Shown here piece by piece: positions 1 to 64,000 of a DNA stretch of 64,000 nucleotides (positions are counted from its first letter, which is position 1; every line of letters starts with the position of its first letter). The notes under the pieces are model-generated. The model was not told where the DNA came from and did no database searches. It saw only the letters and a list, made by a program, of their open reading frames with translations. Where the stretch lies: positions 62,001 through 126,000 of the forward strand of contig NZ_CADIJR010000007.1 of the NCBI RefSeq assembly GCF_902859645.1, read 5' to 3'. A program made the translations under genes and the position numbers. Source of the DNA: Achromobacter insuavis. Lineage in GTDB: Bacteria; Pseudomonadota; Gammaproteobacteria; Burkholderiales; Burkholderiaceae_B.

Positions 1-502
1 CGCCCAGGGCATCGCCACCGCGGCGCTGTACCACAAGGACTATGCCAGCCGCGAAGCCTTCGACGCCGCGCTGGCCGCTGAAATCGACCTGCACGCGCCG
101 GATTACGTCATCCTGGCCGGCTTCATGCGGGTGCTGACCCCCGGCTTCGTCAACCGCTACAGCGGCCGCCTGGTCAACATCCACCCGTCGCTGCTGCCGG
201 CGTTCCCCGGCCTGCACACGCACGCCCAGGCGCTGGCCACCGGCGTGCGGGTGCATGGTTGCACCGTGCATTTCGTGACGCCGGTGCTGGACCACGGTCC
301 CATCATCGCCCAGGGCTGCGTGCCGGTCCTGGCCGGCGACACGCCCGAAATGCTGGCCGAGCGCGTGCTGGAAGTCGAACACCAGGCTTTTCCGACCGCC
401 GTGCGCTGGCTGGCCGAAGGCCGGGTTACCCTGACGAATGACCACCGGGTGGACGTGCAGGGCGATCCTGACCGCCTGTTCACCTGGTCCGCGGCGGCTT
501 GA
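1..502 (+). CDS. purN: Phosphoribosylglycinamide formyltransferase, 3' part
   Basis: This is the C-terminal part of the enzyme that transfers a formyl group from 10-formyl-THF to GAR in de novo purine synthesis. The frame is open from base 2 to the TGA at 500-502, so the start lies before the window. Visible family motifs are the NIHPSLLP block, with the catalytic Asn and His, and a VLDHGPII block with the catalytic Asp. The tail after the Rossmann-like core has the usual length. An 86-bp gap separates it from the methyltransferase gene on the same strand. Identification is from the motifs and is firm; only the missing N-terminus cannot be judged. Confidence 0.95.
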   Translation, partial: AQGIATAALYHKDYASREAFDAALAAEIDLHAPDYVILAGFMRVLTPGFVNRYSGRLVNIHPSLLPAFPGLHTHAQALATGVRVHGCTVHFVTPVLDHGPIIAQGCVPVLAGDTPEMLAERVLEVEHQAFPTAVRWLAEGRVTLTNDHRVDVQGDPDRLFTWSAAA

Positions 503-588
503 GCGCCGCCGTTGCGCACCGCGGGCCGCCTGACGGTCCCTGAATCGCTTTTATCGGGCGGCGCCTGGCCGCCCCACTGGAATACACC

Positions 589-2976
589 ATGAGCAAACCC
601 CAATCTCCGCGTTCCCGTCCGGCTGCCGAAGGCCGCGACGGCCGGTCCTTCTTCTCGCGCCCCAAGGGCGAGGCCCGCGGCGCGCAGGAACGCGCGCCCC
701 GTGCCGAGCGCGCCGCCGGTGACCGCGAAGGCCGTCCGGACGAACGCCGCGACAGCCGTCCGACCCCGCGCCCGTCCTATGACGCGCCGCGCGGCGAAGG
801 CCGCGGCGAACGCGCTTCCTTCGGCGACCGTCGCGAAGGCTCGGGGCGCCCGACGCCTCGTCCCGCCTACGAGGGCGGCCGCGGCGAGGGCCGTGGCGAG
901 CGTGGCTCGTATGGTTCGGAGCGTCGTGAAGGCCAGGGCCGGGGCGGCGAACGCGGTTCCTTCAATTCGGACCGCCGCGAAGGCCAGGGCCGCCCGGATT
1001 CGCGTCAGTCCTACGGCTCCCAGCGCGGCGAAGGCCGTGGCGGTGAACGCGGTTCCTTCAATTCGGACCGCCGTGAAGGTTACGGCCGCCCGGATTCGCG
1101 TCCGTCCTCCGGCTCCCAACGCGGCGAAGGCCGTGGCGGTGAACGCGGCTCCTTCGGTTCGGACCGCCGTGAAGGCTACGGCCGCCCGGATTCGCGCCCG
1201 TCCTACGACTCCCAACGCGGCGAAGGCCGTGGCGGTGAACGCGGCTCCTTCGGTTCGGACCGCCGTGAAGGCTACGGCCGTCCGGATTCGCGCCCGTCCT
1301 ACGGCTCCCAGCGCGGCGAAGGCCGTGGCGGCGAGCGTGGCTCCTTCGGTTCGGACCGCCGTGAAGGCTACGGCCGCCCGGACTCGCGTCCGTCCCACGG
1401 CGCTCCGCGCGGCGAAGGCCGCGATGGTGAGCGCGGCGCCTACGGTTCCGACCGTCGCGAAGGCCACGGCCAGCGCGACGCCGCGCCGCAAAAACCGCAA
1501 TTCAACCGTCCGCGCCTGTCCTACGCCGCCAGCCGCATCGACCAGGTGCAGCGCGTGCTGGGCGAGATCCTGCAATGGACCTACCCGGCCGACGCCGCCC
1601 TGTCGCACTGGCTGCGCGGCCACCCCGGCCTGGGCGCGCGCGACCGTTCCGAGGTTGCCGAAGCCGTCTACGACGTGCTGCGCCACCTGCGCCGCTACCG
1701 CCAGTTCGGCGAAAGCGGCGTCGGCCCGGCTTCGCGCCGCCTGGCCATCCTCGGCCTGGCCGCCACCCTGGGCGCGGAAGCGCTGCAGGAAGGCCTGGAC
1801 GCGGCCGAAGCCGAATGGCTGCAACGCGTGCTCCAGATCGACCTGGCGACGCTGCCCCGCGCCGTGCGCGGCAGCATCCCCGACTGGCTCGATGAGCGCC
1901 TGGGCGCCATGGAGAGCCCCGAAACCCTGATCGAGGCGCTCAACCGCCAGGCCAGCCTGGACCTGCGCGTCAATCCGCTCAAGGTCGAGCGCGACGCCAT
2001 GCTGACCGAACTGCAACAGAGCGCCGGCCGCTACGAACCCGTGGCCATGCCGTACTCGCCCTGGGGCATCCGCATGGAAGGCCGTCCGGCCATCAACCGC
2101 TGGCCGCAGTTCGAGAACGGCAGCATCGAGGTGCAGGACGAGGGCAGCCAGTTGCTGGCCCTGCTGGTGGCCCCGCGCCGCGGCGAAATGATCATCGATT
2201 TCTGCGCCGGCGCCGGCGGCAAGACCCTGCTGCTGGGCGCGCTGATGCGTTCGACCGGCCGCCTCTATGCCTTCGACGTCTCGGCCGCCCGCCTGGCGCG
2301 CGCCAAGCCGCGCTTTGCCCGCAGCGGCCTGTCGAACGTGGTGCCGGTGGCGATCGACAGCGAGAACGACGCCCGCGTCAAGCGCCTGGCCGGCAAGGCC
2401 CAGCGCGTGCTGGTCGACGCGCCTTGCAGCGGCATCGGCACCTTGCGCCGCAACCCCGACCTGAAGTGGCGCCAGCACCCCGAGTCGCTGGCCGAACTGG
2501 GCCAGCTGCAGGAACGCATCCTCAACAGCGCCGCGCGCTGCGTGGCGCCCGGCGGCCGGCTGGTGTACGCCACCTGCAGCCTGCTGGCCGAGGAAAACGA
2601 GGTGCAGGCCGATCGCTTCCTGGCCAGCCACCCGGATTTCGAGCGCGTGGATGCGGCCGAGATCCTGGCGGCCCGCTGCGACAACCTGAAGCTGGAAGGA
2701 CCCTACGTCCAGCTGCGTCCCGACGTGCATGGCACCGACGGGTTCTTCGCGGCCGTCTTCGAGCGCCGCAAGAAGGGCGAGGCCGCCGCGGAAGGCGAAG
2801 CCCAGGCCGAAGCGCCGGCGGCAGCGGCCGAGCTGACGGAAGCGGGCGCCGAAGCGCCGGAGGAAGTCGCCGCGCTGGCGCAAGCGGACGCCGAGACGCC
2901 CGCGGCGCAGGAAGCGGGGGAGCCGGTGACGGCCGATGCCCCGGCCGAGGCTGCTCAGGACAAGCCCGCCGCCTGA
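589..2976 (+). CDS. RsmB/NOP-family RNA (cytosine-5) methyltransferase with long repetitive N-terminal extension
   Basis: A 795-aa protein whose catalytic core occupies about residues 304-726. The core starts with an all-helical RsmB-like N-domain. It is followed by an SAM-binding DFCAGAGGKT motif (about residue 537), the DAPCSG motif with the first catalytic cysteine (about 610-615) and a TCS motif with the second (about 663), the two-cysteine signature of m5C RNA methyltransferases. Residues 1-303 are an Arg/Gly/Glu/Asp/Ser-rich, surely disordered extension built largely from a 32-residue repeat. The last 70 residues are an Ala/Glu-rich tail. Typical family members are about 430 aa, so both tails are additions. 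It probably acts on rRNA; the exact target base is not deducible. Confidence 0.9.
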   Translation: MSKPQSPRSRPAAEGRDGRSFFSRPKGEARGAQERAPRAERAAGDREGRPDERRDSRPTPRPSYDAPRGEGRGERASFGDRREGSGRPTPRPAYEGGRGEGRGERGSYGSERREGQGRGGERGSFNSDRREGQGRPDSRQSYGSQRGEGRGGERGSFNSDRREGYGRPDSRPSSGSQRGEGRGGERGSFGSDRREGYGRPDSRPSYDSQRGEGRGGERGSFGSDRREGYGRPDSRPSYGSQRGEGRGGERGSFGSDRREGYGRPDSRPSHGAPRGEGRDGERGAYGSDRREGHGQRDAAPQKPQFNRPRLSYAASRIDQVQRVLGEILQWTYPADAALSHWLRGHPGLGARDRSEVAEAVYDVLRHLRRYRQFGESGVGPASRRLAILGLAATLGAEALQEGLDAAEAEWLQRVLQIDLATLPRAVRGSIPDWLDERLGAMESPETLIEALNRQASLDLRVNPLKVERDAMLTELQQSAGRYEPVAMPYSPWGIRMEGRPAINRWPQFENGSIEVQDEGSQLLALLVAPRRGEMIIDFCAGAGGKTLLLGALMRSTGRLYAFDVSAARLARAKPRFARSGLSNVVPVAIDSENDARVKRLAGKAQRVLVDAPCSGIGTLRRNPDLKWRQHPESLAELGQLQERILNSAARCVAPGGRLVYATCSLLAEENEVQADRFLASHPDFERVDAAEILAARCDNLKLEGPYVQLRPDVHGTDGFFAAVFERRKKGEAAAEGEAQAEAPAAAAELTEAGAEAPEEVAALAQADAETPAAQEAGEPVTADAPAEAAQDKPAA
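961..1470 (+). repeat. 96-bp in-frame tandem repeat array (VNTR-like)
   Basis: Equivalent positions recur exactly every 96 bp at 961, 1057, 1153, 1249, 1345 and 1441. The last unit is degenerate and a shorter partial unit lies just upstream (about 905-960). Each unit encodes 32 residues with the pattern SDRREGYGRPDSRPS followed by an RGEGRGGERGS block. The period is a multiple of three, so copy-number change would keep the frame. Sequence differences between units are few and mostly synonymous. Confidence 0.93.
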
Positions 2977-2998
2977 GCGGGCCGGTCCTCGCGCCGGC

Positions 2999-3394
2999 TC
3001 AGGGAGCCGGCGTGATGCCCAGCGTGGCGCTGTAGCGGCGGGTTCCGATGGTCTTGTTCTGGTACTTCACCTCCCAGGCCAGCGAATCCGACCCGGGTTG
3101 GTTGGCCTGGTAGACCAGTTGCGCGATCGGCACTGTCTTATATGCGCAACGGCCCGAGTCGCCGGACTGGCCCCGCGTCTGGACGATGCTGGCGACGCCC
3201 AGGCGCGGCTGCAGCGTGATGGTGACGCGTGGCGCGCGCAGCGCCAGGCAATCCGAGCCGCGGATCTCGTAATAGGACGCCAGCACAGCTACGTCCCCGG
3301 TTTTCAGCGACTGGGCGCTGGCGGGCGCCATGGCGGCCAGGCCGGTGATGGTCAGAAGGGCGACAAAATGGGGACGGATTTTTTCGAGGAACAT
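2999..3394 (-). CDS. Secreted hypothetical protein
   Basis: A 131-aa protein with a Sec-type signal peptide (MFLEKIRP, hydrophobic core, then an APASAQ-like cleavage site). The mature part of about 105 residues has two cysteines, in GSDCLAL and GRCAYK, that could form a disulfide. I do not recognise the family. The frame extends upstream to 3496, but that extension is basic and would bury the signal peptide, so I start at the ATG at 3394. It converges on the methyltransferase gene, whose stop is 22 bp away. No clear ribosome binding site is visible. Confidence 0.65.
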   Translation of the reverse strand: MFLEKIRPHFVALLTITGLAAMAPASAQSLKTGDVAVLASYYEIRGSDCLALRAPRVTITLQPRLGVASIVQTRGQSGDSGRCAYKTVPIAQLVYQANQPGSDSLAWEVKYQNKTIGTRRYSATLGITPAP

Positions 3395-3722
3395 CGCGGG
3401 AGGGGAACGGCGGTGACGGTGATGGCGGACCGAAGTGTGCGCCAGACGCGTGGCGCCCGCAAGACAGCGCCCCAGCCTGACAGGAACTTTAATCACGGAA
3501 TGTAGCCAAAACGAAGTGCCCGACGTGGGCGCTTCCCGGCCCGGGACACGCCGTCATCGTCGCCAAGGGTCGCCGACTCGGTCGCGCGCCTGCCGCAGTG
3601 TGGTCAAAAGTAGGGCTTAGTCCTTGATTTCCCTCAAAAACTATTTTGAAACTCCATTGTCATAACGCGGCAAAGGTAAGCTAAACTTCAGGCACTCTTC
3701 AAGCGAGGCTCATTACAGCTTT
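3395..3722. other. Intergenic region upstream of the desaturase
   Basis: This 328-bp gap separates two divergent genes and holds no convincing gene. It carries an FNR/Anr-like dyad at 3624-3637. A weak promoter candidate for the desaturase follows, TTGTCA at 3657-3662 and TAAACT at 3682-3687, with a long 19-bp spacer. Confidence 0.5.
3624..3637 (+). promoter_or_regulatory. FNR/Anr-like box upstream of the desaturase
   Basis: The sequence TTGATTTCCCTCAA matches the FNR/Anr consensus TTGAT-N4-ATCAA at 9 of 10 defined positions. It lies about 86 bp before the desaturase ATG and just upstream of the weak promoter candidate at 3657-3687. Delta-9 desaturation needs oxygen, so oxygen-linked control would make sense; this is inference from one short motif. 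Confidence 0.45.
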
Positions 3723-4931
3723 ATGGATTACATCCTCTCCTTCATTGCCGGCGGTCTGACCCAAGCGACTTGGTGGCAGGTCGTCGTTTTCACCCTGGTC
3801 GTGACGCACATCACGATCGTGTCCGTTACCGTCTTCCTGCACCGCAGCCAGGCGCACCGGGGCCTGGATCTGCATCCGGCCGTGATGCACTTCTTCCGGT
3901 TCTGGCTCTGGATGACGACCGGCATGGTCACCAAGGAATGGGTTGCCATCCACCGCAAGCACCACGCCAAGTGCGAAAAGGAAGGCGATCCCCATTCGCC
4001 CATCCTGTTCGGCATCTGGAAGGTGTTGTTCCGCGGCGCCGAGCTCTACCGCGAAGAATCCAACAACAAGGAAACCATGGCCAAGTTCGGCCACGGCACG
4101 CCTGACGACTGGCTCGAACGCAACGTCTACAGCAAGCACAGCCTGTGGGGCGTGCTGACCATGCTCGCCATCGACATCGCCCTGTTCGGCGCGATCGGCG
4201 TCACGGTGTGGGCGGTGCAGATGGCCTGGATTCCCTTCTGGGCGGCCGGCGTCGTCAACGGCATCGGCCACTACTGGGGTTACCGCAACTACAACAGCCC
4301 GGACACCAGCACCAACGTGTTCCCCTGGGGCATCGTGATCGGCGGCGAAGAGCTGCACAACAACCATCACGCCCACGGCACGTCGGCCAAGTTCTCGGCC
4401 AAGTGGTACGAATTCGACATCGGCTGGTGCTACATCAACATCCTGAAGTTCCTGGGCCTGGCCAAGATCAAGAAGGTCGCGCCCAAGCTCAAGCTGGATG
4501 ATTCCAAGACCGGCATCGACCTGCGCACGCTGCAGGGCGTGATCACGCACCGCTACGAAGTCATGGCCCGCTACGCGGACGTGATCAAGAGCGCCGCCCG
4601 CGAAGAACTCGCCAAGCTGAAGGCCTCGCGCCAGGACGGCAACGCCGATTGCGGCTGGAACAAGCTGCACAAGGTGCGCCGCGCCATCCACCGCAACGAG
4701 GACATCCTCCAGCCGGAACAGCTCGAAGCCGTGGACAAGGCCATCGCCCAGAACCAGTCGCTGTCGACGCTGGTGCAGATGCGCCGCGAACTCGGCCGTA
4801 TCTGGGAAAGCTCCAGCGCCAGCAGCGAACAGCTCCTCCATGACCTGCAGGCCTGGTGCCAGCGCGCCCAGCAAAGCGGCATCGCCGGGCTCGAGCAATT
4901 CGCTCAACGTCTGCGCCGCTACGCGGCATGA
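3723..4931 (+). CDS. Membrane fatty acid (acyl-CoA/acyl-lipid) desaturase
   Basis: A 402-aa integral membrane di-iron desaturase of the SCD/DesA type, introducing a double bond into membrane acyl chains with O2. All three histidine boxes are present: HRSQAHR (40-46), HRKHH (77-81) and HNNHH (212-216), plus the additional conserved His in GIGHYWGYRN (about 183). Hydrophobic segments lie around residues 15-38, 55-75 and 142-185. After about residue 260 comes a soluble, charged helical tail of about 140 residues. The stop overlaps the start of the helicase gene as ATGA (4928-4931), so the two are probably translationally coupled. Confidence 0.93.
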   Translation: MDYILSFIAGGLTQATWWQVVVFTLVVTHITIVSVTVFLHRSQAHRGLDLHPAVMHFFRFWLWMTTGMVTKEWVAIHRKHHAKCEKEGDPHSPILFGIWKVLFRGAELYREESNNKETMAKFGHGTPDDWLERNVYSKHSLWGVLTMLAIDIALFGAIGVTVWAVQMAWIPFWAAGVVNGIGHYWGYRNYNSPDTSTNVFPWGIVIGGEELHNNHHAHGTSAKFSAKWYEFDIGWCYINILKFLGLAKIKKVAPKLKLDDSKTGIDLRTLQGVITHRYEVMARYADVIKSAAREELAKLKASRQDGNADCGWNKLHKVRRAIHRNEDILQPEQLEAVDKAIAQNQSLSTLVQMRRELGRIWESSSASSEQLLHDLQAWCQRAQQSGIAGLEQFAQRLRRYAA

Positions 4932-7219
4932 TGCTAGAGAAGCTCAATCCTGAACAACGCGCCGCAGTAACGTTAGAACCGCAGCACGCCCTGGTCCTGG
5001 CCGGGGCGGGCAGCGGCAAGACCCGGGTGCTCACCACCCGCATGGCCTGGCTGATTCAAACCGGCCAGGCCTCGCCTTTTGGGCTGCTGGCCGTCACGTT
5101 CACCAACAAGGCCGCCCGCGAGATGCTGGCGCGCATGTCGGCCATCCTGCCGATCGATACGCGCGGCCTCTGGATCGGCACCTTCCACGGCCTGTGCAAC
5201 CGCATGCTGCGCGCGCACCATCGCGACGCCGGCCTGCCGCAGACCTTCCAGATCCTCGACGTCACCGACCAGCTCGCCGCCATCAAGCGGCTGATGAAGG
5301 CCAACGGCGTCGACGACGAGAAGTATCCGCCGCGCGACGTGCAACGCTTCATCAACGGCGCCAAGGAAGAGGGCCTGCGCCCCGCCGACGTCGAAGCCTA
5401 TGACGCGCACCGCCGCCGCCTGATCGAGATCTACCAGCTCTACGAAGCCCAGTGCCAACGCGAAGGCGTGGTCGACTTCGCCGAGCTGCTGCTGCGCGCC
5501 TACGAACTGCTGTCGCGCAACGCGCCGGTGCGCGAGCACTACCAGCGCCGCTTCCGCCACATCCTGGTCGACGAGTTCCAGGACACCAACACGCTGCAGT
5601 ACAAGTGGCTGCGGCTGCTGGCCGGCGGCGGCGCGGCGATCTTCGCCGTGGGCGATGACGACCAGTCCATCTACGCGTTCCGCGGCGCCAACGTCGGCAA
5701 CATGTCCGACTTCGAGCGCGACTACGCGCACGGCACCGTCATCCGCCTGGAGCAGAACTACCGCTCGTACGGCCACATCCTGGATTCCGCCAATGCGCTC
5801 ATCGGCCACAACAGCGGCCGCCTGGGCAAGAACCTCTGGACCGACCAGGGCGAGGGCGAGCCGGTGCGCGTCATCGAGCAGCCCTCGGACGGCATGGAAG
5901 CGCAATGGATCGTCGACGAGATCCGCTCGCTGATCCACGAAGGCAGCCTGCGCCGCGAGATCGCCGTGCTCTACCGCAGCAACGCGCAGTCGCGCGTGAT
6001 CGAGCACGCCATCTTCTCGGCCGGCATTCCGTACAAGGTCTACGGCGGCCTGCGCTTCTTCGAGCGCCAGGAAATCAAGCACGCGCTGGCCTACCTGCGC
6101 CTGATGTCCAATCCGCACGACGACACCTCGTGGATGCGGGTGGTCAACTTCCCGACGCGCGGCATCGGCGCGCGCACGCTGGAGCAGCTGGCCGACGCGG
6201 CTCGCGCGCATGATTCCAGCCTGTATGCGGCCGTGGCGCTGGTGGCGGGCAAGGGCGGCTCCAACCTGGCCCAGTTCGCCCAGCTGATCCATCGCCTGAT
6301 CGAGGAAACGCGCGACCTGCCGCTGCCCGAAATGGTCGAGCACATGCTCGAGGCCAGCGGCCTGAACGCGCACTACAAGGCCGAGCGCGAAGGCGCCGAG
6401 CGCCTCGAAAACCTGAACGAACTGATCACCGCCGCGGCGGTGTTCGCGTCCGAGGAAAACTACGACGGCATGCCCGCCGGCGTGGTGCCCGACCAGGACA
6501 CCTCCAGCACGCTGATGCCCGGCGTGGTCGATGCGCCGCCGGTGGTTTCCGATGGCCTGACGCCGCTGGCCGCCTTCCTGTCGCATGCCGCGCTCGAAGC
6601 CGGCGACAACCAGGCGCAGCAGGGCCAGGACGCCGTGCAGCTCATGACCGTGCACGCGGCCAAGGGCCTGGAGTTCGACGCCGTCTTCATCACCGGCCTC
6701 GAGGAAGGCCTGTTCCCGCACGAGAACAGCATCCTGGAACAGTCCGGCCTGGAGGAAGAGCGCCGCCTCATGTACGTGGCGATCACCCGCGCGCGCCAGC
6801 GCCTGTACATCAGCCTGGCGCAAAGCCGCATGCTGCATGGCCAGACGCGCTACGCCATGCGGTCGCGCTTCCTCGACGAAATCCCCGAGCAGCACCTGAA
6901 GTGGCTGTCGCCCAAGGCCGGCCTGGCGCCCGCCCTGAGCGCCGGCGGCGGCTGGAACGGCAACCGCGGCGACGCGTTTGGCCGCAAGCCGACCAACACC
7001 ATTGCGCCGCGTCAACCGCGCGGCACGGCCTCCGGCGTCACGGTGGGCGACAAGCAGTATCGTGTGGGACAGGGTGTGCACCACGCGCGTTTCGGCGACG
7101 GCACCATCGTCAGCCTGAGCGGCGCGGGACAGGATGCCCAGGCGGAAATCCATTTCCGCGATGTCGGCGCCAAGACGCTGGCGCTGGGCATCGCCAAGCT
7201 GGATATCGTTCAAGGTTGA
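4928..7219 (+). CDS. uvrD: UvrD/PcrA/Rep-type superfamily 1 DNA helicase
   Basis: A 763-aa ATP-dependent 3'-5' helicase of the UvrD family, acting in nucleotide excision and mismatch repair. Walker A AGAGSGKT is at 25-32. DEFQDTN, DDDQSIYAFRGA, the QNYRS motif, the VMTVHAAKGLEF-like motif V and the YVAITRARQ motif VI follow in order. The C-terminal 60 residues (GDGTIVSL region) are the Tudor-like domain of UvrD/PcrA. I start at the ATG at 4928, which overlaps the desaturase stop; an upstream in-frame ATG at 4856 would add 24 basic residues not typical of the family. UvrD versus PcrA/Rep naming is a matter of convention here. Confidence 0.93.
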   Translation: MMLEKLNPEQRAAVTLEPQHALVLAGAGSGKTRVLTTRMAWLIQTGQASPFGLLAVTFTNKAAREMLARMSAILPIDTRGLWIGTFHGLCNRMLRAHHRDAGLPQTFQILDVTDQLAAIKRLMKANGVDDEKYPPRDVQRFINGAKEEGLRPADVEAYDAHRRRLIEIYQLYEAQCQREGVVDFAELLLRAYELLSRNAPVREHYQRRFRHILVDEFQDTNTLQYKWLRLLAGGGAAIFAVGDDDQSIYAFRGANVGNMSDFERDYAHGTVIRLEQNYRSYGHILDSANALIGHNSGRLGKNLWTDQGEGEPVRVIEQPSDGMEAQWIVDEIRSLIHEGSLRREIAVLYRSNAQSRVIEHAIFSAGIPYKVYGGLRFFERQEIKHALAYLRLMSNPHDDTSWMRVVNFPTRGIGARTLEQLADAARAHDSSLYAAVALVAGKGGSNLAQFAQLIHRLIEETRDLPLPEMVEHMLEASGLNAHYKAEREGAERLENLNELITAAAVFASEENYDGMPAGVVPDQDTSSTLMPGVVDAPPVVSDGLTPLAAFLSHAALEAGDNQAQQGQDAVQLMTVHAAKGLEFDAVFITGLEEGLFPHENSILEQSGLEEERRLMYVAITRARQRLYISLAQSRMLHGQTRYAMRSRFLDEIPEQHLKWLSPKAGLAPALSAGGGWNGNRGDAFGRKPTNTIAPRQPRGTASGVTVGDKQYRVGQGVHHARFGDGTIVSLSGAGQDAQAEIHFRDVGAKTLALGIAKLDIVQG

Positions 7220-7224
7220 AAGAC

Positions 7225-7530
7225 ATGGCCAATCAAGACTCCCCGAAAGCCGAACTGGCATCGCTGCGCGCCGAAATCGACGAGATCGACCAGCAGATCA
7301 TCCTGCTGCTCGGCGTGCGCTTCCGCTGCACGGACATGATCGGTGAACTCAAGCAGGCCAACGACATGGACTTGGTGGATCCGGTGCGCGAAGACCAGCA
7401 GGTCCAGCGCATCCGGCGCCTGGCCGAAGAGGCCGGCGTGCCGCCGGCCTTGGCCGAAACCATCCTGCGCGAAGTGATCGACACGGTGGTCGATCATCAC
7501 ACCCGGTTGCGCGAGCGTCCCTACTCGTGA
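7225..7530 (+). CDS. Chorismate mutase (AroQ class)
   Basis: A 101-aa all-helical AroQ-fold protein that would convert chorismate to prephenate (phenylalanine/tyrosine synthesis). The N-terminal LRAEIDEIDQQII helix carries the conserved Arg, a Lys occurs in MIGELKQAN, and the C-terminal helix fits the short monofunctional form. It starts 5 bp after the helicase stop, so it is likely cotranscribed, although the functions are unrelated. The related isochorismate pyruvate lyase PchB has the same fold; with no siderophore genes nearby I prefer chorismate mutase. A strong terminator follows at 7588. Confidence 0.8.
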   Translation: MANQDSPKAELASLRAEIDEIDQQIILLLGVRFRCTDMIGELKQANDMDLVDPVREDQQVQRIRRLAEEAGVPPALAETILREVIDTVVDHHTRLRERPYS

Positions 7531-7587
7531 CGCGCGCCTGACGACCGCCGTCCGCGAGGGCGCGGCCGTCCGCGCAGCGAAAGGCCC

Positions 7588-7620
7588 ATGGCCGCGGCAT
7601 TGCCGCGGCCATTCTTTTTT
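7588..7620 (+). terminator. Rho-independent terminator after the chorismate mutase gene
   Basis: An 11-bp perfect stem (ATGGCCGCGGC / GCCGCGGCCAT) with a 3-nt loop is followed by a T-rich tract, TCTTTTTT. It lies between convergent genes and probably ends the desaturase-helicase-mutase transcript. Confidence 0.85.
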
Positions 7621-7637
7621 CAGCCCGGCGCGGCGCG

Positions 7638-9056
7638 CTACAAGGTCTTGAGGAACGCCAGCAGGGCGTCGATCTCGGCCGGGCTCAGGTCGAGCGGCTT
7701 GATGTGCTCCGACTTGCGTGGCGCATACGGGTCCGGGGGATCGGCCGGCGGCGCTTCGCGGCCCATGCCGGCGTTGTACATCCGCAGCAGCCCCCGCAGG
7801 TCCGGAAACAGGCCGTTGTGCATCCACGGGCCGGCCTGCGCCACGTTGCGCAGGCTGGGCGTGCGGAATTTACCCAGGTCGGCGGGGTCGCGCGTGGCCT
7901 CATAGCGCCCCAGGTCCTGGTTGCGGCGGCCGTAGAACGACAGGCCGATGTTGTGGAACTGGTGGTCGCTCAGCAGCGGGCCGTTGTGGCAATTCATGCA
8001 GCGCGCCTGGGTGCGGAACAGGTGCAGGCCCAGCAGCTCGGTGTCGTCCAGCGCATCGGCGCGGCCCGACAGGAAATCGTCGAAGCGTGTTTTCTCCGGC
8101 CGCAGCGAGGCCACGTAGGCGGCCAGCGCGCGCGCCAGGCGGTCGGCGTCGACTGCGGATGTCGGTGTCGATGCCGCTGGCGCCTGAGCCACCGGTGTCG
8201 TAGCTGCCGTTGCCGATACTGTCGAGGCGGCCGCTGATGAAGCCGATGCAACCGTTGAAGAAGACGCTGCCGGCGCGCCGCCGAACGCCTCGAGGAAGCG
8301 CGCGGGATACATGTCGTTCTCCCGCAACCGAGTCACCGCCCCGACAGCGTCATGGTTCATTTCCCGCGGGTCGTGCAGCGGTCCTATCACCTGTTCCTTG
8401 AGGCTGGCCGCTCGGCCGTCCCAGAACAGGCGCGGCGCGAAGGGCGCGGCATACAGCGGCGTGGAGCGGCGTCGCCCCATCAGCTTGTCCTCTCCCACCG
8501 CCAGCGGCAGGCCGTCGGTGAAGGCGCGTTGCGGCTGGTGACAGGAGGCGCAGGAGACCTGGCCCTTGCGCGACAGGCGGGTGTCGAAGAACAGCATCTG
8601 TCCGAGCGTCACGACCGCCGGCCTGGCCACGTCGGCGGCCAGTTGCGTTTGGCCGGCATTCGCGGCGGTCCATTGCAGCGGCGGGCTGGAAGCCGGCGGG
8701 ACGGCTGCCCATTCGATCCAGTGCACGCCGGCGTCGATCGTGGGTGCGGGCCATCCGGCGGCGGGGCCGGCATAGCGCGCACGCAGACAGGCGAGGTCCC
8801 AGCCCGCCTGCGCGTGGCAGGCGGGCGCATCGGCGACGGCGGGGGGATCGGCCTGGCCGGCGGCGGTGGCTGTATCGGCCAGCGCCAGGACGGCGCTAGA
8901 AGGGGCGGCACCGGGATCGGCGGCGCAAAGAAGCGGGGCGCAAAGAAAGGAGGCGCAAAGGAAAGAGGCGCGAAGATAGGAGGCGCCAAGACGGGAGGCG
9001 CCAAGAGGGACGGCCAGGGCGCCCGTCCGGGGCCTGGCGCTGCCACGCAGGGGCAT
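7638..9056 (-). CDS. MauG/CcpA-like di-heme cytochrome c peroxidase family protein
   Basis: A 472-aa exported di-heme protein. Two heme-binding motifs are visible, CASCH (169-173) and CMNCH (353-357), together with the family blocks LFFDTRLSRKG, LFWDGRA, MYPARFLEAFG and KFRTPSLRNVA. It is periplasmic and would reduce peroxide or oxidise a partner protein. The N-terminus is a signal peptide whose hydrophobic core is a pentapeptide repeat. A roughly 40-residue Ala/Ser/Thr/Pro-rich stretch (about residues 254-296) sits between the two heme domains, as a probable flexible insert. The reading frame extends to 9125, but that would start upstream of the ECF-type promoter at 9091-9117. The ATG at 9056, preceded by GGAA, is therefore preferred. 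Confidence 0.88.
   Translation of the reverse strand: MPLRGSARPRTGALAVPLGASRLGASYLRASFLCASFLCAPLLCAADPGAAPSSAVLALADTATAAGQADPPAVADAPACHAQAGWDLACLRARYAGPAAGWPAPTIDAGVHWIEWAAVPPASSPPLQWTAANAGQTQLAADVARPAVVTLGQMLFFDTRLSRKGQVSCASCHQPQRAFTDGLPLAVGEDKLMGRRRSTPLYAAPFAPRLFWDGRAASLKEQVIGPLHDPREMNHDAVGAVTRLRENDMYPARFLEAFGGAPAASSSTVASASSAAASTVSATAATTPVAQAPAASTPTSAVDADRLARALAAYVASLRPEKTRFDDFLSGRADALDDTELLGLHLFRTQARCMNCHNGPLLSDHQFHNIGLSFYGRRNQDLGRYEATRDPADLGKFRTPSLRNVAQAGPWMHNGLFPDLRGLLRMYNAGMGREAPPADPPDPYAPRKSEHIKPLDLSPAEIDALLAFLKTL
8924..9013 (-). repeat. Six 15-bp tandem repeats in the peroxidase signal peptide
   Basis: Six consecutive 15-bp units (8924, 8939, 8954, 8969, 8984, 8999) follow the pattern CGCnAAGnnnGGnGG on the plus strand. 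On the coding strand each gives five residues of the form A-S/P-x-L-x, so the hydrophobic core of the signal peptide is itself a repeat array. Confidence 0.85.
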
Positions 9057-9090
9057 GGATACGTTCCGGGTTGCGTTGATGTCAGACGTA

Positions 9091-9117
9091 GGACGCAACG
9101 ACGGTGGCGATACCTCA
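9091..9117 (-). promoter_or_regulatory. ECF-type promoter element of the di-heme peroxidase gene
   Basis: Read on the minus strand: TGAGG (9117-9113), 17 bp, CGTCC (9095-9091), then 5 bp and CTGAC. The same layout precedes all three TonB transducer genes. The CGTCC block lies 34 bp before the ATG at 9056. Assignment to the local sigma factor is inference from the conservation. Confidence 0.75.
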
Positions 9118-9184
9118 GTGCCCAAGCGATGAATAATCTATATGGCTTTCGGCCTGTCGATTGGGCGCTGAGGCGCGAGCGGCC

Positions 9185-9847
9185 TCAGGCATCGAGAATA
9201 TGGAATGCGCCGTCCGGATCGCGTGCGACGATGGCCCGTTTTTCTTCCTGGGAGAGCAGCGGTTCCAGGATGTAGTCGATGTAGGCCACGCCATCGGGCG
9301 CCAGCTTGATGCAGCCCGCGCTGTCCGCCTCGACGCGGTAGCCGGTGTAGGCGTTGGCGTTGATCACCAGCGCGCCGGGGTAGGGATCGGGGTGGGTGGC
9401 GGTCAATGCCCGCGTCTTGTCGTTGACCTCTTTGCGGTAGCGTTCCAGGGCCACGTCCTTGGGCAATGGGATGCTGCCGCGGCCGCCGTGGTGCATGATG
9501 AAGACGAATTCCCCCAGCGACATGTCGTCGGGGATATGGCGATTGGTGGCGGGGCTGGTGTACCAGGACACGTAGCGCGCCAAGTCGTTGTAGAAGGCGG
9601 CGGTCTGGTTGGACGGATCGTCCTTGCTGCCCAGCGTGTAGTGATGCTCGCGCCAGGCCTCGTTGGTGTACTGGAACAGTCCGGATGCGGTCGAACTGGG
9701 ACTGGCGCTGTGCGAGGCGGCGCCGAACGATGATTCGAGGTAAGCGACGTCCGCCGCGATCTGGATGGTCGGGGCGTTGACGCCATGCCGCCTGCCGTGG
9801 GCCACGATGGCGGCTTTGATTCTGGTTTGGGCTCGGTTCAATGCCAT
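9185..9847 (-). CDS. Lysozyme/transglycosylase-fold protein without signal peptide
   Basis: A 220-aa protein. Residues about 30-70 (YLESSFGAAS, then ASGLFQYTNEAW) match the SLT/lysozyme-superfamily pattern with a catalytic Glu. The C-terminal half (NANAYTGYRVEAD, GCIKLAPDG) is not recognised. Starting at the ATG at 9847, with AGGAG upstream at good spacing, gives no signal peptide or membrane segment; the frame runs on to 9940 but adds only an Arg/Pro-rich piece. It sits between the peroxidase and the first TonB gene in the same orientation. I see no TGAGG-N17-CGTCC element in front of it. A peptidoglycan-cleaving enzyme is the best guess; export route unknown. Confidence 0.6.
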   Translation of the reverse strand: MALNRAQTRIKAAIVAHGRRHGVNAPTIQIAADVAYLESSFGAASHSASPSSTASGLFQYTNEAWREHHYTLGSKDDPSNQTAAFYNDLARYVSWYTSPATNRHIPDDMSLGEFVFIMHHGGRGSIPLPKDVALERYRKEVNDKTRALTATHPDPYPGALVINANAYTGYRVEADSAGCIKLAPDGVAYIDYILEPLLSQEEKRAIVARDPDGAFHILDA

Positions 9848-9978
9848 GCGCGTGCTCCTGCGTGGTGGCGCGGCCCGCGGGTTCCAGCGGCGAGGCTGAT
9901 ACGCCATGGCCGGGATGGCCACGAAGCATGGTAGGGACAAGGCCGCCGGCGCTCCATGGTGTCTGGTCTGATTTGCGG

Positions 9979-12597
9979 TCAGAAGCGGTAGCCGACCTGG
10001 AGCCAGAGTTCGCGGCCGGATTGATAGGTGGCGTTGTTGCTTGCCAGCGTGGGATTACCGGCCACGATCGCGGGCATGCGGTTGAGCAGATTGAGGATGT
10101 CGATGGTCAGTTCGAGCCTGGGCATGACGGGGGGCTGCCACGAGAGCCGGGTGTCCCAGGTCCAGTACGAGGGCAGGCCGCCGGATTGATAGCGATCGAG
10201 GAAGGACGGGCCCGGGCCTCTGCCGACATAGATGATGTCGTCGCGCCTGCCGCGCCAGTTCAGCGTATGGGTCCAGGTCAGTCCGGCGCGTGGATAGACG
10301 CCGGTCAGCGTGAGCGCGGCCAATTGGGGCTGGTGGAAACTTCGCGGCGGCAGGTCGATGGTGCGGATGGGTGCGCCGTTGTAGATCACCCTGTCGTTGG
10401 GGCCGCGCGCGTTGTCGTCATAACCCTTGGCCAGGTCGGTGTTGGTCTTGCGCTTCTGCCAGCTCCATGAGACCTGCAGGTGCCAACGGGTCGGACCGGC
10501 TCGCCAGGGTTCCAGCGTGCGTAGCGTCAGGCTGACGGCGTCGGTCGTGGAGTTGCCGCCGTTGCGGTAGGTGAAACCGGTGTTGATCTTGCCGCTCTTG
10601 ATCCACTGCCGCCGGCCGTCGCGGCGGACATAGCCCAGCAGGCCTTCCAGGCCCGCCATGCGTTGGCGCAGCGAGAATGCCCATTCGTCGTCATAGGGCA
10701 TGCGCAGCCCGCTGTAGTCCACGGCAAAATCCTGTTTGCCGGCGGGCACGGGATTGCCGCGGAAGTCGGTCAACTGTTGCAGCAGGCGCAGGCGCCGGGC
10801 TTCCAGGGCGGTTTCCAGCACGGCGCCGCCGAAGTAGCGGGACCATCCTCCGCTCAGCACGGTGGCGCCTGATCCGAGCACATCCCAATCCAGGCGCGTG
10901 CGCGGCGCGACACTGTGGCTGCCGAACAGGCTCTCGTGGTCATAGCGCAGCCCGGCATCCAGCGCCAGGCGCCGCCACTCGACGCGATCAGAGAGATACA
11001 GCGCCGCCGTCTGGCTGCGCGCCCGCACCGTTCCCGGCCGCCACAGGTACCTATTGCTGTCTGTGTAGCCGCCCGTGCTGCCGTAGGTGCGCGTGTAGGC
11101 GGTCGATAGCTTCGGCCGCTTGAAGGCCGCGTCGATCCGCTGCGCGTCGATGCCCGCGTAGACGTTGTGCGTGAATGCCCGGGCGCGTAGCGGATCCAGA
11201 TCGATCCGCCCCTTGAGCAGCACGGTGTCCTGCTGTTTTTGTTCCCGGCCGAAGCCGCCCTTGAAGTACACGGGCAGCCTGTAGGGGCGTGTCGTCACCC
11301 ATTCGCGGCTCGTCGAACGGCGGTTGCTCATGGCATGGTCCCAGCCGGCCTGCAGGGTCAGGCGCGCCGCCGGCAATCGGTGTTCCAGGCGGGCGGCCAG
11401 GCCATACGCGCCATGGTTGTTGGCGTATTGCGTGTCGCGGGCCGTGTTGCTGGTCAGCGCTTCGCTGCGATCGCTGTATTTCAGCGTCAGATCGACCAGG
11501 GTGTCGGCGTCGGGGCGCACGCTGAACTTGCCCAGGAAGTTGTCGATGCGGTCGCGATAGTTGTTCGGCGTGCGCAGCGACTTGCCTGCGTCATCCGCGC
11601 TCAGGCCCCAGCGCGCTATCCGGGATTGCCGATGCGACATGGCCAGCACCATGCCCGCCTTGTCGTTGACGGCAATGTCCGCCACCACCGAGTAGAAGCG
11701 CTTTTGCCATCGAGGCGTGAAGCCCGGCTCGCCTTGGGTCCATTTGTTCTCCTGGCCCGGCGAGACGCGCTGGCGAGTCATGTTCGAGGTGTTCCACCGA
11801 TAGTCGAACTTCAGGTGGTTCTCGCCGGAAAAGCGGCGCAGGCGTGCGTCCACCACGCCGCCATTGAATCGTCCGTATTCCACCGGCACGAAACTGTCGT
11901 GCACGTGCACGGCTTCCAGCAGGCTGGCGTCGATGAAATACGACTGTGGATTGCTGGGGACATTGCCGCCTACCTGGGCCAGGTTCTTGTTGGCCGGATC
12001 GACGCGGTTGGTGGCATCGATGCCATCGATCTGGAACAGGTTCTGGTAGGGACTGGCGCCGTAGAAGGAAATGTCCTCGACATCGAGCGAACCGCGATTC
12101 TGCGCGCCGTGGGCGCCGGGGTTGGTGCGCACCGCGGGATGCGTCGCTACCAAGGTGCTCAGATCTCGGTTGGACGAGGGTGTCGTGGCGATCTCCTGGC
12201 GGCTGTAGACGCGTTCGCCAAGCTGTTCGCCATAGACCCGCACGGGATCGAGCCGCGAGGTGTGGGTCGGGTCTGGCTGGTCGACGTAGATGAGGTAGCG
12301 GTTCGCGCCCTCCGCGCGCAATGCCAGGCCGGAGCCTTCCAGCATCTGGTCGAGCGCCAACCGGGCGGGAAACCTGCCGCGCACGACGGGAGAGACTTTG
12401 CCCGCAACCGCTGCGGGCGGGAACGATATCTCCAGGCCGGATTGACGGCCCAGCTCGATCAGCGCGTCGCCCAGGGGGAGAGCGGGGATGCATAGACGGA
12501 CGGCATCGTTCAACGGCTGGCTGGCCGCGGGAGCGGCCAAGGCCAGCAGGAAGCAAAGCAGCAGCGTCGATGCTCGGGGGAGGGAATGGCGGGGCAT
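9979..12597 (-). CDS. TonB-dependent transducer with N-terminal STN signalling domain (paralogue 1)
   Basis: An 872-aa outer-membrane receptor. A signal peptide (about 1-26) is followed by a secretin/TonB short N-terminal (STN) domain (about 38-105), the hallmark of receptors that signal to a FecR-type anti-sigma factor. A short PVRVYGE stretch, which may serve as the TonB box, leads into the plug (from about residue 130, with SLDVEDISFYGASP and NLFQIDGIDATNRVD) and a 22-strand-type barrel ending in the aromatic LQVGYRF needed for BAM insertion. It is closely similar along its whole length to the two proteins encoded upstream. Substrate unknown. It has its own ECF-type promoter element at 12632-12658. 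Confidence 0.88.
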   Translation of the reverse strand: MPRHSLPRASTLLLCFLLALAAPAASQPLNDAVRLCIPALPLGDALIELGRQSGLEISFPPAAVAGKVSPVVRGRFPARLALDQMLEGSGLALRAEGANRYLIYVDQPDPTHTSRLDPVRVYGEQLGERVYSRQEIATTPSSNRDLSTLVATHPAVRTNPGAHGAQNRGSLDVEDISFYGASPYQNLFQIDGIDATNRVDPANKNLAQVGGNVPSNPQSYFIDASLLEAVHVHDSFVPVEYGRFNGGVVDARLRRFSGENHLKFDYRWNTSNMTRQRVSPGQENKWTQGEPGFTPRWQKRFYSVVADIAVNDKAGMVLAMSHRQSRIARWGLSADDAGKSLRTPNNYRDRIDNFLGKFSVRPDADTLVDLTLKYSDRSEALTSNTARDTQYANNHGAYGLAARLEHRLPAARLTLQAGWDHAMSNRRSTSREWVTTRPYRLPVYFKGGFGREQKQQDTVLLKGRIDLDPLRARAFTHNVYAGIDAQRIDAAFKRPKLSTAYTRTYGSTGGYTDSNRYLWRPGTVRARSQTAALYLSDRVEWRRLALDAGLRYDHESLFGSHSVAPRTRLDWDVLGSGATVLSGGWSRYFGGAVLETALEARRLRLLQQLTDFRGNPVPAGKQDFAVDYSGLRMPYDDEWAFSLRQRMAGLEGLLGYVRRDGRRQWIKSGKINTGFTYRNGGNSTTDAVSLTLRTLEPWRAGPTRWHLQVSWSWQKRKTNTDLAKGYDDNARGPNDRVIYNGAPIRTIDLPPRSFHQPQLAALTLTGVYPRAGLTWTHTLNWRGRRDDIIYVGRGPGPSFLDRYQSGGLPSYWTWDTRLSWQPPVMPRLELTIDILNLLNRMPAIVAGNPTLASNNATYQSGRELWLQVGYRF

Positions 12598-12631
12598 GAG
12601 GGCGTCCTTGAGGCCGTTGTCGTCAGCAGTG

Positions 12632-12658
12632 GGACGCGGGGGGCGGGGGGATGCCTCA
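12632..12658 (-). promoter_or_regulatory. ECF-type promoter element of TonB transducer 1
   Basis: On the minus strand: TGAGG (12658-12654), 17 bp (C-rich), CGTCC (12636-12632), then 5 bp and CTGAC. The CGTCC block ends 34 bp before the ATG. Spacing is identical to the three other copies in the locus. Confidence 0.75.
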
Positions 12659-12703
12659 GTGTGGAAAGGGGGGATGCATGCGTCATGCCGTCTTATTCCC
12701 GCA

Positions 12704-15343
12704 TCAGAAGCGGTAGCCGACCTGGAGCCAGAGTTCGCGGCCGGATTGGAAAGTATTGGGCGTGGTCTTTCCTCTTGGGTTGGTCGCGGTGAGCGCGGGC
12801 ATGCGGTTCAGCAGGTTCAGCACCTCGATCGCGAATTCCATGCTGGGCACGGCAGTGGGCTGCCAGGTGAGCTTGGTATCCCAGGTCCAGTACGAGGGCA
12901 GGCCGCCGGATTTGAAGCGGTCGAGGTATTCCGGCTTGGGTCCCCGGCCTTCATAGATCGTGGCATCGCGCCTGCCGCGCCAGTTCAGCATGTTGCTCCA
13001 GGTGAGGCCCATGCGCGGATAGGCGCCGATCAGGGTGAGCGCGGCGACCTGGGGTTGGTAGAAACTGGTGGGCGGCAGGTCGATCGCGCGGATCTCGGCG
13101 CCGTTGTAGATCACGCGGTCGTCGGGATCGCGCGCATCGCCGTCATAGCCCTTGAGCAGGTCGTTGTTGGTCTTGCGCTTTTGCCATCCCCAGGTGGCCA
13201 GCAGGTTCCAGCGGGTCTTGCCGACGCGCCACGGCTCCAGCGTGCTGAGTGCCAGGGTGACGCTGTCAGTGGTGGATCGGCCGTCATTGGTGTACCGGTA
13301 ACTGCCAATGCCGGTGCTGCGCTTGGTCCACTGGTCCCGGCCGTTGCGGTGCACATAGCTCAGCTGGCCTTCCAGCCCGGCCAGACGCTGGCGCAGCGAA
13401 ACCGCCCATTCGTCGTCATGGGGCAGCCGCAATCCGTCGTAATCCACCCTATAGGGCTTGGCGCCATCGTCAACGGGATTGCCCTTGCCGTCGATCTCCA
13501 GGCGGCTCAGGCGATGGCGTTCGGCTTCCAGGGCGGTTTCAAGCACCTCGGCGCCGTAGTAACGCGACCATCCCGCGCTCAGGAGGGTGCCGCCGGCGCC
13601 GAACAGGTCCCAATCCAGGCGGGTGCGCGGCGACACGTTGTGGGTGCCGAGGAAGCTCTCCTGGTCATATCGCAGGCCAGCATCCAGGGCCAACCTGCGC
13701 CATTCGATGCGATCGGACAGGTACAGGCTTGCCATGTGGTACCTGACATTGACGGTGCCGGGCAGGTTGTGGCTCTTGTTGCTGTCCCGGTAGGCGCCGG
13801 CGCCGTTGTAGGTGCGCTTGTAGGAATAGGAATCCCGCAAGCGCTCGAACCCGGCGGTTATCTGGTTCAGATCGACGCCGGCATAGGAGGTATGCGTGAA
13901 CGCGCCGGTGTTCCACGGATCCAGGTCGATGCGGCCTTTGAGGGTATAGCTGTCCTGCCGCGTCTGTTCCTTGCCGAAGCCGCCCGTGGTGTATTTCGGC
14001 AGCTTGTACACCACGTGGGTGACGAATTCGTTGTCGACCGATTGGCGGTTGCTGCTGGCACGGTCCCAGCCTGCCTGCAACGTCAATCGTCCGCCTTGCA
14101 ATTGCCGCTCCAGATTGCCGTTGAGGCCATAGGCGCTATGGTTGTTGTCCCAGTGCGTGTCGCGGAAGGTATTGCTGGCCAGCCTTTCGCTGCGGTCGCT
14201 GTACTTCAACGTCAGGTCGGCCGTGGTATCAGCGCTGGCCAGCACGCTGAATTTGCCCAGGAAATTGTCGATGCGGTCACGATAGGTGTTCTGGGTAGCC
14301 AGGGGCTGCTCGCCCTTGTCGTCCGCGCCCATGATCCAGCGAGTGATGTCGGATTGCCGATGCGACAGGGCGAGCACCACACCAGACTTGTCGTTGAAAG
14401 CGATATCGCCCACGGCCGAGTAAAAGCGTTTCGTCCACGCTGGCGAGTATCCAGGGCTGCCTTGCGCCCATTTGGTTTCTTCTCCTTGAGCGACCTGCTG
14501 TCGGGTCATGTTCGAGGTGTTCCAGCGGTAATCGAATTGCAGGTGGTTCTGGCCGGAGAAGCGGCGCAGGCGCGCATCGACCACGCCGCCCGTGAAGCGG
14601 CCGTACTCGACCGGCACGAAGCTGTCGTACACCCGGACCTGGTCGATCAGGTGGGTGTCGATGAAGTACGACTGCGGATTGCTGGGCACGTTGCCAATCT
14701 GCAGGTTCAGGTTGCGGCTGGCCGGGTCCACCCGGTTGGTGGCGTCCGTGCCGTCGATCTGGAACAGATTCTGGTAGGGGCTGGCGCCATGAAATGAAAT
14801 TCTTTCCACGTCGAGCGAGCCTCGGTTTTGTGAACTGGCCGCGCCCGGATCGGTACGCACCGCCGGATGCGTCGCCACCAGCGTGCTCAGATCGCGATTG
14901 GACGAGGGCGTCGCGGCGATTTCCTCGCGGCTATAGATGCGTTCGCCGGTCTGCTCGCCGTAGACCCGGACCGGCTCCAGCCGCGACGCCGAGAATGGCG
15001 TGGCCTTGTCGGCGAAGACGATGTAGCGCCGCGGCCCATCGGCGTGCAGCGCCAGGCCGGAGCCGGCCAGCAGGCGGTTCAACGCCAGCAGCGCCGAATA
15101 CTCGCCTTGCAGGGCGGGCGAGACCTTGCCGGCGACGGCGGCCGGCGGGAAGGAGATTTCCAGGCCGGCCTGGCGGCCGAGCGCCAGCAGCGCGTCACCG
15201 AGCGCTTGGGCGGGAATGTCGTAGACGTGGGCGAGCGGGGCGCGCTGGGCCGCTGACGGCGCGGCCCAGGTCAGCGCCGTGCAGACGGCTGTGGCCCAGG
15301 CGCCGTAGCGGCGCCGGGACGAAGGAGTAAAGGAGAAAAGCAT
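12704..15343 (-). CDS. TonB-dependent transducer with N-terminal STN signalling domain (paralogue 2)
   Basis: An 879-aa paralogue with the same order of parts: signal peptide, STN domain (LGDALLALGRQAGLEISFP region), PVRVYGEQTGE linker, plug with SLDVERISFHGASP, and a barrel ending in LQVGYRF. Within the plug, residues such as NGA/GTDATNRVDPA are nearly identical to the neighbouring copies, while several barrel loops differ, as expected if ligand specificity has drifted after duplication. It is preceded by the ECF-type element at 15377-15403 and by AGAGG as ribosome binding site. The gap to paralogue 1 (107 bp) is taken up by that gene's promoter. Confidence 0.88.
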   Translation of the reverse strand: MLFSFTPSSRRRYGAWATAVCTALTWAAPSAAQRAPLAHVYDIPAQALGDALLALGRQAGLEISFPPAAVAGKVSPALQGEYSALLALNRLLAGSGLALHADGPRRYIVFADKATPFSASRLEPVRVYGEQTGERIYSREEIAATPSSNRDLSTLVATHPAVRTDPGAASSQNRGSLDVERISFHGASPYQNLFQIDGTDATNRVDPASRNLNLQIGNVPSNPQSYFIDTHLIDQVRVYDSFVPVEYGRFTGGVVDARLRRFSGQNHLQFDYRWNTSNMTRQQVAQGEETKWAQGSPGYSPAWTKRFYSAVGDIAFNDKSGVVLALSHRQSDITRWIMGADDKGEQPLATQNTYRDRIDNFLGKFSVLASADTTADLTLKYSDRSERLASNTFRDTHWDNNHSAYGLNGNLERQLQGGRLTLQAGWDRASSNRQSVDNEFVTHVVYKLPKYTTGGFGKEQTRQDSYTLKGRIDLDPWNTGAFTHTSYAGVDLNQITAGFERLRDSYSYKRTYNGAGAYRDSNKSHNLPGTVNVRYHMASLYLSDRIEWRRLALDAGLRYDQESFLGTHNVSPRTRLDWDLFGAGGTLLSAGWSRYYGAEVLETALEAERHRLSRLEIDGKGNPVDDGAKPYRVDYDGLRLPHDDEWAVSLRQRLAGLEGQLSYVHRNGRDQWTKRSTGIGSYRYTNDGRSTTDSVTLALSTLEPWRVGKTRWNLLATWGWQKRKTNNDLLKGYDGDARDPDDRVIYNGAEIRAIDLPPTSFYQPQVAALTLIGAYPRMGLTWSNMLNWRGRRDATIYEGRGPKPEYLDRFKSGGLPSYWTWDTKLTWQPTAVPSMEFAIEVLNLLNRMPALTATNPRGKTTPNTFQSGRELWLQVGYRF

Positions 15344-15376
15344 GGGGCGCCTCTGGCTGTTTTGAATTCAGCCAGA

Positions 15377-15403
15377 GGACGCGCCGGGCGGCGGCAGACC
15401 TCA
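15377..15403 (-). promoter_or_regulatory. ECF-type promoter element of TonB transducer 2
   Basis: On the minus strand: TGAGG (15403-15399), 17 bp, CGTCC (15381-15377), then 5 bp and CTGAA. The CGTCC block ends 33 bp before the ATG at 15343. Confidence 0.75.
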
Positions 15404-15470
15404 GCGCCCGGACGGCGAAAACCCTGCATGCACCTGCAAGTTCAGACCAAGGGAAGGGGCGGGCGCCGCT

Positions 15471-18101
15471 TCAGAACCGATACCCCACCTGCAACCACAG
15501 CTCGCGTCCCGACTGGAACGTGCTGCGGTTGGTCTTCAGGTTGGGATTGCTGGCCGTGACCGCCGGCATGCGGTTCAGCAGGTTCAGCACTTCCACCGTG
15601 AATTCCAGGTTGCGCGCGAAGGTCGGCTGCCACGCCAGCTTGGTGTCCCAGGTCCAGTACGACGGCAGCTCGCCGGATTCGTAGCGGTCCAGGTAATCCG
15701 GCCGCGGACCGACGCCGACGTGGATGGTGGCGTCGCGCTTGCTGCGCCAGTTCAGTTTGTTGCTCCAGGTCAGGCCGGCGCGCGGGTAGGCGCCGATCAG
15801 CGTGAGCGTAGCGACCTGGGGCTGGTAGAAGGTGCTGGGCGGCAGGTCGATGGCGCGGATCTCCGAGCCGTTGTAGATCACCCGGTCATCCGGATCGCGC
15901 GCATCGGCCGTGTAGCCGGTGACCAGGTCGCCGTTGGTCTTACGCTTCTGCCAGCTCCACGATGCCTGCATGTTCCAGCGCGTCGGACCCAGGCGCCAGG
16001 GTTCCAGCGTGCGCAGCGTCAGGCTGACGCCGTCGGTGGTGGAAAAGCCGTCGTTGTTGTAGGTGTAGCCCGTGGCCTGCGTGCCGCTCTTGGTCCATTG
16101 GTCGCGGCCATTGCGGTGCACGTAGCTCAGCAGGCCCTCGATGCCCGCCATGCGCTGGCGCAGCGAGACCGCCCATTCGTCGTCGTAGGGCATGCGCAGG
16201 CCGCGGTAGTCCACGAAGTATTCCTTGCCGCCGTCGGTCACGGGCCTTCCCTTGCTGTCGAGCACCTGCCGGCGCAGGCGGCTGCGCTCGGCTTCCAGCG
16301 CGGTTTCCAGCACCTCGCTGCCGTAGTAGCGCGACCAGCCCGCGCTCAGCAGCGTGTCGCCCGAGCCCAGCACGTCCCATTCCAGGCGCGTGCGCGGCGA
16401 CAGGTTGGTGTTGCCCAGGAAGGTCTCGCGGTCGTAGCGCACGCCCGCATCCAGCGCCAGCCGTTGCCATTCGATGCGGTCGGACAGGTACACGCTGGCC
16501 ATGTTGTATTTCACGTTGACCGTGCCGGGCAGGTAGTGGACCTTGCTGAAGTCCTGGTAGGTGCCCTTGTTGTTGTAGGCGCGGCGGAACGAATACGAAT
16601 CCTGGAAGCGCTTGAAGCCGGCGTCGATCTGCTGCAGGTCGGCGCCCGCGTACAGGCTGTGGGTGAAGATGCCGGTGCGCACGGGATCGAGATCGATGCG
16701 GCCCTTGAGGGTCCAGGTGTCCTGCCGCGTCTGCTCCTTGCCGAAGCCGCCCGCGGTGTATTGCGGCAGCCTGTAGGGTTGATAGGTCACCAGTTCATCG
16801 CCGACCGACTGGCGATCGCTGGTGGCATGGTCCCAGCCGGCCTGCAGCGAGACGCGGCCGCCCTGGAACAGGTGGTCCAGGTTGCCGCTCAGGCCGTAGG
16901 CGCCGTGGTTGTTGTCCCAGTGCGTGTCGCGGAACAGGTAGCTCGACAAGGTCTCGCTGCGGTCGCTGTACTTGAGCGTCAGGTCGGCGGTGGTGTCGGC
17001 GCTGGCGCGCACGCTGAACTTGCCCAGGAAGTTGTCGACGCGGTCGCGGTAGGTGTCCTGGCCCTGTTGCGGCTGGCCCTTGTCGTCCACCCCCATGTTC
17101 CAGCGCGTGATGTCGGATTCGCGGCGCGACATGGCCAGCACCACGCCGGATTTGTCGTTGAAGGCGAAATCGCCCACGGCCGAATAGAAGCGCTTCTTCC
17201 ATTCGGGCGAATAGCCGGGCTGGCCCTGCGCCCAGCTGTTCTCCTCGCCCTCGGACACCTGCTGTTGCGTCATCTTCGAGGTGTTCCAGCGGTAGTCGAA
17301 CTTCAGGTGGTTCTCGCCGGAGAAGCGACGCAGGCGCGCATCGACCACGCCGCCGGTGAAGCGGCCGTATTCGACCGGCACGAAGCTGTCGTACACGCGC
17401 ACCGCCTCCAGCAGGCTGGTGTCGACGAAGTACGACTGCGGGTTGCTGGGGACGTTGCCGACCTGCAGGTTGAGGTTCTTGCTGGCCGGGTCGACGCGGT
17501 TGGTGGCGTCGATGCCGTCGATCTGGAACAGGTTCTGGTAGGGGCTGGAGCCGTGGAAGGAGATGTCTTCGACGTTGAGCGAGCCGCGGTTCTGCGAGCC
17601 GCTGACGCCCGGGTTGGTGCGCACCGCCGGGTGGCTGGCCACGAGCGTGCTCAGGTCGCGGTTGGACGACGGCGTTTCGGCGATCTCTTCCTGGCTGTAG
17701 ATGCGTTCGCCGGCCTGCTCGCCGTAGACCCGCACCGGCTCCAGCCGAGAGGTGGAGAAGGGATGGGTCTTGTCGACGAAGACGATGTAGCGGCCCGGGC
17801 CGTCGGCGCGCAGGGCCAGGCCGGAACCGGCCAGCAGGCGGTCCAGCGCCAGCAGGGCGGAATACTCGCCTTGCAGGGCGGGCGATACCTTGCCGGCCAC
17901 GGCGGCTGGCGGGAACGAGATCTCCAGGCCCGATTGGCGGCCGAGCGCGAGCAGGGCGTCGCCCAGCGCCTGCGACGGAATGTCATACACAATGGTGCGC
18001 GCGGGCGGCTGGGCGATGACGGGCGCGGCAATGGCCAGCATGACGCAAAGAAGGGCGGCCGAGGCGCTGGGCCGGCGTTTGCGGTCAAGAGGGAAAGGCA
18101 T
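15471..18101 (-). CDS. TonB-dependent transducer with N-terminal STN signalling domain (paralogue 3)
   Basis: An 876-aa paralogue, nearest to the regulator genes. It has a signal peptide, STN domain, PVRVYGEQAGE linker, plug (SLNVEDISFHGSSP, NLFQIDGIDATNRVD) and a barrel ending in LQVGYRF. Its codon use looks more uniformly GC-rich than that of paralogues 1 and 2. It is preceded by the ECF-type element at 18136-18162. The stretch beyond that element also matches the peroxidase upstream region, including a GATGAATAAT block at the same distance. It is probably the original receptor for the FecR homologue encoded next to it; that order of events is inference. Confidence 0.88.
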   Translation of the reverse strand: MPFPLDRKRRPSASAALLCVMLAIAAPVIAQPPARTIVYDIPSQALGDALLALGRQSGLEISFPPAAVAGKVSPALQGEYSALLALDRLLAGSGLALRADGPGRYIVFVDKTHPFSTSRLEPVRVYGEQAGERIYSQEEIAETPSSNRDLSTLVASHPAVRTNPGVSGSQNRGSLNVEDISFHGSSPYQNLFQIDGIDATNRVDPASKNLNLQVGNVPSNPQSYFVDTSLLEAVRVYDSFVPVEYGRFTGGVVDARLRRFSGENHLKFDYRWNTSKMTQQQVSEGEENSWAQGQPGYSPEWKKRFYSAVGDFAFNDKSGVVLAMSRRESDITRWNMGVDDKGQPQQGQDTYRDRVDNFLGKFSVRASADTTADLTLKYSDRSETLSSYLFRDTHWDNNHGAYGLSGNLDHLFQGGRVSLQAGWDHATSDRQSVGDELVTYQPYRLPQYTAGGFGKEQTRQDTWTLKGRIDLDPVRTGIFTHSLYAGADLQQIDAGFKRFQDSYSFRRAYNNKGTYQDFSKVHYLPGTVNVKYNMASVYLSDRIEWQRLALDAGVRYDRETFLGNTNLSPRTRLEWDVLGSGDTLLSAGWSRYYGSEVLETALEAERSRLRRQVLDSKGRPVTDGGKEYFVDYRGLRMPYDDEWAVSLRQRMAGIEGLLSYVHRNGRDQWTKSGTQATGYTYNNDGFSTTDGVSLTLRTLEPWRLGPTRWNMQASWSWQKRKTNGDLVTGYTADARDPDDRVIYNGSEIRAIDLPPSTFYQPQVATLTLIGAYPRAGLTWSNKLNWRSKRDATIHVGVGPRPDYLDRYESGELPSYWTWDTKLAWQPTFARNLEFTVEVLNLLNRMPAVTASNPNLKTNRSTFQSGRELWLQVGYRF

Positions 18102-18135
18102 GAAAACGTCCTACGCTGTGTTGATGTCAGCCGTA

Positions 18136-18162
18136 GGACGCGGCGTAGGACGCAACCCCTCA
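18136..18162 (-). promoter_or_regulatory. ECF-type promoter element of TonB transducer 3
   Basis: On the minus strand: TGAGG (18162-18158), 17 bp, CGTCC (18140-18136), then 5 bp and CTGAC. A second CGTCC occurs inside the spacer, but only the downstream one has the shared spacing. The CGTCC block ends 34 bp before the ATG at 18101. Confidence 0.75.
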
Positions 18163-18364
18163 TTGCAAAGTTGATGAATAATTTATATTGATTCTTATTT
18201 ACTGATTGAGAATCCCAGCGGAAGACGGCGAGCGCAGTCCGGGATATCGCGAGTAGCGGGGAGCGTGAAAGGGCGGCGTCGCGGGAAGCTGATGCGCCTG
18301 AGGTGCAGGCGATGCCCGGCCATGCGGATCGCGCCGAACCCGCCAGCCCTGCAAGAGAAATCCC

Positions 18365-19297
18365 TCAGCGCAGGATCAGCAGGCCGGGCAGATCGGTGAT
18401 GCCGACCTTGGTCTGCGCCAGCAGCAGGTCGAGCGCGCGCTTGGGATCGGCGATGCTCGCCGTGCCGGACACGCGGGTGCCGCGCGCCAGTGCGCCCAGC
18501 ACCAGGATGCGCTTGCCGGTGTAGCGCGCCAGCTGCGCGGCGGCGTCGGGCAGCGCGGTGTCGTTGAAGGCCAGCAGTCCCTGGCTCCAGGCGGGGGCGG
18601 TTTCGCGCGGCGCCGGGTCGCGGATCATGCCGCCGGCCGAGACCGTGATGCGTTGCCCCGGTTCGAGGATCTGTGGCTGCCCGTCGGCGCAGGCCTGGCA
18701 TTGCACCGCCACCTGATGCTGGTAGACGGTGACGCGGGTCGCATCGGCATCGCGGGCGACCGCGTAGCGCGTGCCCAGCGCCGTGGCGTTGGCGTCCGCG
18801 GTGACGACCGTGAAGGCGGGGCCATCGGCGCCGCGGGGCGTCGCCTCGAACAGGGCCTGGCCGGCCAGCAGGCGCACTTCGCGCTTGCCCGCTCCGAAGT
18901 CCACGGCGATGGCCGAATGCGCGTCGAGGATAGCGCGCGAGCCGTCGGGCAGGGCGACGCGCAGCGGCTGCGTGCCGCTGGCGTAGTCGGCGCCCGGCTG
19001 GAAGTCGCGCAGGGTATAGGCGGCCATGCCCGCCGCCGTGACCAGCGCCAGGGTCAGTAGCGCGCGGCGTTTGCGCGGCGCACGGACGGCCAGCTTGCCG
19101 CGGTCGATCTCGCCCATGCGGCGCCAGACGCGCGCCAGGCGGTCGTAGGCGGCGGCATGGCGGGGATCGGCGTGGTACCAGGTGTCGAATTCGGCCTGTG
19201 TCTGCGCGTCCAGCGGCTGGCCGCCGTGGCGGATGACCCAGCGCGAGGCCTGTTCGTCGGCGGCCGTGGCGTTGCCGTGGGCGGCGGCCTTGTTCAC
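18365..19297 (-). CDS. FecR-type anti-sigma factor / sigma regulator
   Basis: A 310-aa single-pass inner-membrane protein. Residues about 17-60 form the FecR N-terminal cytoplasmic domain (ASRWVIRHGG, FDTWYHADPRHAAAYDR). A transmembrane helix follows at about 83-101. Then come the periplasmic FecR domain (about 120-215, with GSRAILDAHSAI and ALGTRYAV) and a C-terminal STN-like region (FNDTALPDAAAQLARYTGK) that contacts the receptor STN domain. It starts with GTG, overlapping the sigma factor stop as GTGA (19294-19297), so the pair is coupled. It transmits ligand occupancy of a TonB transducer to the ECF factor. Confidence 0.93.
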   Translation of the reverse strand: MNKAAAHGNATAADEQASRWVIRHGGQPLDAQTQAEFDTWYHADPRHAAAYDRLARVWRRMGEIDRGKLAVRAPRKRRALLTLALVTAAGMAAYTLRDFQPGADYASGTQPLRVALPDGSRAILDAHSAIAVDFGAGKREVRLLAGQALFEATPRGADGPAFTVVTADANATALGTRYAVARDADATRVTVYQHQVAVQCQACADGQPQILEPGQRITVSAGGMIRDPAPRETAPAWSQGLLAFNDTALPDAAAQLARYTGKRILVLGALARGTRVSGTASIADPKRALDLLLAQTKVGITDLPGLLILR

Positions 19298-19782
19298 GCG
19301 GTCAGGGCCTGGTCGCAGGCCAGCAGGATGCGCATCATGTGCTTTTCGACCGCGCTGACCGAGATGGCGAAGCGTTCGGCGATGGCGCGGTAGGTCAGGC
19401 CTTCGTGGCGATGCAGGACGAATACGTCGAGGCTGCGGCGCGGCTGGCGCAGCAGGGCGGCTTCGAGCCGGCGCAGCAACTGGTTGGCCGAGGCGACCTC
19501 CAGCGTGTCGGCCTCGAAGGCCGGCGGCTGCGCGGCGGCGTAGTCGGCGACCGCGCCCATTTCACGGCCGCGCCGGCGATGCCAGTCGGTGGCGATGTTG
19601 GCCGCCACCCGGAAGACATAGGCGCGGTCGTTGTCCGGAAGGGTCCTGTCCTTGAACTCGGCCAGCTTGATCCACGTGTCCTGGGCGCAGTCCTGGGCCA
19701 CGTCGCGCGAGCCGGTGCGCATGGCCAGGAAGCCCAGCACTTCGCGGTAGTGCCGGAGAAATACATCGGTAAGCGAAGACAT
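19294..19782 (-). CDS. FecI-like ECF sigma factor
   Basis: A 162-aa extracytoplasmic-function sigma factor of the iron-starvation group. Region 2 (FLRHYREVLGFLAMRTGSRDVAQDC and DRAYVFRVAANIATDWHRR) and region 4 (RHEGLTYRAIAERFAISVSAVEKHM) are both complete. It is the first gene of the sigma/anti-sigma pair and is preceded by a Fur-box-like sequence. Its likely targets are the four TGAGG-N17-CGTCC elements downstream. I see no such element before the sigma gene itself, so auto-activation is not indicated. Confidence 0.93.
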   Translation of the reverse strand: MSSLTDVFLRHYREVLGFLAMRTGSRDVAQDCAQDTWIKLAEFKDRTLPDNDRAYVFRVAANIATDWHRRRGREMGAVADYAAAQPPAFEADTLEVASANQLLRRLEAALLRQPRRSLDVFVLHRHEGLTYRAIAERFAISVSAVEKHMMRILLACDQALTA

Positions 19783-19827
19783 GTCGCTGACGGCGGGCGC
19801 CAGATAGAGTCAGATTCGCTGAATATT

Positions 19828-19846
19828 ATAAATGATAATTATTATT
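19828..19846 (-). promoter_or_regulatory. Fur-box-like sequence upstream of the ECF sigma factor
   Basis: An AT-rich stretch in an otherwise GC-rich region. The plus-strand core AATGATAATTATTATT matches 14 of the last 16 positions of the 19-bp Fur consensus; the first three positions do not match. It lies about 46 bp before the sigma ATG, a usual place for Fur repression. Confidence 0.7.
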
Positions 19847-19906
19847 GTTAATGCGTGTTTCACTGTCGCGGGAAAGCGCGGACGGCGCGCGCCGTCCGCA
19901 CGTCGA

Positions 19907-21841
19907 TCAGGCTTCGCCCTGTTCGATTTCTTCCAGCGAGCCCTGCAGTTCGAGCCACTGCTCTTCCAGCGTTTCCAGGCGCTTGCCGTGTTCGCCGTGC
20001 TCGGCCATGACCTTCTGGCGTTCAGCGCGGCGGGCGTCGGAATACAAGTCCGGGTCGGCGATGACGCCGTCCAGCGCCTGCAGCTTGACGCGCAGCTTCT
20101 CCATCTCGGTCTCGACCTTGGCCAGCTTGGCTTCCAGCGGCTTGCGCAGCGCCGACAGGCGTTGGCGCTGCTCGGCCTCGGCGCGGCGTTGCGCCTTGCG
20201 GTCGACCACGGCCTCGCCGTTCTCGGCGCTTTCGCGGGCGGCCTCGGCGCGTTCGCCGGCGTTGCGGGCGGCGAGCCAGTCGCGATAGTCCTCCAGGTCG
20301 CCGTCGAATTCGCGCACGGCGCCGTCGGCCACGATCCAGAAGCTGTCCACGGTGGTGCGCAGCAGGTGGCGATCGTGCGAGACCAGCAGCATGCTGCCGC
20401 CGAACTCGGCCAGCGCGGCGGCCAGGGCCTCGCGCGTCTCGACGTCCAGGTGGTTGCTGGGTTCGTCCAGCAGCAGCAGGTTGGGCTTCTGCCAGACGAT
20501 CAGCGACAGCGCCAGGCGAGCCTTTTCGCCGCCGGACATCGGGCCGACCTTGCTGTTGACCGTGTCGCCCGAGAAGCCGAAGCCGCCCAGGTAATTGCGC
20601 AGCTCCTGCTCGCGGGTTTCCGGCGACAGCCGCGCCAGGTGGGCCAGCGGCGTGCTGTCCACGTCCAGCATGTCGAGCTGGTGCTGGTGGAAGTAGCCGA
20701 TCGCCAGCCCGCGCGAGGCGCGGCGTTCGCCGGCCTGCACCGGCAGTTCCTCGGCCAGGGTCTTGATCAGCGTGCTCTTGCCGGCGCCGTTGGCGCCCAG
20801 CACGCCGACGCGGCTGCCGGCGCGCACCATCAGCGTCACGTCGCGCAGGATCGGCACATCGTTGCCGGCCGCGTCGGTATAGCCGGCCGACAGGTGTTCC
20901 AGCGTCAGCAGCGGATCCGGCACCTGCTCGGGCGAGGGGATGCGGATGTCGATGCCGGCCTCGGCCTGAAGCGGCGCCAGCACCTGCATGCGCGCCAGGG
21001 CCTTGACCCGGCTCTGGGCCTGCTTGGCCTTGGAGGCCTTGGCCTTGAAGCGGTCGATGAAGCCTTGCAGGCGCGCGGTTTCGCGGGTCTGGCGCTCGTA
21101 GGCGATGTTGGTCTGGCGCAGGCGCTCGGCGCGCTGCGTCAGGAAGTCGCCGTAGCCGCCGCGGTAGCGCACCAGCTTGGCGTGATCGAAATGCAGGATG
21201 GACTTGGCCACCGCGTCCAGGAACTCGGTGTCGTGGGAGATCAGCATGACGGTGCCGGGATAGGCGGCCAGCCATTTCTCCAGCCACAGCATGGCGTCCA
21301 GGTCCAGGTGGTTGGTGGGCTCGTCCAGCAGCAGCAGCTCGGACGGCGCCATCAGCGCGCGCGCCAGCGCCAGGCGCATGCGCCAGCCGCCGGAGAAGCT
21401 CGCCACCGGCTGGCTCCATTCGGCCGGCTTGAAGCCCAGGCCGGCCAGCAGCTGTTCGGCGCGCGAGGCCGCGCTCCAGGCGCCGGCCTCGACCAGCGCC
21501 GCCTCGACCTCGGCGATCTGCGTGCCCTGGTCGTCGGTGAGTTCGGCGCGGCGCGCCTGCAGCGCGCGCAGCGGCGTGTCGCCGTCGATGACGAATTCAC
21601 GCGCGGGGCGGTCGTCGGCATGCAGTTCCTGCTCGACGCTGGCGATGCGCCAGCCGGCCGGCAGCGCCAGGTTGCCGGCGTCCAGGTCCAGCGCGCCGGT
21701 CAGCAGCGCGAACAGCGACGACTTGCCGGCGCCGTTCTTGCCGACGATGCCGACGCGCTCGCCCGGGTGCACCACGAATTCGGCATCGTCCAGCAGCACC
21801 TTGGTGCCGCGGCGCAGGGTCAATCCAGAGGCGCGGATCAC
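19907..21841 (-). CDS. ABC-F family ATPase (YheS/Uup-like)
   Basis: A 644-aa soluble protein with two ABC ATPase domains and no membrane segment. The first Walker A is GIVGKNGAGKSS and the second is VLGANGAGKST, with SGG signatures and DEPTNHLD / DEPSNHLD Walker B motifs. An inter-domain linker and a C-terminal charged coiled coil (about residues 540-640) complete the ABC-F plan. Such proteins act on the ribosome. I start at GTG 21841, giving MIRASGLTLRRG, the usual beginning in this family; it overlaps the prmB stop as GTGA. The longer frame to 21904 adds residues without family character. The closest E. coli type appears to be YheS. Confidence 0.9.
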   Translation of the reverse strand: MIRASGLTLRRGTKVLLDDAEFVVHPGERVGIVGKNGAGKSSLFALLTGALDLDAGNLALPAGWRIASVEQELHADDRPAREFVIDGDTPLRALQARRAELTDDQGTQIAEVEAALVEAGAWSAASRAEQLLAGLGFKPAEWSQPVASFSGGWRMRLALARALMAPSELLLLDEPTNHLDLDAMLWLEKWLAAYPGTVMLISHDTEFLDAVAKSILHFDHAKLVRYRGGYGDFLTQRAERLRQTNIAYERQTRETARLQGFIDRFKAKASKAKQAQSRVKALARMQVLAPLQAEAGIDIRIPSPEQVPDPLLTLEHLSAGYTDAAGNDVPILRDVTLMVRAGSRVGVLGANGAGKSTLIKTLAEELPVQAGERRASRGLAIGYFHQHQLDMLDVDSTPLAHLARLSPETREQELRNYLGGFGFSGDTVNSKVGPMSGGEKARLALSLIVWQKPNLLLLDEPSNHLDVETREALAAALAEFGGSMLLVSHDRHLLRTTVDSFWIVADGAVREFDGDLEDYRDWLAARNAGERAEAARESAENGEAVVDRKAQRRAEAEQRQRLSALRKPLEAKLAKVETEMEKLRVKLQALDGVIADPDLYSDARRAERQKVMAEHGEHGKRLETLEEQWLELQGSLEEIEQGEA

Positions 21842-22734
21842 GTCGTCAACTGTTCGCGGGTCAGCAGTAGCAACTGGTCGGAGGCTTCTTCCGTATCCAG
21901 CCACACCGGCGACAGCTCAGGGAAGGCGGCTTCGAAGAAATCGCGCTCGTGGCCGATTTCCAGCACCAGCACGCCGTTCTCCGACAGGTAGCGCGGCGCG
22001 GCCTGCAGAATGCGGCGCACCAGGTCCATGCCATCCGTGCCGCCGGCCAGGGCCAGTTGCGGCTCGTGGCGGTATTCCTGCGGCAGCACGTCCATCGAGC
22101 CGCTGTTGACGTAGGGCGGGTTGCAGACGATCACGTCGTACTGGCGTTCGGGCAGGTTGTCGAATAGATCGCTCTGGTGCAGCGCCAGCCGGTCGGCCAG
22201 GCCGTAGTCGTCGACGTTGCGGCGCGCGACCTCGAGCGCGTCGGGCGACACGTCGACGGCGTCCACCTGGGCATAGGGGAAGGCCAGCGCCGACAGGATC
22301 GCCAGGCAGCCCGAACCCGTGCACATGTCCAGCACGCTGTCGACGGCCTGCGCGTCCTGCACCCAGGGCGACAGGCCTTCGTCCAGCAGCTCCGCGATGG
22401 GCGAGCGCGGCACGATGACGCGCGCGTCCACGTAGAAGCGATGCCCGCGCAGCCAGGCCTCGTTGGTGAGATACGCGGCCGGCACGCGCTCGGTGACGCG
22501 GCGGTCGATCAGCTCCAGCACGCGGTTGCGTTCCTCGCTGAGCACGCGGGCGTCCAGGAAGGGCTCCAGCGTGTCCAGCGGCAGGTGCAGCGCGTGCAGG
22601 ACCAGATAGACCGTCTCGTCCCAGGCGTTGTCGCTGCCGTGTCCCAGCGCCACCTGGGCGGCGTTCAGGCGCGATACGCCATAGCGGATCAGGTCGCGCA
22701 GGGTCAGCAGTTCTTGGCGGGCGGATTGATACAT
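21838..22734 (-). CDS. prmB: Ribosomal protein uL3 glutamine methyltransferase
   Basis: A 298-aa SAM-dependent N5-glutamine methyltransferase of the HemK/PrmB type. It has the N-terminal helical domain, the SAM motif DMCTGSGCLAIL and the catalytic CNPPYV motif, in which the NPPY residues bind the target glutamine. The sequence around it (GSMDVLPQEYRHEPQLALAGG) is typical of PrmB rather than PrmC. It lies 10 bp after dapE in the same direction and overlaps the ABC-F gene, so the dap genes, prmB and the ATPase form one operon-like run. Confidence 0.93.
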   Translation of the reverse strand: MYQSARQELLTLRDLIRYGVSRLNAAQVALGHGSDNAWDETVYLVLHALHLPLDTLEPFLDARVLSEERNRVLELIDRRVTERVPAAYLTNEAWLRGHRFYVDARVIVPRSPIAELLDEGLSPWVQDAQAVDSVLDMCTGSGCLAILSALAFPYAQVDAVDVSPDALEVARRNVDDYGLADRLALHQSDLFDNLPERQYDVIVCNPPYVNSGSMDVLPQEYRHEPQLALAGGTDGMDLVRRILQAAPRYLSENGVLVLEIGHERDFFEAAFPELSPVWLDTEEASDQLLLLTREQLTT

Positions 22735-22744
22735 GAGAGGCTTC

Positions 22745-24705
<1,961 letters not shown>

Positions 24706-24733
24706 AGCGGCTCAGCTTTTCAAAAAAGGTTGA

Positions 24734-25930
24734 TCAAACAGAAGTATGTACGAAATGGGCGATGCGTTCGGCCGCCTGCACGCAGTCGGCCAAAGGCGCC
24801 ACCAGGGCCAGGCGGATGCGCCCCTGCCCAGGATTCACACCGTGCGCCTCGCGCGCCAGGAAACTGCCCGGCAGCACGGTAACACCGGTACGGCCATAAA
24901 GGTCGCGCGCAAACGCGGTATCCGAACCCGGGGTGGCCGCCCACAGGTAGAACGAGGCCTGGGGACGCTGCACGTCCAGCACGTTCCGCAGGATCGGCAG
25001 CACGGCCTCGAATTTCTCGCGGTACAGGCGGCGGTTGTCCTTGACGTGGGCCTCGTCGGTCCAGGCGGCGATGCTGGCCGCCGACACCAGCGGGCTCATG
25101 GCGCTGCCATGATACGTGCGGTAGCGCAGGAAGCGGCCGATCAGCGCGGCGTCGCCCGCCACGAAACCCGAGCGCAGGCCCGGCACGTTCGAGCGCTTGG
25201 ACAGGCTGGAGAACGCCACCAGGTTGCGGTAGTCGTTGCGGCCCAGGCGGCGCGCCGCCTGCAGGCCGCCCAGCGGCGGATTGCCTTCGTCCAGGTAGAT
25301 CTCGGAATAGCACTCGTCGGAGGCGATCACGAAGCCGTGGCGGTCGGACAGGGCGAACAGGTCTTCCCATTCGTCCAGCGTCATGACGTTGCCGGCCGGG
25401 TTGCCGGGCGAGCAGACGAACACCATGCGGGTCTTTTTCCAGACCTCGTCCGGCACCTGGTTCCAGTCGCAGGCGAAATTGCGCAGCGCGTCGGCGTTGA
25501 CGTAGTAGGGCGTGGCGCCGGCCAGCAGCGTGGCGCCCTCGTAGATCTGGTAGAACGGGTTGGGGCAGATCACCACCGACCCGGCCGCCGGATCGATCAC
25601 CGTCTGGGTGAAGGCGAACAGCGCTTCGCGCGAGCCCAGCGCCGGCAGCACCTGGGTCTCGGCGTCCGGCGCCGGAATGCTGTAGCGCGACGCCAGCCAG
25701 TTGGCGATGGCCTGGCGCAGCGCGGGATCGCCCTTGGTCGACGGGTACACCGACAGCCCGCCAAGGCTGTCGCGGATGGCCTGCGCGACGCGCTCCGGCG
25801 CGGCGTGTTTGGGCTCGCCGATCGACAGGTTGATGGGCGTCAGGCCGTCCGGCTGCGCGCTGGCCGAGGCCAGCAGGGCGCGCAGTTTTTCGAACGGGTA
25901 GGGGTGCAGGGCATCGAGGCGCGGATTCAT
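24734..25930 (-). CDS. dapC: Succinyldiaminopimelate aminotransferase (class I/II PLP enzyme)
   Basis: A 398-aa fold-type I aminotransferase for the step between DapD and DapE. The PLP lysine is in SSLSKRSNVPGLRSGF and the substrate-binding Arg lies near the C-terminus (GQGRIRLALVA). The position directly before dapD and dapE supports the DapC assignment over a general aminotransferase. I start at the ATG at 25930 (MNPRLDALHPYPF), the family start, rather than six codons upstream. It is transcribed divergently from the tRNA-Leu gene 47 bp away. Confidence 0.93.
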   Translation of the reverse strand: MNPRLDALHPYPFEKLRALLASASAQPDGLTPINLSIGEPKHAAPERVAQAIRDSLGGLSVYPSTKGDPALRQAIANWLASRYSIPAPDAETQVLPALGSREALFAFTQTVIDPAAGSVVICPNPFYQIYEGATLLAGATPYYVNADALRNFACDWNQVPDEVWKKTRMVFVCSPGNPAGNVMTLDEWEDLFALSDRHGFVIASDECYSEIYLDEGNPPLGGLQAARRLGRNDYRNLVAFSSLSKRSNVPGLRSGFVAGDAALIGRFLRYRTYHGSAMSPLVSAASIAAWTDEAHVKDNRRLYREKFEAVLPILRNVLDVQRPQASFYLWAATPGSDTAFARDLYGRTGVTVLPGSFLAREAHGVNPGQGRIRLALVAPLADCVQAAERIAHFVHTSV

Positions 25931-25977
25931 GACGCAAGATTTTAACAAGCAAGCTACAATAGCGGGCTTGGCCTATC

Positions 25978-26064
25978 GCGAAGGTGGCGAAATTGGTAGA
26001 CGCACCAGGTTTAGGTCCTGACGCCGTAACAGGTGTAGGGGTTCGAGTCCCCTCCTTCGCACCA
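25978..26064 (+). tRNA. tRNA-Leu (anticodon UAG), CCA encoded
   Basis: An 87-nt type II tRNA. The acceptor stem GCGAAGG pairs with CCTTCGC (26054-26060), followed by A and an encoded CCA. The D arm (TTGGTAGACGC), a seven-base anticodon loop TTTAGGT with TAG in the middle, a long variable arm (ACGCCGTAACAGGTGT region) and the T arm GTTCGAGTCC are all recognisable. It reads CUA/CUG leucine codons. A TACAAT hexamer at 25955-25960 is a plausible -10 box. Confidence 0.97.
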
Positions 26065-26110
26065 ACCCTATTCGGATGGTGATTGGCGCCGCGCCGACAC
26101 TGTCCCACGA

Positions 26111-26142
26111 CCCCGAGACATGCTTGTGTCTCGGGGTTTTTT
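26111..26142 (+). terminator. Rho-independent terminator after tRNA-Leu
   Basis: A perfect 10-bp stem CCCCGAGACA / TGTCTCGGGG with a 6-nt loop is followed by six T residues. Confidence 0.92.
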
Positions 26143-26168
26143 CATTTTGCTCCCTTTGGAATGTCCTT

Positions 26169-26202
26169 ATTAATCAAATGGTTGATCAATCGGTTGATTA
26201 AT
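26169..26202. promoter_or_regulatory. 34-bp symmetric AT-rich palindrome (candidate operator)
   Basis: Outer arms ATTAATCAA (26169-26177) and TTGATTAAT (26194-26202) are perfect inverted repeats. The centre TTGATCAA (26182-26189) is itself palindromic, and both dyads share the same axis. TTGAT half-sites are therefore spaced 12 bp apart, about one helical turn. No regulator gene lies next to it. Confidence 0.5.
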
Positions 26203-26375
26203 CTTGATGGGGCGGAAGGGTTGAATGCCGCCGGAGCGGCACGGCGGCCGACAGAGGCAGGATAGGCCCCGGACTAACGTGTCTGTTCCGCAGCGTCTGT
26301 ACCGCAGCGTCTGTACCGTATTTCCCTCGCTTGTTATAAAGAGGCCTCAGGCTTTTCTTGTCGAGCGAGGGTAAA

Positions 26376-26654
26376 TTGTTGTCGATTCAATCACTTGGCC
26401 GCGGCGCATTGATGTTGTTGCTTGCCGGGCTCGCAGCAGGCTGTTCTTCCTCCTCCCCCCTGAATGTCTGGTCGGCGCCGGCGTCGTCATCCGGTCCCGA
26501 TTCGTCGCGCGTCAGCCTCGAATGCCGGGTGAGCCGCAGCAGCTGCCTGTATGACGGCAAGTACGAAGTGGGCGAGCGCGATTACGCCGAGGACGAGGCC
26601 AAGCGCCTGAACCGCGCCGAATTGGACAGACTGCGCCGCGCCGCCGGCAATTGA
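26376..26654 (+). CDS. Small lipoprotein of unknown function
   Basis: A roughly 92-aa protein with a lipoprotein signal peptide ending in the lipobox LAAGC, then a Ser-rich linker and a charged C-terminal segment (YEVGERDYAEDEAKRLNRAELDRLRR). Two cysteines (ECRVSRSSC) lie after the lipidated one. No ATG precedes the signal sequence. TTG codons at 26376 and 26379, 4 and 7 bases after GAGGG, are the best starts; the frame is open to a TTG at 26358. Function not recognised; an outer-membrane lipoprotein is likely. Confidence 0.6.
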   Translation: MLSIQSLGRGALMLLLAGLAAGCSSSSPLNVWSAPASSSGPDSSRVSLECRVSRSSCLYDGKYEVGERDYAEDEAKRLNRAELDRLRRAAGN

Positions 26655-26677
26655 TGGGACATGATGGCCGGCGCGGC

Positions 26678-27259
26678 CTAGCGCGCCGCGGCGTGCAGCC
26701 GGATGCGGAACGTCGCCTGCGGATCGTTGAAGGCGCTGGCGCTGTCGGCGCCGATGTCGATGCGCGCGTTGCCGGCGTTGGCGTATGACTTGTTCGAAAA
26801 GTGCTTCACCACGTCGCGGCCGGCGGCGATGTCGGCCAGGTGGATCGCCGGACTGAAGTCGACCTGCCCATGGCGCAGATCGGCGGTCACGCCGACCAGC
26901 GCCCAATGGCATACCCCCTTGCCGTAATAGTCCTCGCCGCGGAAGCGGTCGAGCAGGATTTCGGCGCGATAGCCGCCATCGGCGGCGGGCTCGAATATGA
27001 CGGGCACGCGTTGCTCCGGAACGACCGTGGCGCCAGTGACGGCGGTCAGCGGCACGCAGTCCGGATTCTCGACCCGGTAGTCGGCATGGCCGTCGATGCG
27101 CTCGAAGGGACCCGGCGCGCCTTCGATGCGCACGCTCAGGTCCACCCGCTGGCGCGCTTGCGGATCGGGCTGCGCCACGACGTTCGCGGCCAGCGCGCAG
27201 GCCGGAACGGACAGGGCCGCCATCAACGGCAGGGCAATCGGGACGAGGCGGCGCGTCAT
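26678..27259 (-). CDS. Secreted hypothetical protein
   Basis: A 193-aa protein with a signal peptide (MTRRLVPIALPLMAAL, cleavage after ACALA). The mature part carries two cysteines, in NPDCVPLT and GVCHWAL. I do not recognise the family. The start at 27259 was chosen because the signal peptide begins there; the frame runs upstream into the neighbouring gene. It follows the Cys-rich secreted gene by 5 bp, so both belong to one transcript. Confidence 0.65.
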   Translation of the reverse strand: MTRRLVPIALPLMAALSVPACALAANVVAQPDPQARQRVDLSVRIEGAPGPFERIDGHADYRVENPDCVPLTAVTGATVVPEQRVPVIFEPAADGGYRAEILLDRFRGEDYYGKGVCHWALVGVTADLRHGQVDFSPAIHLADIAAGRDVVKHFSNKSYANAGNARIDIGADSASAFNDPQATFRIRLHAAAR

Positions 27260-27264
27260 GGCGT

Positions 27265-27846
27265 TCAGCGGGCCGGCTTGGCGGGGGCCAGCGTTTCGTA
27301 CTGGTCGATCTGGCCGACGTCGACCCAGCCGGCCGCGCAGTCGCCCTGGTAGTCGCCCGCCTTGGTGCGTTCGCAGGCCTGGCCGCGCTTGGCCTGTTTC
27401 CAGTCCACCGGCAGGTCGGCGTCCTTGCACAGGTCATTGCCGCGGCAGGCGGGCACGCTGGCGGTGGGCACGGCGATCACGTAGTGGCGCTGTTCCTCGC
27501 CCTTGCGCACCATGGCGGGAATGCAGACGAACTGGCGATCCATCACGTGGGCGACAACCTTGCCCTGGCCGTCGACGCGGTCGTTCAAATCAACGCCGCC
27601 GTCGGCGGCGATCGAGCCGAACGCGGCGCCTTCGCCGCAGTTGTCCAGGTACATCACGGTGTAGCCGTCGGCGCTGCATTGCGCGCCGTTGCCGCCGGCG
27701 GCGTGGCACTCGATTTTCGAGGCGGGCGTCATGGCGGTCAGTTTGGCCTGCGCGGTGGCGACCGAGGCGGCGGGAGCGGCCAGGGCGGCGCCGGCGCAGA
27801 GGCTGGCGGCCAGGGCGGCGAACAGGCGAGGCAGGGAGATCGTCAT
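27265..27846 (-). CDS. Secreted cysteine-rich hypothetical protein
   Basis: A 193-aa protein with a signal peptide (MTISLPRLFAALAAS, cleavage near ALAAPA). The mature domain has eight cysteines (in IECHA, AQCSA, DNCGE, FVCIP, PACRG, DLCKD, QACER and GDCAA), suggesting four disulfides and a periplasmic or extracellular location. GGAAG precedes the ATG at 27846. Family not recognised. It is in the middle of a run of five minus-strand genes for small exported or membrane proteins. Confidence 0.65.
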   Translation of the reverse strand: MTISLPRLFAALAASLCAGAALAAPAASVATAQAKLTAMTPASKIECHAAGGNGAQCSADGYTVMYLDNCGEGAAFGSIAADGGVDLNDRVDGQGKVVAHVMDRQFVCIPAMVRKGEEQRHYVIAVPTASVPACRGNDLCKDADLPVDWKQAKRGQACERTKAGDYQGDCAAGWVDVGQIDQYETLAPAKPAR

Positions 27847-27893
27847 GGGTGCTTCCATTGGGTGATTGGAGAACAGGGTGGGGCAGGCATGGA

Positions 27894-28406
27894 TCAGGTG
27901 GCGGCGGTGGCGGGGGCTTGCGGCTTGCCGTAAAACACCCGCGCGCAGGCCGCGCCGCTTATCAGTCCGGGCAGGCCGCCCAGGAACAGCGGAAAGCTCA
28001 GCTCGGGCAGGGTGTAGTCGCGCACCGCAAAGCCCAGCAGGAAAACGAAGGCGTAGAGACCGCCCAGCAACCCTGGCCAGCAATACGAGCGCCATGACAC
28101 GGCGGCGGGGCGGCAGGCGCCCGCCACCAGGCCGCACAGCAGCGCGGGCACGCCGCCGTACAGGTATGACCAGGGCACCAGGAAGATCGACGTGAACAGC
28201 GCCTCGACGCTTATCGTGGAGATGGCCATGAACAGCGCGAAGACCAGGGTGCCTATCGGCGGCCCCAGCGCGGCGAACAGGGCGGCGCCGGCGGCGGCCG
28301 AGCGGGCCATGTCGCCGGGCGTCTTGCCGGCGGGTCGGCGCACGATGCGCCACGTCAGCACGCCCAGCGATGCGGCGGCCAGTACACACACGGATAACAG
28401 CAGCAC
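27894..28406 (-). CDS. Integral membrane hypothetical protein
   Basis: A 170-aa, very hydrophobic protein with about five predicted membrane segments (near residues 1-20, 38-60, 66-95, 110-128 and 138-158). The start is a GTG at 28406; no good ribosome binding site is visible, but the first hydrophobic segment begins there. No family recognised. It is 11 bp downstream of the 119-aa gene. Confidence 0.55.
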   Translation of the reverse strand: MLLLSVCVLAAASLGVLTWRIVRRPAGKTPGDMARSAAAGAALFAALGPPIGTLVFALFMAISTISVEALFTSIFLVPWSYLYGGVPALLCGLVAGACRPAAVSWRSYCWPGLLGGLYAFVFLLGFAVRDYTLPELSFPLFLGGLPGLISGAACARVFYGKPQAPATAAT

Positions 28407-28417
28407 AGCGTGGTTTC

Positions 28418-28777
28418 TTATGCGTCGGTGGGTTTGTTGGGAAACAGGTTCAGCGACAGGATGGCGTCGGGATACGTCGCCAGCAGCATGCCGGACAGGT
28501 GGCCATGCAGGGCGCCGAACAGCGGCCAGGTCAGCGCTTCGCTGCCGGGCAGCAGGTCCAGCAGCATCAGTTGGCCGGTGCGCACGGTGCCGACGAAGTA
28601 GGCGCGTTCGTCATGCTGGCCGGTGGGCGTGGCGCGGTAGATCTTGGTGGCGCGGCCGCTGTCGTCCTTGCGCCAGCTGTTGCCGCTGGTGGTGGTGCGG
28701 GCGTTGATGGGGGCGATGTCCGCCTGGATGGTTTCCCAAAGGGTGCGGGCGTTGGCGGCGTATACGACGATGGTCAT
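28418..28777 (-). CDS. Hypothetical protein, 119 aa
   Basis: A soluble 119-aa protein with no signal peptide or clear membrane segment. Its middle is rich in Thr, Ser and Arg (INARTTTSGNSWRKDDSGRATK) and the C-terminal part is more hydrophobic. It has no cysteine. Function unknown. The ATG at 28777 is preceded by only a weak ribosome binding site. Confidence 0.5.
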   Translation of the reverse strand: MTIVVYAANARTLWETIQADIAPINARTTTSGNSWRKDDSGRATKIYRATPTGQHDERAYFVGTVRTGQLMLLDLLPGSEALTWPLFGALHGHLSGMLLATYPDAILSLNLFPNKPTDA

Positions 28778-28877
28778 GGTGGGCGCTGTCCTGTGCGAAA
28801 AACGGGGAACGCGAGGCCGAGCACCGCAAAGTTACCAATCCCGCCGCGACACGGCAAGCGCCGGCGCGTCGTGCCGT

Positions 28878-29267
28878 TCAGTCGCCCGCCAGTTCCCGCA
28901 GTTCGGCGGCGCGGCTGATATTGAGCAGCATCGGGCAGTACTCGTACATGGGCGAGCCGACATGCGCCCCGGCCAGGTCGCACTGGCCGTTGCGATAGAC
29001 CAGCCAGGCCTTCTGGGTCTGTTCCAGCTTGGCCGCGTCTTGCGGGAAATCGCTGGCCAGGCGCGCCTGGATCCGCGCGTAGAGCGCGTTGATTTCCCGC
29101 TTGGCGGCCGCCGAGACGCCTTCCGCGCAGGCGCCCACGGTGCCGTTGTTGGTGACGCCCGCGTCGCGCAGGCAGCGGTCGTACTGGCCCATGTAGTCCG
29201 GCGTGGAGGCGCCCAGTGCCAGGGCGGGAGAGAGCAGCAGGGAGAGCGCGAGGGCGTGTCGGATCAT
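28878..29267 (-). CDS. LprI-like (DUF1311) secreted protein
   Basis: A 129-aa protein with a signal peptide (MIRHALALSLLLSPALALGA). The mature part matches the lysozyme-inhibitor-LprI-like/DUF1311 pattern: an early MGQYDRCLRDAG cysteine, a helical middle and a LEQTQKAWLVYRNGQC motif, with a further Cys near the end (EYCPML). In the family these are periplasmic and some bind lysozyme; here the role is inference. The start at 29267 fits the signal peptide; the frame is open further upstream. Confidence 0.7.
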   Translation of the reverse strand: MIRHALALSLLLSPALALGASTPDYMGQYDRCLRDAGVTNNGTVGACAEGVSAAAKREINALYARIQARLASDFPQDAAKLEQTQKAWLVYRNGQCDLAGAHVGSPMYEYCPMLLNISRAAELRELAGD

Positions 29268-29544
29268 GGCGGCGTGGATTGGAAAAATGGGCAACGCGCA
29301 CCGGGATATCTGCGCGTGGGCCAAGCATACCGCCAGTCGCCCATCGGCGTTTTCCTGGCCGACGCCGCGCCATGTCCAGGGGGGCGGGCGGTGTCCGCGG
29401 CAAGCTGTTCGGCCTAGCCGCATTGCATCATGGCCCGGGCGGTGATCGTCAAGTACTGTCAAGAATCAAAACGAATTTGCATTGTTTGAAAGTCGCAATT
29501 CGCGTCGCGGGCTACCGTCGGGTTTTCTGTTGCGGAGGCAAGTC

Positions 29545-30255
29545 ATGTATCCCCTATCGAAGCGCTGCGGCGCGGAATTCTTCGGCACCTTCTGGCTGGT
29601 GCTGGGCGGTTGCGGCGCGGCGGTGCTGGCGGCCGGGTTTCCGCAGCTGGGCATCGGTTTCGCCGGCGTGGCGCTGGCGTTCGGCCTGACGGTGCTGACC
29701 ATGGCGTTCGCGGTCGGCCATATTTCGGGCGGGCACTTCAATCCCGCCGTCACGGTCGGGCTGGTGGCCGGCGGCCGGTTCCCGGCGCGCGAGATCCTGC
29801 CGTACGTGGTGGCGCAGGTGCTGGGCGCCATCGCCGCGGCGGCGGTGCTGGCGGTGATCGCCGACGGCAAGCTGGGCTTCGACCTCAAGGGCAGCCATTT
29901 CGCCGCCAACGGCTACGGCGCCTATTCGCCCGGCAAGTACTCGATGGCGGCCGCGCTGGTCACCGAAATCGTGATGACGGCGGGCTTCCTGTTCGTGATC
30001 CTGGGCGCCACCGCCAAGCGGGCGCCGGCCGGCTTCGCCGCCATTCCCATCGGCCTGGCGCTGACGCTGATTCACCTGGTCAGCATTCCGGTCACCAATA
30101 CGTCGGTGAACCCGGCGCGTTCCACCGGCCCCGCGTTGTTCGTGGGCGGCTGGGCGCTGGAGCAGCTATGGCTGTTCTGGGTGGCGCCGATCGTCGGCGC
30201 GATCATTGGGGCGCTGGCCTACCGGCTGGTGAGCGAACCGGCCTCGCAAGCGTAG
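29545..30255 (+). CDS. aqpZ: Aquaporin Z
   Basis: A 236-aa six-helix water channel of the inner membrane. Both NPA boxes are present (66-68 in GHFNPAVT and 189-191 in SVNPARS), the second followed by the selectivity-filter Arg192, with His177 on the fifth helix as in AqpZ. I start at the ATG at 29545, which has GGAGG six bases upstream; the frame is open 21 codons further but that part is basic and not membrane-like. The 277 bp upstream hold no gene. Confidence 0.95.
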
Positions 30256-30278
30256 GGAGCGGGGCGGACTGGCCCCGG

Positions 30279-31496
30279 TCAATCCATGGCCCGCAGCTGG
30301 GCCAGCTGCGCATCGCTGGGAAAGCCGCGGGTGCGGTAGCGGACCGGGTAGAGGTTCTCGCGTTCGAGCAGCGGCGCCAGCAAAGCCAGGGCCTGTTCCC
30401 AGCCGACCACCCGGACTTCGCCGATCTCGTCGGCCGCGTCCGGACGCACCAGCGCCAGGCGGTCGACCTCGGGCAGCGAGGTGTCCACGCCGCGGGTCCA
30501 GGTCGCCAGCGAGAACGAGGCGTCGGCGTCGCCGTTCTGCGCGAACAGGTTGTAGGTGGCGACGAACACGTCGACGCCCTGTTCCTCGTAGAGATGGTCC
30601 AGCGCCTCTTTCTGGGCGTCGTAGTCGCCCTTGGCCAGCATGCGCCCCAGGTAGGCCTGGCGTTGCCGCAACTCATCGTGCGGCGGCGCGAAGCGCTCGA
30701 CGCCGGCCTCGCCATAGCGATACATACAGGGCGACACGGGACGGCCGTGCGGGATGACCTGCTGGCACAGCTCGACCATCTTCATCAGGCCTTCGTCGTC
30801 GTTGTCGCCGCTGACCAGCAGCAGGTCGCGCGTCGGCATCATGAAGACCGGCCGGCCGCGCACGGGGACGCGCTCCAGCATGTCGGGCAGCAGCACGCGG
30901 CTGATGTCGTAGCCGTCTTCCCAGCCGCCGCCGTAGACGCCGGGCGCCACCTCCACGAAGTTGTCGGCCGAATCGCGCAGGTTGTCGATGGCGATCGCCA
31001 GCGCTTCGTCGAACGTGATGCCCCACGAGGCCTCGGGCCCGTTGGTGAGGGTGGCGATGGATTCCGGCCGGTCCAGCGCCAGCAGCACCACGCAGTCGTC
31101 GCCAAACGGGCGCAGGGCAGGCTGGAACGCCGCGTCGTTGCCGTCGTTGCGCAGGTGGTGCATGCGCACGGCCTCGACGGCGCTGCGGCCGCGGATCACC
31201 GGGCGCAGCAGGGGGCGGGCGTCGGCCAGCGAGTGCGGCATGGCCTGGCCGCTGCTGAGCAGGGTGGAGACGTAGCCCTGCAAGGCGCCCTGGCGCTGGC
31301 CGCCGCGGGCGTCGCAATAGGCGTGGTAGGCGTTGTGCAGGTTGAAGTAGGCGCTGTCGCCGTGCAGCAGGCGGAATTCATCGGCCTTGTAGGTGAGCTC
31401 GCCGTTGTAGCCCCGTTGCCGGACGGCGGCGATGAAAAGCGTGGCGAACTGGTCTTGCGTGGGCTTGCGCCGGAACAGCGAGTCTAGGAATCCCAT
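30279..31496 (-). CDS. DUF1444-like conserved protein
   Basis: A 405-aa soluble protein. The region around residues 95-300 (DCVVLLALDRPESIATL, WGITFDEALAIAIDNL, MPTRDLLLVSGDND) resembles the DUF1444/YtpQ family, whose function is unknown. The last 110 residues (FSLATWTRGVDTSLPEVD) are an additional acidic domain. It converges with aqpZ and is followed, in the same direction, by no close partner. Family assignment is from recall of the pattern and moderately sure. Confidence 0.6.
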   Translation of the reverse strand: MGFLDSLFRRKPTQDQFATLFIAAVRQRGYNGELTYKADEFRLLHGDSAYFNLHNAYHAYCDARGGQRQGALQGYVSTLLSSGQAMPHSLADARPLLRPVIRGRSAVEAVRMHHLRNDGNDAAFQPALRPFGDDCVVLLALDRPESIATLTNGPEASWGITFDEALAIAIDNLRDSADNFVEVAPGVYGGGWEDGYDISRVLLPDMLERVPVRGRPVFMMPTRDLLLVSGDNDDEGLMKMVELCQQVIPHGRPVSPCMYRYGEAGVERFAPPHDELRQRQAYLGRMLAKGDYDAQKEALDHLYEEQGVDVFVATYNLFAQNGDADASFSLATWTRGVDTSLPEVDRLALVRPDAADEIGEVRVVGWEQALALLAPLLERENLYPVRYRTRGFPSDAQLAQLRAMD

Positions 31497-31522
31497 GCTT
31501 TTCTCACCTGGTGGAGGCGTCG

Positions 31523-32479
31523 CTATGCCGGTCTGGCGTGTAATCGCGGCTGGCCGAGCTTGAACCAGGCCCGGGCGATGTGCTGGCCGCGCACTTCGTA
31601 GATCGCGACGACGTCGATCTCGCCGGGGCCGTCGGCGAAGTTGCGGGTGACGATCTCCTGGTCCACCACGACGTCGCCGTTGACGATGCGGTTGACCAGC
31701 TTGCCGTGCAGGTCGGGTTCCTGGAAGCGTTCGACGTGGCGCGCGCGGATTTCGGCGCGGCCGCTGGCCAGCAGCGTGTCGGGGAAGGCGTAATACTGGC
31801 AGTCCTCGGCCCAGGCCGGCATGAAGGCGTCGATGTCGCGGGCGTTGTAGGCGTCCAGCTGCCGCTGCACCACGTCGGCGGGGCCCGCGGGGGCCGTGTC
31901 GCGCACGGCGGCCTGCTGGCGGATGCGCGCTTCGGTGTCGGCATCGAGCAGACGGCGGATCTCGCGGAACAGGGGCTGGGCGTCGGTGTGCTTGCGGCCG
32001 TAGTCCAGGTTGAACGCATAGTCGAAATCCGGGGCATTGGCGCCCTGGTTATGTTGCAGCAGCGTCTCCAGCTTGTCCATCGCCTTGACGGCCCGGGCCT
32101 CGGGCGAGCCGGCGTTTTCATAGTCGTCCCACAGCGCCAGCAGCCGCGCGCGCGCCGCGGCGTCCAGCGGGGCGGCCAGCTGCAGCAGGTCGAGCCGTTC
32201 CTGGGCGCCCTTGTCGGCGCCCGTGGCCTGCTGCGTCGCCGGGATGTCGCCATGGATGGCCTCGCCCAGGTCGTGCACCACGCACAGCCGCAGGATCCGG
32301 GCGAAATCCAGGTCCGCCAGGCCTTCTTCGAGCATCATCGCCATCAGGCACAGGCGCCAGGTGTGTTCGGCCGTGCTTTCCTGGCGTCCGCCCGAACTGC
32401 GGGCGCTGCGCAGGACATCTTTCAGCTTTTCGGCTTGCCGCAGGAATTCGAGCCGGCCTTGCAGGGTATCGGTGTCCAT
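31523..32479 (-). CDS. HD-domain phosphohydrolase fused to an NTF2/SnoaL-like domain
   Basis: A 318-aa protein. Residues 1-195 form an HD domain of the YfbR/HDDC2 type with metal ligands His39 (AEHTWR), His69-Asp70 (VVHDLGE) and Asp135 (AMDKLE); relatives are nucleotide phosphatases. Residues about 203-310 are a SnoaL/NTF2-like cone domain (VVQRQLDAYNARDIDAFM, ending in AWFKLGQPRL). I do not recall this pairing as a standard architecture. It is 26 bp upstream of the DUF1444-like gene on the same strand. Confidence 0.8.
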   Translation of the reverse strand: MDTDTLQGRLEFLRQAEKLKDVLRSARSSGGRQESTAEHTWRLCLMAMMLEEGLADLDFARILRLCVVHDLGEAIHGDIPATQQATGADKGAQERLDLLQLAAPLDAAARARLLALWDDYENAGSPEARAVKAMDKLETLLQHNQGANAPDFDYAFNLDYGRKHTDAQPLFREIRRLLDADTEARIRQQAAVRDTAPAGPADVVQRQLDAYNARDIDAFMPAWAEDCQYYAFPDTLLASGRAEIRARHVERFQEPDLHGKLVNRIVNGDVVVDQEIVTRNFADGPGEIDVVAIYEVRGQHIARAWFKLGQPRLHARPA

Positions 32480-32560
32480 GAATCAGGTTGTCGTAAGTCT
32501 GTTCTCAATACGCTCGCGGGTATTGCTTCCTGCCAACGAGTGTATCTTGTGACTGCCACG

Positions 32561-34068
<1,508 letters not shown>

Positions 34069-34136
34069 TGCCGCCTGTCATCGCGGATCAGTGAAGTTGT
34101 TATACGATCCGGGCCACCAACTTTCGGGAGGCCTGG

Positions 34137-34445
34137 ATGTCGTTTTACGCAATCGTCGCCGTTCGTAAAGAAGCCGTCAGCGGCCACGTGGCCTACGTGC
34201 GCTGGGGGCTGGCCGAGCGCGGCGTGCCCGGCTGGGTCAGCGACCCCGTGACGGCGGCGGCTTCCGAAGTGATCGAGGCCATCAAGGCCGGCGCCGAGGT
34301 CGAAACCGTGATCAGCGTCGACGGCCTGTCCGTGGCCTCGCGGCCGGTGCGGGTGCTGACCGACGATGACGGGCGCGAGCACCTGGCGTCGGTGCCGATG
34401 CCCAGTTCCACCCTGCATACCGTGTTCGACCTGCCCGAATTCTAG
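34137..34445 (+). CDS. Conserved small hypothetical protein
   Basis: A 102-aa soluble protein, alpha/beta in appearance, with no cysteine, signal peptide or membrane segment. GGGAGG lies upstream of the ATG, so translation is likely. Family not recognised. Its stop codon lies within an inverted repeat (34442-34484) that may terminate transcription. Confidence 0.6.
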   Translation: MSFYAIVAVRKEAVSGHVAYVRWGLAERGVPGWVSDPVTAAASEVIEAIKAGAEVETVISVDGLSVASRPVRVLTDDDGREHLASVPMPSSTLHTVFDLPEF

Positions 34446-34484
34446 GGCCTGCGCGAGGCTCCTTGTAGCGTGAACAGGCCCTAG
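34442..34484 (+). terminator. Inverted repeat at the end of the 102-aa gene
   Basis: Perfect 10-bp arms CTAGGGCCTG and CAGGCCCTAG with a 23-nt loop. There is no T tract, so termination is only a possibility. Confidence 0.35.
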
Positions 34485-34639
34485 GAGCGGTAAGCCCGTA
34501 CTGCCCCGGCTGGTAATTTCTCCACCCTTCGCCCTGCCCGTTGCCGTGCGCCGCGTGGCGGGCATGGCGCTTGCTGCCGCTAGTGCCGTCATACCGCCGC
34601 GACCGGCGCGGCCACGGCGGGGCTTCAGGGGGAACCAAC

Positions 34640-34900
34640 ATGATGGACCATAACGAAATGATGGCCCGCATGATCAGCAAGCCCATCGCGCCCGGCAAGC
34701 CCGAAGGTTGGGATGGCATCCTGTCCGCCTACGCGGATTGCCTGATGCAGGTGCAGGGCAAGTTGACCGAGGACGACCTACGGCGTTTCCTGGACGTGGG
34801 CGCGCGGGTGTTCCGCAGCTGTTGCCAGGAGGAAGCGCGGCAGCGCTGGACCGCAGAGCAACTGGCGGCCTACCACCGCAAGCCGCGGGTCGACTATTGA
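34640..34900 (+). CDS. Small hypothetical protein, 86 aa
   Basis: An 86-aa soluble helical protein, Met-rich at the start (MMDHNEMMARMI), with a CCQEE pair of cysteines in the middle. A GGGGGAA sequence precedes the ATG at 34640 at good spacing. No family recognised. It converges with the next minus-strand gene. Confidence 0.55.
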   Translation: MMDHNEMMARMISKPIAPGKPEGWDGILSAYADCLMQVQGKLTEDDLRRFLDVGARVFRSCCQEEARQRWTAEQLAAYHRKPRVDY

Positions 34901-34919
34901 AAGGGGGCGGTTGGCTGCG

Positions 34920-35231
34920 CTAGAGACACTGGCGCAGCGCGAACTTGCGGCCAAAGGCGCGTATTTCGTCGCCGTCGATCGAGGCGGCGACGTCCCAGTG
35001 GTCGCCGCGCGTGATCAACACCGACTGCGACGACAGGGCGTGGCGCAACGCGAACATCCAGAACGCGGCTTCCGAGCCGACCGGCGCCAGGTCGTGCGGG
35101 CCGATGCGCAGTCGCGCCGGCCGGGGCGTGGCGCCCAGCGACCAACGCAGCGCAACGCCCAGGAAGGCGAAGCGGGCCATCACCGATGACGGTTGCACGC
35201 AAAGCACTCGGATCTTGGGTTGCATGGTCAC
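34920..35231 (-). CDS. Small hypothetical protein
   Basis: A protein of about 103 aa with no signal peptide; the PARLRIGPHDLAPVGS and LITRGDHWDVAASIDGDEI stretches are the most structured-looking parts. Two starts compete. A GTG at 35231 lies 4 bases after GGAGG, and an ATG at 35225 lies 10 bases after it. Function unknown. Confidence 0.5.
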   Translation of the reverse strand: MTMQPKIRVLCVQPSSVMARFAFLGVALRWSLGATPRPARLRIGPHDLAPVGSEAAFWMFALRHALSSQSVLITRGDHWDVAASIDGDEIRAFGRKFALRQCL

Positions 35232-35327
35232 GGGACCTCCACAAGGGTGACCCAGCGTAGCAAAGAAGATTTCATCCTTCCATACTGCATTTGGATTACC
35301 AGCGGATTGCGTCCGGGGCGGCAGGCA

Positions 35328-35819
35328 TCAGTCCGCGGGCAGGCGGGTGAAGAGATTGGTGACGATCATCTGATCGGGACGCTTGGTGCCCGGCGTGGCC
35401 GGCGGCATCAGCCTGTCCATTTCCTTGCGGTCCTGGACGCGGGTGAGCGTCAGGTGGTCGCCCTGGATCTTCACGTAGCGGATGGAGGCCTCGCCGATCT
35501 CGTATTCGCTGGTGGATCGCTCCAGCGTCTGCTCGATACGCTTGGCGTCGAGCCAGCGGTAGGTGCCGCTGGAAAGCGCGCCCGGGCCCTGCATCGACCA
35601 GGTGCCGTCGCTGCGGAATTCGGCCACGCCCGCGCCGCCGGACGGCTGGGGCGGCAGCGCCTGGCCGTCGACGGTGCGCAGCATGGTCTGGTGCCGCCAT
35701 TTGCCGACGAGGGCTTGCGCGGCGGCTTGCTGCGTCGGCGGTTGGGCGGGCGCCGCGGCGGGCAATAGCGCGGTGCCGCCGAGCAGGGCGGCCAGGGCGT
35801 AAAGGCGCAGGAGCTTCAT
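35328..35819 (-). CDS. Secreted lipocalin-like hypothetical protein
   Basis: A 163-aa protein with a signal peptide (MKLLRLYALAALLGG, cleavage after APAQ). The mature part has the alternating pattern of a small beta-barrel (GKWRHQTM, AEFRSDGTWSM, GTYRWLDAKRIEQTL, GDHLTLTRVQD), resembling lipocalin-like domains of unknown function. The ATG at 35819 fits the signal peptide. No close partner gene. Confidence 0.6.
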   Translation of the reverse strand: MKLLRLYALAALLGGTALLPAAAPAQPPTQQAAAQALVGKWRHQTMLRTVDGQALPPQPSGGAGVAEFRSDGTWSMQGPGALSSGTYRWLDAKRIEQTLERSTSEYEIGEASIRYVKIQGDHLTLTRVQDRKEMDRLMPPATPGTKRPDQMIVTNLFTRLPAD

Positions 35820-35951
35820 TTTGGTGGGGCGAGGGGTCCGGGTTGCGGGGGCGGGGGCCGGTCTCCAGGGGCGGCCCATCAAACGCAGTGTTGCATTATG
35901 CGCGACGACGGCGTTTGCCGCGAGTGCCGGCCTCGCCGCCGGTGGTTGCGA

Positions 35952-36533
35952 TCAGGGCCGGCGCAGGCCCGCGAGCAGCAGGTCCAGCGCCTGCAGCGCC
36001 TGCGCCAGCCGCGCCTGGCTGTCGTCCCCGGCGATCCAGAGGGCGCTGTCGGCCAGTCCGCCGTGCAGCATCCGCGCCAGCGCCTCGGGTTCGGCCTGGC
36101 CGATGGCGCCTTGCGCCATCAGGGCCTGCAGCAGCGCGCCCAGCGACGTGGTGCATTGTTCCTGCGCGGCGGCGCCGCCATGGCCCAGCACCGCGCGCGC
36201 ATCCTGCAGCACGATCCGGCGGATCTCGGGCTCGGCCGCCATCGCCAGATAGGCCCGGCAGCGTTCGCGCAGGGCGGTCCAGGCGTCGGGGGCGTCGCGC
36301 GAAATGGCCTGCAGCCGCGCCTCCATCTCGGCGTCGATCTGCGCCGCGACCGCCGCCAGCAAGCCCTGCTTGTCACCGAAATGGTGATACAACGCTCCTC
36401 GGGTCAGCCCGGCGGCGGCGGTCAGGTCGTCCATCGACGTGCCCGCATAGCCGGCGCGGCGGAACGACTCGCGTGCCGTCGACAGCAGTTTTCCGCGGGT
36501 TTCTTCGATCATCTCGGCGCGCGATCGCGACAT
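35952..36533 (-). CDS. TetR-family transcriptional repressor
   Basis: A 193-aa regulator with the N-terminal TetR helix-turn-helix (FRRAGYAGTSMDDLTAAAGLTRGALYHHFGDK, about residues 24-54) and a helical C-terminal ligand domain. GGAG six bases before the ATG at 36533 supports this start over the one six codons upstream. It is divergent from an MFS transporter gene, and the space between contains three CATACG-N3-CGTATG-type palindromes, its likely operators. Confidence 0.9.
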   Translation of the reverse strand: MSRSRAEMIEETRGKLLSTARESFRRAGYAGTSMDDLTAAAGLTRGALYHHFGDKQGLLAAVAAQIDAEMEARLQAISRDAPDAWTALRERCRAYLAMAAEPEIRRIVLQDARAVLGHGGAAAQEQCTTSLGALLQALMAQGAIGQAEPEALARMLHGGLADSALWIAGDDSQARLAQALQALDLLLAGLRRP

Positions 36534-36548
36534 GGCTGGCTCCAGTGG

Positions 36549-36615
36549 CATACGAGGCGTATGTTAATTGACATACGCTGGGTATGTGAATACCATCTTG
36601 CATACGCTTCGTATG
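36549..36615. promoter_or_regulatory. Three-palindrome TetR operator region with MFS promoter
   Basis: Palindromes CATACG-AGG-CGTATG (36549-36563), CATACG-CTG-GGTATG (36572-36586) and CATACG-CTT-CGTATG (36601-36615); the first and third are perfect, the second has one mismatch. A promoter TTGACA (36568-36573), 17 bp, TACCAT (36591-36596) for the transporter overlaps the middle palindrome. Repression of both divergent genes by the TetR protein follows as inference. Confidence 0.8.
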
Positions 36616-36668
36616 TCAATCTGTCCGGCGGCGCCCACCGCCGGCTGCAACATCCCCAGAGGTTCCGG

Positions 36669-37859
36669 GTGTCGAATCCCTATCGCGAATTGTTCCAGGC
36701 GCCCGGCGCCGCCGCCTTCGTCGCCGCCTGCGCCGTGGCGCGGCTGGCCCTGCCCATGATCGGCATCGGCATCATCACCATGCTGTCCCAGGTGCGCGGC
36801 GCCTACACCCTGGCCGGCGCGGTGGCGGCCACCTTCGCGCTGGCCACCGCCTTGCTGGCGCCGCGTATTTCGCGCCTGGTGGATCGCCATGGCCAGGGCC
36901 GCATCCTGCCGCTGGCGGCCGGCGCCTGCGTGGCCGGGCTGGCGGGCCTGGCCGCGTGCGTGCGCTTGCAGGCGCCCGACTGGACGCTGTTCGTGTTCGC
37001 GGCGCTGGCGGGCAGCCTGCCGAGCATGCCCGCCATGGCGCGGGCCCGCTGGACCGAGATCTACCGCGACCGGCCGCAATTGCGCACCGCCTATGCGCTG
37101 GAGTCGGTGTTCGACGAATTGAGCTTCATCATCGGCCCGCCGCTGGCGGTGGGGCTGTGCGTGATCCTGTTCCCCGAGGCCGGTCCGCTCGGCGCGGCGC
37201 TGCTGCTGGGCCTGGGCGTGACCGCCTTCGTGCTGCAACGGGCCACCGCGCCGGCGGTGCAGCCGCGCGAGGCGGGCCGCGAATCGTCGGTATTGGGCGT
37301 GCCCCTGATGCGCCAGCTGACCGCCATGATGGCCGCCATGGGCGTCATTGTCGGCACCATCGACGTCATGAGCGTGGCCTTCGCCCGCCAGCAGGGCCTG
37401 CCGGCCGGCGCCAGCGTGGTGCTGTCGGCCTATGCCCTGGGCTCGTGCGTCGCCGGCCTGGCGTTCGGCGTGCTGAAATTCCAGATGCCGCTGGCGCGCA
37501 TGTTGGCCATTGCGGCCAGCGTGACCGCCTTCACCACCTTGCCGCTGCTGTGGGTGGGCGACCTGCTGACGCTGTCGCTGGGCGTGCTGCTGGCCGGCCT
37601 GTCGTTCGCGCCGACCATGATCATCGCCATGGCGATGGTGGAGGGCAGCGTGCCGGGCCGCCGTCTCACCGAAGGCCTGACCTGGCTGGTGACGGGGCTG
37701 GGGGCCGGCGTCGCGGCGGGCGCCGCGCTGGCGGGCTGGATCGTCGACCGCCATGGCGTCGGCGCGGGCTTCTGGACCGCGGCGGGCGCGGGGGCGGTGG
37801 TGCTGCTGGTCGCGGTCTACGCGGCGCGCGGCGCCCGGCCCGCCACCGCGGCGGCCTGA
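36669..37859 (+). CDS. Major facilitator superfamily transporter
   Basis: A 396-aa inner-membrane protein with about 12 hydrophobic segments and a DRHGQGR motif between helices 2 and 3, the MFS signature position. The start is a GTG at 36669, six bases after AGAGG; upstream in-frame codons lie inside the operator region. Substrate cannot be told, but control by a TetR repressor suggests a drug or metabolite exporter. Confidence 0.85.
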   Translation: MSNPYRELFQAPGAAAFVAACAVARLALPMIGIGIITMLSQVRGAYTLAGAVAATFALATALLAPRISRLVDRHGQGRILPLAAGACVAGLAGLAACVRLQAPDWTLFVFAALAGSLPSMPAMARARWTEIYRDRPQLRTAYALESVFDELSFIIGPPLAVGLCVILFPEAGPLGAALLLGLGVTAFVLQRATAPAVQPREAGRESSVLGVPLMRQLTAMMAAMGVIVGTIDVMSVAFARQQGLPAGASVVLSAYALGSCVAGLAFGVLKFQMPLARMLAIAASVTAFTTLPLLWVGDLLTLSLGVLLAGLSFAPTMIIAMAMVEGSVPGRRLTEGLTWLVTGLGAGVAAGAALAGWIVDRHGVGAGFWTAAGAGAVVLLVAVYAARGARPATAAA

Positions 37860-37933
37860 GCGCGGCGGCCGCGGGCCCCTAGAATGCCGGTAACGCCGCG
37901 CCGCGGGGCGCGGCGTCCATAAGGAGCACGATC

Positions 37934-38332
37934 ATGTCCCGAACCGTCGTCAATCCCGACACCGTCTTCAACACCGTGCAGTACGGCTTCAGCCAGGCCG
38001 TCATCGTCACGGGCCAGCGCCGCATGTTGCTGTCCGGCCAGGTCGGCGTCGATGCGCAGGAGCGCACCGTCGGCCCCGGCCTGCGCGAGCAGACCGATGC
38101 CGCGCTGGACAACATCGGGCGGGTGCTGGCCGCGGCGGGGGGCACGCTGGCGCAGGTCATCATGCTGCGCATCTACATCTGTGAAACGGCGCGCGAGGAT
38201 CAGGAAGCGATCGCCCAGGCGCTGCGCGACCGCTTTCCGGTCGATCCGCCGCCGTCGTCCTGGATCATCGTCAGCGGCCTGTCGCTGCCCGAGTGGCTGG
38301 TCGAGATCGAGGCCGAGGCCATGCTGGACTGA
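37934..38332 (+). CDS. RidA/YjgF-family protein (first copy)
   Basis: A 132-aa protein of the RidA family, trimeric enamine/imine deaminases that hydrolyse 2-aminoacrylate and similar intermediates. The pattern YGFSQAVIV, LLSGQVGVD and VIMLRIYICETAR fits. The Arg in RIYI is at the position of the substrate-binding Arg. The C-terminal IEAEAMLD replaces the usual IEVEAVA. It is close to a D-serine-dehydratase-like gene and a second RidA gene. Confidence 0.88.
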   Translation: MSRTVVNPDTVFNTVQYGFSQAVIVTGQRRMLLSGQVGVDAQERTVGPGLREQTDAALDNIGRVLAAAGGTLAQVIMLRIYICETAREDQEAIAQALRDRFPVDPPPSSWIIVSGLSLPEWLVEIEAEAMLD

Positions 38333-38363
38333 TCCGGCGCCAGGCGCGCCGCCGGCGCTCGCC

Positions 38364-39281
38364 TCAGGCGGACGCCTTGTCGCGCCACGGCGGCGCCGCG
38401 AAGGCCTCGCGCAGGTGGGCCAGGAAGCCGGCGGTGCGCGCCGGCAGCTCCTGGCGCGACTTGACCAGCGCCACCACGTTGGCTTCGGGCAGCGTCCAGC
38501 CCGACAGCAGCGGCACCAGGGCGCGGGTTTTCACATGCTCGGCCACATCCCATTCCGATCGCGCCACGATGCCGTGGCCGGCCAGGGCCCAGGCCACGGC
38601 GGCGGCGCCGGCGTTGCTGGACAGCACCGGCGCGATGCGCACGCCCACCGCCGGCCCGCGCCCGCGCTTGAAGCGCCACAGGGTCACGTCTTCCTCGTTC
38701 TCGCGCAGGGCGATGCAATCGTGTTCGCGCAGGTCCTCGGGCTTGGCGGGCGCGCCATGCCGCGCCAGATAGGCGGGCGAGGCGCACAGGATGCGCCGGT
38801 TCGGCGCCAGCGGATAGGCCACCAGCGTGGAATCGCGCAGTTCGCCGATGTGGATCATCACATCCCAGTCGTCGCTGGCCAGGCGCGGCGGTCCATCGGA
38901 CAGGAGCAGGCTGGCGGTCACGTTCTCGCTTTCCTGGCGAAAATCGGCCACCAGCCCGGCGACGTAGCGCTGGCCGAAGCCCAGCGGCGCCACCACGCGC
39001 AGGTGGCCGGCCACCACGCCCCGCCGGCCTGCCAGCTCATCGGCCAGGTCATTCAATTCGCCGCAGATCTGGCCGGCCCGCAGCGCCAGCAGCCGGCCTT
39101 CGTCGGTCAGCGCGGTGCCGCGTCCCGAGCGGTTGACCAGCCGCACGCCCAGGCGCTTTTCCAGCGCGTGCAGGCGCTGCGTCACGGCCGGCGGCGTCAC
39201 GTCCAGCGCGCGCGCCGCCTGCGCCAGCGAGCTGGTGGCCGCCAGGCTCAGGAAAAACCGCAGGTCGTCCGTCGTAATCAT
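38364..39281 (-). CDS. LysR-family transcriptional regulator
   Basis: A 305-aa regulator: N-terminal winged helix-turn-helix (SLAQAARALDVTPPAVTQRLHALEKRLG, about 17-44) and a periplasmic-binding-like effector domain. It is divergent from the PLP enzyme gene at 39425, and a CTTAAT-N5-ATTAAG dyad lies between them, so it probably controls that gene and the following RidA gene. Confidence 0.92.
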   Translation of the reverse strand: MITTDDLRFFLSLAATSSLAQAARALDVTPPAVTQRLHALEKRLGVRLVNRSGRGTALTDEGRLLALRAGQICGELNDLADELAGRRGVVAGHLRVVAPLGFGQRYVAGLVADFRQESENVTASLLLSDGPPRLASDDWDVMIHIGELRDSTLVAYPLAPNRRILCASPAYLARHGAPAKPEDLREHDCIALRENEEDVTLWRFKRGRGPAVGVRIAPVLSSNAGAAAVAWALAGHGIVARSEWDVAEHVKTRALVPLLSGWTLPEANVVALVKSRQELPARTAGFLAHLREAFAAPPWRDKASA

Positions 39282-39291
39282 TCAGAAACGC

Positions 39292-39308
39292 CTTAATGAT
39301 TGATTAAG
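39292..39308. promoter_or_regulatory. LysR-type operator dyad
   Basis: CTTAAT-GATTG-ATTAAG is a perfect 6-5-6 dyad containing a T-N11-A core, 11 bp upstream of the LysR start and about 120 bp upstream of the divergent enzyme gene. Confidence 0.6.
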
Positions 39309-39424
39309 TCCTTATTAAACACGCAAGCCGCGTGGCGCGCCATACTGCGGGCATGCGGTCGCGTCCCGGGCGGCGCCCGCGTCAATTCTCTTTCATCCGC
39401 CCCTCCCGTTTCGCCGATACCGCC

Positions 39425-40573
39425 ATGACCACAGCCTCCGCCACCCTCGATACGCTGGAAACGCCCTGCCTGCTGCTGGACGAAACTCGCATGACGCGCA
39501 ATATCGAGCGCCTGAACGGCCTGATGGCCGGCCATGGCGTGCAATTGCGTCCGCATCTGAAGACGCCCAAGTCGATCGAGGTGGCGCGCCGCGTCATGAC
39601 GCGTCCCGAGGGCCCGGCGGCCGTGTCGACGCTGCAGGAAGCCGAGCAATTCGCCGCCGCCGGCGTGACCGACCTGCTGTACGCGGTGGGCGTGGCGCCG
39701 GCCAAGCTCGGCCGCGTGCTCGCACTGCGCCGCCAGGGCGTCGACCTGACCGTGGTGGTCGACAGCATCGATGCCGCCGAGGCGGTGGCCGCGCGCGCCC
39801 GGGAAGAGGGCGCCGCCATCCCCGCGCTGATCGAGATCGATTGCGACGGCCACCGCGCCGGCGTGCAGCCGGGCCACACCGACCAGTTGCTGGCGATCGC
39901 GCGGACGCTGCATGCGGCGGACTGCCTGCGCGGCGTCATGACCCACGCCGGCGAGTCCTATGGCTGCCGCAGCGTGCAGGCGATCGCCGACATGGCGGAA
40001 CAGGAACGCGCGGCCGCCGTCGGCTGCGCCGAGGCCATCCGCGCGGCGGGACTGCCGTGTCCGGTGGTCAGCGTGGGCTCGACGCCCACCGCGCATTTCG
40101 CCCGCAACCTCGAAGGCGTGACCGAAGTGCGCGCCGGCGTGTATGTGTTCTTCGATCTGGTCATGGCCGGGCTCGGCGTCTGCGAGGTGGACGACATCGC
40201 CGCCACCGTGCTGACCACGGTGATCGGCCACCAGCCCGACAAGGGCTGGATCCTGGTGGACGCGGGCTGGATGGCCATGTCGCGCGACCGCGGCACCGCC
40301 AGGCAGCCGGTGGACCAGTTGTACGGGCTGGTGTGCGATGCCGACGGCAAGGTCTACCCCGACCTGCTGCTGGCCGAAACCAACCAGGAGCAGGGCATCA
40401 TCAAGCTGCGCGCCGGCAGCGGCGCCGCCTTGCCGGAACTGCCGCTGGGCGCCAAACTGCGCATCGTGCCAAACCATGCCTGCGCCACCTGCGCCCAGCA
40501 CGACGCCTATGCGGTCGTGCGCGACGGCGACCGCCGTGTCGTGGCGCAATGGCAGCGCTTTCGCGGCTGGTAA
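39425..40573 (+). CDS. D-serine dehydratase / D-threonine aldolase-like PLP enzyme (DSD1 type)
   Basis: A 382-aa fold-type III PLP enzyme. The N-terminal alanine-racemase-like barrel carries the PLP lysine (LRPHLKTPKS, Lys46). The C-terminal domain holds the metal-binding HACATC motif (about residue 350) typical of eukaryotic-type D-serine dehydratases and related D-threonine aldolases. Dehydratase and aldolase forms cannot be told apart here. A RidA gene starts 28 bp downstream; dehydration of serine gives 2-aminoacrylate, the classic RidA substrate, which favours a dehydratase reading. Confidence 0.85.
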   Translation: MTTASATLDTLETPCLLLDETRMTRNIERLNGLMAGHGVQLRPHLKTPKSIEVARRVMTRPEGPAAVSTLQEAEQFAAAGVTDLLYAVGVAPAKLGRVLALRRQGVDLTVVVDSIDAAEAVAARAREEGAAIPALIEIDCDGHRAGVQPGHTDQLLAIARTLHAADCLRGVMTHAGESYGCRSVQAIADMAEQERAAAVGCAEAIRAAGLPCPVVSVGSTPTAHFARNLEGVTEVRAGVYVFFDLVMAGLGVCEVDDIAATVLTTVIGHQPDKGWILVDAGWMAMSRDRGTARQPVDQLYGLVCDADGKVYPDLLLAETNQEQGIIKLRAGSGAALPELPLGAKLRIVPNHACATCAQHDAYAVVRDGDRRVVAQWQRFRGW

Positions 40574-40601
40574 GCCCGGCCGCTCCGCCAAAGGAATCGA
40601 G

Positions 40602-40997
40602 ATGGACCTGATCCACACCCCCCATGCCACGCCGCCGGCCGGCCACTATTCGCAGGCCGTGCGCGCCAATGGCTTCGTGTTCGTTTCCGGACAATTGGGA
40701 TTCCTGCCCGCCGCCAAGCCGGGCGAACGGCCGCAGCTGGCGCAGGGCGTCGCCGCGCAGACCGAGGCCGCGCTGCGCAGCCTGGCCGCCATCCTGCAGG
40801 CCGCCGGCGCGTCGATGGCGTCGGTGGTCAATGTCACCGTCTACATTCCCGACGTCGGCCTCTGGAACGACGTGAACAGCGTCTACGAGCGCAGCTTCGG
40901 CGACCACAAGCCGGCCCGCGCGATCGTGCCCACGCGCGAATTGCACTATGGGGCGCTGGTGGAAATCAGCGCCGTCGCCGTCGTTCCCCAGGGTTGA
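40602..40997 (+). CDS. RidA/YjgF-family protein (second copy)
   Basis: A 131-aa RidA-family deaminase with the patterns GHYSQAVRANGFVFVSGQLG, VNVTVYIPDV and PARAIVPTRELHYGALVEIS, closer to canonical RidA than the first copy. The usual substrate Arg position reads VTVYI (Thr before Val), so the key Arg may be missing or shifted. It lies 28 bp after the PLP enzyme gene and is very probably cotranscribed. Confidence 0.88.
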   Translation: MDLIHTPHATPPAGHYSQAVRANGFVFVSGQLGFLPAAKPGERPQLAQGVAAQTEAALRSLAAILQAAGASMASVVNVTVYIPDVGLWNDVNSVYERSFGDHKPARAIVPTRELHYGALVEISAVAVVPQG

Positions 40998-41110
40998 ACA
41001 AGGCGCCGGCGACGGTCTGGTCCGGATGCCGGTATCCAGCCTCGGGGACGGATGGGGCGCCTGCCCACCTATAATGCGGGCGCCGCAACATCCCAGGGGA
41101 GTCCGTCCGC

Positions 41111-41383
41111 ATGCAGTACGAATACCTGTTCTGGTCCATGGCCGCCATGGTGGCGCTGGCATTGGTGGGCGGGTCGCTCTGCGGCCGCCTGCGTTCACCC
41201 GGCCGGGTGCTGGCGGGCGTGGCCGCGCTGGCCCTCGCGGTCTGCGCCAGCGTGGTGGCGCTGTCGCGATCGGCCGGTTTCGGCGATCAGGCGGCGATGC
41301 TGGCGATCGCCGCGTTCATGTTCAGCCTGGTGATCGGCGCCGCCGCCGCGTTGCTGACGCGGCGTATCCTGCGGCGCCGTTGA
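41111..41383 (+). CDS. Small three-helix membrane protein
   Basis: A 90-aa protein with three hydrophobic segments (about 7-25, 34-52 and 60-80) and a basic C-terminus (RRILRRR). GGGGAG precedes the ATG. No family recognised. Its stop is 4 bp from the convergent stop of the next gene. Confidence 0.6.
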   Translation: MQYEYLFWSMAAMVALALVGGSLCGRLRSPGRVLAGVAALALAVCASVVALSRSAGFGDQAAMLAIAAFMFSLVIGAAAALLTRRILRRR

Positions 41384-41387
41384 ACGC

Positions 41388-41687
41388 TCATTCCTCGTCG
41401 TCGAAGTCCTCGTCCTCATCGTCTTCCTCGTCCTGTTCCAGGGCGTCGTAGCCCTTCCAGGTGATGCGCCAGCGCGTGTCGCCCGCGGTCGCCGCGGTTT
41501 CGCTGATCTGCTTGACCAGGCCGGCGTCGGCCAGCAGGTCCAGGTGGTGCGCAATCAGTTGCAGACCTTGTTCCTGCGCGTGGGGCGCCAGGGCGGCCTC
41601 CTTGATGTCATGGGTGCTCAGGTTGGGGCCCGCCGCGTCGCGCAGGGCTCCCAGGATCGTGACGACCAGATCGAAATCGCGTTGCAT
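41388..41687 (-). CDS. DUF2513-like protein with acidic tail
   Basis: A 99-aa protein beginning MQRDFDLVVTILGAL, the pattern of DUF2513 proteins, which look like small winged-helix domains (HHLDLLADAGLVKQI) and are often found near mobile elements. The last 14 residues are almost all Asp and Glu. The ATG at 41687 is the family start; the frame is open 13 codons upstream. Function unknown. Confidence 0.65.
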   Translation of the reverse strand: MQRDFDLVVTILGALRDAAGPNLSTHDIKEAALAPHAQEQGLQLIAHHLDLLADAGLVKQISETAATAGDTRWRITWKGYDALEQDEEDDEDEDFDDEE

Positions 41688-41809
41688 GATGTCCGCCGTA
41701 GGGGGTTGGAGTGGAACAGCCCACAATAGCAGAGTTCCGTGGCGGCGACGCGACAGCCGCCCGGGTCGGGTTACAGTGCGAGATTACCGATCACAGATAG
41801 GCTGTATCA

Positions 41810-42208
41810 ATGAAGAAACCCGCCGAGCGCGATTGCCTCGCCCTGGTCCCTGGCTACACCGGCCAGGCCGCCAAGCTGTTCCTGACGCGCACCGAGGAAG
41901 GCGCCATCGTTGGCGTCACCGTGTTCGACCTGCTGGGGCACATCAAGCAAGAGGGCGATGCCCAGGCCGCCGCCGACTGGGTGGCCAGCTGGCTCGCGCA
42001 AGAGGCCGACAACCGCAAGGCGCGCCGCACGCAACTGCTGGCCCAGATGTTCCTGTGCAAGCTGGTCGGCGACGAGAAGACCGTGTTCCTGGACGCCCAG
42101 AAGCCGCTGCTGGCCGCGCTCGCCGCGGCCGGGGTGCGCAGCCGTAGCGTGGCCGCCACGTCCGGCGCCGCCCGCCGCTCGCTGGGGCCGGCTGTCAGGA
42201 AGCCTTAG
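41810..42208 (+). CDS. Hypothetical protein, 132 aa
   Basis: A soluble 132-aa protein with a helical middle (QAAADWVASWLAQEADNRKARR) and a basic, Ala/Ser-rich tail. Two cysteines. No family recognised. It is upstream of, and in line with, the 106-aa gene 90 bp away. Confidence 0.5.
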   Translation: MKKPAERDCLALVPGYTGQAAKLFLTRTEEGAIVGVTVFDLLGHIKQEGDAQAAADWVASWLAQEADNRKARRTQLLAQMFLCKLVGDEKTVFLDAQKPLLAALAAAGVRSRSVAATSGAARRSLGPAVRKP

Positions 42209-42298
42209 CATAAGGCTGTTATAGTCGCGCCTGGGCGTACACGCATCCGTGCGGGCGCGCCCAGGCGGGCCTGGCCCGCAAGTCAAGGAAGAGTGATC

Positions 42299-42619
42299 AT
42301 GGAAATACTGAGTCGGCATGTTGCCGACGTGGCGGGCGGCGTTGAGCTGCACACAACGCTGGATGGCGAGAGCATCAGCGTCTATGTCGTGACCGATGTG
42401 GACGATCTCAACGCGATCGCCGACATCGTGCCCCCCGAGAAAGTCGAAGCCGGCGCGGACATACACGCCGCCAGTGTCGACAATGTTGATAATGCGCAAG
42501 AACAAATCGACCAAGTCCTGGAAAATATGAATCCCGGCGACGTGGCGGTTTTCCTTTGCTCGGGCCCCGATGCTTTCGGCGCGGCGCTCGATCTGTTGGG
42601 TTTACCTATCGACGAGTAA
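42299..42619 (+). CDS. Acidic hypothetical protein, 106 aa
   Basis: A 106-aa strongly acidic protein (VTDVDDLNAIADIV, DNVDNAQEQIDQVLENM) with one Cys (LCSGPDAFG). AAGGAAGAG, five bases before the ATG at 42299, gives a clear start. No family recognised. It precedes the long leader of the first cold-shock gene. Confidence 0.6.
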   Translation: MEILSRHVADVAGGVELHTTLDGESISVYVVTDVDDLNAIADIVPPEKVEAGADIHAASVDNVDNAQEQIDQVLENMNPGDVAVFLCSGPDAFGAALDLLGLPIDE

Positions 42620-42989
42620 GCCTGACGGCAAACCAAAGTGCCCGTCCAAACGGCGTATGCATCCAATACGCTCTTTGGCGGCATTTAAATAAGCCTTGAT
42701 TGTTTTTTTATGATGCGTGGGTGTTTACACCTATGCAGGACTTCTTTTTCCCTATGAAAACGTGCAAATTCTGTTCGCAGTTTCTCTTTGTTGCATTATT
42801 GGCACGTATTTTTTAGGATTATGTTGACTTGTGAGGGGAACATAACGATAGTGTCGGCACACGATCACAAGCGTTGCGATTTTCGTTCAGTGCCGTGCCT
42901 TTTCCGGCTCAGCGTTATTGTTCTACTGTCCCCTCCTTGATTGATTCGTGACCTCCGGGCATTTGCCCATTATCTCTAGGAAATACAGT
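42620..42989 (+). other. Long AT-rich leader region of the first cold-shock gene
   Basis: About 370 bp without a gene, and clearly more AT-rich than its surroundings (for example near 42685-42715 and 42770-42820). Cold-shock genes usually have long structured 5' leaders that control translation with temperature, and this region is the right place and length. I could not fix a promoter or fold it reliably. Confidence 0.5.
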
Positions 42990-43193
42990 ATGGAAACCGG
43001 CGTCGTTAAGTGGTTCAATTCGGAAAAAGGCTATGGCTTCATCACCCCGGAAGCGGGTGGTAAGGACCTGTTCGCTCACTTCTCCGAAATTCAGGGCTCG
43101 GGCTTCAAGTCTCTGGAAGAGAACCAGCGCGTCAGCTTTGTGACGGCCAATGGCCCCAAGGGCCCGCAAGCCACGAAGATCCAGGTCCTGTAA
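42990..43193 (+). CDS. Cold-shock protein (CspA family), copy 1
   Basis: A 67-aa OB-fold nucleic-acid-binding protein with RNP1 (KGYGFI) and RNP2 (DLFAHF) motifs; an RNA chaperone at low temperature or in stationary phase. CTAGGAAA precedes the ATG. It has a strong terminator directly after it and a 370-bp leader before it. Confidence 0.95.
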
Positions 43194-43209
43194 GGTTCTG
43201 GCTTTTCGG

Positions 43210-43233
43210 AAAAGCCCCTTCGGGGGCTTTTTT
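43210..43233 (+). terminator. Rho-independent terminator after cold-shock gene 1
   Basis: AAAAGCCCC / GGGGCTTTT stem with a TTCG tetraloop and a T tract. Confidence 0.93.
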
Positions 43234-43317
43234 GCATTTGGGCTCCGCGCGGTATCCTTGCCCCTGTCTCCCGCCGCACAGCCTGGCCGGACCCGCCATC
43301 GACAGAGGACGATCTCC

Positions 43318-43881
43318 ATGACCCACCCTGGCCAAGCCCCCGCATCCCTGACGCCGCAGGACGTCGTCGCGTTCTGGCGCGACGCCGGGCCGCAGCAATG
43401 GTTCACCAAGGACGCGGCCTTCGACGAGCGCTTCCGCCAGCATTGCGGCGCCGCCCACATGGCCGCCGCCGCGCGCCAGCTGGATGCCTGGCTGGATGAG
43501 CCGGACGGCGCGCTGGCCCTGATGATCCTGCTGGACCAGTACCCCCGCAACGCCTACCGCGGCACGGCTCACATGTTCGCCACCGACCCGCTGGCGCTGC
43601 TGTTCGCCGAGCGCGCCATCGCTGCCGGCCATGACCTCGCCGTCGATCCGGCGCTGCGCCAGTTCTTCTACATGCCCTTCGAGCACGCCGAGACCGTGGC
43701 CGCGCAGAACCGGGCGGTCGCGTTGATGGAGCCGCTGGGCGCCGACGCGGTGCGCTGGGCCGTCCTGCACCGCGACATCATCAAGCGCTTCGGCCGCTTT
43801 CCCCATCGCAACGCCGCGCTGGGCCGGCAGACCACGCAGCCCGAGCAGGAGTTCCTGGAGGCCGGCGGCTTCTCCGGCTGA
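43318..43881 (+). CDS. DUF924 family protein
   Basis: A 187-aa soluble helical protein with the DUF924 pattern: VVAFWRDAGPQQWFTKDAAFDERF, LILLDQ-type ALMILLDQYPRNAYRG, FFYMPFEHAE and HRDIIKRFGRFPHRN. The fold is TPR-like and the biochemical role is not established. It is placed between the two cold-shock genes, after a terminator, so it has its own promoter. Confidence 0.85.
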   Translation: MTHPGQAPASLTPQDVVAFWRDAGPQQWFTKDAAFDERFRQHCGAAHMAAAARQLDAWLDEPDGALALMILLDQYPRNAYRGTAHMFATDPLALLFAERAIAAGHDLAVDPALRQFFYMPFEHAETVAAQNRAVALMEPLGADAVRWAVLHRDIIKRFGRFPHRNAALGRQTTQPEQEFLEAGGFSG

Positions 43882-44169
43882 CACGCGGCGGCGCGGCGGA
43901 CGACACGAGCGTATCCGCTTGTATCGACGCATGGCGAGTTGAAAGACCGCGGCGCCACGGCCGCGCGCCCGGCGCGGCGTGGGTGGCGCGATCACCGCAT
44001 ATTTGACGTTTTTCCGGGTTCGCCAATACACTGGGTTCAGCGAGATTTTCAAGAGACGCGGTCTGCGTTTAACTTGTCGCGGTCAGTGGTGCTGCGGTTG
44101 CTTTCCTCTCCCATCCTTGATCATCTGGCGCCCCGCGAGCAATCGCTTCTTTAGGTTCGAGGAAATTCC

Positions 44170-44376
44170 ATGGCAACCGGCATCGTCAAGTGGTTCAACG
44201 CCGAAAAAGGGTATGGCTTCATCATGCCCGACGACGGCAGCAAGGATCTGTTCGCCCACTACTCGGAAATCCGCAGCGAAGGCTACAAGTCGCTGCAGGA
44301 AAACCAGCGCGTCACGTTCGAGGTCGGTACCGGCCCCAAGGGTCCCAGCGCCAAGAACATCAAGGTGGCGGCCTGA
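44170..44376 (+). CDS. Cold-shock protein (CspA family), copy 2
   Basis: A 68-aa cold-shock protein with KGYGFI and DLFAHY motifs, closely similar to copy 1 over its whole length. GAGGAAA precedes the ATG. The 288 bp upstream, partly AT-rich, probably contain its leader. A terminator follows at 44418. Confidence 0.95.
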
Positions 44377-44417
44377 GTACAGGTCCGCGGCGGGCCGTCT
44401 CCGGCCGGCCGTAATAG

Positions 44418-44452
44418 AAAGCCCCGACACGCCAGTGCCGGGGCTTTTCTTT
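44418..44452 (+). terminator. Rho-independent terminator after cold-shock gene 2
   Basis: AAAGCCCC / GGGGCTTT outer stem with an inner CAC/GTG pairing, followed by TTTTCTTTT. It could also serve the convergent gene. Confidence 0.88.
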
Positions 44453-44472
44453 TCCCGCGCGGCGTGGGGCGT

Positions 44473-45018
44473 TCAGTGCTTGGGGTGCGACGGCGTGGAC
44501 AGCTTGTCGACCAGGGCGATGCCCAGCGCCGACAGGATGAACAGCGCGTGGATGATGGTCTGCCACATCACGCCCGCCTCCGAGAAGCGCGCGTTGGGCG
44601 TGCCCAGCGTGCCCGCCTCGATGAAGGTGCGCAGCAGGTGGATCGACGAGATGCCGATGATGGCCATGGCCAGCTTGACCTTGAGGACGCTGGCGTTGAC
44701 GTGGCTGAGCCATTCCGGCTGGTCCGGGTGGCCCTGCAGGCGCAGGCGCGACACGAAGGTCTCGTAGCCGCCGACGATCACCATCACCAGCAGGTTCGAG
44801 ATCATCACCACGTCGATCAGGCCCAGCACCAGCAGCATGATTTCCATTTCGCCGAAGCTGTTGGCGTGCGTCAGCAGATGCCAGAGTTCCTTCAGGAACA
44901 GCATCACGTAGACGCCCTGGGCGACGATCAGTCCCAGATAGAGCGGCAGTTGCAGCCAGCGCGAGCTGAAAATCAGGCTGGGCAGCAGGCCAAGACGGGG
45001 AGGGGTGTTGGGGGTCAT
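44473..45018 (-). CDS. YqhA/UPF0114 family membrane protein
   Basis: A 181-aa inner-membrane protein with four hydrophobic segments. It shows the family patterns [56 protein letters not shown] and [18 protein letters not shown]. Function of the family is not established. The 258 bp between it and the divergent protease gene contain no gene. Confidence 0.9.
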
Positions 45019-45276
45019 GATGGGGGCGAGCCGTTATAGGGATACGGAAAAAGTGCGGCGGCAATTCTAACAATGCCGCGCTCTCCCGGCATTTGTTTTT
45101 GATGACGAATAGATGGCGGGGCAGGGGTACTTACCACGGTAAGAAGTCTTCCGCATGCCTTTTATGTAAGTGAAATTCGCATTTGCGAAACTCTGTGGCG
45201 AAACGGTTTGAGCGCTTTTGCCGTATATAGAATTGCCGCCTCACTCGAACAGAGTCAGTCAAGAGGAGTTTTTTCC

Positions 45277-46032
45277 ATGAAGATCCGCTACACCGTTGCC
45301 GCGCTGGCCGTCGCACTTGCCCCTTATTCCGCGTCGCATGCCCTCGATATCGGGGGTCTGGTGGGCGCCGGCAGCAAGGTGGTGCAGGCCGCCACCCTGA
45401 GCGATGCCGAAATCAAGACCTTGTCGGACAAGGCTTGCGCGCAAAGCGATTCCCAGGAAAAGATTGCCGCCCCGGGCAGCAAGTACGACGTGCGCCTGCA
45501 GAAGATCGCCAAGCAGCTGGGCGGCACCGTCAACGGCCAGAAGGCCAACTACAAGGTCTACGTCACCAAGGACGTCAACGCCTGGGCCATGGCCAACGGC
45601 TGCATCCGCGTCTACAGCGGCCTGATGGACATGATGACCGACGACGAAGTGCTGGGCGTGGTCGGCCATGAAATCGGCCACGTGGCGCTGGGCCACAGCA
45701 AGAAGGCCATGCAGACCGCCTACACGGTCTCGGCCGCGCGCGACGCCGCCGGCGCCGCCGGTGGCGCCACGGTCGCCGCCCTGAACTCGTCGCAGCTGGG
45801 CGACCTGACCGAGAAGTTCATCAATGCGCAATTCTCGCAGTCGCAGGAAAGCGCCGCCGACGACTACTCGTTCGACCAGCTGCAAGCCAAGAAGCTGAAC
45901 ACCCGCGGCCTGGTGACGGCGTTCCAGAAGCTGGCCGAGCTGGACGGCGGCAAGAGCGATATGATGAGCTCGCACCCGTCTTCGGCCAAGCGCGCGCAGC
46001 ACATCGAAGATCGCATCGCCAAGGCCAAATAA
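45277..46032 (+). CDS. Periplasmic M48-family metalloprotease
   Basis: A 251-aa exported protease of the YcaL/LoiP type. A signal peptide (MKIRYTVAALAVALAPYSASHA) is followed by the Zn-binding HEIGH motif in VVGHEIGHVALGH, the third ligand Glu in ESAADDYSFD and a conserved SSHPSSAKRAQHI near the C-terminus. It has no lipobox. AGAGGAG precedes the ATG. Such enzymes act in outer-membrane protein quality control; the exact substrate is unknown. Confidence 0.9.
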   Translation: MKIRYTVAALAVALAPYSASHALDIGGLVGAGSKVVQAATLSDAEIKTLSDKACAQSDSQEKIAAPGSKYDVRLQKIAKQLGGTVNGQKANYKVYVTKDVNAWAMANGCIRVYSGLMDMMTDDEVLGVVGHEIGHVALGHSKKAMQTAYTVSAARDAAGAAGGATVAALNSSQLGDLTEKFINAQFSQSQESAADDYSFDQLQAKKLNTRGLVTAFQKLAELDGGKSDMMSSHPSSAKRAQHIEDRIAKAK

Positions 46033-46075
46033 AGCGCCCTGGCGGGCAATTTGCCGCCCTTTCCGGGTGGAAAAC

Positions 46076-46118
46076 GGGGCGCGAGCATCCGGGCTTATCC
46101 GGGTGCTCGCGCCCCTTT
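46076..46118 (+). terminator. Rho-independent terminator after the M48 protease gene
   Basis: A 12-bp stem GGGGCGCGAGCA / TGCTCGCGCCCC with a GC-rich extended loop and a short TTT. Confidence 0.75.
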
Positions 46119-46200
46119 GCGTCAGGGGTCCGGAAGTTTCCGGTAAAATGCCGCGTTTATCCGCCCGTCATCTCATATCTTTCGGAAAATAGGTCTTTTA

Positions 46201-47511
46201 ATGCAGCCTGTGGTTGAAACCCTCTCCGGCCTCGAGCGCCGTGTTGATCTGGCCGTCTCGGTGGCCGACGTCGAAAAGGAAGTCCAGGCGCAGTTGAAGC
46301 GCGTGGCCCGTACCGCCAAGGTTCCCGGCTTCCGTCCCGGCAAGGCGCCGCTCGCCATGCTCGAGCGCAGCCATGGCCCCGGCATCCGCTACGACGTGAT
46401 CAACAGCCAGGTCGGCCGTGCATTCGAACAAGCCGTCGACGGCGCCAAGCTGCGCGTCGCTGGCGCCCCGAACCTGGAACCCAAGACGGAAGGCGTCGGC
46501 GAAGACACGCTGGCCTTCACCGCCACGTTCGAGGTCTACCCCGAAGTCGCCGTGCCGGATCTGTCGGCCCTGGCCGTGACCCGCTTCGAGACCGCCGTCA
46601 CCGACGCCGAAGTGCAGCAGACCCTGGACGTCCTGCGCAAGCAGCGCGCCACGTTCGAAGCCCGTGAAGGCCGCGCCTCGCAAGACGGCGACCGTGTCAC
46701 GCTGGACTTCGCCGGCACCATCGACGGCGTGCCGTTCGAAGGCGGCAAGGCCGAAGACTTCCCGTTCGTGCTCGGCCAAGGCCGCATGCTGCCGGAATTC
46801 GAAGAAGCCGCCCGCGGCCTGAAGGCTGGCGAAAGCAAGGTCTTCCCGCTCAAGTTCCCCGATGACTACCAAGGCAAGGAAGTCGCCGGCAAGACCGCCG
46901 AATTCACCATCACCGTCAAGGAAGTGGCTGAAGGCGTCCTGCCCGAGCTGAACGCCGAATTCGCCAAGTCGCTCGGCCAGGCCGAAGGCGACATCGAAAA
47001 GCTGAAGGCCGACATCCGCAGCAACATCGAACGCGAAGTCAAGGTGCGCTCGCAAGGCCGCACCAAGTCCAGCGTGATGGACGCCCTGGTCGAAGCCGGC
47101 AAGTTCGACGTGCCGAAGTCGCTGATCGACAACGACGTGCAAGGCCGCATCGCCGCCGCTCGCGAAGAGCTCAAGCAGCGTGGCGTGCCCAACGCCGAGT
47201 CGGTGCCGATCCCGGCCGAAGCCTTCTCCACCGAATCCGAGCGCCGCGTGCGCCTGGGCCTGCTGGTGTCGGAACTGGTCAAGCAAGCCCAGCTGCAAGC
47301 CAAGCCGGAACAGGTTCGCGCCCGCATCGAGGAATTCGCGGAAAACTACGAACAACCCGCCCAGGTTGTCAGCTATTACCTGGCCGACCGCCAGCGTCGT
47401 GCTGAAATCGAGGCTATCGTGCTCGAAGACAACGTCGTCGCGCACGTTCTGGAAAAGGCCAAGGTCACCGACGAAAAGGTGCCTTTCGATCAGTTGATGG
47501 GGATGGCGTAA
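46201..47511 (+). CDS. tig: Trigger factor (ribosome-associated chaperone/PPIase)
   Basis: A 436-aa chaperone for nascent chains. The N-terminal ribosome-binding domain contains the GFRPGKAP signature (about residues 42-49). The FKBP-type PPIase domain covers about 150-245 ([24 protein letters not shown]-type [16 protein letters not shown]), and a helical C-terminal chaperone domain follows. It is 4 bp upstream of clpP, the classic tig-clpP-clpX order. Confidence 0.97.
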
Positions 47512-47515
47512 CACT

Positions 47516-48169
47516 ATGCAGAGATTCACCGATTTCTATGCGGCAATGAATGGCGGGTCGTCGGTGACCCCCACCGGCCTGGGCTACATTCCCATGGTGA
47601 TCGAGCAGTCGGGGCGCGGCGAACGCGCCTACGACATCTATTCGCGTCTGCTCCGCGAGCGGCTCATTTTCCTGGTGGGTCCGGTCAACGACGCGACGGC
47701 CAACCTGGTCGTGGCGCAGTTGCTGTTCCTGGAATCGGAGAATCCTGACAAGGACATTTCCCTGTACATCAACTCGCCTGGCGGGTCGGTGTACGCGGGC
47801 ATGGCCATCTACGACACCATGCAGTTCATCAAGCCGGACGTGTCGACCCTGTGCACCGGCCTGGCGGCCAGCATGGGCGCCTTCCTGCTGGCGGCCGGCA
47901 AGAAGGGCAAGCGCTTCACCTTGCCCAACTCGCGCATCATGATCCACCAGCCCTCGGGCGGCGCCCAGGGCCAGGCCTCCGACATCCAGATCCAGGCTCG
48001 CGAGATCCTGGACCTGCGCGAGCGTCTCAATCGCATCCTGGCCGACAACACCGGCCAGTCGATCGAGCGCATCGCCCTGGACACGGAACGTGACAACTTC
48101 ATGTCCGCCGAAGATGCGGTATCGTATGGACTGGTCGACAAGGTGATGACCTCCCGTTCGGAAGGCTGA
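47516..48169 (+). CDS. clpP: ATP-dependent Clp protease proteolytic subunit
   Basis: A 217-aa serine peptidase forming the 14-mer ClpP barrel. The catalytic triad is Ser119 (GLAASMGAF), His144 (IMIHQPSGG) and Asp193 (TERDNFMS). It works with ClpX, encoded 95 bp downstream. The N-terminal 20 residues are a processed-type extension. Confidence 0.97.
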
Positions 48170-48264
48170 CTTCCCGGTTGAGTCCCACCCGCTGTTGCCA
48201 TGTTTGAGTAAGCGCCGGGCCCTTCACCCGGTCCGGCGCTTCTTTACCTGAGATACGAATACAT

Positions 48265-49563
48265 ATGCCAGAAAAAAAGGGATCGGCAGACGCTAAAGTG
48301 CTGCATTGCTCGTTTTGCAATAAAAGCCAGCACGAAGTCCGCAAGCTGATCGCGGGTCCGTCCGTATTCATCTGCGATGAATGCATCGACCTGTGCAACG
48401 ACATCATCCGCGAGGAAGCGCAGGCGACCGCGCGCGCGGCGATTCGTTCCGAGCTGCCCACTCCGGCTGAAATCAAGACGTTCCTCGACCAGTACGTGAT
48501 CGGGCAGAGTTCGCCCAAGCGCATGCTGGCGGTGGCCGTCTACAACCACTACAAGCGCATCCGCCACGGCGAGATCAAGGGCGACGAAGTCGAGCTGTCC
48601 AAGAGCAACATCATGCTGATCGGCCCCACCGGGTCGGGCAAGACGCTGCTGGCGCAGACCCTCGCGCGCATGCTGAATGTGCCGTTCGTCATGGCCGACG
48701 CCACCACGCTGACCGAAGCCGGTTACGTTGGTGAAGACGTCGAGAACATCATTCAGAAGTTGCTGCAGAACTGCAACTACGAAGTCGAGAAGGCGCAGCG
48801 CGCCATCATCTACATCGATGAAATCGACAAGATTTCCCGCAAGTCCGACAACCCGTCCATCACCCGCGACGTGTCGGGCGAGGGCGTGCAGCAGGCCCTG
48901 CTCAAGCTGATCGAAGGCACGGTGGCCTCGGTGCCGCCGCAGGGCGGGCGCAAGCACCCCAACCAGGACTTCGTCCAGGTCGACACGACCAACATCCTGT
49001 TCATCGTCGGCGGCGCCTTCGACGGGCTGGAAAAGGTCATCCGCGACCGCACCGAAAAGTCCGGCATCGGCTTCTCGGCCGCCGTGCGCGCCAAGTCCGA
49101 GCGCGGCGTGGGCGAGCTGTTCTCCGAGGTCGAGCCCGAAGACCTGATCAAGTTCGGCCTGATCCCCGAACTGGTCGGCCGCCTGCCGGTGGTCGCCACG
49201 CTGGACGAGCTCGACGAGGCTGCCCTGGTGCAGATCCTCACCGAGCCCAAGAACGCCCTGCTCAAGCAATTCCAGAAGCTGTTCGCCATGGAAGGCGCCG
49301 AGCTGGACGTGCGCCCCGCGGCGCTCAAGGCCATCGCCCGCAAGGCGCTCAAGCGCAAGACCGGCGCCCGCGGCCTGCGTTCCATCATCGAGCAGGCCCT
49401 GCTCGACACCATGTATGACCTGCCTTCGCAAGGCAACGTCAAGCGCGTGGTGCTCGACGAAGGCGCGATCGAAGGCGAGGGCAAGCCCTTGCTGATCTAC
49501 GCCGACGAAGAGGGGACGGCCGAAAAGCCCGAGCGCGGAGAAGTCCGCGATGCCGCGGCCTGA
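48265..49563 (+). CDS. clpX: ClpX unfoldase ATPase
   Basis: A 432-aa AAA+ ATPase that unfolds substrates for ClpP. The N-terminal zinc domain has Cys15, Cys18, Cys37 and Cys40. Walker A GPTGSGKT, Walker [11 protein letters not shown], the ClpP-binding IGF loop (GIGFS) and sensor motifs are all present. A terminator follows at 49574. Confidence 0.97.
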
Positions 49564-49573
49564 CGGATATTTC

Positions 49574-49604
49574 AAAAAAACCCGTTTCCGTAACGGGTTT
49601 TTTT
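49574..49604 (+). terminator. Rho-independent terminator after clpX
   Basis: AAAAAAACCCGTT paired with AACGGGTTTTTTT, small loop. Confidence 0.9.
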
Positions 49605-49706
49605 GTCTCCGGCGCCTGATTGAACGCACACTGCCAGGGTGTGTCCAATAAAACGGGATACCGGCCGCCGATTTTTTTGCCGTTTTGTTTATCCGGCCGC
49701 CGGGAC

Positions 49707-49733
49707 CTTGAATTTTCGGCTATTGTTCCCATA
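49707..49733 (+). promoter_or_regulatory. Heat-shock (sigma-32) type promoter of lon
   Basis: CTTGAA (49707-49712), a 15-bp spacer and CCCATA (49728-49733) match the sigma-32 consensus CTTGAA-N13-15-CCCCAT. It lies about 80 bp before the lon ATG, and lon is a known heat-shock gene in proteobacteria. Confidence 0.65.
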
Positions 49734-49813
49734 ACAGACGTAACCGACGGGGCTGTCCGGGTATACCCGGTCATCCTGTCCCCGATACGCCGAGTCATAC
49801 CGAGGAACCTCCT

Positions 49814-52264
49814 ATGTCTGCCAGCCAGACCCTGCCTTCCGACCCGATCGACCTTCCCCTGCTGCCGCTGCGCGACGTCGTGGTGTTCCCGCACATGGTC
49901 ATCCCGCTGTTCGTCGGCCGTCCGCGCTCCATCCGCGCGCTCGAGGTTGCGATGGAAGCGGGCAAGAGCATCATGCTTGTGGCCCAAAAATCCGCCGGCA
50001 AGGATGATCCCACTCCCGAAGACGTCTACGAGATCGGCTGCGTTGCCGGCATCCTGCAGATGCTCAAGCTGCCCGACGGCACCGTCAAGGTGCTGGTCGA
50101 AGGCACCCAGCGCGCCCGCATCAACAGCATCGAGGACGCCGATTCGCACTTCACCTGCCAGGTCACCCCGATCGAGCCGGACGCCGTCCAGGGCTCCGAG
50201 ACCGAGGCCCTGCGCCGCGCGATCGTCGCCCAATTCGAGCAATACGTAAAACTCAACAAGAAGATCCCCCCGGAGATCCTGACCTCGCTCGCCGGCATCG
50301 ATGACGCCGGCCGCCTGGCCGACACGATCGCCGCGCATCTTCCGCTGAAACTCGAGCAGAAGCAGAAGATGCTCGAGATCGTCGGCACCTCCGAGCGCCT
50401 CGAAGGCTTGCTCACGCAGCTGGAAACCGAAATCGACATCCTCCAGGTCGAGAAGCGGATCCGCGGCCGCGTGAAGAAGCAGATGGAAAAGAGCCAGCGC
50501 GACTACTACCTGAATGAGCAGGTCAAGGCCATTCAGAAAGAGTTGGGCGAAGGCGAAGAGGGCGCCGACATCGAGGAGCTCGAAAAGAAGATCATCGCCG
50601 CGCACATGCCCAAGGAGGCACGCAAGAAGGCCGATGCCGAGCTCAAGAAGCTCAAGCTCATGTCGCCCATGTCGGCCGAAGCCACCGTGGTGCGCAACTA
50701 CATCGATACGCTCATCAACCTCCCCTGGAGGAAGAAGAGCAAGATCAACAACTCCATCTCCAACGCCGAGACCGTGCTCGACAACGACCACTACGGCCTG
50801 GAGAAGGTGAAGGAACGCATCCTCGAATATCTCGCCGTGCAGCAGCGCGTCGACAAGGTCAAGGCGCCGATCCTGTGCCTGGTTGGTCCTCCCGGGGTCG
50901 GCAAGACCTCGCTGGGCCAGTCCATCGCCAAGGCCACGAACCGCAAGTTCGTGCGCATGGCCCTGGGCGGCGTGCGCGACGAAGCCGAGATCCGCGGCCA
51001 CCGCCGTACGTACATCGGCTCGATGCCCGGCAAGATCGTCCAGAACATGTCGAAGGTCGGCGTGCGCAATCCCCTGTTCCTGCTCGATGAAATCGACAAG
51101 CTGGGCATGGATTTCCGCGGCGATCCCTCGTCGGCGCTGCTCGAAGTGCTGGACCCGGAACAGAACCACACGTTCCAGGACCACTACATCGAAGTCGACT
51201 TCGACCTGTCGGACGTCATGTTCGTGGCCACCAGCAACACGCTGAACATTCCGCCGGCCCTGCTGGACCGCATGGAAGTGATCCGCCTGTCCGGCTACAC
51301 CGAGGAAGAAAAGATCCACATCGCCCGTGACCATCTGCTGCCCAAGCTGATGAAGAACAACGGCGTCAAGGATACCGAGCTGACCGTCGATGACAGCGCG
51401 CTGCGCGACATCGTGCGCTACTACACCCGCGAAGCCGGCGTGCGTGCGCTCGAACGCGAAGTGGGCAAGATCTGCCGCAAGGTGATCAAGCAGTTGCTGA
51501 CCCAGAGCGATCGCGCCAAGGCCGAAGGCAAGACCTTCGAACTCAAGCCGGTCAACGTCACGGGCGACAACCTCAGCGATTACCTCGGCGTGCGCCGCTA
51601 CACCTTCGGCATGGCCGAAAAGGAAAACCAGATCGGTCAGGTGACCGGCCTGGCCTGGACGGAAGTCGGTGGCGACCTGCTCACGATCGAAGTGGCGGAC
51701 ATGCCCGGCAAGGGCGTGATCCAACGCACCGGCTCGCTCGGCGACGTGATGAAGGAATCGGTCGAGGCGGCCCGCACCGTGGTGCGCTCGCGGGCGCGTC
51801 GCCTGGGCTTTGCCGACAGCGTGTTCGAGAAGCACGACATGCACGTGCACGTGCCGGAAGGCGCGACGCCCAAGGACGGCCCGTCCGCCGGTATCGCGAT
51901 CACCACGGCCATGGTGTCGGCCCTGTCGCGCATCCCGGTGCGCGCCGACGTCGCCATGACCGGCGAGATCACGCTGCGTGGCGAAGTCCTGCCGATCGGC
52001 GGCCTGAAGGAAAAGCTGCTGGCCGCCCACCGCGGTGGCATCAAGACGGTCTTGATCCCGGAAGAAAACGTCAAGGACTTGGCGGAGATCCCGGACAACG
52101 TCAAGAACCATCTCGAGATCGTGCCGGTCCGCTGGATCGACAAGGTGCTGGAACTGGCCCTGGAACGCCTGCCGGAGCCGCTGGCTGAAGACGAAGCGGT
52201 CAAGGAACCGCTGGTCGCCAAGCCGGCCGAACCGGGCTCGACGGATCCCGTGCTCAAGCACTGA
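49814..52264 (+). CDS. lon: Lon ATP-dependent protease
   Basis: An 816-aa AAA+ protease. The N-terminal substrate domain begins [23 protein letters not shown]. The AAA+ module has Walker [10 protein letters not shown] and Walker [10 protein letters not shown]. The C-terminal protease domain has the Ser-Lys dyad Ser691 (DGPSAGI) and Lys734 ([10 protein letters not shown]). It degrades misfolded and regulatory proteins. GGAACC precedes the ATG and a strong terminator ends the unit. Confidence 0.97.
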
Positions 52265-52304
52265 TGCCTGGCCCGAGGCGCCCCTTTGCACAAGGGGCGC
52301 CCGC

Positions 52305-52339
52305 AAAAAGAAACCCCGCGCAAGCGGGGTTTCTTTTTT
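52305..52339 (+). terminator. Rho-independent terminator after lon (bidirectional)
   Basis: A 15-bp stem AAAAAGAAACCCCGC / GCGGGGTTTCTTTTT with a GCAA loop; A and T tracts on both sides allow it to serve lon and the convergent lexA. Confidence 0.93.
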
Positions 52340-52380
52340 GGCGCGGCGATCGAGCCGGCGTCGGATCGGAAGCAGGGAAT

Positions 52381-53031
52381 TCAGTGCAGCGTGTGCGGCC
52401 GGATCAGCCCGACCGCGATGCCTTCCAGCGCGAATTCCTGGTCGGCCTCGACCACGATGACATTGAAATCGGGGTTCTCGGGCAGCAGTTCGATGCGGCC
52501 GTTCTGGCGCTGCAGGCGCTTGACGGTGACGTCGTCACCCAGCCGCGCCACCACGATCTGGCCGTTGCGGGCCTCGGACACCTTCTTGACGGCCAGCAGG
52601 TCGCCTTCGAGGATGCCGGCGTCGCGCATGCTCATGCCGCGCACCTTGAGCAGGTAGTCGGGGGCCTGCGCGAACAGGCTGGTATCGACGCCGATCTCGC
52701 GTTCGACGTGCTCGGCCGCCAGGATCGGGCTGCCGGCGGCCACGCGGCCCACCAGCGGCAGCAGCAGCTGCGCCAGGCCGGGAAGGGGCAGCGGCGCCTG
52801 GGTCTGGGCGGGCGAGGCGTCCTTCAGGCGGATGCCGCGCGAAGCGCCGGCCGTGAGCTCGATGGCGCCCTTGCGGGCCAGCGCCTTCAGATGGTCTTCG
52901 GCCGCATTGGGCGAGCGGAATCCGAGGGCCTGGGCGATCTCGGCGCGGGTGGGCGGAAAGCCGGTGCGCGCGACGGTCTGCCGGATGAGGTCCAGGATTT
53001 GCTGTTGACGATCAGTGAGTTTGCTGGCCAT
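52381..53031 (-). CDS. lexA: LexA SOS repressor
   Basis: A 216-aa repressor. The winged helix-turn-helix ([20 protein letters not shown], about 25-44) binds SOS boxes. The self-cleavage site is Ala99-Gly100, and the serine-lysine dyad is Ser134 (GMSMRDAG) and Lys171 (DVTVKRL). A perfect CTGT-N8-ACAG box 26 bp before the ATG shows autoregulation. Confidence 0.97.
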
Positions 53032-53056
53032 GGCGATGATCCGTTGGTGAGTCGGA

Positions 53057-53072
53057 CTGTACATATATACAG
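53057..53072 (-). promoter_or_regulatory. LexA (SOS) box of lexA
   Basis: CTGTACATATATACAG fits CTGT-N8-ACAG with a perfect dyad and an AT-rich centre. Confidence 0.95.
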
Positions 53073-53135
53073 CGGCATTCTGGGGGACATAACGCAAAAA
53101 TGCAAGCGTTGATCGGCCCGGTAATGTGACAGGCA

Positions 53136-53163
53136 ATGAAAACGGGACCCGAAGGTCCCGTTT
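53136..53163 (-). terminator. Rho-independent terminator of tyrB
   Basis: Perfect 9-bp stem AACGGGACC / GGTCCCGTT with a 4-nt loop; on the minus strand it is followed by TTTCATT. It separates tyrB from lexA. Confidence 0.8.
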
Positions 53164-53186
53164 GAGGGTGTTGCTGGCGGTGTGTC

Positions 53187-54386
53187 TTACAGCACCGCGG
53201 CGATGCCCTTGGCCACCTGGTCGATGTTGCCGCTGTTGAGCGCGGCGACGCAGATGCGACCGCTGGAGACGGCGTAGACGCCGTGCTCTTCGCGCAGGCG
53301 ATCCACCTGGGCCGAGGTCAGGCCCGAGTAGGAGAACATGCCGCGCTGCTCCAGCACGAAGCTGAAGTCCTGCTTGCCGCCGTGTTCCTTGATCTTCTCG
53401 ACCAGCTGCTTGCGCATCAGGCGGATGCGGTCGCGCATGGCGCCGAGTTCCTCTTCCCACATGGCGAACAGCTCGGGCGAGTTCAGCACGGTGGAGACGA
53501 TCGTGCCGCCATGGGTGGGCGGGTTGGAGTAGTTGGTGCGGATGACGCGCTTGAGCTGGCTCAGCACGCGGGCGGCTTCGTCCTTGCTGCCGGCCACGAC
53601 CGTCAGGGCGCCGACGCGCTCGCCGTACAGCGAGAACGACTTCGAGAACGACGAGCTGATGAACATCGTCAGGTCGAGGTCGGCGAACAGGCGCACGACC
53701 GCGGCGTCTTCGCGCAGGCCTTCGCCGAAGCCCTGGTAGGCGATGTCCAGGAACGGCACCAGCTTGTTTTCCTTGACGACCGCGGCGATCTGCTTCCATT
53801 GGTCGAAGGTGGGGTCGACGCCGGTCGGGTTGTGGCAGCAGGCGTGCAGCACGACCACGGTGTTGGCCGGCGCGGCCTTCAGGGCGGCCAGCATGCCGTC
53901 GAAGTTCAGGCCGCGGGTGGCGGCGTCGTAGTAGGCGTAGGTGCCGACTTCGAAGCCGGCGCGTTCGAACAGCGCGCGGTGGTTTTCCCAGCTGGGATCG
54001 CTGATCAGGACCTTGGAGGTCGGCAGCAGCTGGCGCAGGAAGTCGGCGCCGATCTTGAGCGCGCCGGTGCCGCCCAGGGCCTGGGTGGTCAGGACGCGGC
54101 CGGCGGCGGCCAGCGGGGAATCCTTGCCGATCAGCAGGGCTTGCGCGCCCTGGTTGTAGCCGGCGATGCCTTCGATCGGCAGGTAGCCGCGGGCGGCGGC
54201 GGCCTCGATGCGGGCGATTTCCGCCTTGCGCACGGCGCCCAGCAGGGGAATGCGACCCTGGTCGTCGTAGTACACGCCCACGCCCAGATTGACTTTACCG
54301 GGGCGGGTGTCCGCGTTGTATTGTTCGTTCAGACCAAGAATGGGGTCGCGCGGCGCGAGTTCGACGGAATCGAAAAGGGTGCTCAT
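53187..54386 (-). CDS. tyrB: Aromatic amino acid / aspartate aminotransferase
   Basis: A 399-aa class I aminotransferase, PLP-dependent, transferring amino groups between aromatic or dicarboxylic amino acids and 2-oxoglutarate. The PLP lysine is in [16 protein letters not shown], with the conserved [20 protein letters not shown] and [11 protein letters not shown] blocks. The sequence fits the AspC/TyrB subgroup; aromatic preference is by common naming in relatives and not provable here. It is divergent from uvrB across 77 bp. Confidence 0.9.
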
Positions 54387-54463
54387 GGGACTCTGCTGAG
54401 GGTGAGTGGACGCAGTCGGAAGTGCTGTGGATAATGGGGGGTTTACCCTGGGAACAGTCTAGC

Positions 54464-56590
54464 ATGCCTAAGAGCGCAATAGACCCGAGCGCGGCGGGTG
54501 CCGCAGCCATTGGCGCCGTCACCGACGGGGCGGCCGATACGGCCCCTGGCGCTGCCGCGGCGGCCCCAGGCCCGGGGTTCATCGATTACCCCGACAGCCC
54601 GTTTCACCTGTACCAACCGTATCCGCCCGCCGGCGACCAGCCGGGCGCAATAGAGGGACTGATCCAGGGCGTGCAGGACGGCCTGATGTACCAGACCCTG
54701 CTGGGCGTGACCGGTTCGGGCAAGACCTACACCATGGCCAACGTCATCGCCCAGTTGGGGCGGCCGGCGCTGGTGCTGGCGCCCAACAAGACGCTGGCGG
54801 CGCAGCTGTACGCGGAAATGCGCGAGTTCTTCCCCAAGAATGCGGTGGAGTACTTCGTCTCGTACTACGACTACTACCAGCCCGAGGCCTACGTGCCGAC
54901 GCGCGACCTGTTCATCGAAAAGGACTCGTCGATCAACGAGCACATCGAGCAGATGCGGCTGTCGGCCACCAAGAGCCTGCTGGAACGCCGCGACACCATC
55001 ATTGTCGGCACCGTGTCGTGCATCTACGGTATCGGCAACCCCGGCGACTACCACGCGATGGTGCTGATCCTGCGCGCCGGCGACCAGATCTCGCGGCGCG
55101 AGATTCTGGCGCGGCTGGTGGCCATGCAGTACACCCGCAATGACGCCGAATTCACGCGCGGCGTGTTCCGCGTGCGCGGCGAGACCATCGACATCTTCCC
55201 GGCGGAAAGCGCCGAACTGGCGCTGCGCCTGACGCTGTTCGACGACGAGATCGAAAGCCTCGAGCTGTTCGACCCGCTGACCGGCCGCATCCGCCAGAAG
55301 CTGCCGCGCTTCACGGTCTATCCCGGTTCGCACTATGTGACGCCGCGCGACACCGTGCTGCGCGCCATCGAGACCATCAAGGAGGAGCTGCGCGAGCGCA
55401 CCAAGCGCTTCGTCGACGACGGCCATCTGGTCGAGGCCCAGCGCCTGGAGCAGCGCACCCGCTTCGACCTGGAAATGCTGCAGGAACTGGGCTTCTGCAA
55501 GGGCATCGAGAACTACTCGCGCCATCTGTCGGGCGCCGCGCCCGGCGAGCCGCCGCCCACGCTGATCGACTACCTGCCGGGCGACGCGCTGATGTTCATC
55601 GACGAGAGCCACGTCACCATCGGCCAGCTCAGCGCCATGTACCGGGGCGACCGCTCGCGCAAGGAAACCCTGGTGCAGTATGGCTTCCGCCTGCCGTCGG
55701 CGCTGGACAACCGGCCGCTCAAGCTCGAGGAGTTCGAGGCCCGCATGCGCCAGTGCGTGTTCGTGTCGGCCACGCCCGCCGCCTATGAAAAGGAACACGC
55801 CGACAACGTGGTCGAGCAGGTGGTGCGGCCCACCGGCCTGGTCGATCCGATCGTCGAGGTGCTGCCGGCCCGCACCCAGGTCGATGATCTGCTGGGGCAG
55901 ATCAAGGTCCGCACGGGGCAGGGCGACCGCGTGCTGGTCACCACCCTGACCAAGCGCATGGCCGAGGACCTGACCGACTTCCTGACCGAGCACGGCGTGC
56001 GGGTGCGCTATCTGCACTCCGATATCGACACCGTCGAACGCGTGGAAATCATCCGCGACCTGCGCCTGGGCACGTTCGACGTGCTGGTGGGCATCAACCT
56101 GCTGCGCGAGGGCCTGGATATTCCGGAAGTGTCGCTGGTGGCCATCCTGGATGCCGACAAGGAAGGCTTCCTGCGTTCCGAGCGCAGCCTGATCCAGACG
56201 ATCGGGCGCGCCGCGCGCAACCTGAACGGCCACGCCATCCTGTACGCCGACCGCATCACCGATTCGATGCAGCGCGCCATGGAGGAAACCAGCCGTCGCC
56301 GCGCCAAGCAGCTGCAGTTCAACGCCGACCATGGCATCACCGCCCGTGGCGTGCATAAGGCGGTGCGCGAACTGATCGACGGCATCGTCGCGCCGGTGCA
56401 GCACGACGCGCTCGAAGCCGCGGTGCCGGCCGAATTGCTCAAGGACGAGAAGGCCCTGGCGCGCGAAATCAAGCGCCTGGAAAAGCTGATGATGGACCAT
56501 GCCCGCAACCTCGAGTTCGAGCAGGCCGCCGCCGCCCGCGACGCCCTGACGGCGTTGAAGCAGCGGGTGCTGCTGGACGGCGCGGTATGA
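54464..56590 (+). CDS. uvrB: Excinuclease ABC subunit B
   Basis: A 708-aa damage-recognition helicase of nucleotide excision repair. Walker A GVTGSGKT, the beta-hairpin [22 protein letters not shown], the [14 protein letters not shown] motif and the C-terminal UVR domain ([22 protein letters not shown]) are present. The N-terminal roughly 45 residues before FIDYPDSPF are a low-complexity Ala/Gly-rich addition. I start at the ATG at 54464; another in-frame ATG lies at 54422. I found no SOS box in the short upstream region. Confidence 0.96.
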
Positions 56591-56620
56591 ACGCAATCCG
56601 TATCTAAACGTATCTTTTCG

Positions 56621-56663
56621 CTGACAACATGCTGAATATTGGAAGAAGTCATCATGTTGTCAG
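56621..56663. repeat. 11-bp perfect inverted repeat after uvrB
   Basis: CTGACAACATG and CATGTTGTCAG are separated by 21 nt in the AT-richer 248-bp gap between uvrB and the phosphatase gene. There is no T tract, so it is not a standard terminator. Confidence 0.5.
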
Positions 56664-56838
56664 CGGATGTCCGAAATTTGCGCGAATGACGCATCCGCAG
56701 CCTTCCGGGGCGTCTCAGATATAGATGTTAACTATATGATTTATTGGCGTTATTTTTGGGTCCGGGCTGGCTTGTAACGGATGGCGAAACCACAAAAAAA
56801 GCTTGCCTTATCTCGGGTTTTCCCGCACACTTACTCCC

Positions 56839-57330
56839 ATGATGACCAAGGTACTTTTCGTTTGCATGGGCAATATCTGTCGCTCGCCGAGCGCAGAGGG
56901 CGTGTTTCGCCATTTGGTGAACGACGCGGGTTTGGGCGATGTGGTTCGCATCGACTCCGCGGGCACGCACGCGTTTCACATCGGCGAGGCGCCTGATGCC
57001 CGGGCGCAGGCCGCAGCGCGCAAGCGCGGCTACGAGATCACGCACTGTGAGGCCCGCCAGGTCACCGCGGAAGACTTCCGCGACTTCGACCTCATCCTCG
57101 CCATGGATTGGGACAATCTGTCCGCCATGCAGCAACAGTGCCCCAAGGCGTACCAGCACAAGCTGATGCTGCTGATGCGCTTCGCCAATGAGTTCGAAGA
57201 GGCCACCGTGCCCGATCCGTACTACGGCGGTGCCGACGGCTTCGGCAAGGTACTGGACTACCTCGAAGACGCCTGTCAGGGCGTGCTCGAACTGGTCCGC
57301 AAGCGCGCTACCCAATACCAGGCGGCTTGA
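56839..57330 (+). CDS. Low-molecular-weight protein tyrosine phosphatase
   Basis: A 163-aa (162 if the second ATG is used) phosphatase. The P-loop C-X5-R-S is CMGNICRS with Cys9 and Arg15, and the general acid Asp is in VPDPYYGG. There is no adjacent tyrosine kinase or exopolysaccharide gene, unlike Wzb-type enzymes, so this looks like the housekeeping LMW-PTP. The double ATG at 56839/56842 leaves the exact start open. A terminator separates it from iscR. Confidence 0.92.
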   Translation: MMTKVLFVCMGNICRSPSAEGVFRHLVNDAGLGDVVRIDSAGTHAFHIGEAPDARAQAAARKRGYEITHCEARQVTAEDFRDFDLILAMDWDNLSAMQQQCPKAYQHKLMLLMRFANEFEEATVPDPYYGGADGFGKVLDYLEDACQGVLELVRKRATQYQAA

Positions 57331-57380
57331 TCCCCTGTGCGCCGGGGCGCCCTGCGGGGCGCCTGGCCGATTGGCAGTGA

Positions 57381-57408
57381 AAAGAACCGCGCGACAGCGC
57401 GGTTTTTT
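57381..57408 (+). terminator. Rho-independent terminator after the phosphatase gene
   Basis: AACCGCGC / GCGCGGTT stem, GACA loop, six T residues. Confidence 0.92.
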
Positions 57409-57446
57409 CTAGCCGGGAGCCATACCAAATTACTCGGGAATTTGCT

Positions 57447-57471
57447 ATACTTGAGCCAATTACTCGGGTAT
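57447..57471 (+). promoter_or_regulatory. IscR type 1 binding site in the isc promoter
   Basis: A 25-bp dyad starting ATACTTGAG and ending TACTCGGGTAT fits the type 1 IscR consensus (ATA-n-YYGA ... TCRRSTAT pattern). A second, partial copy of the right half (AATTACTCGGGAAT) begins at 57429. A TATACT hexamer at 57446-57451 overlaps the dyad and may be the -10 box, consistent with repression by holo-IscR. Confidence 0.75.
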
Positions 57472-57520
57472 TGACCGCCGGATTCGCCGGCGGCCATTGC
57501 CGAATCACAGGGAATTCACC

Positions 57521-58063
57521 ATGCGGCTAACTACCAAAGGGCGTTTCGCCGTGACTGCCATGATCGATCTGGCTATGCGGCAGCATAGCGGCCCGGTCAC
57601 TCTTGCGGCCATCAGCCAGCGTCAGAATATTTCGCTTTCCTATCTGGAACAGCTGTTCGGGAAACTGCGCCGCCACGAACTCGTGGACAGCGTGCGCGGC
57701 CCCGGCGGCGGTTACTCGCTCGCCCGCCTGGCGCGCAACGTGACCGTGGCCGACATCATCTTCGCCGTCGACGAACCGCTGGACGCGACCAGCTGCGGCG
57801 GCAAGCGGGACTGTACGAGCGGCAACGACGGCAAGCCTGGCAAGTGCATGACGCATGAACTCTGGGCCACGTTGAATCGCAAGATGGTCGATTACCTGGA
57901 TTCGGTGTCGCTGCAAGATCTGGTCGATCAGCAGCGCGTGCGCCAATTGCAGGAAGCCAACAATCAAGCGCAGGCCTGCGCGGTGCGCGTGAATCGGGTG
58001 GGAGGCACTAATAACGCCGCCAACGCCCCGACCACCACCGTCGCGGCCAATGCCACCGTATAA
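57521..58063 (+). CDS. iscR: Iron-sulfur cluster regulator IscR
   Basis: A 180-aa Rrf2-family regulator. The N-terminal winged helix (MRLTTKGRFAVTAMIDLA) binds the isc promoter. The cluster ligands are Cys92, Cys98 and Cys109 with His112 (CMTHELW). The stretch between the second and third cysteines is ten residues against five in E. coli IscR, a Gly/Asp-rich enlargement. The C-terminal 25 residues are Asn/Thr/Ala-rich. First gene of the isc operon, 18 bp before iscS. Confidence 0.96.
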   Translation: MRLTTKGRFAVTAMIDLAMRQHSGPVTLAAISQRQNISLSYLEQLFGKLRRHELVDSVRGPGGGYSLARLARNVTVADIIFAVDEPLDATSCGGKRDCTSGNDGKPGKCMTHELWATLNRKMVDYLDSVSLQDLVDQQRVRQLQEANNQAQACAVRVNRVGGTNNAANAPTTTVAANATV

Positions 58064-58081
58064 GCAGTAGGAGTTGTAGAT

Positions 58082-59293
58082 ATGACCACCCGCCCGATTT
58101 ACCTGGACTACTCGGCCACGACCCCGGTCGACCCGCGCGTCGTCGAAAAGATGGTGCCCTGGCTGTACGAAAGCTTTGGCAACCCCGCTTCGCGCAGCCA
58201 CTCGTTCGGCTGGGAAGCCGAAGACGCCGTCGAACGTGCCCGCGAGGAAGTCGCCAAGCTGGTGAACGCCGATCCGCGCGAAATCGTCTGGACCTCCGGC
58301 GCCACCGAGTCGGACAACCTGGCCATCAAGGGCGCCGCCAACTTCTACGCCGAGCGCGGCAAACACATCATCACCATCAAGACCGAGCACAAGGCCGTGC
58401 TCGACACCTGTCGTGAACTCGAGCGCCAGGGCTTTGAAGTGACCTACCTGGACGTCAAGGACAACGGCCTGATCGATCTGGACGTCTTCAAGGCGGCGCT
58501 GCGGCCCGACACCGTGCTGGTGTCGGTGATGATGGTGAACAACGAAATCGGCGTCATCCAGGACATCGAAGCCCTGGGCGAGATCTGCCGCGAGAAGGGC
58601 ATCATCTTCCACGTCGACGCCGCGCAAGCCACCGGCAAGGTCGAGATCGACCTGCAGAAGCTGAAGGTCGACCTGATGGCGTTCTCGGCCCACAAGACCT
58701 ACGGCCCCAAGGGCATCGGCGCGCTGTACGTGCGCCGCAAGCCGCGTGTGCGCATCGAAGCGCAGATGCACGGCGGCGGCCACGAGCGCGGTTTCCGCTC
58801 GGGCACGCTGGCCACGCACCAGATCGTCGGCATGGGCGAGGCCTTCCGCCTGGCCCGTGAAGAAATGGGCACCGAAAACGAGCGCATCCGCATGCTGCGT
58901 GATCGCCTCTGGGCTGGCCTGTCGCAGATCGAAGAGGTCTACCTCAACGGCGACATGGACCACCGCGTGCCGCACAACCTGAACGTCAGTTTCAACTATG
59001 TCGAAGGCGAGTCCCTGATCATGGCGATCAAGGAACTGGCCGTGTCCAGCGGTTCGGCCTGCACCTCGGCCAGCCTGGAACCTTCCTACGTGCTGCGCGC
59101 CCTGGGCCGCAACGACGAGCTGGCGCACAGCTCGATCCGCTTCACGCTGGGCCGCTTCACCACCGAGCAGGAAGTCGACTACACCATCGAACTGCTCAAG
59201 AGCCGTGTCGGCAAGCTGCGCGATATGTCGCCGCTGTGGGAAATGGCCAAGGAAGGCATCGATCTGAATACCGTGCAGTGGGCCGCGCACTAA
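58082..59293 (+). CDS. iscS: Cysteine desulfurase IscS
   Basis: A 403-aa class V PLP enzyme that takes sulfur from cysteine for Fe-S clusters and tRNA thiolation. The PLP lysine is Lys205 ([10 protein letters not shown]) and the persulfide cysteine is Cys327 (SSGSACTSA). It is only one residue shorter than E. coli IscS. AGGAGTT precedes the ATG. Confidence 0.98.
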
Positions 59294-59326
59294 GCGCCCG
59301 CGCCAAAGAATACGTGGAGAACTAAC

Positions 59327-59731
59327 ATGTCTTACAGCACCAAAGTCCTGGATCACTACGAAAACCCGCGCAACGTCGGTTCGTTCGACAAGTCGGACGA
59401 CTCGGTGGGCACCGGCATGGTCGGCGCGCCGGCCTGTGGCGACGTCATGAAGCTGCAGATCAAGGTGAACGAAGCCGGCGTCATCGAAGACGCGCGCTTC
59501 AAGACCTATGGCTGTGGCTCGGCCATTGCCTCCAGCTCGCTCGTGACCGAATGGGTCAAGGGCAAGACGCTGGACGAAGCGATGAACATCCGCAACACGC
59601 AGATCGCCGAAGAACTGGCCCTGCCGCCCGTGAAGGTGCACTGCTCGATCCTGGCCGAAGACGCGATCAAGGCCGCCGTGCAGAACTACAAGGAAAAGCA
59701 TTCGGTTCCGGCCGAAGCTGTTGCGAGCTGA
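59327..59731 (+). CDS. iscU: Fe-S cluster scaffold IscU
   Basis: A 134-aa scaffold protein. Cluster ligands Cys37 (with Asp39, ACGDV), Cys63 (YGCGSA) and Cys106 (VHCSIL) are present, as is the LPPVK loop (99-103) recognised by HscA. It lies between iscS and iscA. Confidence 0.98.
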
Positions 59732-59733
59732 AC

Positions 59734-60057
59734 ATGTCCGTTACCCTGACCCAACAGGCCGCCACCCACATCGGCCGCTACTTGCAAAAGCGCGGCAAGG
59801 GGATCGGCTTGCGCCTCGGCGTTAGGACGACGGGTTGTTCCGGCATGGCCTACAAGCTGGAGTACGTGGACGACGCGGCGCCCGAGGACGAGGTGTTCGA
59901 GAGCTTCGGCGTGAAGGTGTTCGTCGATCCCAAGAGCCTGGCCTACCTGGACGGCACCGAGCTCGACTACGCCCGCGAAGGCCTGAACGAAGGCTTCAAG
60001 TTCCGCAACCCCAACGAGAAGGCGACCTGCGGCTGCGGCGAGTCGTTCACGGTGTAA
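59734..60057 (+). CDS. iscA: A-type Fe-S carrier IscA
   Basis: A 107-aa protein with the three A-type cysteines Cys35 (GCSG), Cys99 and Cys101 (CGCGESF). It delivers or repairs clusters on target proteins. It begins 2 bp after the iscU stop. Confidence 0.97.
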
Positions 60058-60060
60058 GTC

Positions 60061-60573
60061 TTGGCTGGAGACGATCACTTCAGCCTGTTCGGCTTGCCGT
60101 CACGCTTCGACCTGGACGCCCAGGCGCTGGAATCGGCGTGGCGCACCGTCGCCGCGCAGGTGCATCCCGACCGCTTTGCCACCGCCAGTCCCGCGGAACG
60201 CCGCGTGGCCATGCAGTGGGCGGCGCGCGCCAATGAGGCCTACCGCCAGTTGCGCGATCCGCTGTTGCGGGCGCGCTATCTGTGCGAGCAGGCCGGCGTG
60301 GATCTGCAGACCGAGAGCAATACGTCGATGGACACGGCTTTCCTGATGCAGCAGATGACCTGGCGCGAAATGATGGACGATGCGCGCGACGACGCCGGCG
60401 TCCTGGCCGCGCTGCGGACCGAGCTGGAGGAAGCCCGGCAGCAGATGCGCACGGTGTTGACGCACCTGCTGGACGAACAGCGCGACTACGCCGCCGCGGG
60501 TCTCAAGGTGCGGGAATGGATGTTCGTGGAGAAGCTGGCGCAAGAGCTGGCCCACGCCCATCCCGATTCCTAG
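60061..60573 (+). CDS. hscB: Co-chaperone HscB
   Basis: A 170-aa J-type co-chaperone with the HPD motif at 35-37 (VHPDRFA) and the C-terminal three-helix IscU-binding domain. The only start that keeps the J-domain N-terminus (DHFSLFGLPSRF) is the TTG at 60061, 3 bp after iscA, with no clear ribosome binding site; translation by coupling to iscA is likely. Confidence 0.94.
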   Translation: MAGDDHFSLFGLPSRFDLDAQALESAWRTVAAQVHPDRFATASPAERRVAMQWAARANEAYRQLRDPLLRARYLCEQAGVDLQTESNTSMDTAFLMQQMTWREMMDDARDDAGVLAALRTELEEARQQMRTVLTHLLDEQRDYAAAGLKVREWMFVEKLAQELAHAHPDS

Positions 60574-60646
60574 CCAACGGGACCGGGCAAGGCCCGGCCG
60601 CGAGGCGACCCGGACTTCGCCGCCTACTGAGTAGAAAAGAACAATC

Positions 60647-62509
60647 ATGGCCTTATTGCAGATATCCGAGCCCGGCGAATCGCCCGCGCCGCACCAGCGC
60701 AAGCTGGCGGTGGGGATCGACCTGGGCACCACCAATTCCCTGGTTGCCGCGGTGCGCAGCAGCGTTGCCGAAGTCCTGCCCGATGCGCAGGGCCATGTGC
60801 TGCTGCCCTCGGCGGTGCGCTATTTTCCCGGCGGCAAGGTCACGACGGGCCGCGAGCCCCTGGCGCAGCAGGCCGAGGATCCGCTGAACACGGTGGTGTC
60901 GGTCAAGCGTTTCATGGGCCGTTCGCTGGAAGAGGCGCGCGCCACGCGCGCGCCGTACGAATTCGTGGATGCGCCCGGCATGGTGCGCATCCGCACGGCG
61001 CAGGGCGATCTGAGCCCGGTGGAAGTGTCGGCGCAGATCCTGGCGGTGCTGCGCCAGCGCGCCGAGGACGTGCTGGGCGACGACCTGGTGGGCGCCGTCA
61101 TCACGGTGCCGGCCTATTTCGACGACGCCCAGCGCCAAGCGACCCGCGACGCGGCGCGCCTGGCCGGCCTGAACGTGCTGCGCCTCTTGAACGAGCCGAC
61201 CGCCGCGGCGATCGCCTACGGCCTGGATAATGCCGCTGAAGGCGTGTATGCCGTCTATGACCTGGGCGGCGGCACTTTCGATATTTCCATCCTGCGGTTG
61301 ACGCAGGGCGTGTTCGAAGTGATCTCGACCGGCGGCGATACCGCGCTGGGCGGCGATGATTTCGATTCGCTCATTGTCGATCACGTGGTGGCGGCCGCGG
61401 GCGCCACCGACCTGACACACGCCGACCGGCGCGGCCTGCTGATGGCGGCGCGCGCGGCGCGCGAGGCGCTGTCGGACGCGCAGGACGCCACGCTGAAACT
61501 GACGCTGGCCAACGGCCAGGTCATCGATCACACGCTGACCCGCGCCCAGTTCGAGGCGCTGGCGCAGCCGCTGGTGCAGCGCACGCTGGAGAGCGCGCGC
61601 CGGGCGCTGCGCGACGCCGCACTGAAACCCGCCGACGTGCGCGGCGTGGTGATGGTGGGCGGCGCCACGCGCATGCCGGTGGTGCGCGCCGCGGTCGGCG
61701 AGATGTTCGGCGCCGAGCCGCTGACCGATCTGGATCCGGACCAGGTGGTGGCGCTGGGCGCCGCGCTGCAGGCCAATCTGCTGGCCGGCAACCGCGCGCC
61801 GGGCGAGGACTGGCTGCTGCTGGACGTGACGCCGCTGTCGCTCGGCCTGGAAACCATGGGCGGGCTGGTCGAGCGCGTGATTCCGCGCAACAGCACCATT
61901 CCGGTGGCGCGCGCGCAGGAATTCACGACGTTCAAGGATGGCCAGACGGCCATGAGCATCCACGTGCTGCAGGGCGAGCGCGACCTGGTGACGGATTGCC
62001 GTTCGCTGGCGCGCTTCGAGCTGCGCGGGATTCCGCCGATGGTGGCGGGCGCCGCGCGCATCCGCGTGACGTTCCAGGTGGACGCCGATGGCCTGTTGAG
62101 CGTGACCGCGCGTGAACAGAGCACGGGCGTGGAAGCGGCGGTGTCGGTCAAGCCATCGTATGGCCTGAGCGACGACGAAGTCGCGCGCATGCTGGCCGAT
62201 AGCGTGGCGCAGGCCGACAACGATGCCCGCGCCCGCATGCTGCGCGAGCAGCAGGTGGAAGCGCGCCAGCTGGTCGAATCGGTGCAGGCCGCGCTGGCGG
62301 TGGACGGCGACCTGCTGAACGCAGAGGAACGCCAACGGGTCGATGAATGCCTGCAGGCGGCCGCCCGCGCCCAGGAGGCGCAGGACGTGGACGCGGTGAA
62401 GGCCACGGTCGAGGCCCTGTCGGCCGCGACCGATGAATTCGCCGCGCGCCGCATGGACCGCAGCATCCGCGCCGCGCTGGCCGGCCGCAAACTTGACGAA
62501 ATCGCCTGA
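60647..62509 (+). CDS. hscA: Hsp70-type chaperone HscA
   Basis: A 620-aa Hsp70 specialised for IscU. The ATPase domain shows [27 protein letters not shown] and [14 protein letters not shown]. The substrate domain begins at about residue 380 ([17 protein letters not shown]). It releases clusters from IscU together with HscB. A 73-bp gap to hscB contains no extra gene. Confidence 0.97.
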
Positions 62510-62518
62510 TAAGAAGCT

Positions 62519-62860
62519 ATGCCGAAACTGACTGTACTGCCTCATCCCGACTACTGCCCCGAGGGCGCCGTGATCGAGGACGCGCCCAAGGGCGTGTCGA
62601 TCTGCCGCGTCCTGCTGGACAACCACATCGACATCGAACACGCCTGCGAGCTGTCGTGCGCGTGTACGACCTGTCACGTGGTGGTCAAGCAGGGTTATGC
62701 TTCGCTGGAAGACGCGACCGACGACGAAGAGGATCTGCTGGACAAGGCCTGGGGCCTGACGCCGACCTCGCGCCTGTCGTGCCAGGCATTGGTGACGGAC
62801 GCCGACCTGACGGTGGAGATTCCCAAGTACACCATCAACCACGCGAAAGAGGGCCATTGA
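62519..62860 (+). CDS. fdx: Isc-type [2Fe-2S] ferredoxin
   Basis: A 113-aa ferredoxin with cluster ligands Cys43, Cys49, Cys52 and Cys88 in the Isc-type spacing (C-X5-C-X2-C...C). It supplies electrons for cluster assembly. Its stop overlaps the iscX start by one base. Confidence 0.97.
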   Translation: MPKLTVLPHPDYCPEGAVIEDAPKGVSICRVLLDNHIDIEHACELSCACTTCHVVVKQGYASLEDATDDEEDLLDKAWGLTPTSRLSCQALVTDADLTVEIPKYTINHAKEGH

Positions 62861-63054
62861 TGAAGTGGACCGATACTTACCAGATCGCCGAGGCGCTGGC
62901 GGATACGCATCCGGATGTCGACCCCAAGACGCTGCGTTTCACGCAGCTGCGCGAATGGGTGCTGGCCTTGCCGGGCTTCAATGACGACCCGGAACGCAGC
63001 GGCGAGAAGATCCTGGAGGCCATCCAGATGGCCTGGATCGACGAGGCCGACTGA
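62860..63054 (+). CDS. iscX: IscX (Fe-S assembly regulator)
   Basis: A 64-aa acidic protein with the IscX pattern MKWTDTYQIAEAL, DVDPKTLRFTQLREWV, GEKILEAIQMAWIDE. It binds IscS and modulates its activity. Last gene of the operon; a terminator follows. Confidence 0.97.
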   Translation: MKWTDTYQIAEALADTHPDVDPKTLRFTQLREWVLALPGFNDDPERSGEKILEAIQMAWIDEAD

Positions 63055-63064
63055 TCCTGGCGCG

Positions 63065-63091
63065 AAACGCTCCCCTCGGGGAGCGTTTTTT
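63065..63091 (+). terminator. Rho-independent terminator of the isc operon
   Basis: CGCTCCCC / GGGGAGCG stem with a 2-nt loop region and six T residues. Confidence 0.92.
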
Positions 63092-63157
63092 GCATTGGGG
63101 CCGCGCACGCGGGGTATCATCAAGGCTCTCTTCGTTGTCCTTGCCCTGAGTCTACCG

Positions 63158-64000
63158 ATGCCCGCTGCTCCCCTGCGCTTTGGCCTGGCCGCCAACCGGC
63201 TGCACCATGAATCGCCCGACGCCGCCTTGTTCACCTGGCTGCGGGCCTGTTCGTCCACCATCCGCGAACTGGGCGTGCAGTTGCATACCGTGGGCCGCAC
63301 CCACGATGCCATCGTGCGCGAGGGCATGCTGCAAGGCTATTCCGGCCTGATCCGCTATCCGTATGGCCGCGAAGGCGGGCTGATGAAGCTGGTGGCGCGC
63401 GTGACCGAGGGCCGCGATGGGCAGGAGCCGTTCGATGGCGCGATCTACCTGATCGATCCGGTGGACCCGTCGTCGATCTTTCCCGAGGCGCTGGCGCTCA
63501 AGCGCCAGTGCATCACGCATGGCCGGCCGTTCATCTCGACGCTGGCCGGCGCCATCGAGTGGATGGAGGTCGAGCGCGTGCATGCGGGCCTGGCGCCGGA
63601 CATGGCGGCGTCGCGGCTGTTCAATTACACCGGCCAGACGCTGGCGCTGATCGCGCACGATGCGCTCAAGGACGAGATGGTGGCGTTCGCCGCCGAGCAC
63701 TTCGACGTGCTGTCGCAATTCGCGCGGCGCGTGGCCACCGGCACCACCGGCGGCCGCCTGAACGAACTGGCCTGGTCGCGCGGCTGGCCCAAGGACACGC
63801 CGTGGGTGCACCGCTACCTGAGCGGTCCGCTGGGCGGCGATGCGCAGATCGCGGAACTGGTGCTGGAGCACCAGTGCCAGCGCGTCATCTTCTTCGAAGA
63901 TCCCCATGTGGCGCGCCAGCATGAGGCCGATATCCAGCTGCTCGAACGCGCGGTGCGCGTGGTGACGGAGTCGGCCACCTGCGCGACCTCGCCATCGGTG
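63158..64000 (+). CDS. Tandem methylglyoxal-synthase-like protein, 3' end cut by window
   Basis: The frame is open from the ATG at 63158 to the end of the window (281 codons). Residues about 156-281 carry every hallmark of methylglyoxal synthase (dihydroxyacetone phosphate to methylglyoxal): LIAHDALKDEM with the His-Asp pair, VATGTTGGRL, SGPLGGDAQIAEL and FFEDPHVARQHEADIQLL. Residues about 5-140 look like a second, diverged copy of the same domain. FGLAANRLHHES stands in place of the AHD motif, no TGTTG phosphate loop is seen, and IYLIDPVDPSS stands where FFxDP is expected. The second domain is probably the active one. Confidence 0.75.
   Translation, partial: MPAAPLRFGLAANRLHHESPDAALFTWLRACSSTIRELGVQLHTVGRTHDAIVREGMLQGYSGLIRYPYGREGGLMKLVARVTEGRDGQEPFDGAIYLIDPVDPSSIFPEALALKRQCITHGRPFISTLAGAIEWMEVERVHAGLAPDMAASRLFNYTGQTLALIAHDALKDEMVAFAAEHFDVLSQFARRVATGTTGGRLNELAWSRGWPKDTPWVHRYLSGPLGGDAQIAELVLEHQCQRVIFFEDPHVARQHEADIQLLERAVRVVTESATCATSPSV

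Follow-up and report, generated by a model that had tools for sequence, protein, structure and literature searches.

FecI-like sigma factors are numerous and, to our knowledge, few have a known promoter. In the fec system of Escherichia coli, the Fur site of fecA lies at its -35 region and that of fecI at its -10 region (PMC9249621), and the iron-starvation promoters of PvdS and FpvI have the form TAAAT-N16-CGT (PMC2235872). Among the Fus-related clusters (YddB-PqqL, FusA-FusC), a transporter cluster of Achromobacter and Bordetella near YddB has been reported that lacks FusC and commonly carries a cytochrome c peroxidase (PMC6793856); the passages of that paper on the cluster do not describe promoters, and 'sigma' turns up in it only as the name of a reagent supplier. 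Experiments on phage T4 gene e showed that DNA close to the promoter supplies the 5' strand of a helix, which masks the Shine-Dalgarno sequence in longer transcripts only (PMC3014915).

The locus considered here lies in a 64,000-nucleotide stretch of the Achromobacter insuavis genome (the window), and its genes fit the reported Achromobacter/Bordetella cluster (PMC6793856). As in FecI/FecR/FecA, a sigma factor, a FecR-like regulator and an STN-domain transporter are encoded consecutively, and an ECF sigma factor would read the transporter promoter. Unlike that system, the transporter appears YddB/FusA-like, there are three copies plus a peroxidase, each with its own putative promoter, the -35 is TGAGG, and an additional leader hairpin is possible (PMC9249621). 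The CGT-type -10 and the apparent iron-starvation logic are shared with PvdS/FpvI promoters, from which the elements differ in the TGAGG -35 and the spacer of 17; they do not match the PvdS-type box TAAAT-N16-CGT (PMC2235872). The features of the locus are:

19834..19852, minus strand: Fur-box-like 19-mer before the sigma gene (14/19 to the Fur consensus)
19294..19782, minus strand: gene for a FecI-like ECF sigma factor, 162 aa (Pfam Sigma70_r2 and Sigma70_r4_2)
18365..19297, minus strand: gene for a FecR-like sigma regulator, 310 aa (Pfam FecR, DUF4880)
18173..18202, minus strand: conserved AT-rich block immediately before the TBDT3 -35 (matching the Fur box in part, 13/19)
18136..18162, minus strand: putative promoter element before TBDT3 (-35 TGAGG 18162-18158, N17, -10 CGTCC 18140-18136)
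18107..18140, minus strand: predicted leader hairpin of TBDT3, the CGTCC arm pairing with GGACG in the Shine-Dalgarno stretch (-17.4 kcal/mol, z -5.1)
15471..18101, minus strand: TBDT3, TonB-dependent transporter/transducer with STN and plug domains, YddB/FusA-like
15377..15403, minus strand: putative promoter element before TBDT2 (exact pattern match)
15348..15381, minus strand: predicted leader hairpin of TBDT2 (-20.0 kcal/mol, z -5.6)
12704..15343, minus strand: TBDT2 gene (domain search and paralogy to TBDT3)
12632..12658, minus strand: putative promoter element before TBDT1 (exact pattern match)
12603..12636, minus strand: weak predicted leader hairpin of TBDT1 (-9.7 kcal/mol, z -1.1, alone not significant)
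9979..12597, minus strand: TBDT1 gene (domain search and paralogy to TBDT3)
9185..9847, minus strand: transglycosylase/lysozyme-like protein (weak PHROG transglycosylase match, 1.4e-4)
9128..9144, minus strand: AT-rich stretch before the peroxidase promoter element, resembling the end of the TBDT3 block
9091..9117, minus strand: putative promoter element before the di-heme peroxidase gene (exact pattern match)
7638..9056, minus strand: gene of the di-heme cytochrome c peroxidase / MauG-MbnH family (CCP_MauG 9.5e-44)

The gene content fits a FecI-type system on three counts, namely ECF regions 2 and 4, an adjoining FecR regulator and a TonB receptor with an STN domain. The sigma factor scores over the cut-off of NCBIfam sigma70-ECF, and its region-4 helix is ISVSAVEKHMMRIL; it has 43 matches within its own genome, and a plasmid search with it as query returned no match of at least 60% identity. 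The STN domain stands at the Pfam cut-off of 28.4 bits in all three transporters (E 1.2e-6 to 2.5e-6; 28.6 bits in TBDT3, 28.3 and 27.6 in the other two), the plug domain is over its Pfam cut-off in each, and at its N-terminus TBDT3 matches FpvA, FoxA and CntO in sequence. Across plug and barrel, TBDT3 is related to PDB 6ofr (E 5e-117) and to FusA (4zgv, E 8e-50). From its 762-residue length, and from YncD being 6v81, we infer that 6ofr is YddB; an earlier identification of 6ofr as YncD/PqqU, and hence PQQ uptake, was dropped, as YncD is 6v81, the PQQ transporter is 9c4o and 762 residues fit YddB. The three transporters are probably YddB/FusA-like protein importers and, judged from that kinship, their substrate is probably a small iron protein. 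The lysozyme-like protein (9185-9847) gave no match in a Pfam search and a poor structure model (mean pLDDT 52); among 26 other fetched loci its gene is confined to those with three transporters, with homologues in four of the five.

The initial annotation had described four minus-strand TGAGG-N17-CGTCC elements, each followed after 5 bp by CTGAC or CTGAA, before the peroxidase and transporter genes. All four are present with a spacer of exactly 17 bp, against 0.21 expected in the window and a maximum of 2 in 100 shuffles, and the downstream block occurs in 4/4; with one mismatch allowed, matches are at chance level (7 versus 6.4 expected in the window). The gap from the element end to the ATG is 33-34 bp at all four genes (ATGs at 9056 for the peroxidase and at 12597, 15343 and 18101 for the transporters). 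The 6.82-Mb genome holds five exact matches, comprising the four locus copies and one elsewhere, overlapping a LysR-like ORF at its start codon; a control pattern read backwards matches 20 times. The four elements are very likely the -35 and -10 read by the FecI-like ECF sigma factor whose gene (19294-19782) lies just upstream.

Conservation within Achromobacter supports this local factor, which had been named as the obvious reader. Of 43 genomes, the same 27 have both the sigma gene and members of the transporter family, and in those 27 the exact element precedes every transporter copy (39/39), including the first transporter in each (27/27), and all six separately promoted peroxidase genes, which are those of the three-transporter loci, the window included. 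The pattern might have been common genome-wide and unrelated to TonB or peroxidase genes. Outside the locus, the bare pattern occurs about 5.0 times per sigma-positive genome and 4.3 times per sigma-negative Achromobacter genome, and these matches are read as background. When extended by four more conserved positions, fitted on the same 45 locus sites, the pattern has 47 matches in the 43 genomes (15 for its reversed control, anywhere), 45 of them at the sigma locus, which makes a strictly local regulon likely. The 45 exclude an exact match inside the sigma gene of one genome (G007, locus L044, oriented position 1602).

The same architecture recurs in loci of Bordetella, Alcaligenes, Allopusillimonas, Azoarcus and Zoogloea. 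At 41 sigma places (E<=1e-40) in 268 genomes of the family, TGAGG-N17-CGTC follows 37 (one of them with N16 instead of N17) and TAGGG-N17-CGTCT follows four; the sister sigma group has K for S in the region-4 helix as well as TAGGG for TGAGG. The helix S[AT][VI]EKHMMR was found in 98 raw rows, 87 of them with TGAGG-N17-CGT; these two raw counts include loci apparently fetched twice (L107/L136, L108/L145, L109/L137, L110/L139, L111/L142, L116/L143 and L059/L146), which are otherwise counted once. Distant relatives in Pseudomonas and Azotobacter have TGAGG-N17-CGTGTA; the expected site was not found in 6 of 48 such loci, nor in three still more distant loci that share the helix, in both cases with rough gene calls. 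Within the own genome, none of the 40 loci fetched for other FecI-like sigma factors has TGAGG-N17-CGTC after fecR (42 listed, two left out, several cut by contig ends; fecR located in 35 of 41 sigma rows); these loci were scored for presence or absence of the pattern only, direct reading being too rough for motifs. TGAGG with a different -10 does occur near or after the fecR end in six of these 40, and since the distant Pseudomonas/Azotobacter sigma factors share it too, a TGAGG -35 alone is not specific. The initial annotation noted that this -35 differs from the GAAAT/TAAAT types; it is not peculiar to this sigma factor. A text search for TGAGG together with FecI and sigma factor found no paper, motifs inside figures not being searchable.

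These results give us high confidence that the elements serve a self-contained cell-surface-signalling system as promoters (-35 TGAGG, 17-bp spacer, -10 CGTCC). The Fur-box-like site before the sigma gene has counterparts near the same place in 26 orthologous loci (the paralogue locus L062 excluded); their agreement with the consensus, at only 12-16/19, counts against this scheme. Under iron shortage, Fur would leave the promoter of the first transporter as well as the sigma-fecR operon; substrate bound by an STN-domain YddB/FusA-like transporter would then signal via the FecR-like protein to the sigma factor. With it, RNA polymerase would transcribe the transporter and di-heme peroxidase genes from their TGAGG-N17-CGTCC promoters, and the sigma factor apparently serves no further promoter in the genome.

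Two other explanations of the elements were weighed. That they are functionless remnants of a recent duplication of one intergenic region can almost be dismissed. The transporter genes are indeed paralogous, TBDT2 and TBDT1 being 76 and 67% identical to TBDT3, respectively, so the genes are duplicated, although the spacers do differ, as the initial annotation noted in speaking against plain duplication. Spacers and flanks, however, are down to 39-46% identity while both pentamers are still at 100% (36 within-genome copy pairs from multi-copy genomes, all rows found by exact pattern: pentamers 100%, spacer 44%, upstream DNA 39%), and the element is exact in single-transporter loci too and recurs in other genera. 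It is also very improbable, if less extremely so, that the elements act at the RNA level or bind another regulator, with the true promoter in the upstream AT-rich, TATAAA-like block. In Achromobacter loci that block is conserved ahead of the first transporter, and a sigma-70-like match (9160-9133; one of 4 in the scanned region versus 1.4 expected) lies ahead of the peroxidase element, overlapping the AT-rich stretch there. The block was not found before TBDT1 or TBDT2, though, and none of the three transporters is preceded by a sigma-70-like match in the scan; moreover, in the sister group the -35 and the region-4 helix of the sigma factor change together, and the constant 17-bp spacing and CGTC -10 suit ECF promoters.

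A further reading adds to the promoter function without replacing it, and we consider it a little short of evenly balanced: CGTCC may be both the -10 and, in the mRNA, the 5' arm of a hairpin that masks the transporter Shine-Dalgarno sequence in read-through RNA, while sigma-driven RNA, at the assumed start, would begin within the arm and escape pairing. A simple scan of the minus strand across 7500-20000 found no terminator-like site. Among 25 distinct Achromobacter transporter leaders, 18 fold better than their shuffles (P<0.05, z to -8.2) but seven, TBDT1 of the window included, are not significant singly; two distinct peroxidase leaders fold no better than shuffles (z 0.1 and 0.8). Matched arms average -16.6 against -15.0 when swapped (28 leaders), a difference reached in 0 of 20,000 permutations, which overstate significance because leader sequences are related; with one leader per distinct 5' arm (seven arms) the mean P is 0.009. 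In-register pairing holds in 87% of cells versus 29-53% when slid. GGAC falls within the last 16 nt of 35/39 transporter leaders, 0/6 peroxidase leaders and 11/246 other long ORFs, a set that contains spurious ORFs. The -10 also pairs with the Shine-Dalgarno stretch in leaders of Alcaligenes (4/4 folded, of six loci), Allopusillimonas and Azoarcus, but Bordetella genomosp. 1 lacks the hairpin, genomosp. 5 has a weak one, and in B. trematum and Zoogloea it is shifted. Column covariation is not significant (score reached by 44/500 shuffles, paired percentage by 243/500). The leaders of other ORFs average -11.3 kcal/mol (194 ORFs, many probably spurious), as low as in many of the hairpin leaders; the assessment therefore relied on shuffle z-scores and arm swaps alone. 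T4 gene e works by such a hairpin; unlike it, the hairpin here is predicted, bacterial and within an ECF promoter (PMC3014915). More tentatively still, and with some doubt, the importer promoters may represent a chromosomal ECF promoter class whose -10 doubles as one arm of an insulating hairpin; in addition, S143 versus K of the region-4 helix, which tracks the -35 from TGAGG to TAGGG, may act as a specificity code for this FecI-like subgroup.

At this locus the sigma factor, its putative promoter and the whole apparent regulon can be read together, beside sister sigma factors that differ jointly in -35 and recognition helix. A cluster of YddB/FusA-like importers and a di-heme peroxidase is thereby linked to what appears to be its own surface-signalling switch, which suggests that, when iron is short, the importer genes are induced by the very substrate of the importers. 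Should the predicted hairpin function, the importers would be translated only from sigma-initiated mRNA, read-through from the sigma-fecR operon or a neighbouring transporter would stay silent, and the locus would offer a bacterial example of the insulation known in phage T4.

A pattern scan of the window recovers TGAGG-N17-CGTCC, read as the -35 and -10 of a putative sigma-dependent promoter, four times against 0.21 expected, and none of 100 shuffles reaches four. All four lie on the minus strand where the initial annotation had located them (9091-9117, 12632-12658, 15377-15403 and 18136-18162), and the CTGAC/CTGAA block that it had described five bases past CGTCC is likewise present in each. 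Once one mismatch is allowed, the count falls to chance level. The elements belong to a cluster of the following genes:

19294-19782, minus strand: FecI-like ECF sigma factor gene, most upstream of the cluster
18365-19297, minus strand: FecR-like regulator gene, next after the sigma gene
15471-18101, minus strand: TBDT3, TonB-dependent transporter with STN and plug domains
12704-15343, minus strand: TBDT2, TonB-dependent transporter with STN and plug domains
9979-12597, minus strand: TBDT1, TonB-dependent transporter with STN and plug domains
9185-9847, minus strand: transglycosylase/lysozyme-like protein gene, between TBDT1 and the peroxidase
7638-9056, minus strand: di-heme peroxidase gene of the CCP/MauG family, most downstream of the cluster

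TBDT3 matches structure 6ofr (E 5e-117), taken as YddB from its fitting length and because YncD is another entry; a further match is FusA, a receptor for ferredoxin (E 8e-50). One published survey describes an Achromobacter/Bordetella transporter cluster near YddB that is without the FusC protease and commonly linked to cytochrome c peroxidase, such peroxidases being suggested to reduce the imported protein so that its iron cofactor is released (PMC6793856); the window genes fit that description. The transglycosylase-like protein (9185-9847) has no signal peptide visible by eye and no match in phage records or solved structures.

The arrangement recurs across the genus. Among 43 Achromobacter genomes, 27 encode an orthologue of the sigma factor (at least 82% identity), and the same 27 carry the transporter. 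The order sigma-fecR-element-transporter-peroxidase is found in 21 genomes, and six, including that of the window, have three transporters and a separate element for the peroxidase. The exact element precedes 39/39 transporters and all six separately promoted peroxidase genes; an additional exact match, located within the sigma gene in one genome (G007), was left out of these 45 promoter sites. Among the 26 other orthologous loci compared, the transglycosylase-like gene occurs only in four of the five with three transporters. Copies within a genome share identical pentamers (100%) but only 44% of the spacer, 39% of upstream, 46% of downstream and 79% of CTGA positions (36 non-independent pairs from six genomes), bearing out the earlier remark that the spacers differ. 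In one locus (L036), transporters are separated by a 2.4-kb stretch (oriented 8537-10977) that matches none of the cluster genes. The TBDT1 spacer (12632-12658, minus strand) holds two C6 runs, missing from the last transporter promoter of L036; slippage there could alter the 17-bp spacing and so switch the promoter on and off.

The bare pattern is weak on its own. It yields 180 matches in the 27 sigma-positive genomes, of which the locus accounts for 45, and 69 in the 16 sigma-negative genomes (two of them <80% complete); the resulting off-locus rates, ~5.0 versus 4.3 per genome, are similar and thus give no sign of further targets. The genome's own single match beyond the window (6.82 Mb) spans the start codon of a LysR-like ORF and is therefore most likely due to chance. 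Extended by four conserved positions, the pattern is nearly confined to the locus, as the regulon proposal would have it: 45 of 47 matches in 43 genomes. Of the other two, one falls in a genome lacking the sigma factor and one lies off the locus in a genome that has it. As those 45 sites themselves supplied the added positions, the count shows specificity rather than independent sensitivity. A reversed control pattern gave 15 matches in the 43 genomes. At 40 loci of sigma paralogues in the own genome, TGAGG-N17-CGTC never follows fecR, and TGAGG with a different -10 occurs at six.

Among 268 genomes of the family, the sigma factor was found at E<=1e-40 in 41 places (39 genomes), and 37 are followed by TGAGG-N17-CGTC (27 Achromobacter, three Bordetella, one Allopusillimonas and six Alcaligenes; the spacer is N16 in Bordetella genomosp. 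1). The element is likewise present in one record from Azoarcus and two from Zoogloea. The other four of the 41 places form a sister group with TAGGG-N17-CGTCT, whose recognition helix (region 4) has K instead of S143 and T instead of M150 of the window sigma. In a Burkholderia record whose helix has K yet retains M, TAGGG-N17-CGTCG was read by eye but missed by the scripted search. Among Pseudomonas/Azotobacter relatives (34-38% identity) that share the EKHMMR helix, 42/48 loci show TGAGG-N17-CGTGTA, which is no proof that the helix sets the -35, since this set was collected via the helix; in three more distant loci with EKHMMR (L186, L197, L198), no TGAGG-N17-CGT was found. Sister FecI-like loci L115, L118, L119 and L062 have TAGGG-N17-CGTCT before a different transporter type, matching TBDT3 only in its N-terminal part. 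In Pseudomonas, one gene behind TGAGG-N17-CGTGTA (L150) is a FoxA/FhuA-like siderophore receptor, and several leaders show by eye a small inverted repeat, GCGA...TCGC. Azoarcus L138 has a second element, TGAGG-N17-CGTCT (4539-4565, sigma strand), ~1.2 kb before a peroxidase homologue match situated upstream of the sigma gene.

A Fur-box-like 19-mer (12-16/19 in 27 loci) precedes the sigma gene, and an AT-rich block (12-13/19) ends ~10 bp before the TGAGG of the first transporter, against a background of 45/3000 150-bp windows from the same loci scoring 13 or more. The block is absent before TBDT1 and TBDT2. The layout resembles that of E. coli, where the fecI -10 and the fecA -35 carry Fur sites (PMC9249621).

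In read-through RNA, the Shine-Dalgarno stretch ahead of the ATG, GGACG or GGAC, offers a pairing partner for CGTCC, and the stem is often longer; for TBDT2, CCTCTGGCTG is predicted to pair with CAGCCAGAGG. Shuffling gave P<0.05 for 18/25 distinct Achromobacter transporter leaders (z to -8.2), TBDT1 of the window not among them, and z of 0.1 and 0.8 for the two distinct peroxidase leaders. GGAC occurs in 35/39 transporter leaders, 0/6 peroxidase leaders and 11/246 other long ORFs. Own arms fit better than swapped ones in 28 leaders (0/20,000 permutations), a significance inflated by the relatedness of the leaders; with one leader for each of seven distinct 5' arms, mean P is 0.009. In-register pairing is 87%, versus 29-53% when slid. 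Column-based covariation was not significant (44/500 shuffles reach the score). The -10 pairs with the Shine-Dalgarno stretch, in partly different letters, in 4/4 folded Alcaligenes loci (of six), Allopusillimonas and Azoarcus; pairing is shifted in B. trematum and Zoogloea, weak in Bordetella genomosp. 5 and absent in genomosp. 1. Within the TBDT3 spacer (18136-18162, minus strand), GCGTCCTACG occurs once more as a tandem repeat of the -10 region, which could serve as an alternative hairpin arm.

With RNA assumed to start ~8 nt past CGTCC, the structure is largely gone (residual -5.6 to 0 kcal/mol). In a simple scan of 7500-20000, the minus strand showed no terminator-like site (the plus strand had nine, near the chance mean of 7.1), which makes read-through into the transporter genes plausible. 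Phage T4 gene e offers a precedent for a promoter-encoded arm: there, an inhibitory helix that arises only in longer transcripts takes its 5' strand from the late promoters of the gene (PMC3014915). That the hairpin likewise silences read-through RNA is a tentative proposal, though a serious one.

Searching the literature for TGAGG in connection with FecI and sigma factors returned nothing, motifs given only in figures or in papers outside the collection searched being beyond its reach. As far as searched, two features are new: the joint difference of -35 and recognition helix in the sister group of sigma factors, and a possible hairpin sharing the -10. The local ECF sigma regulon proposed in the initial annotation is well supported by this comparative sequence evidence, with the elements as putative promoters of a regulon that is both local and conserved.
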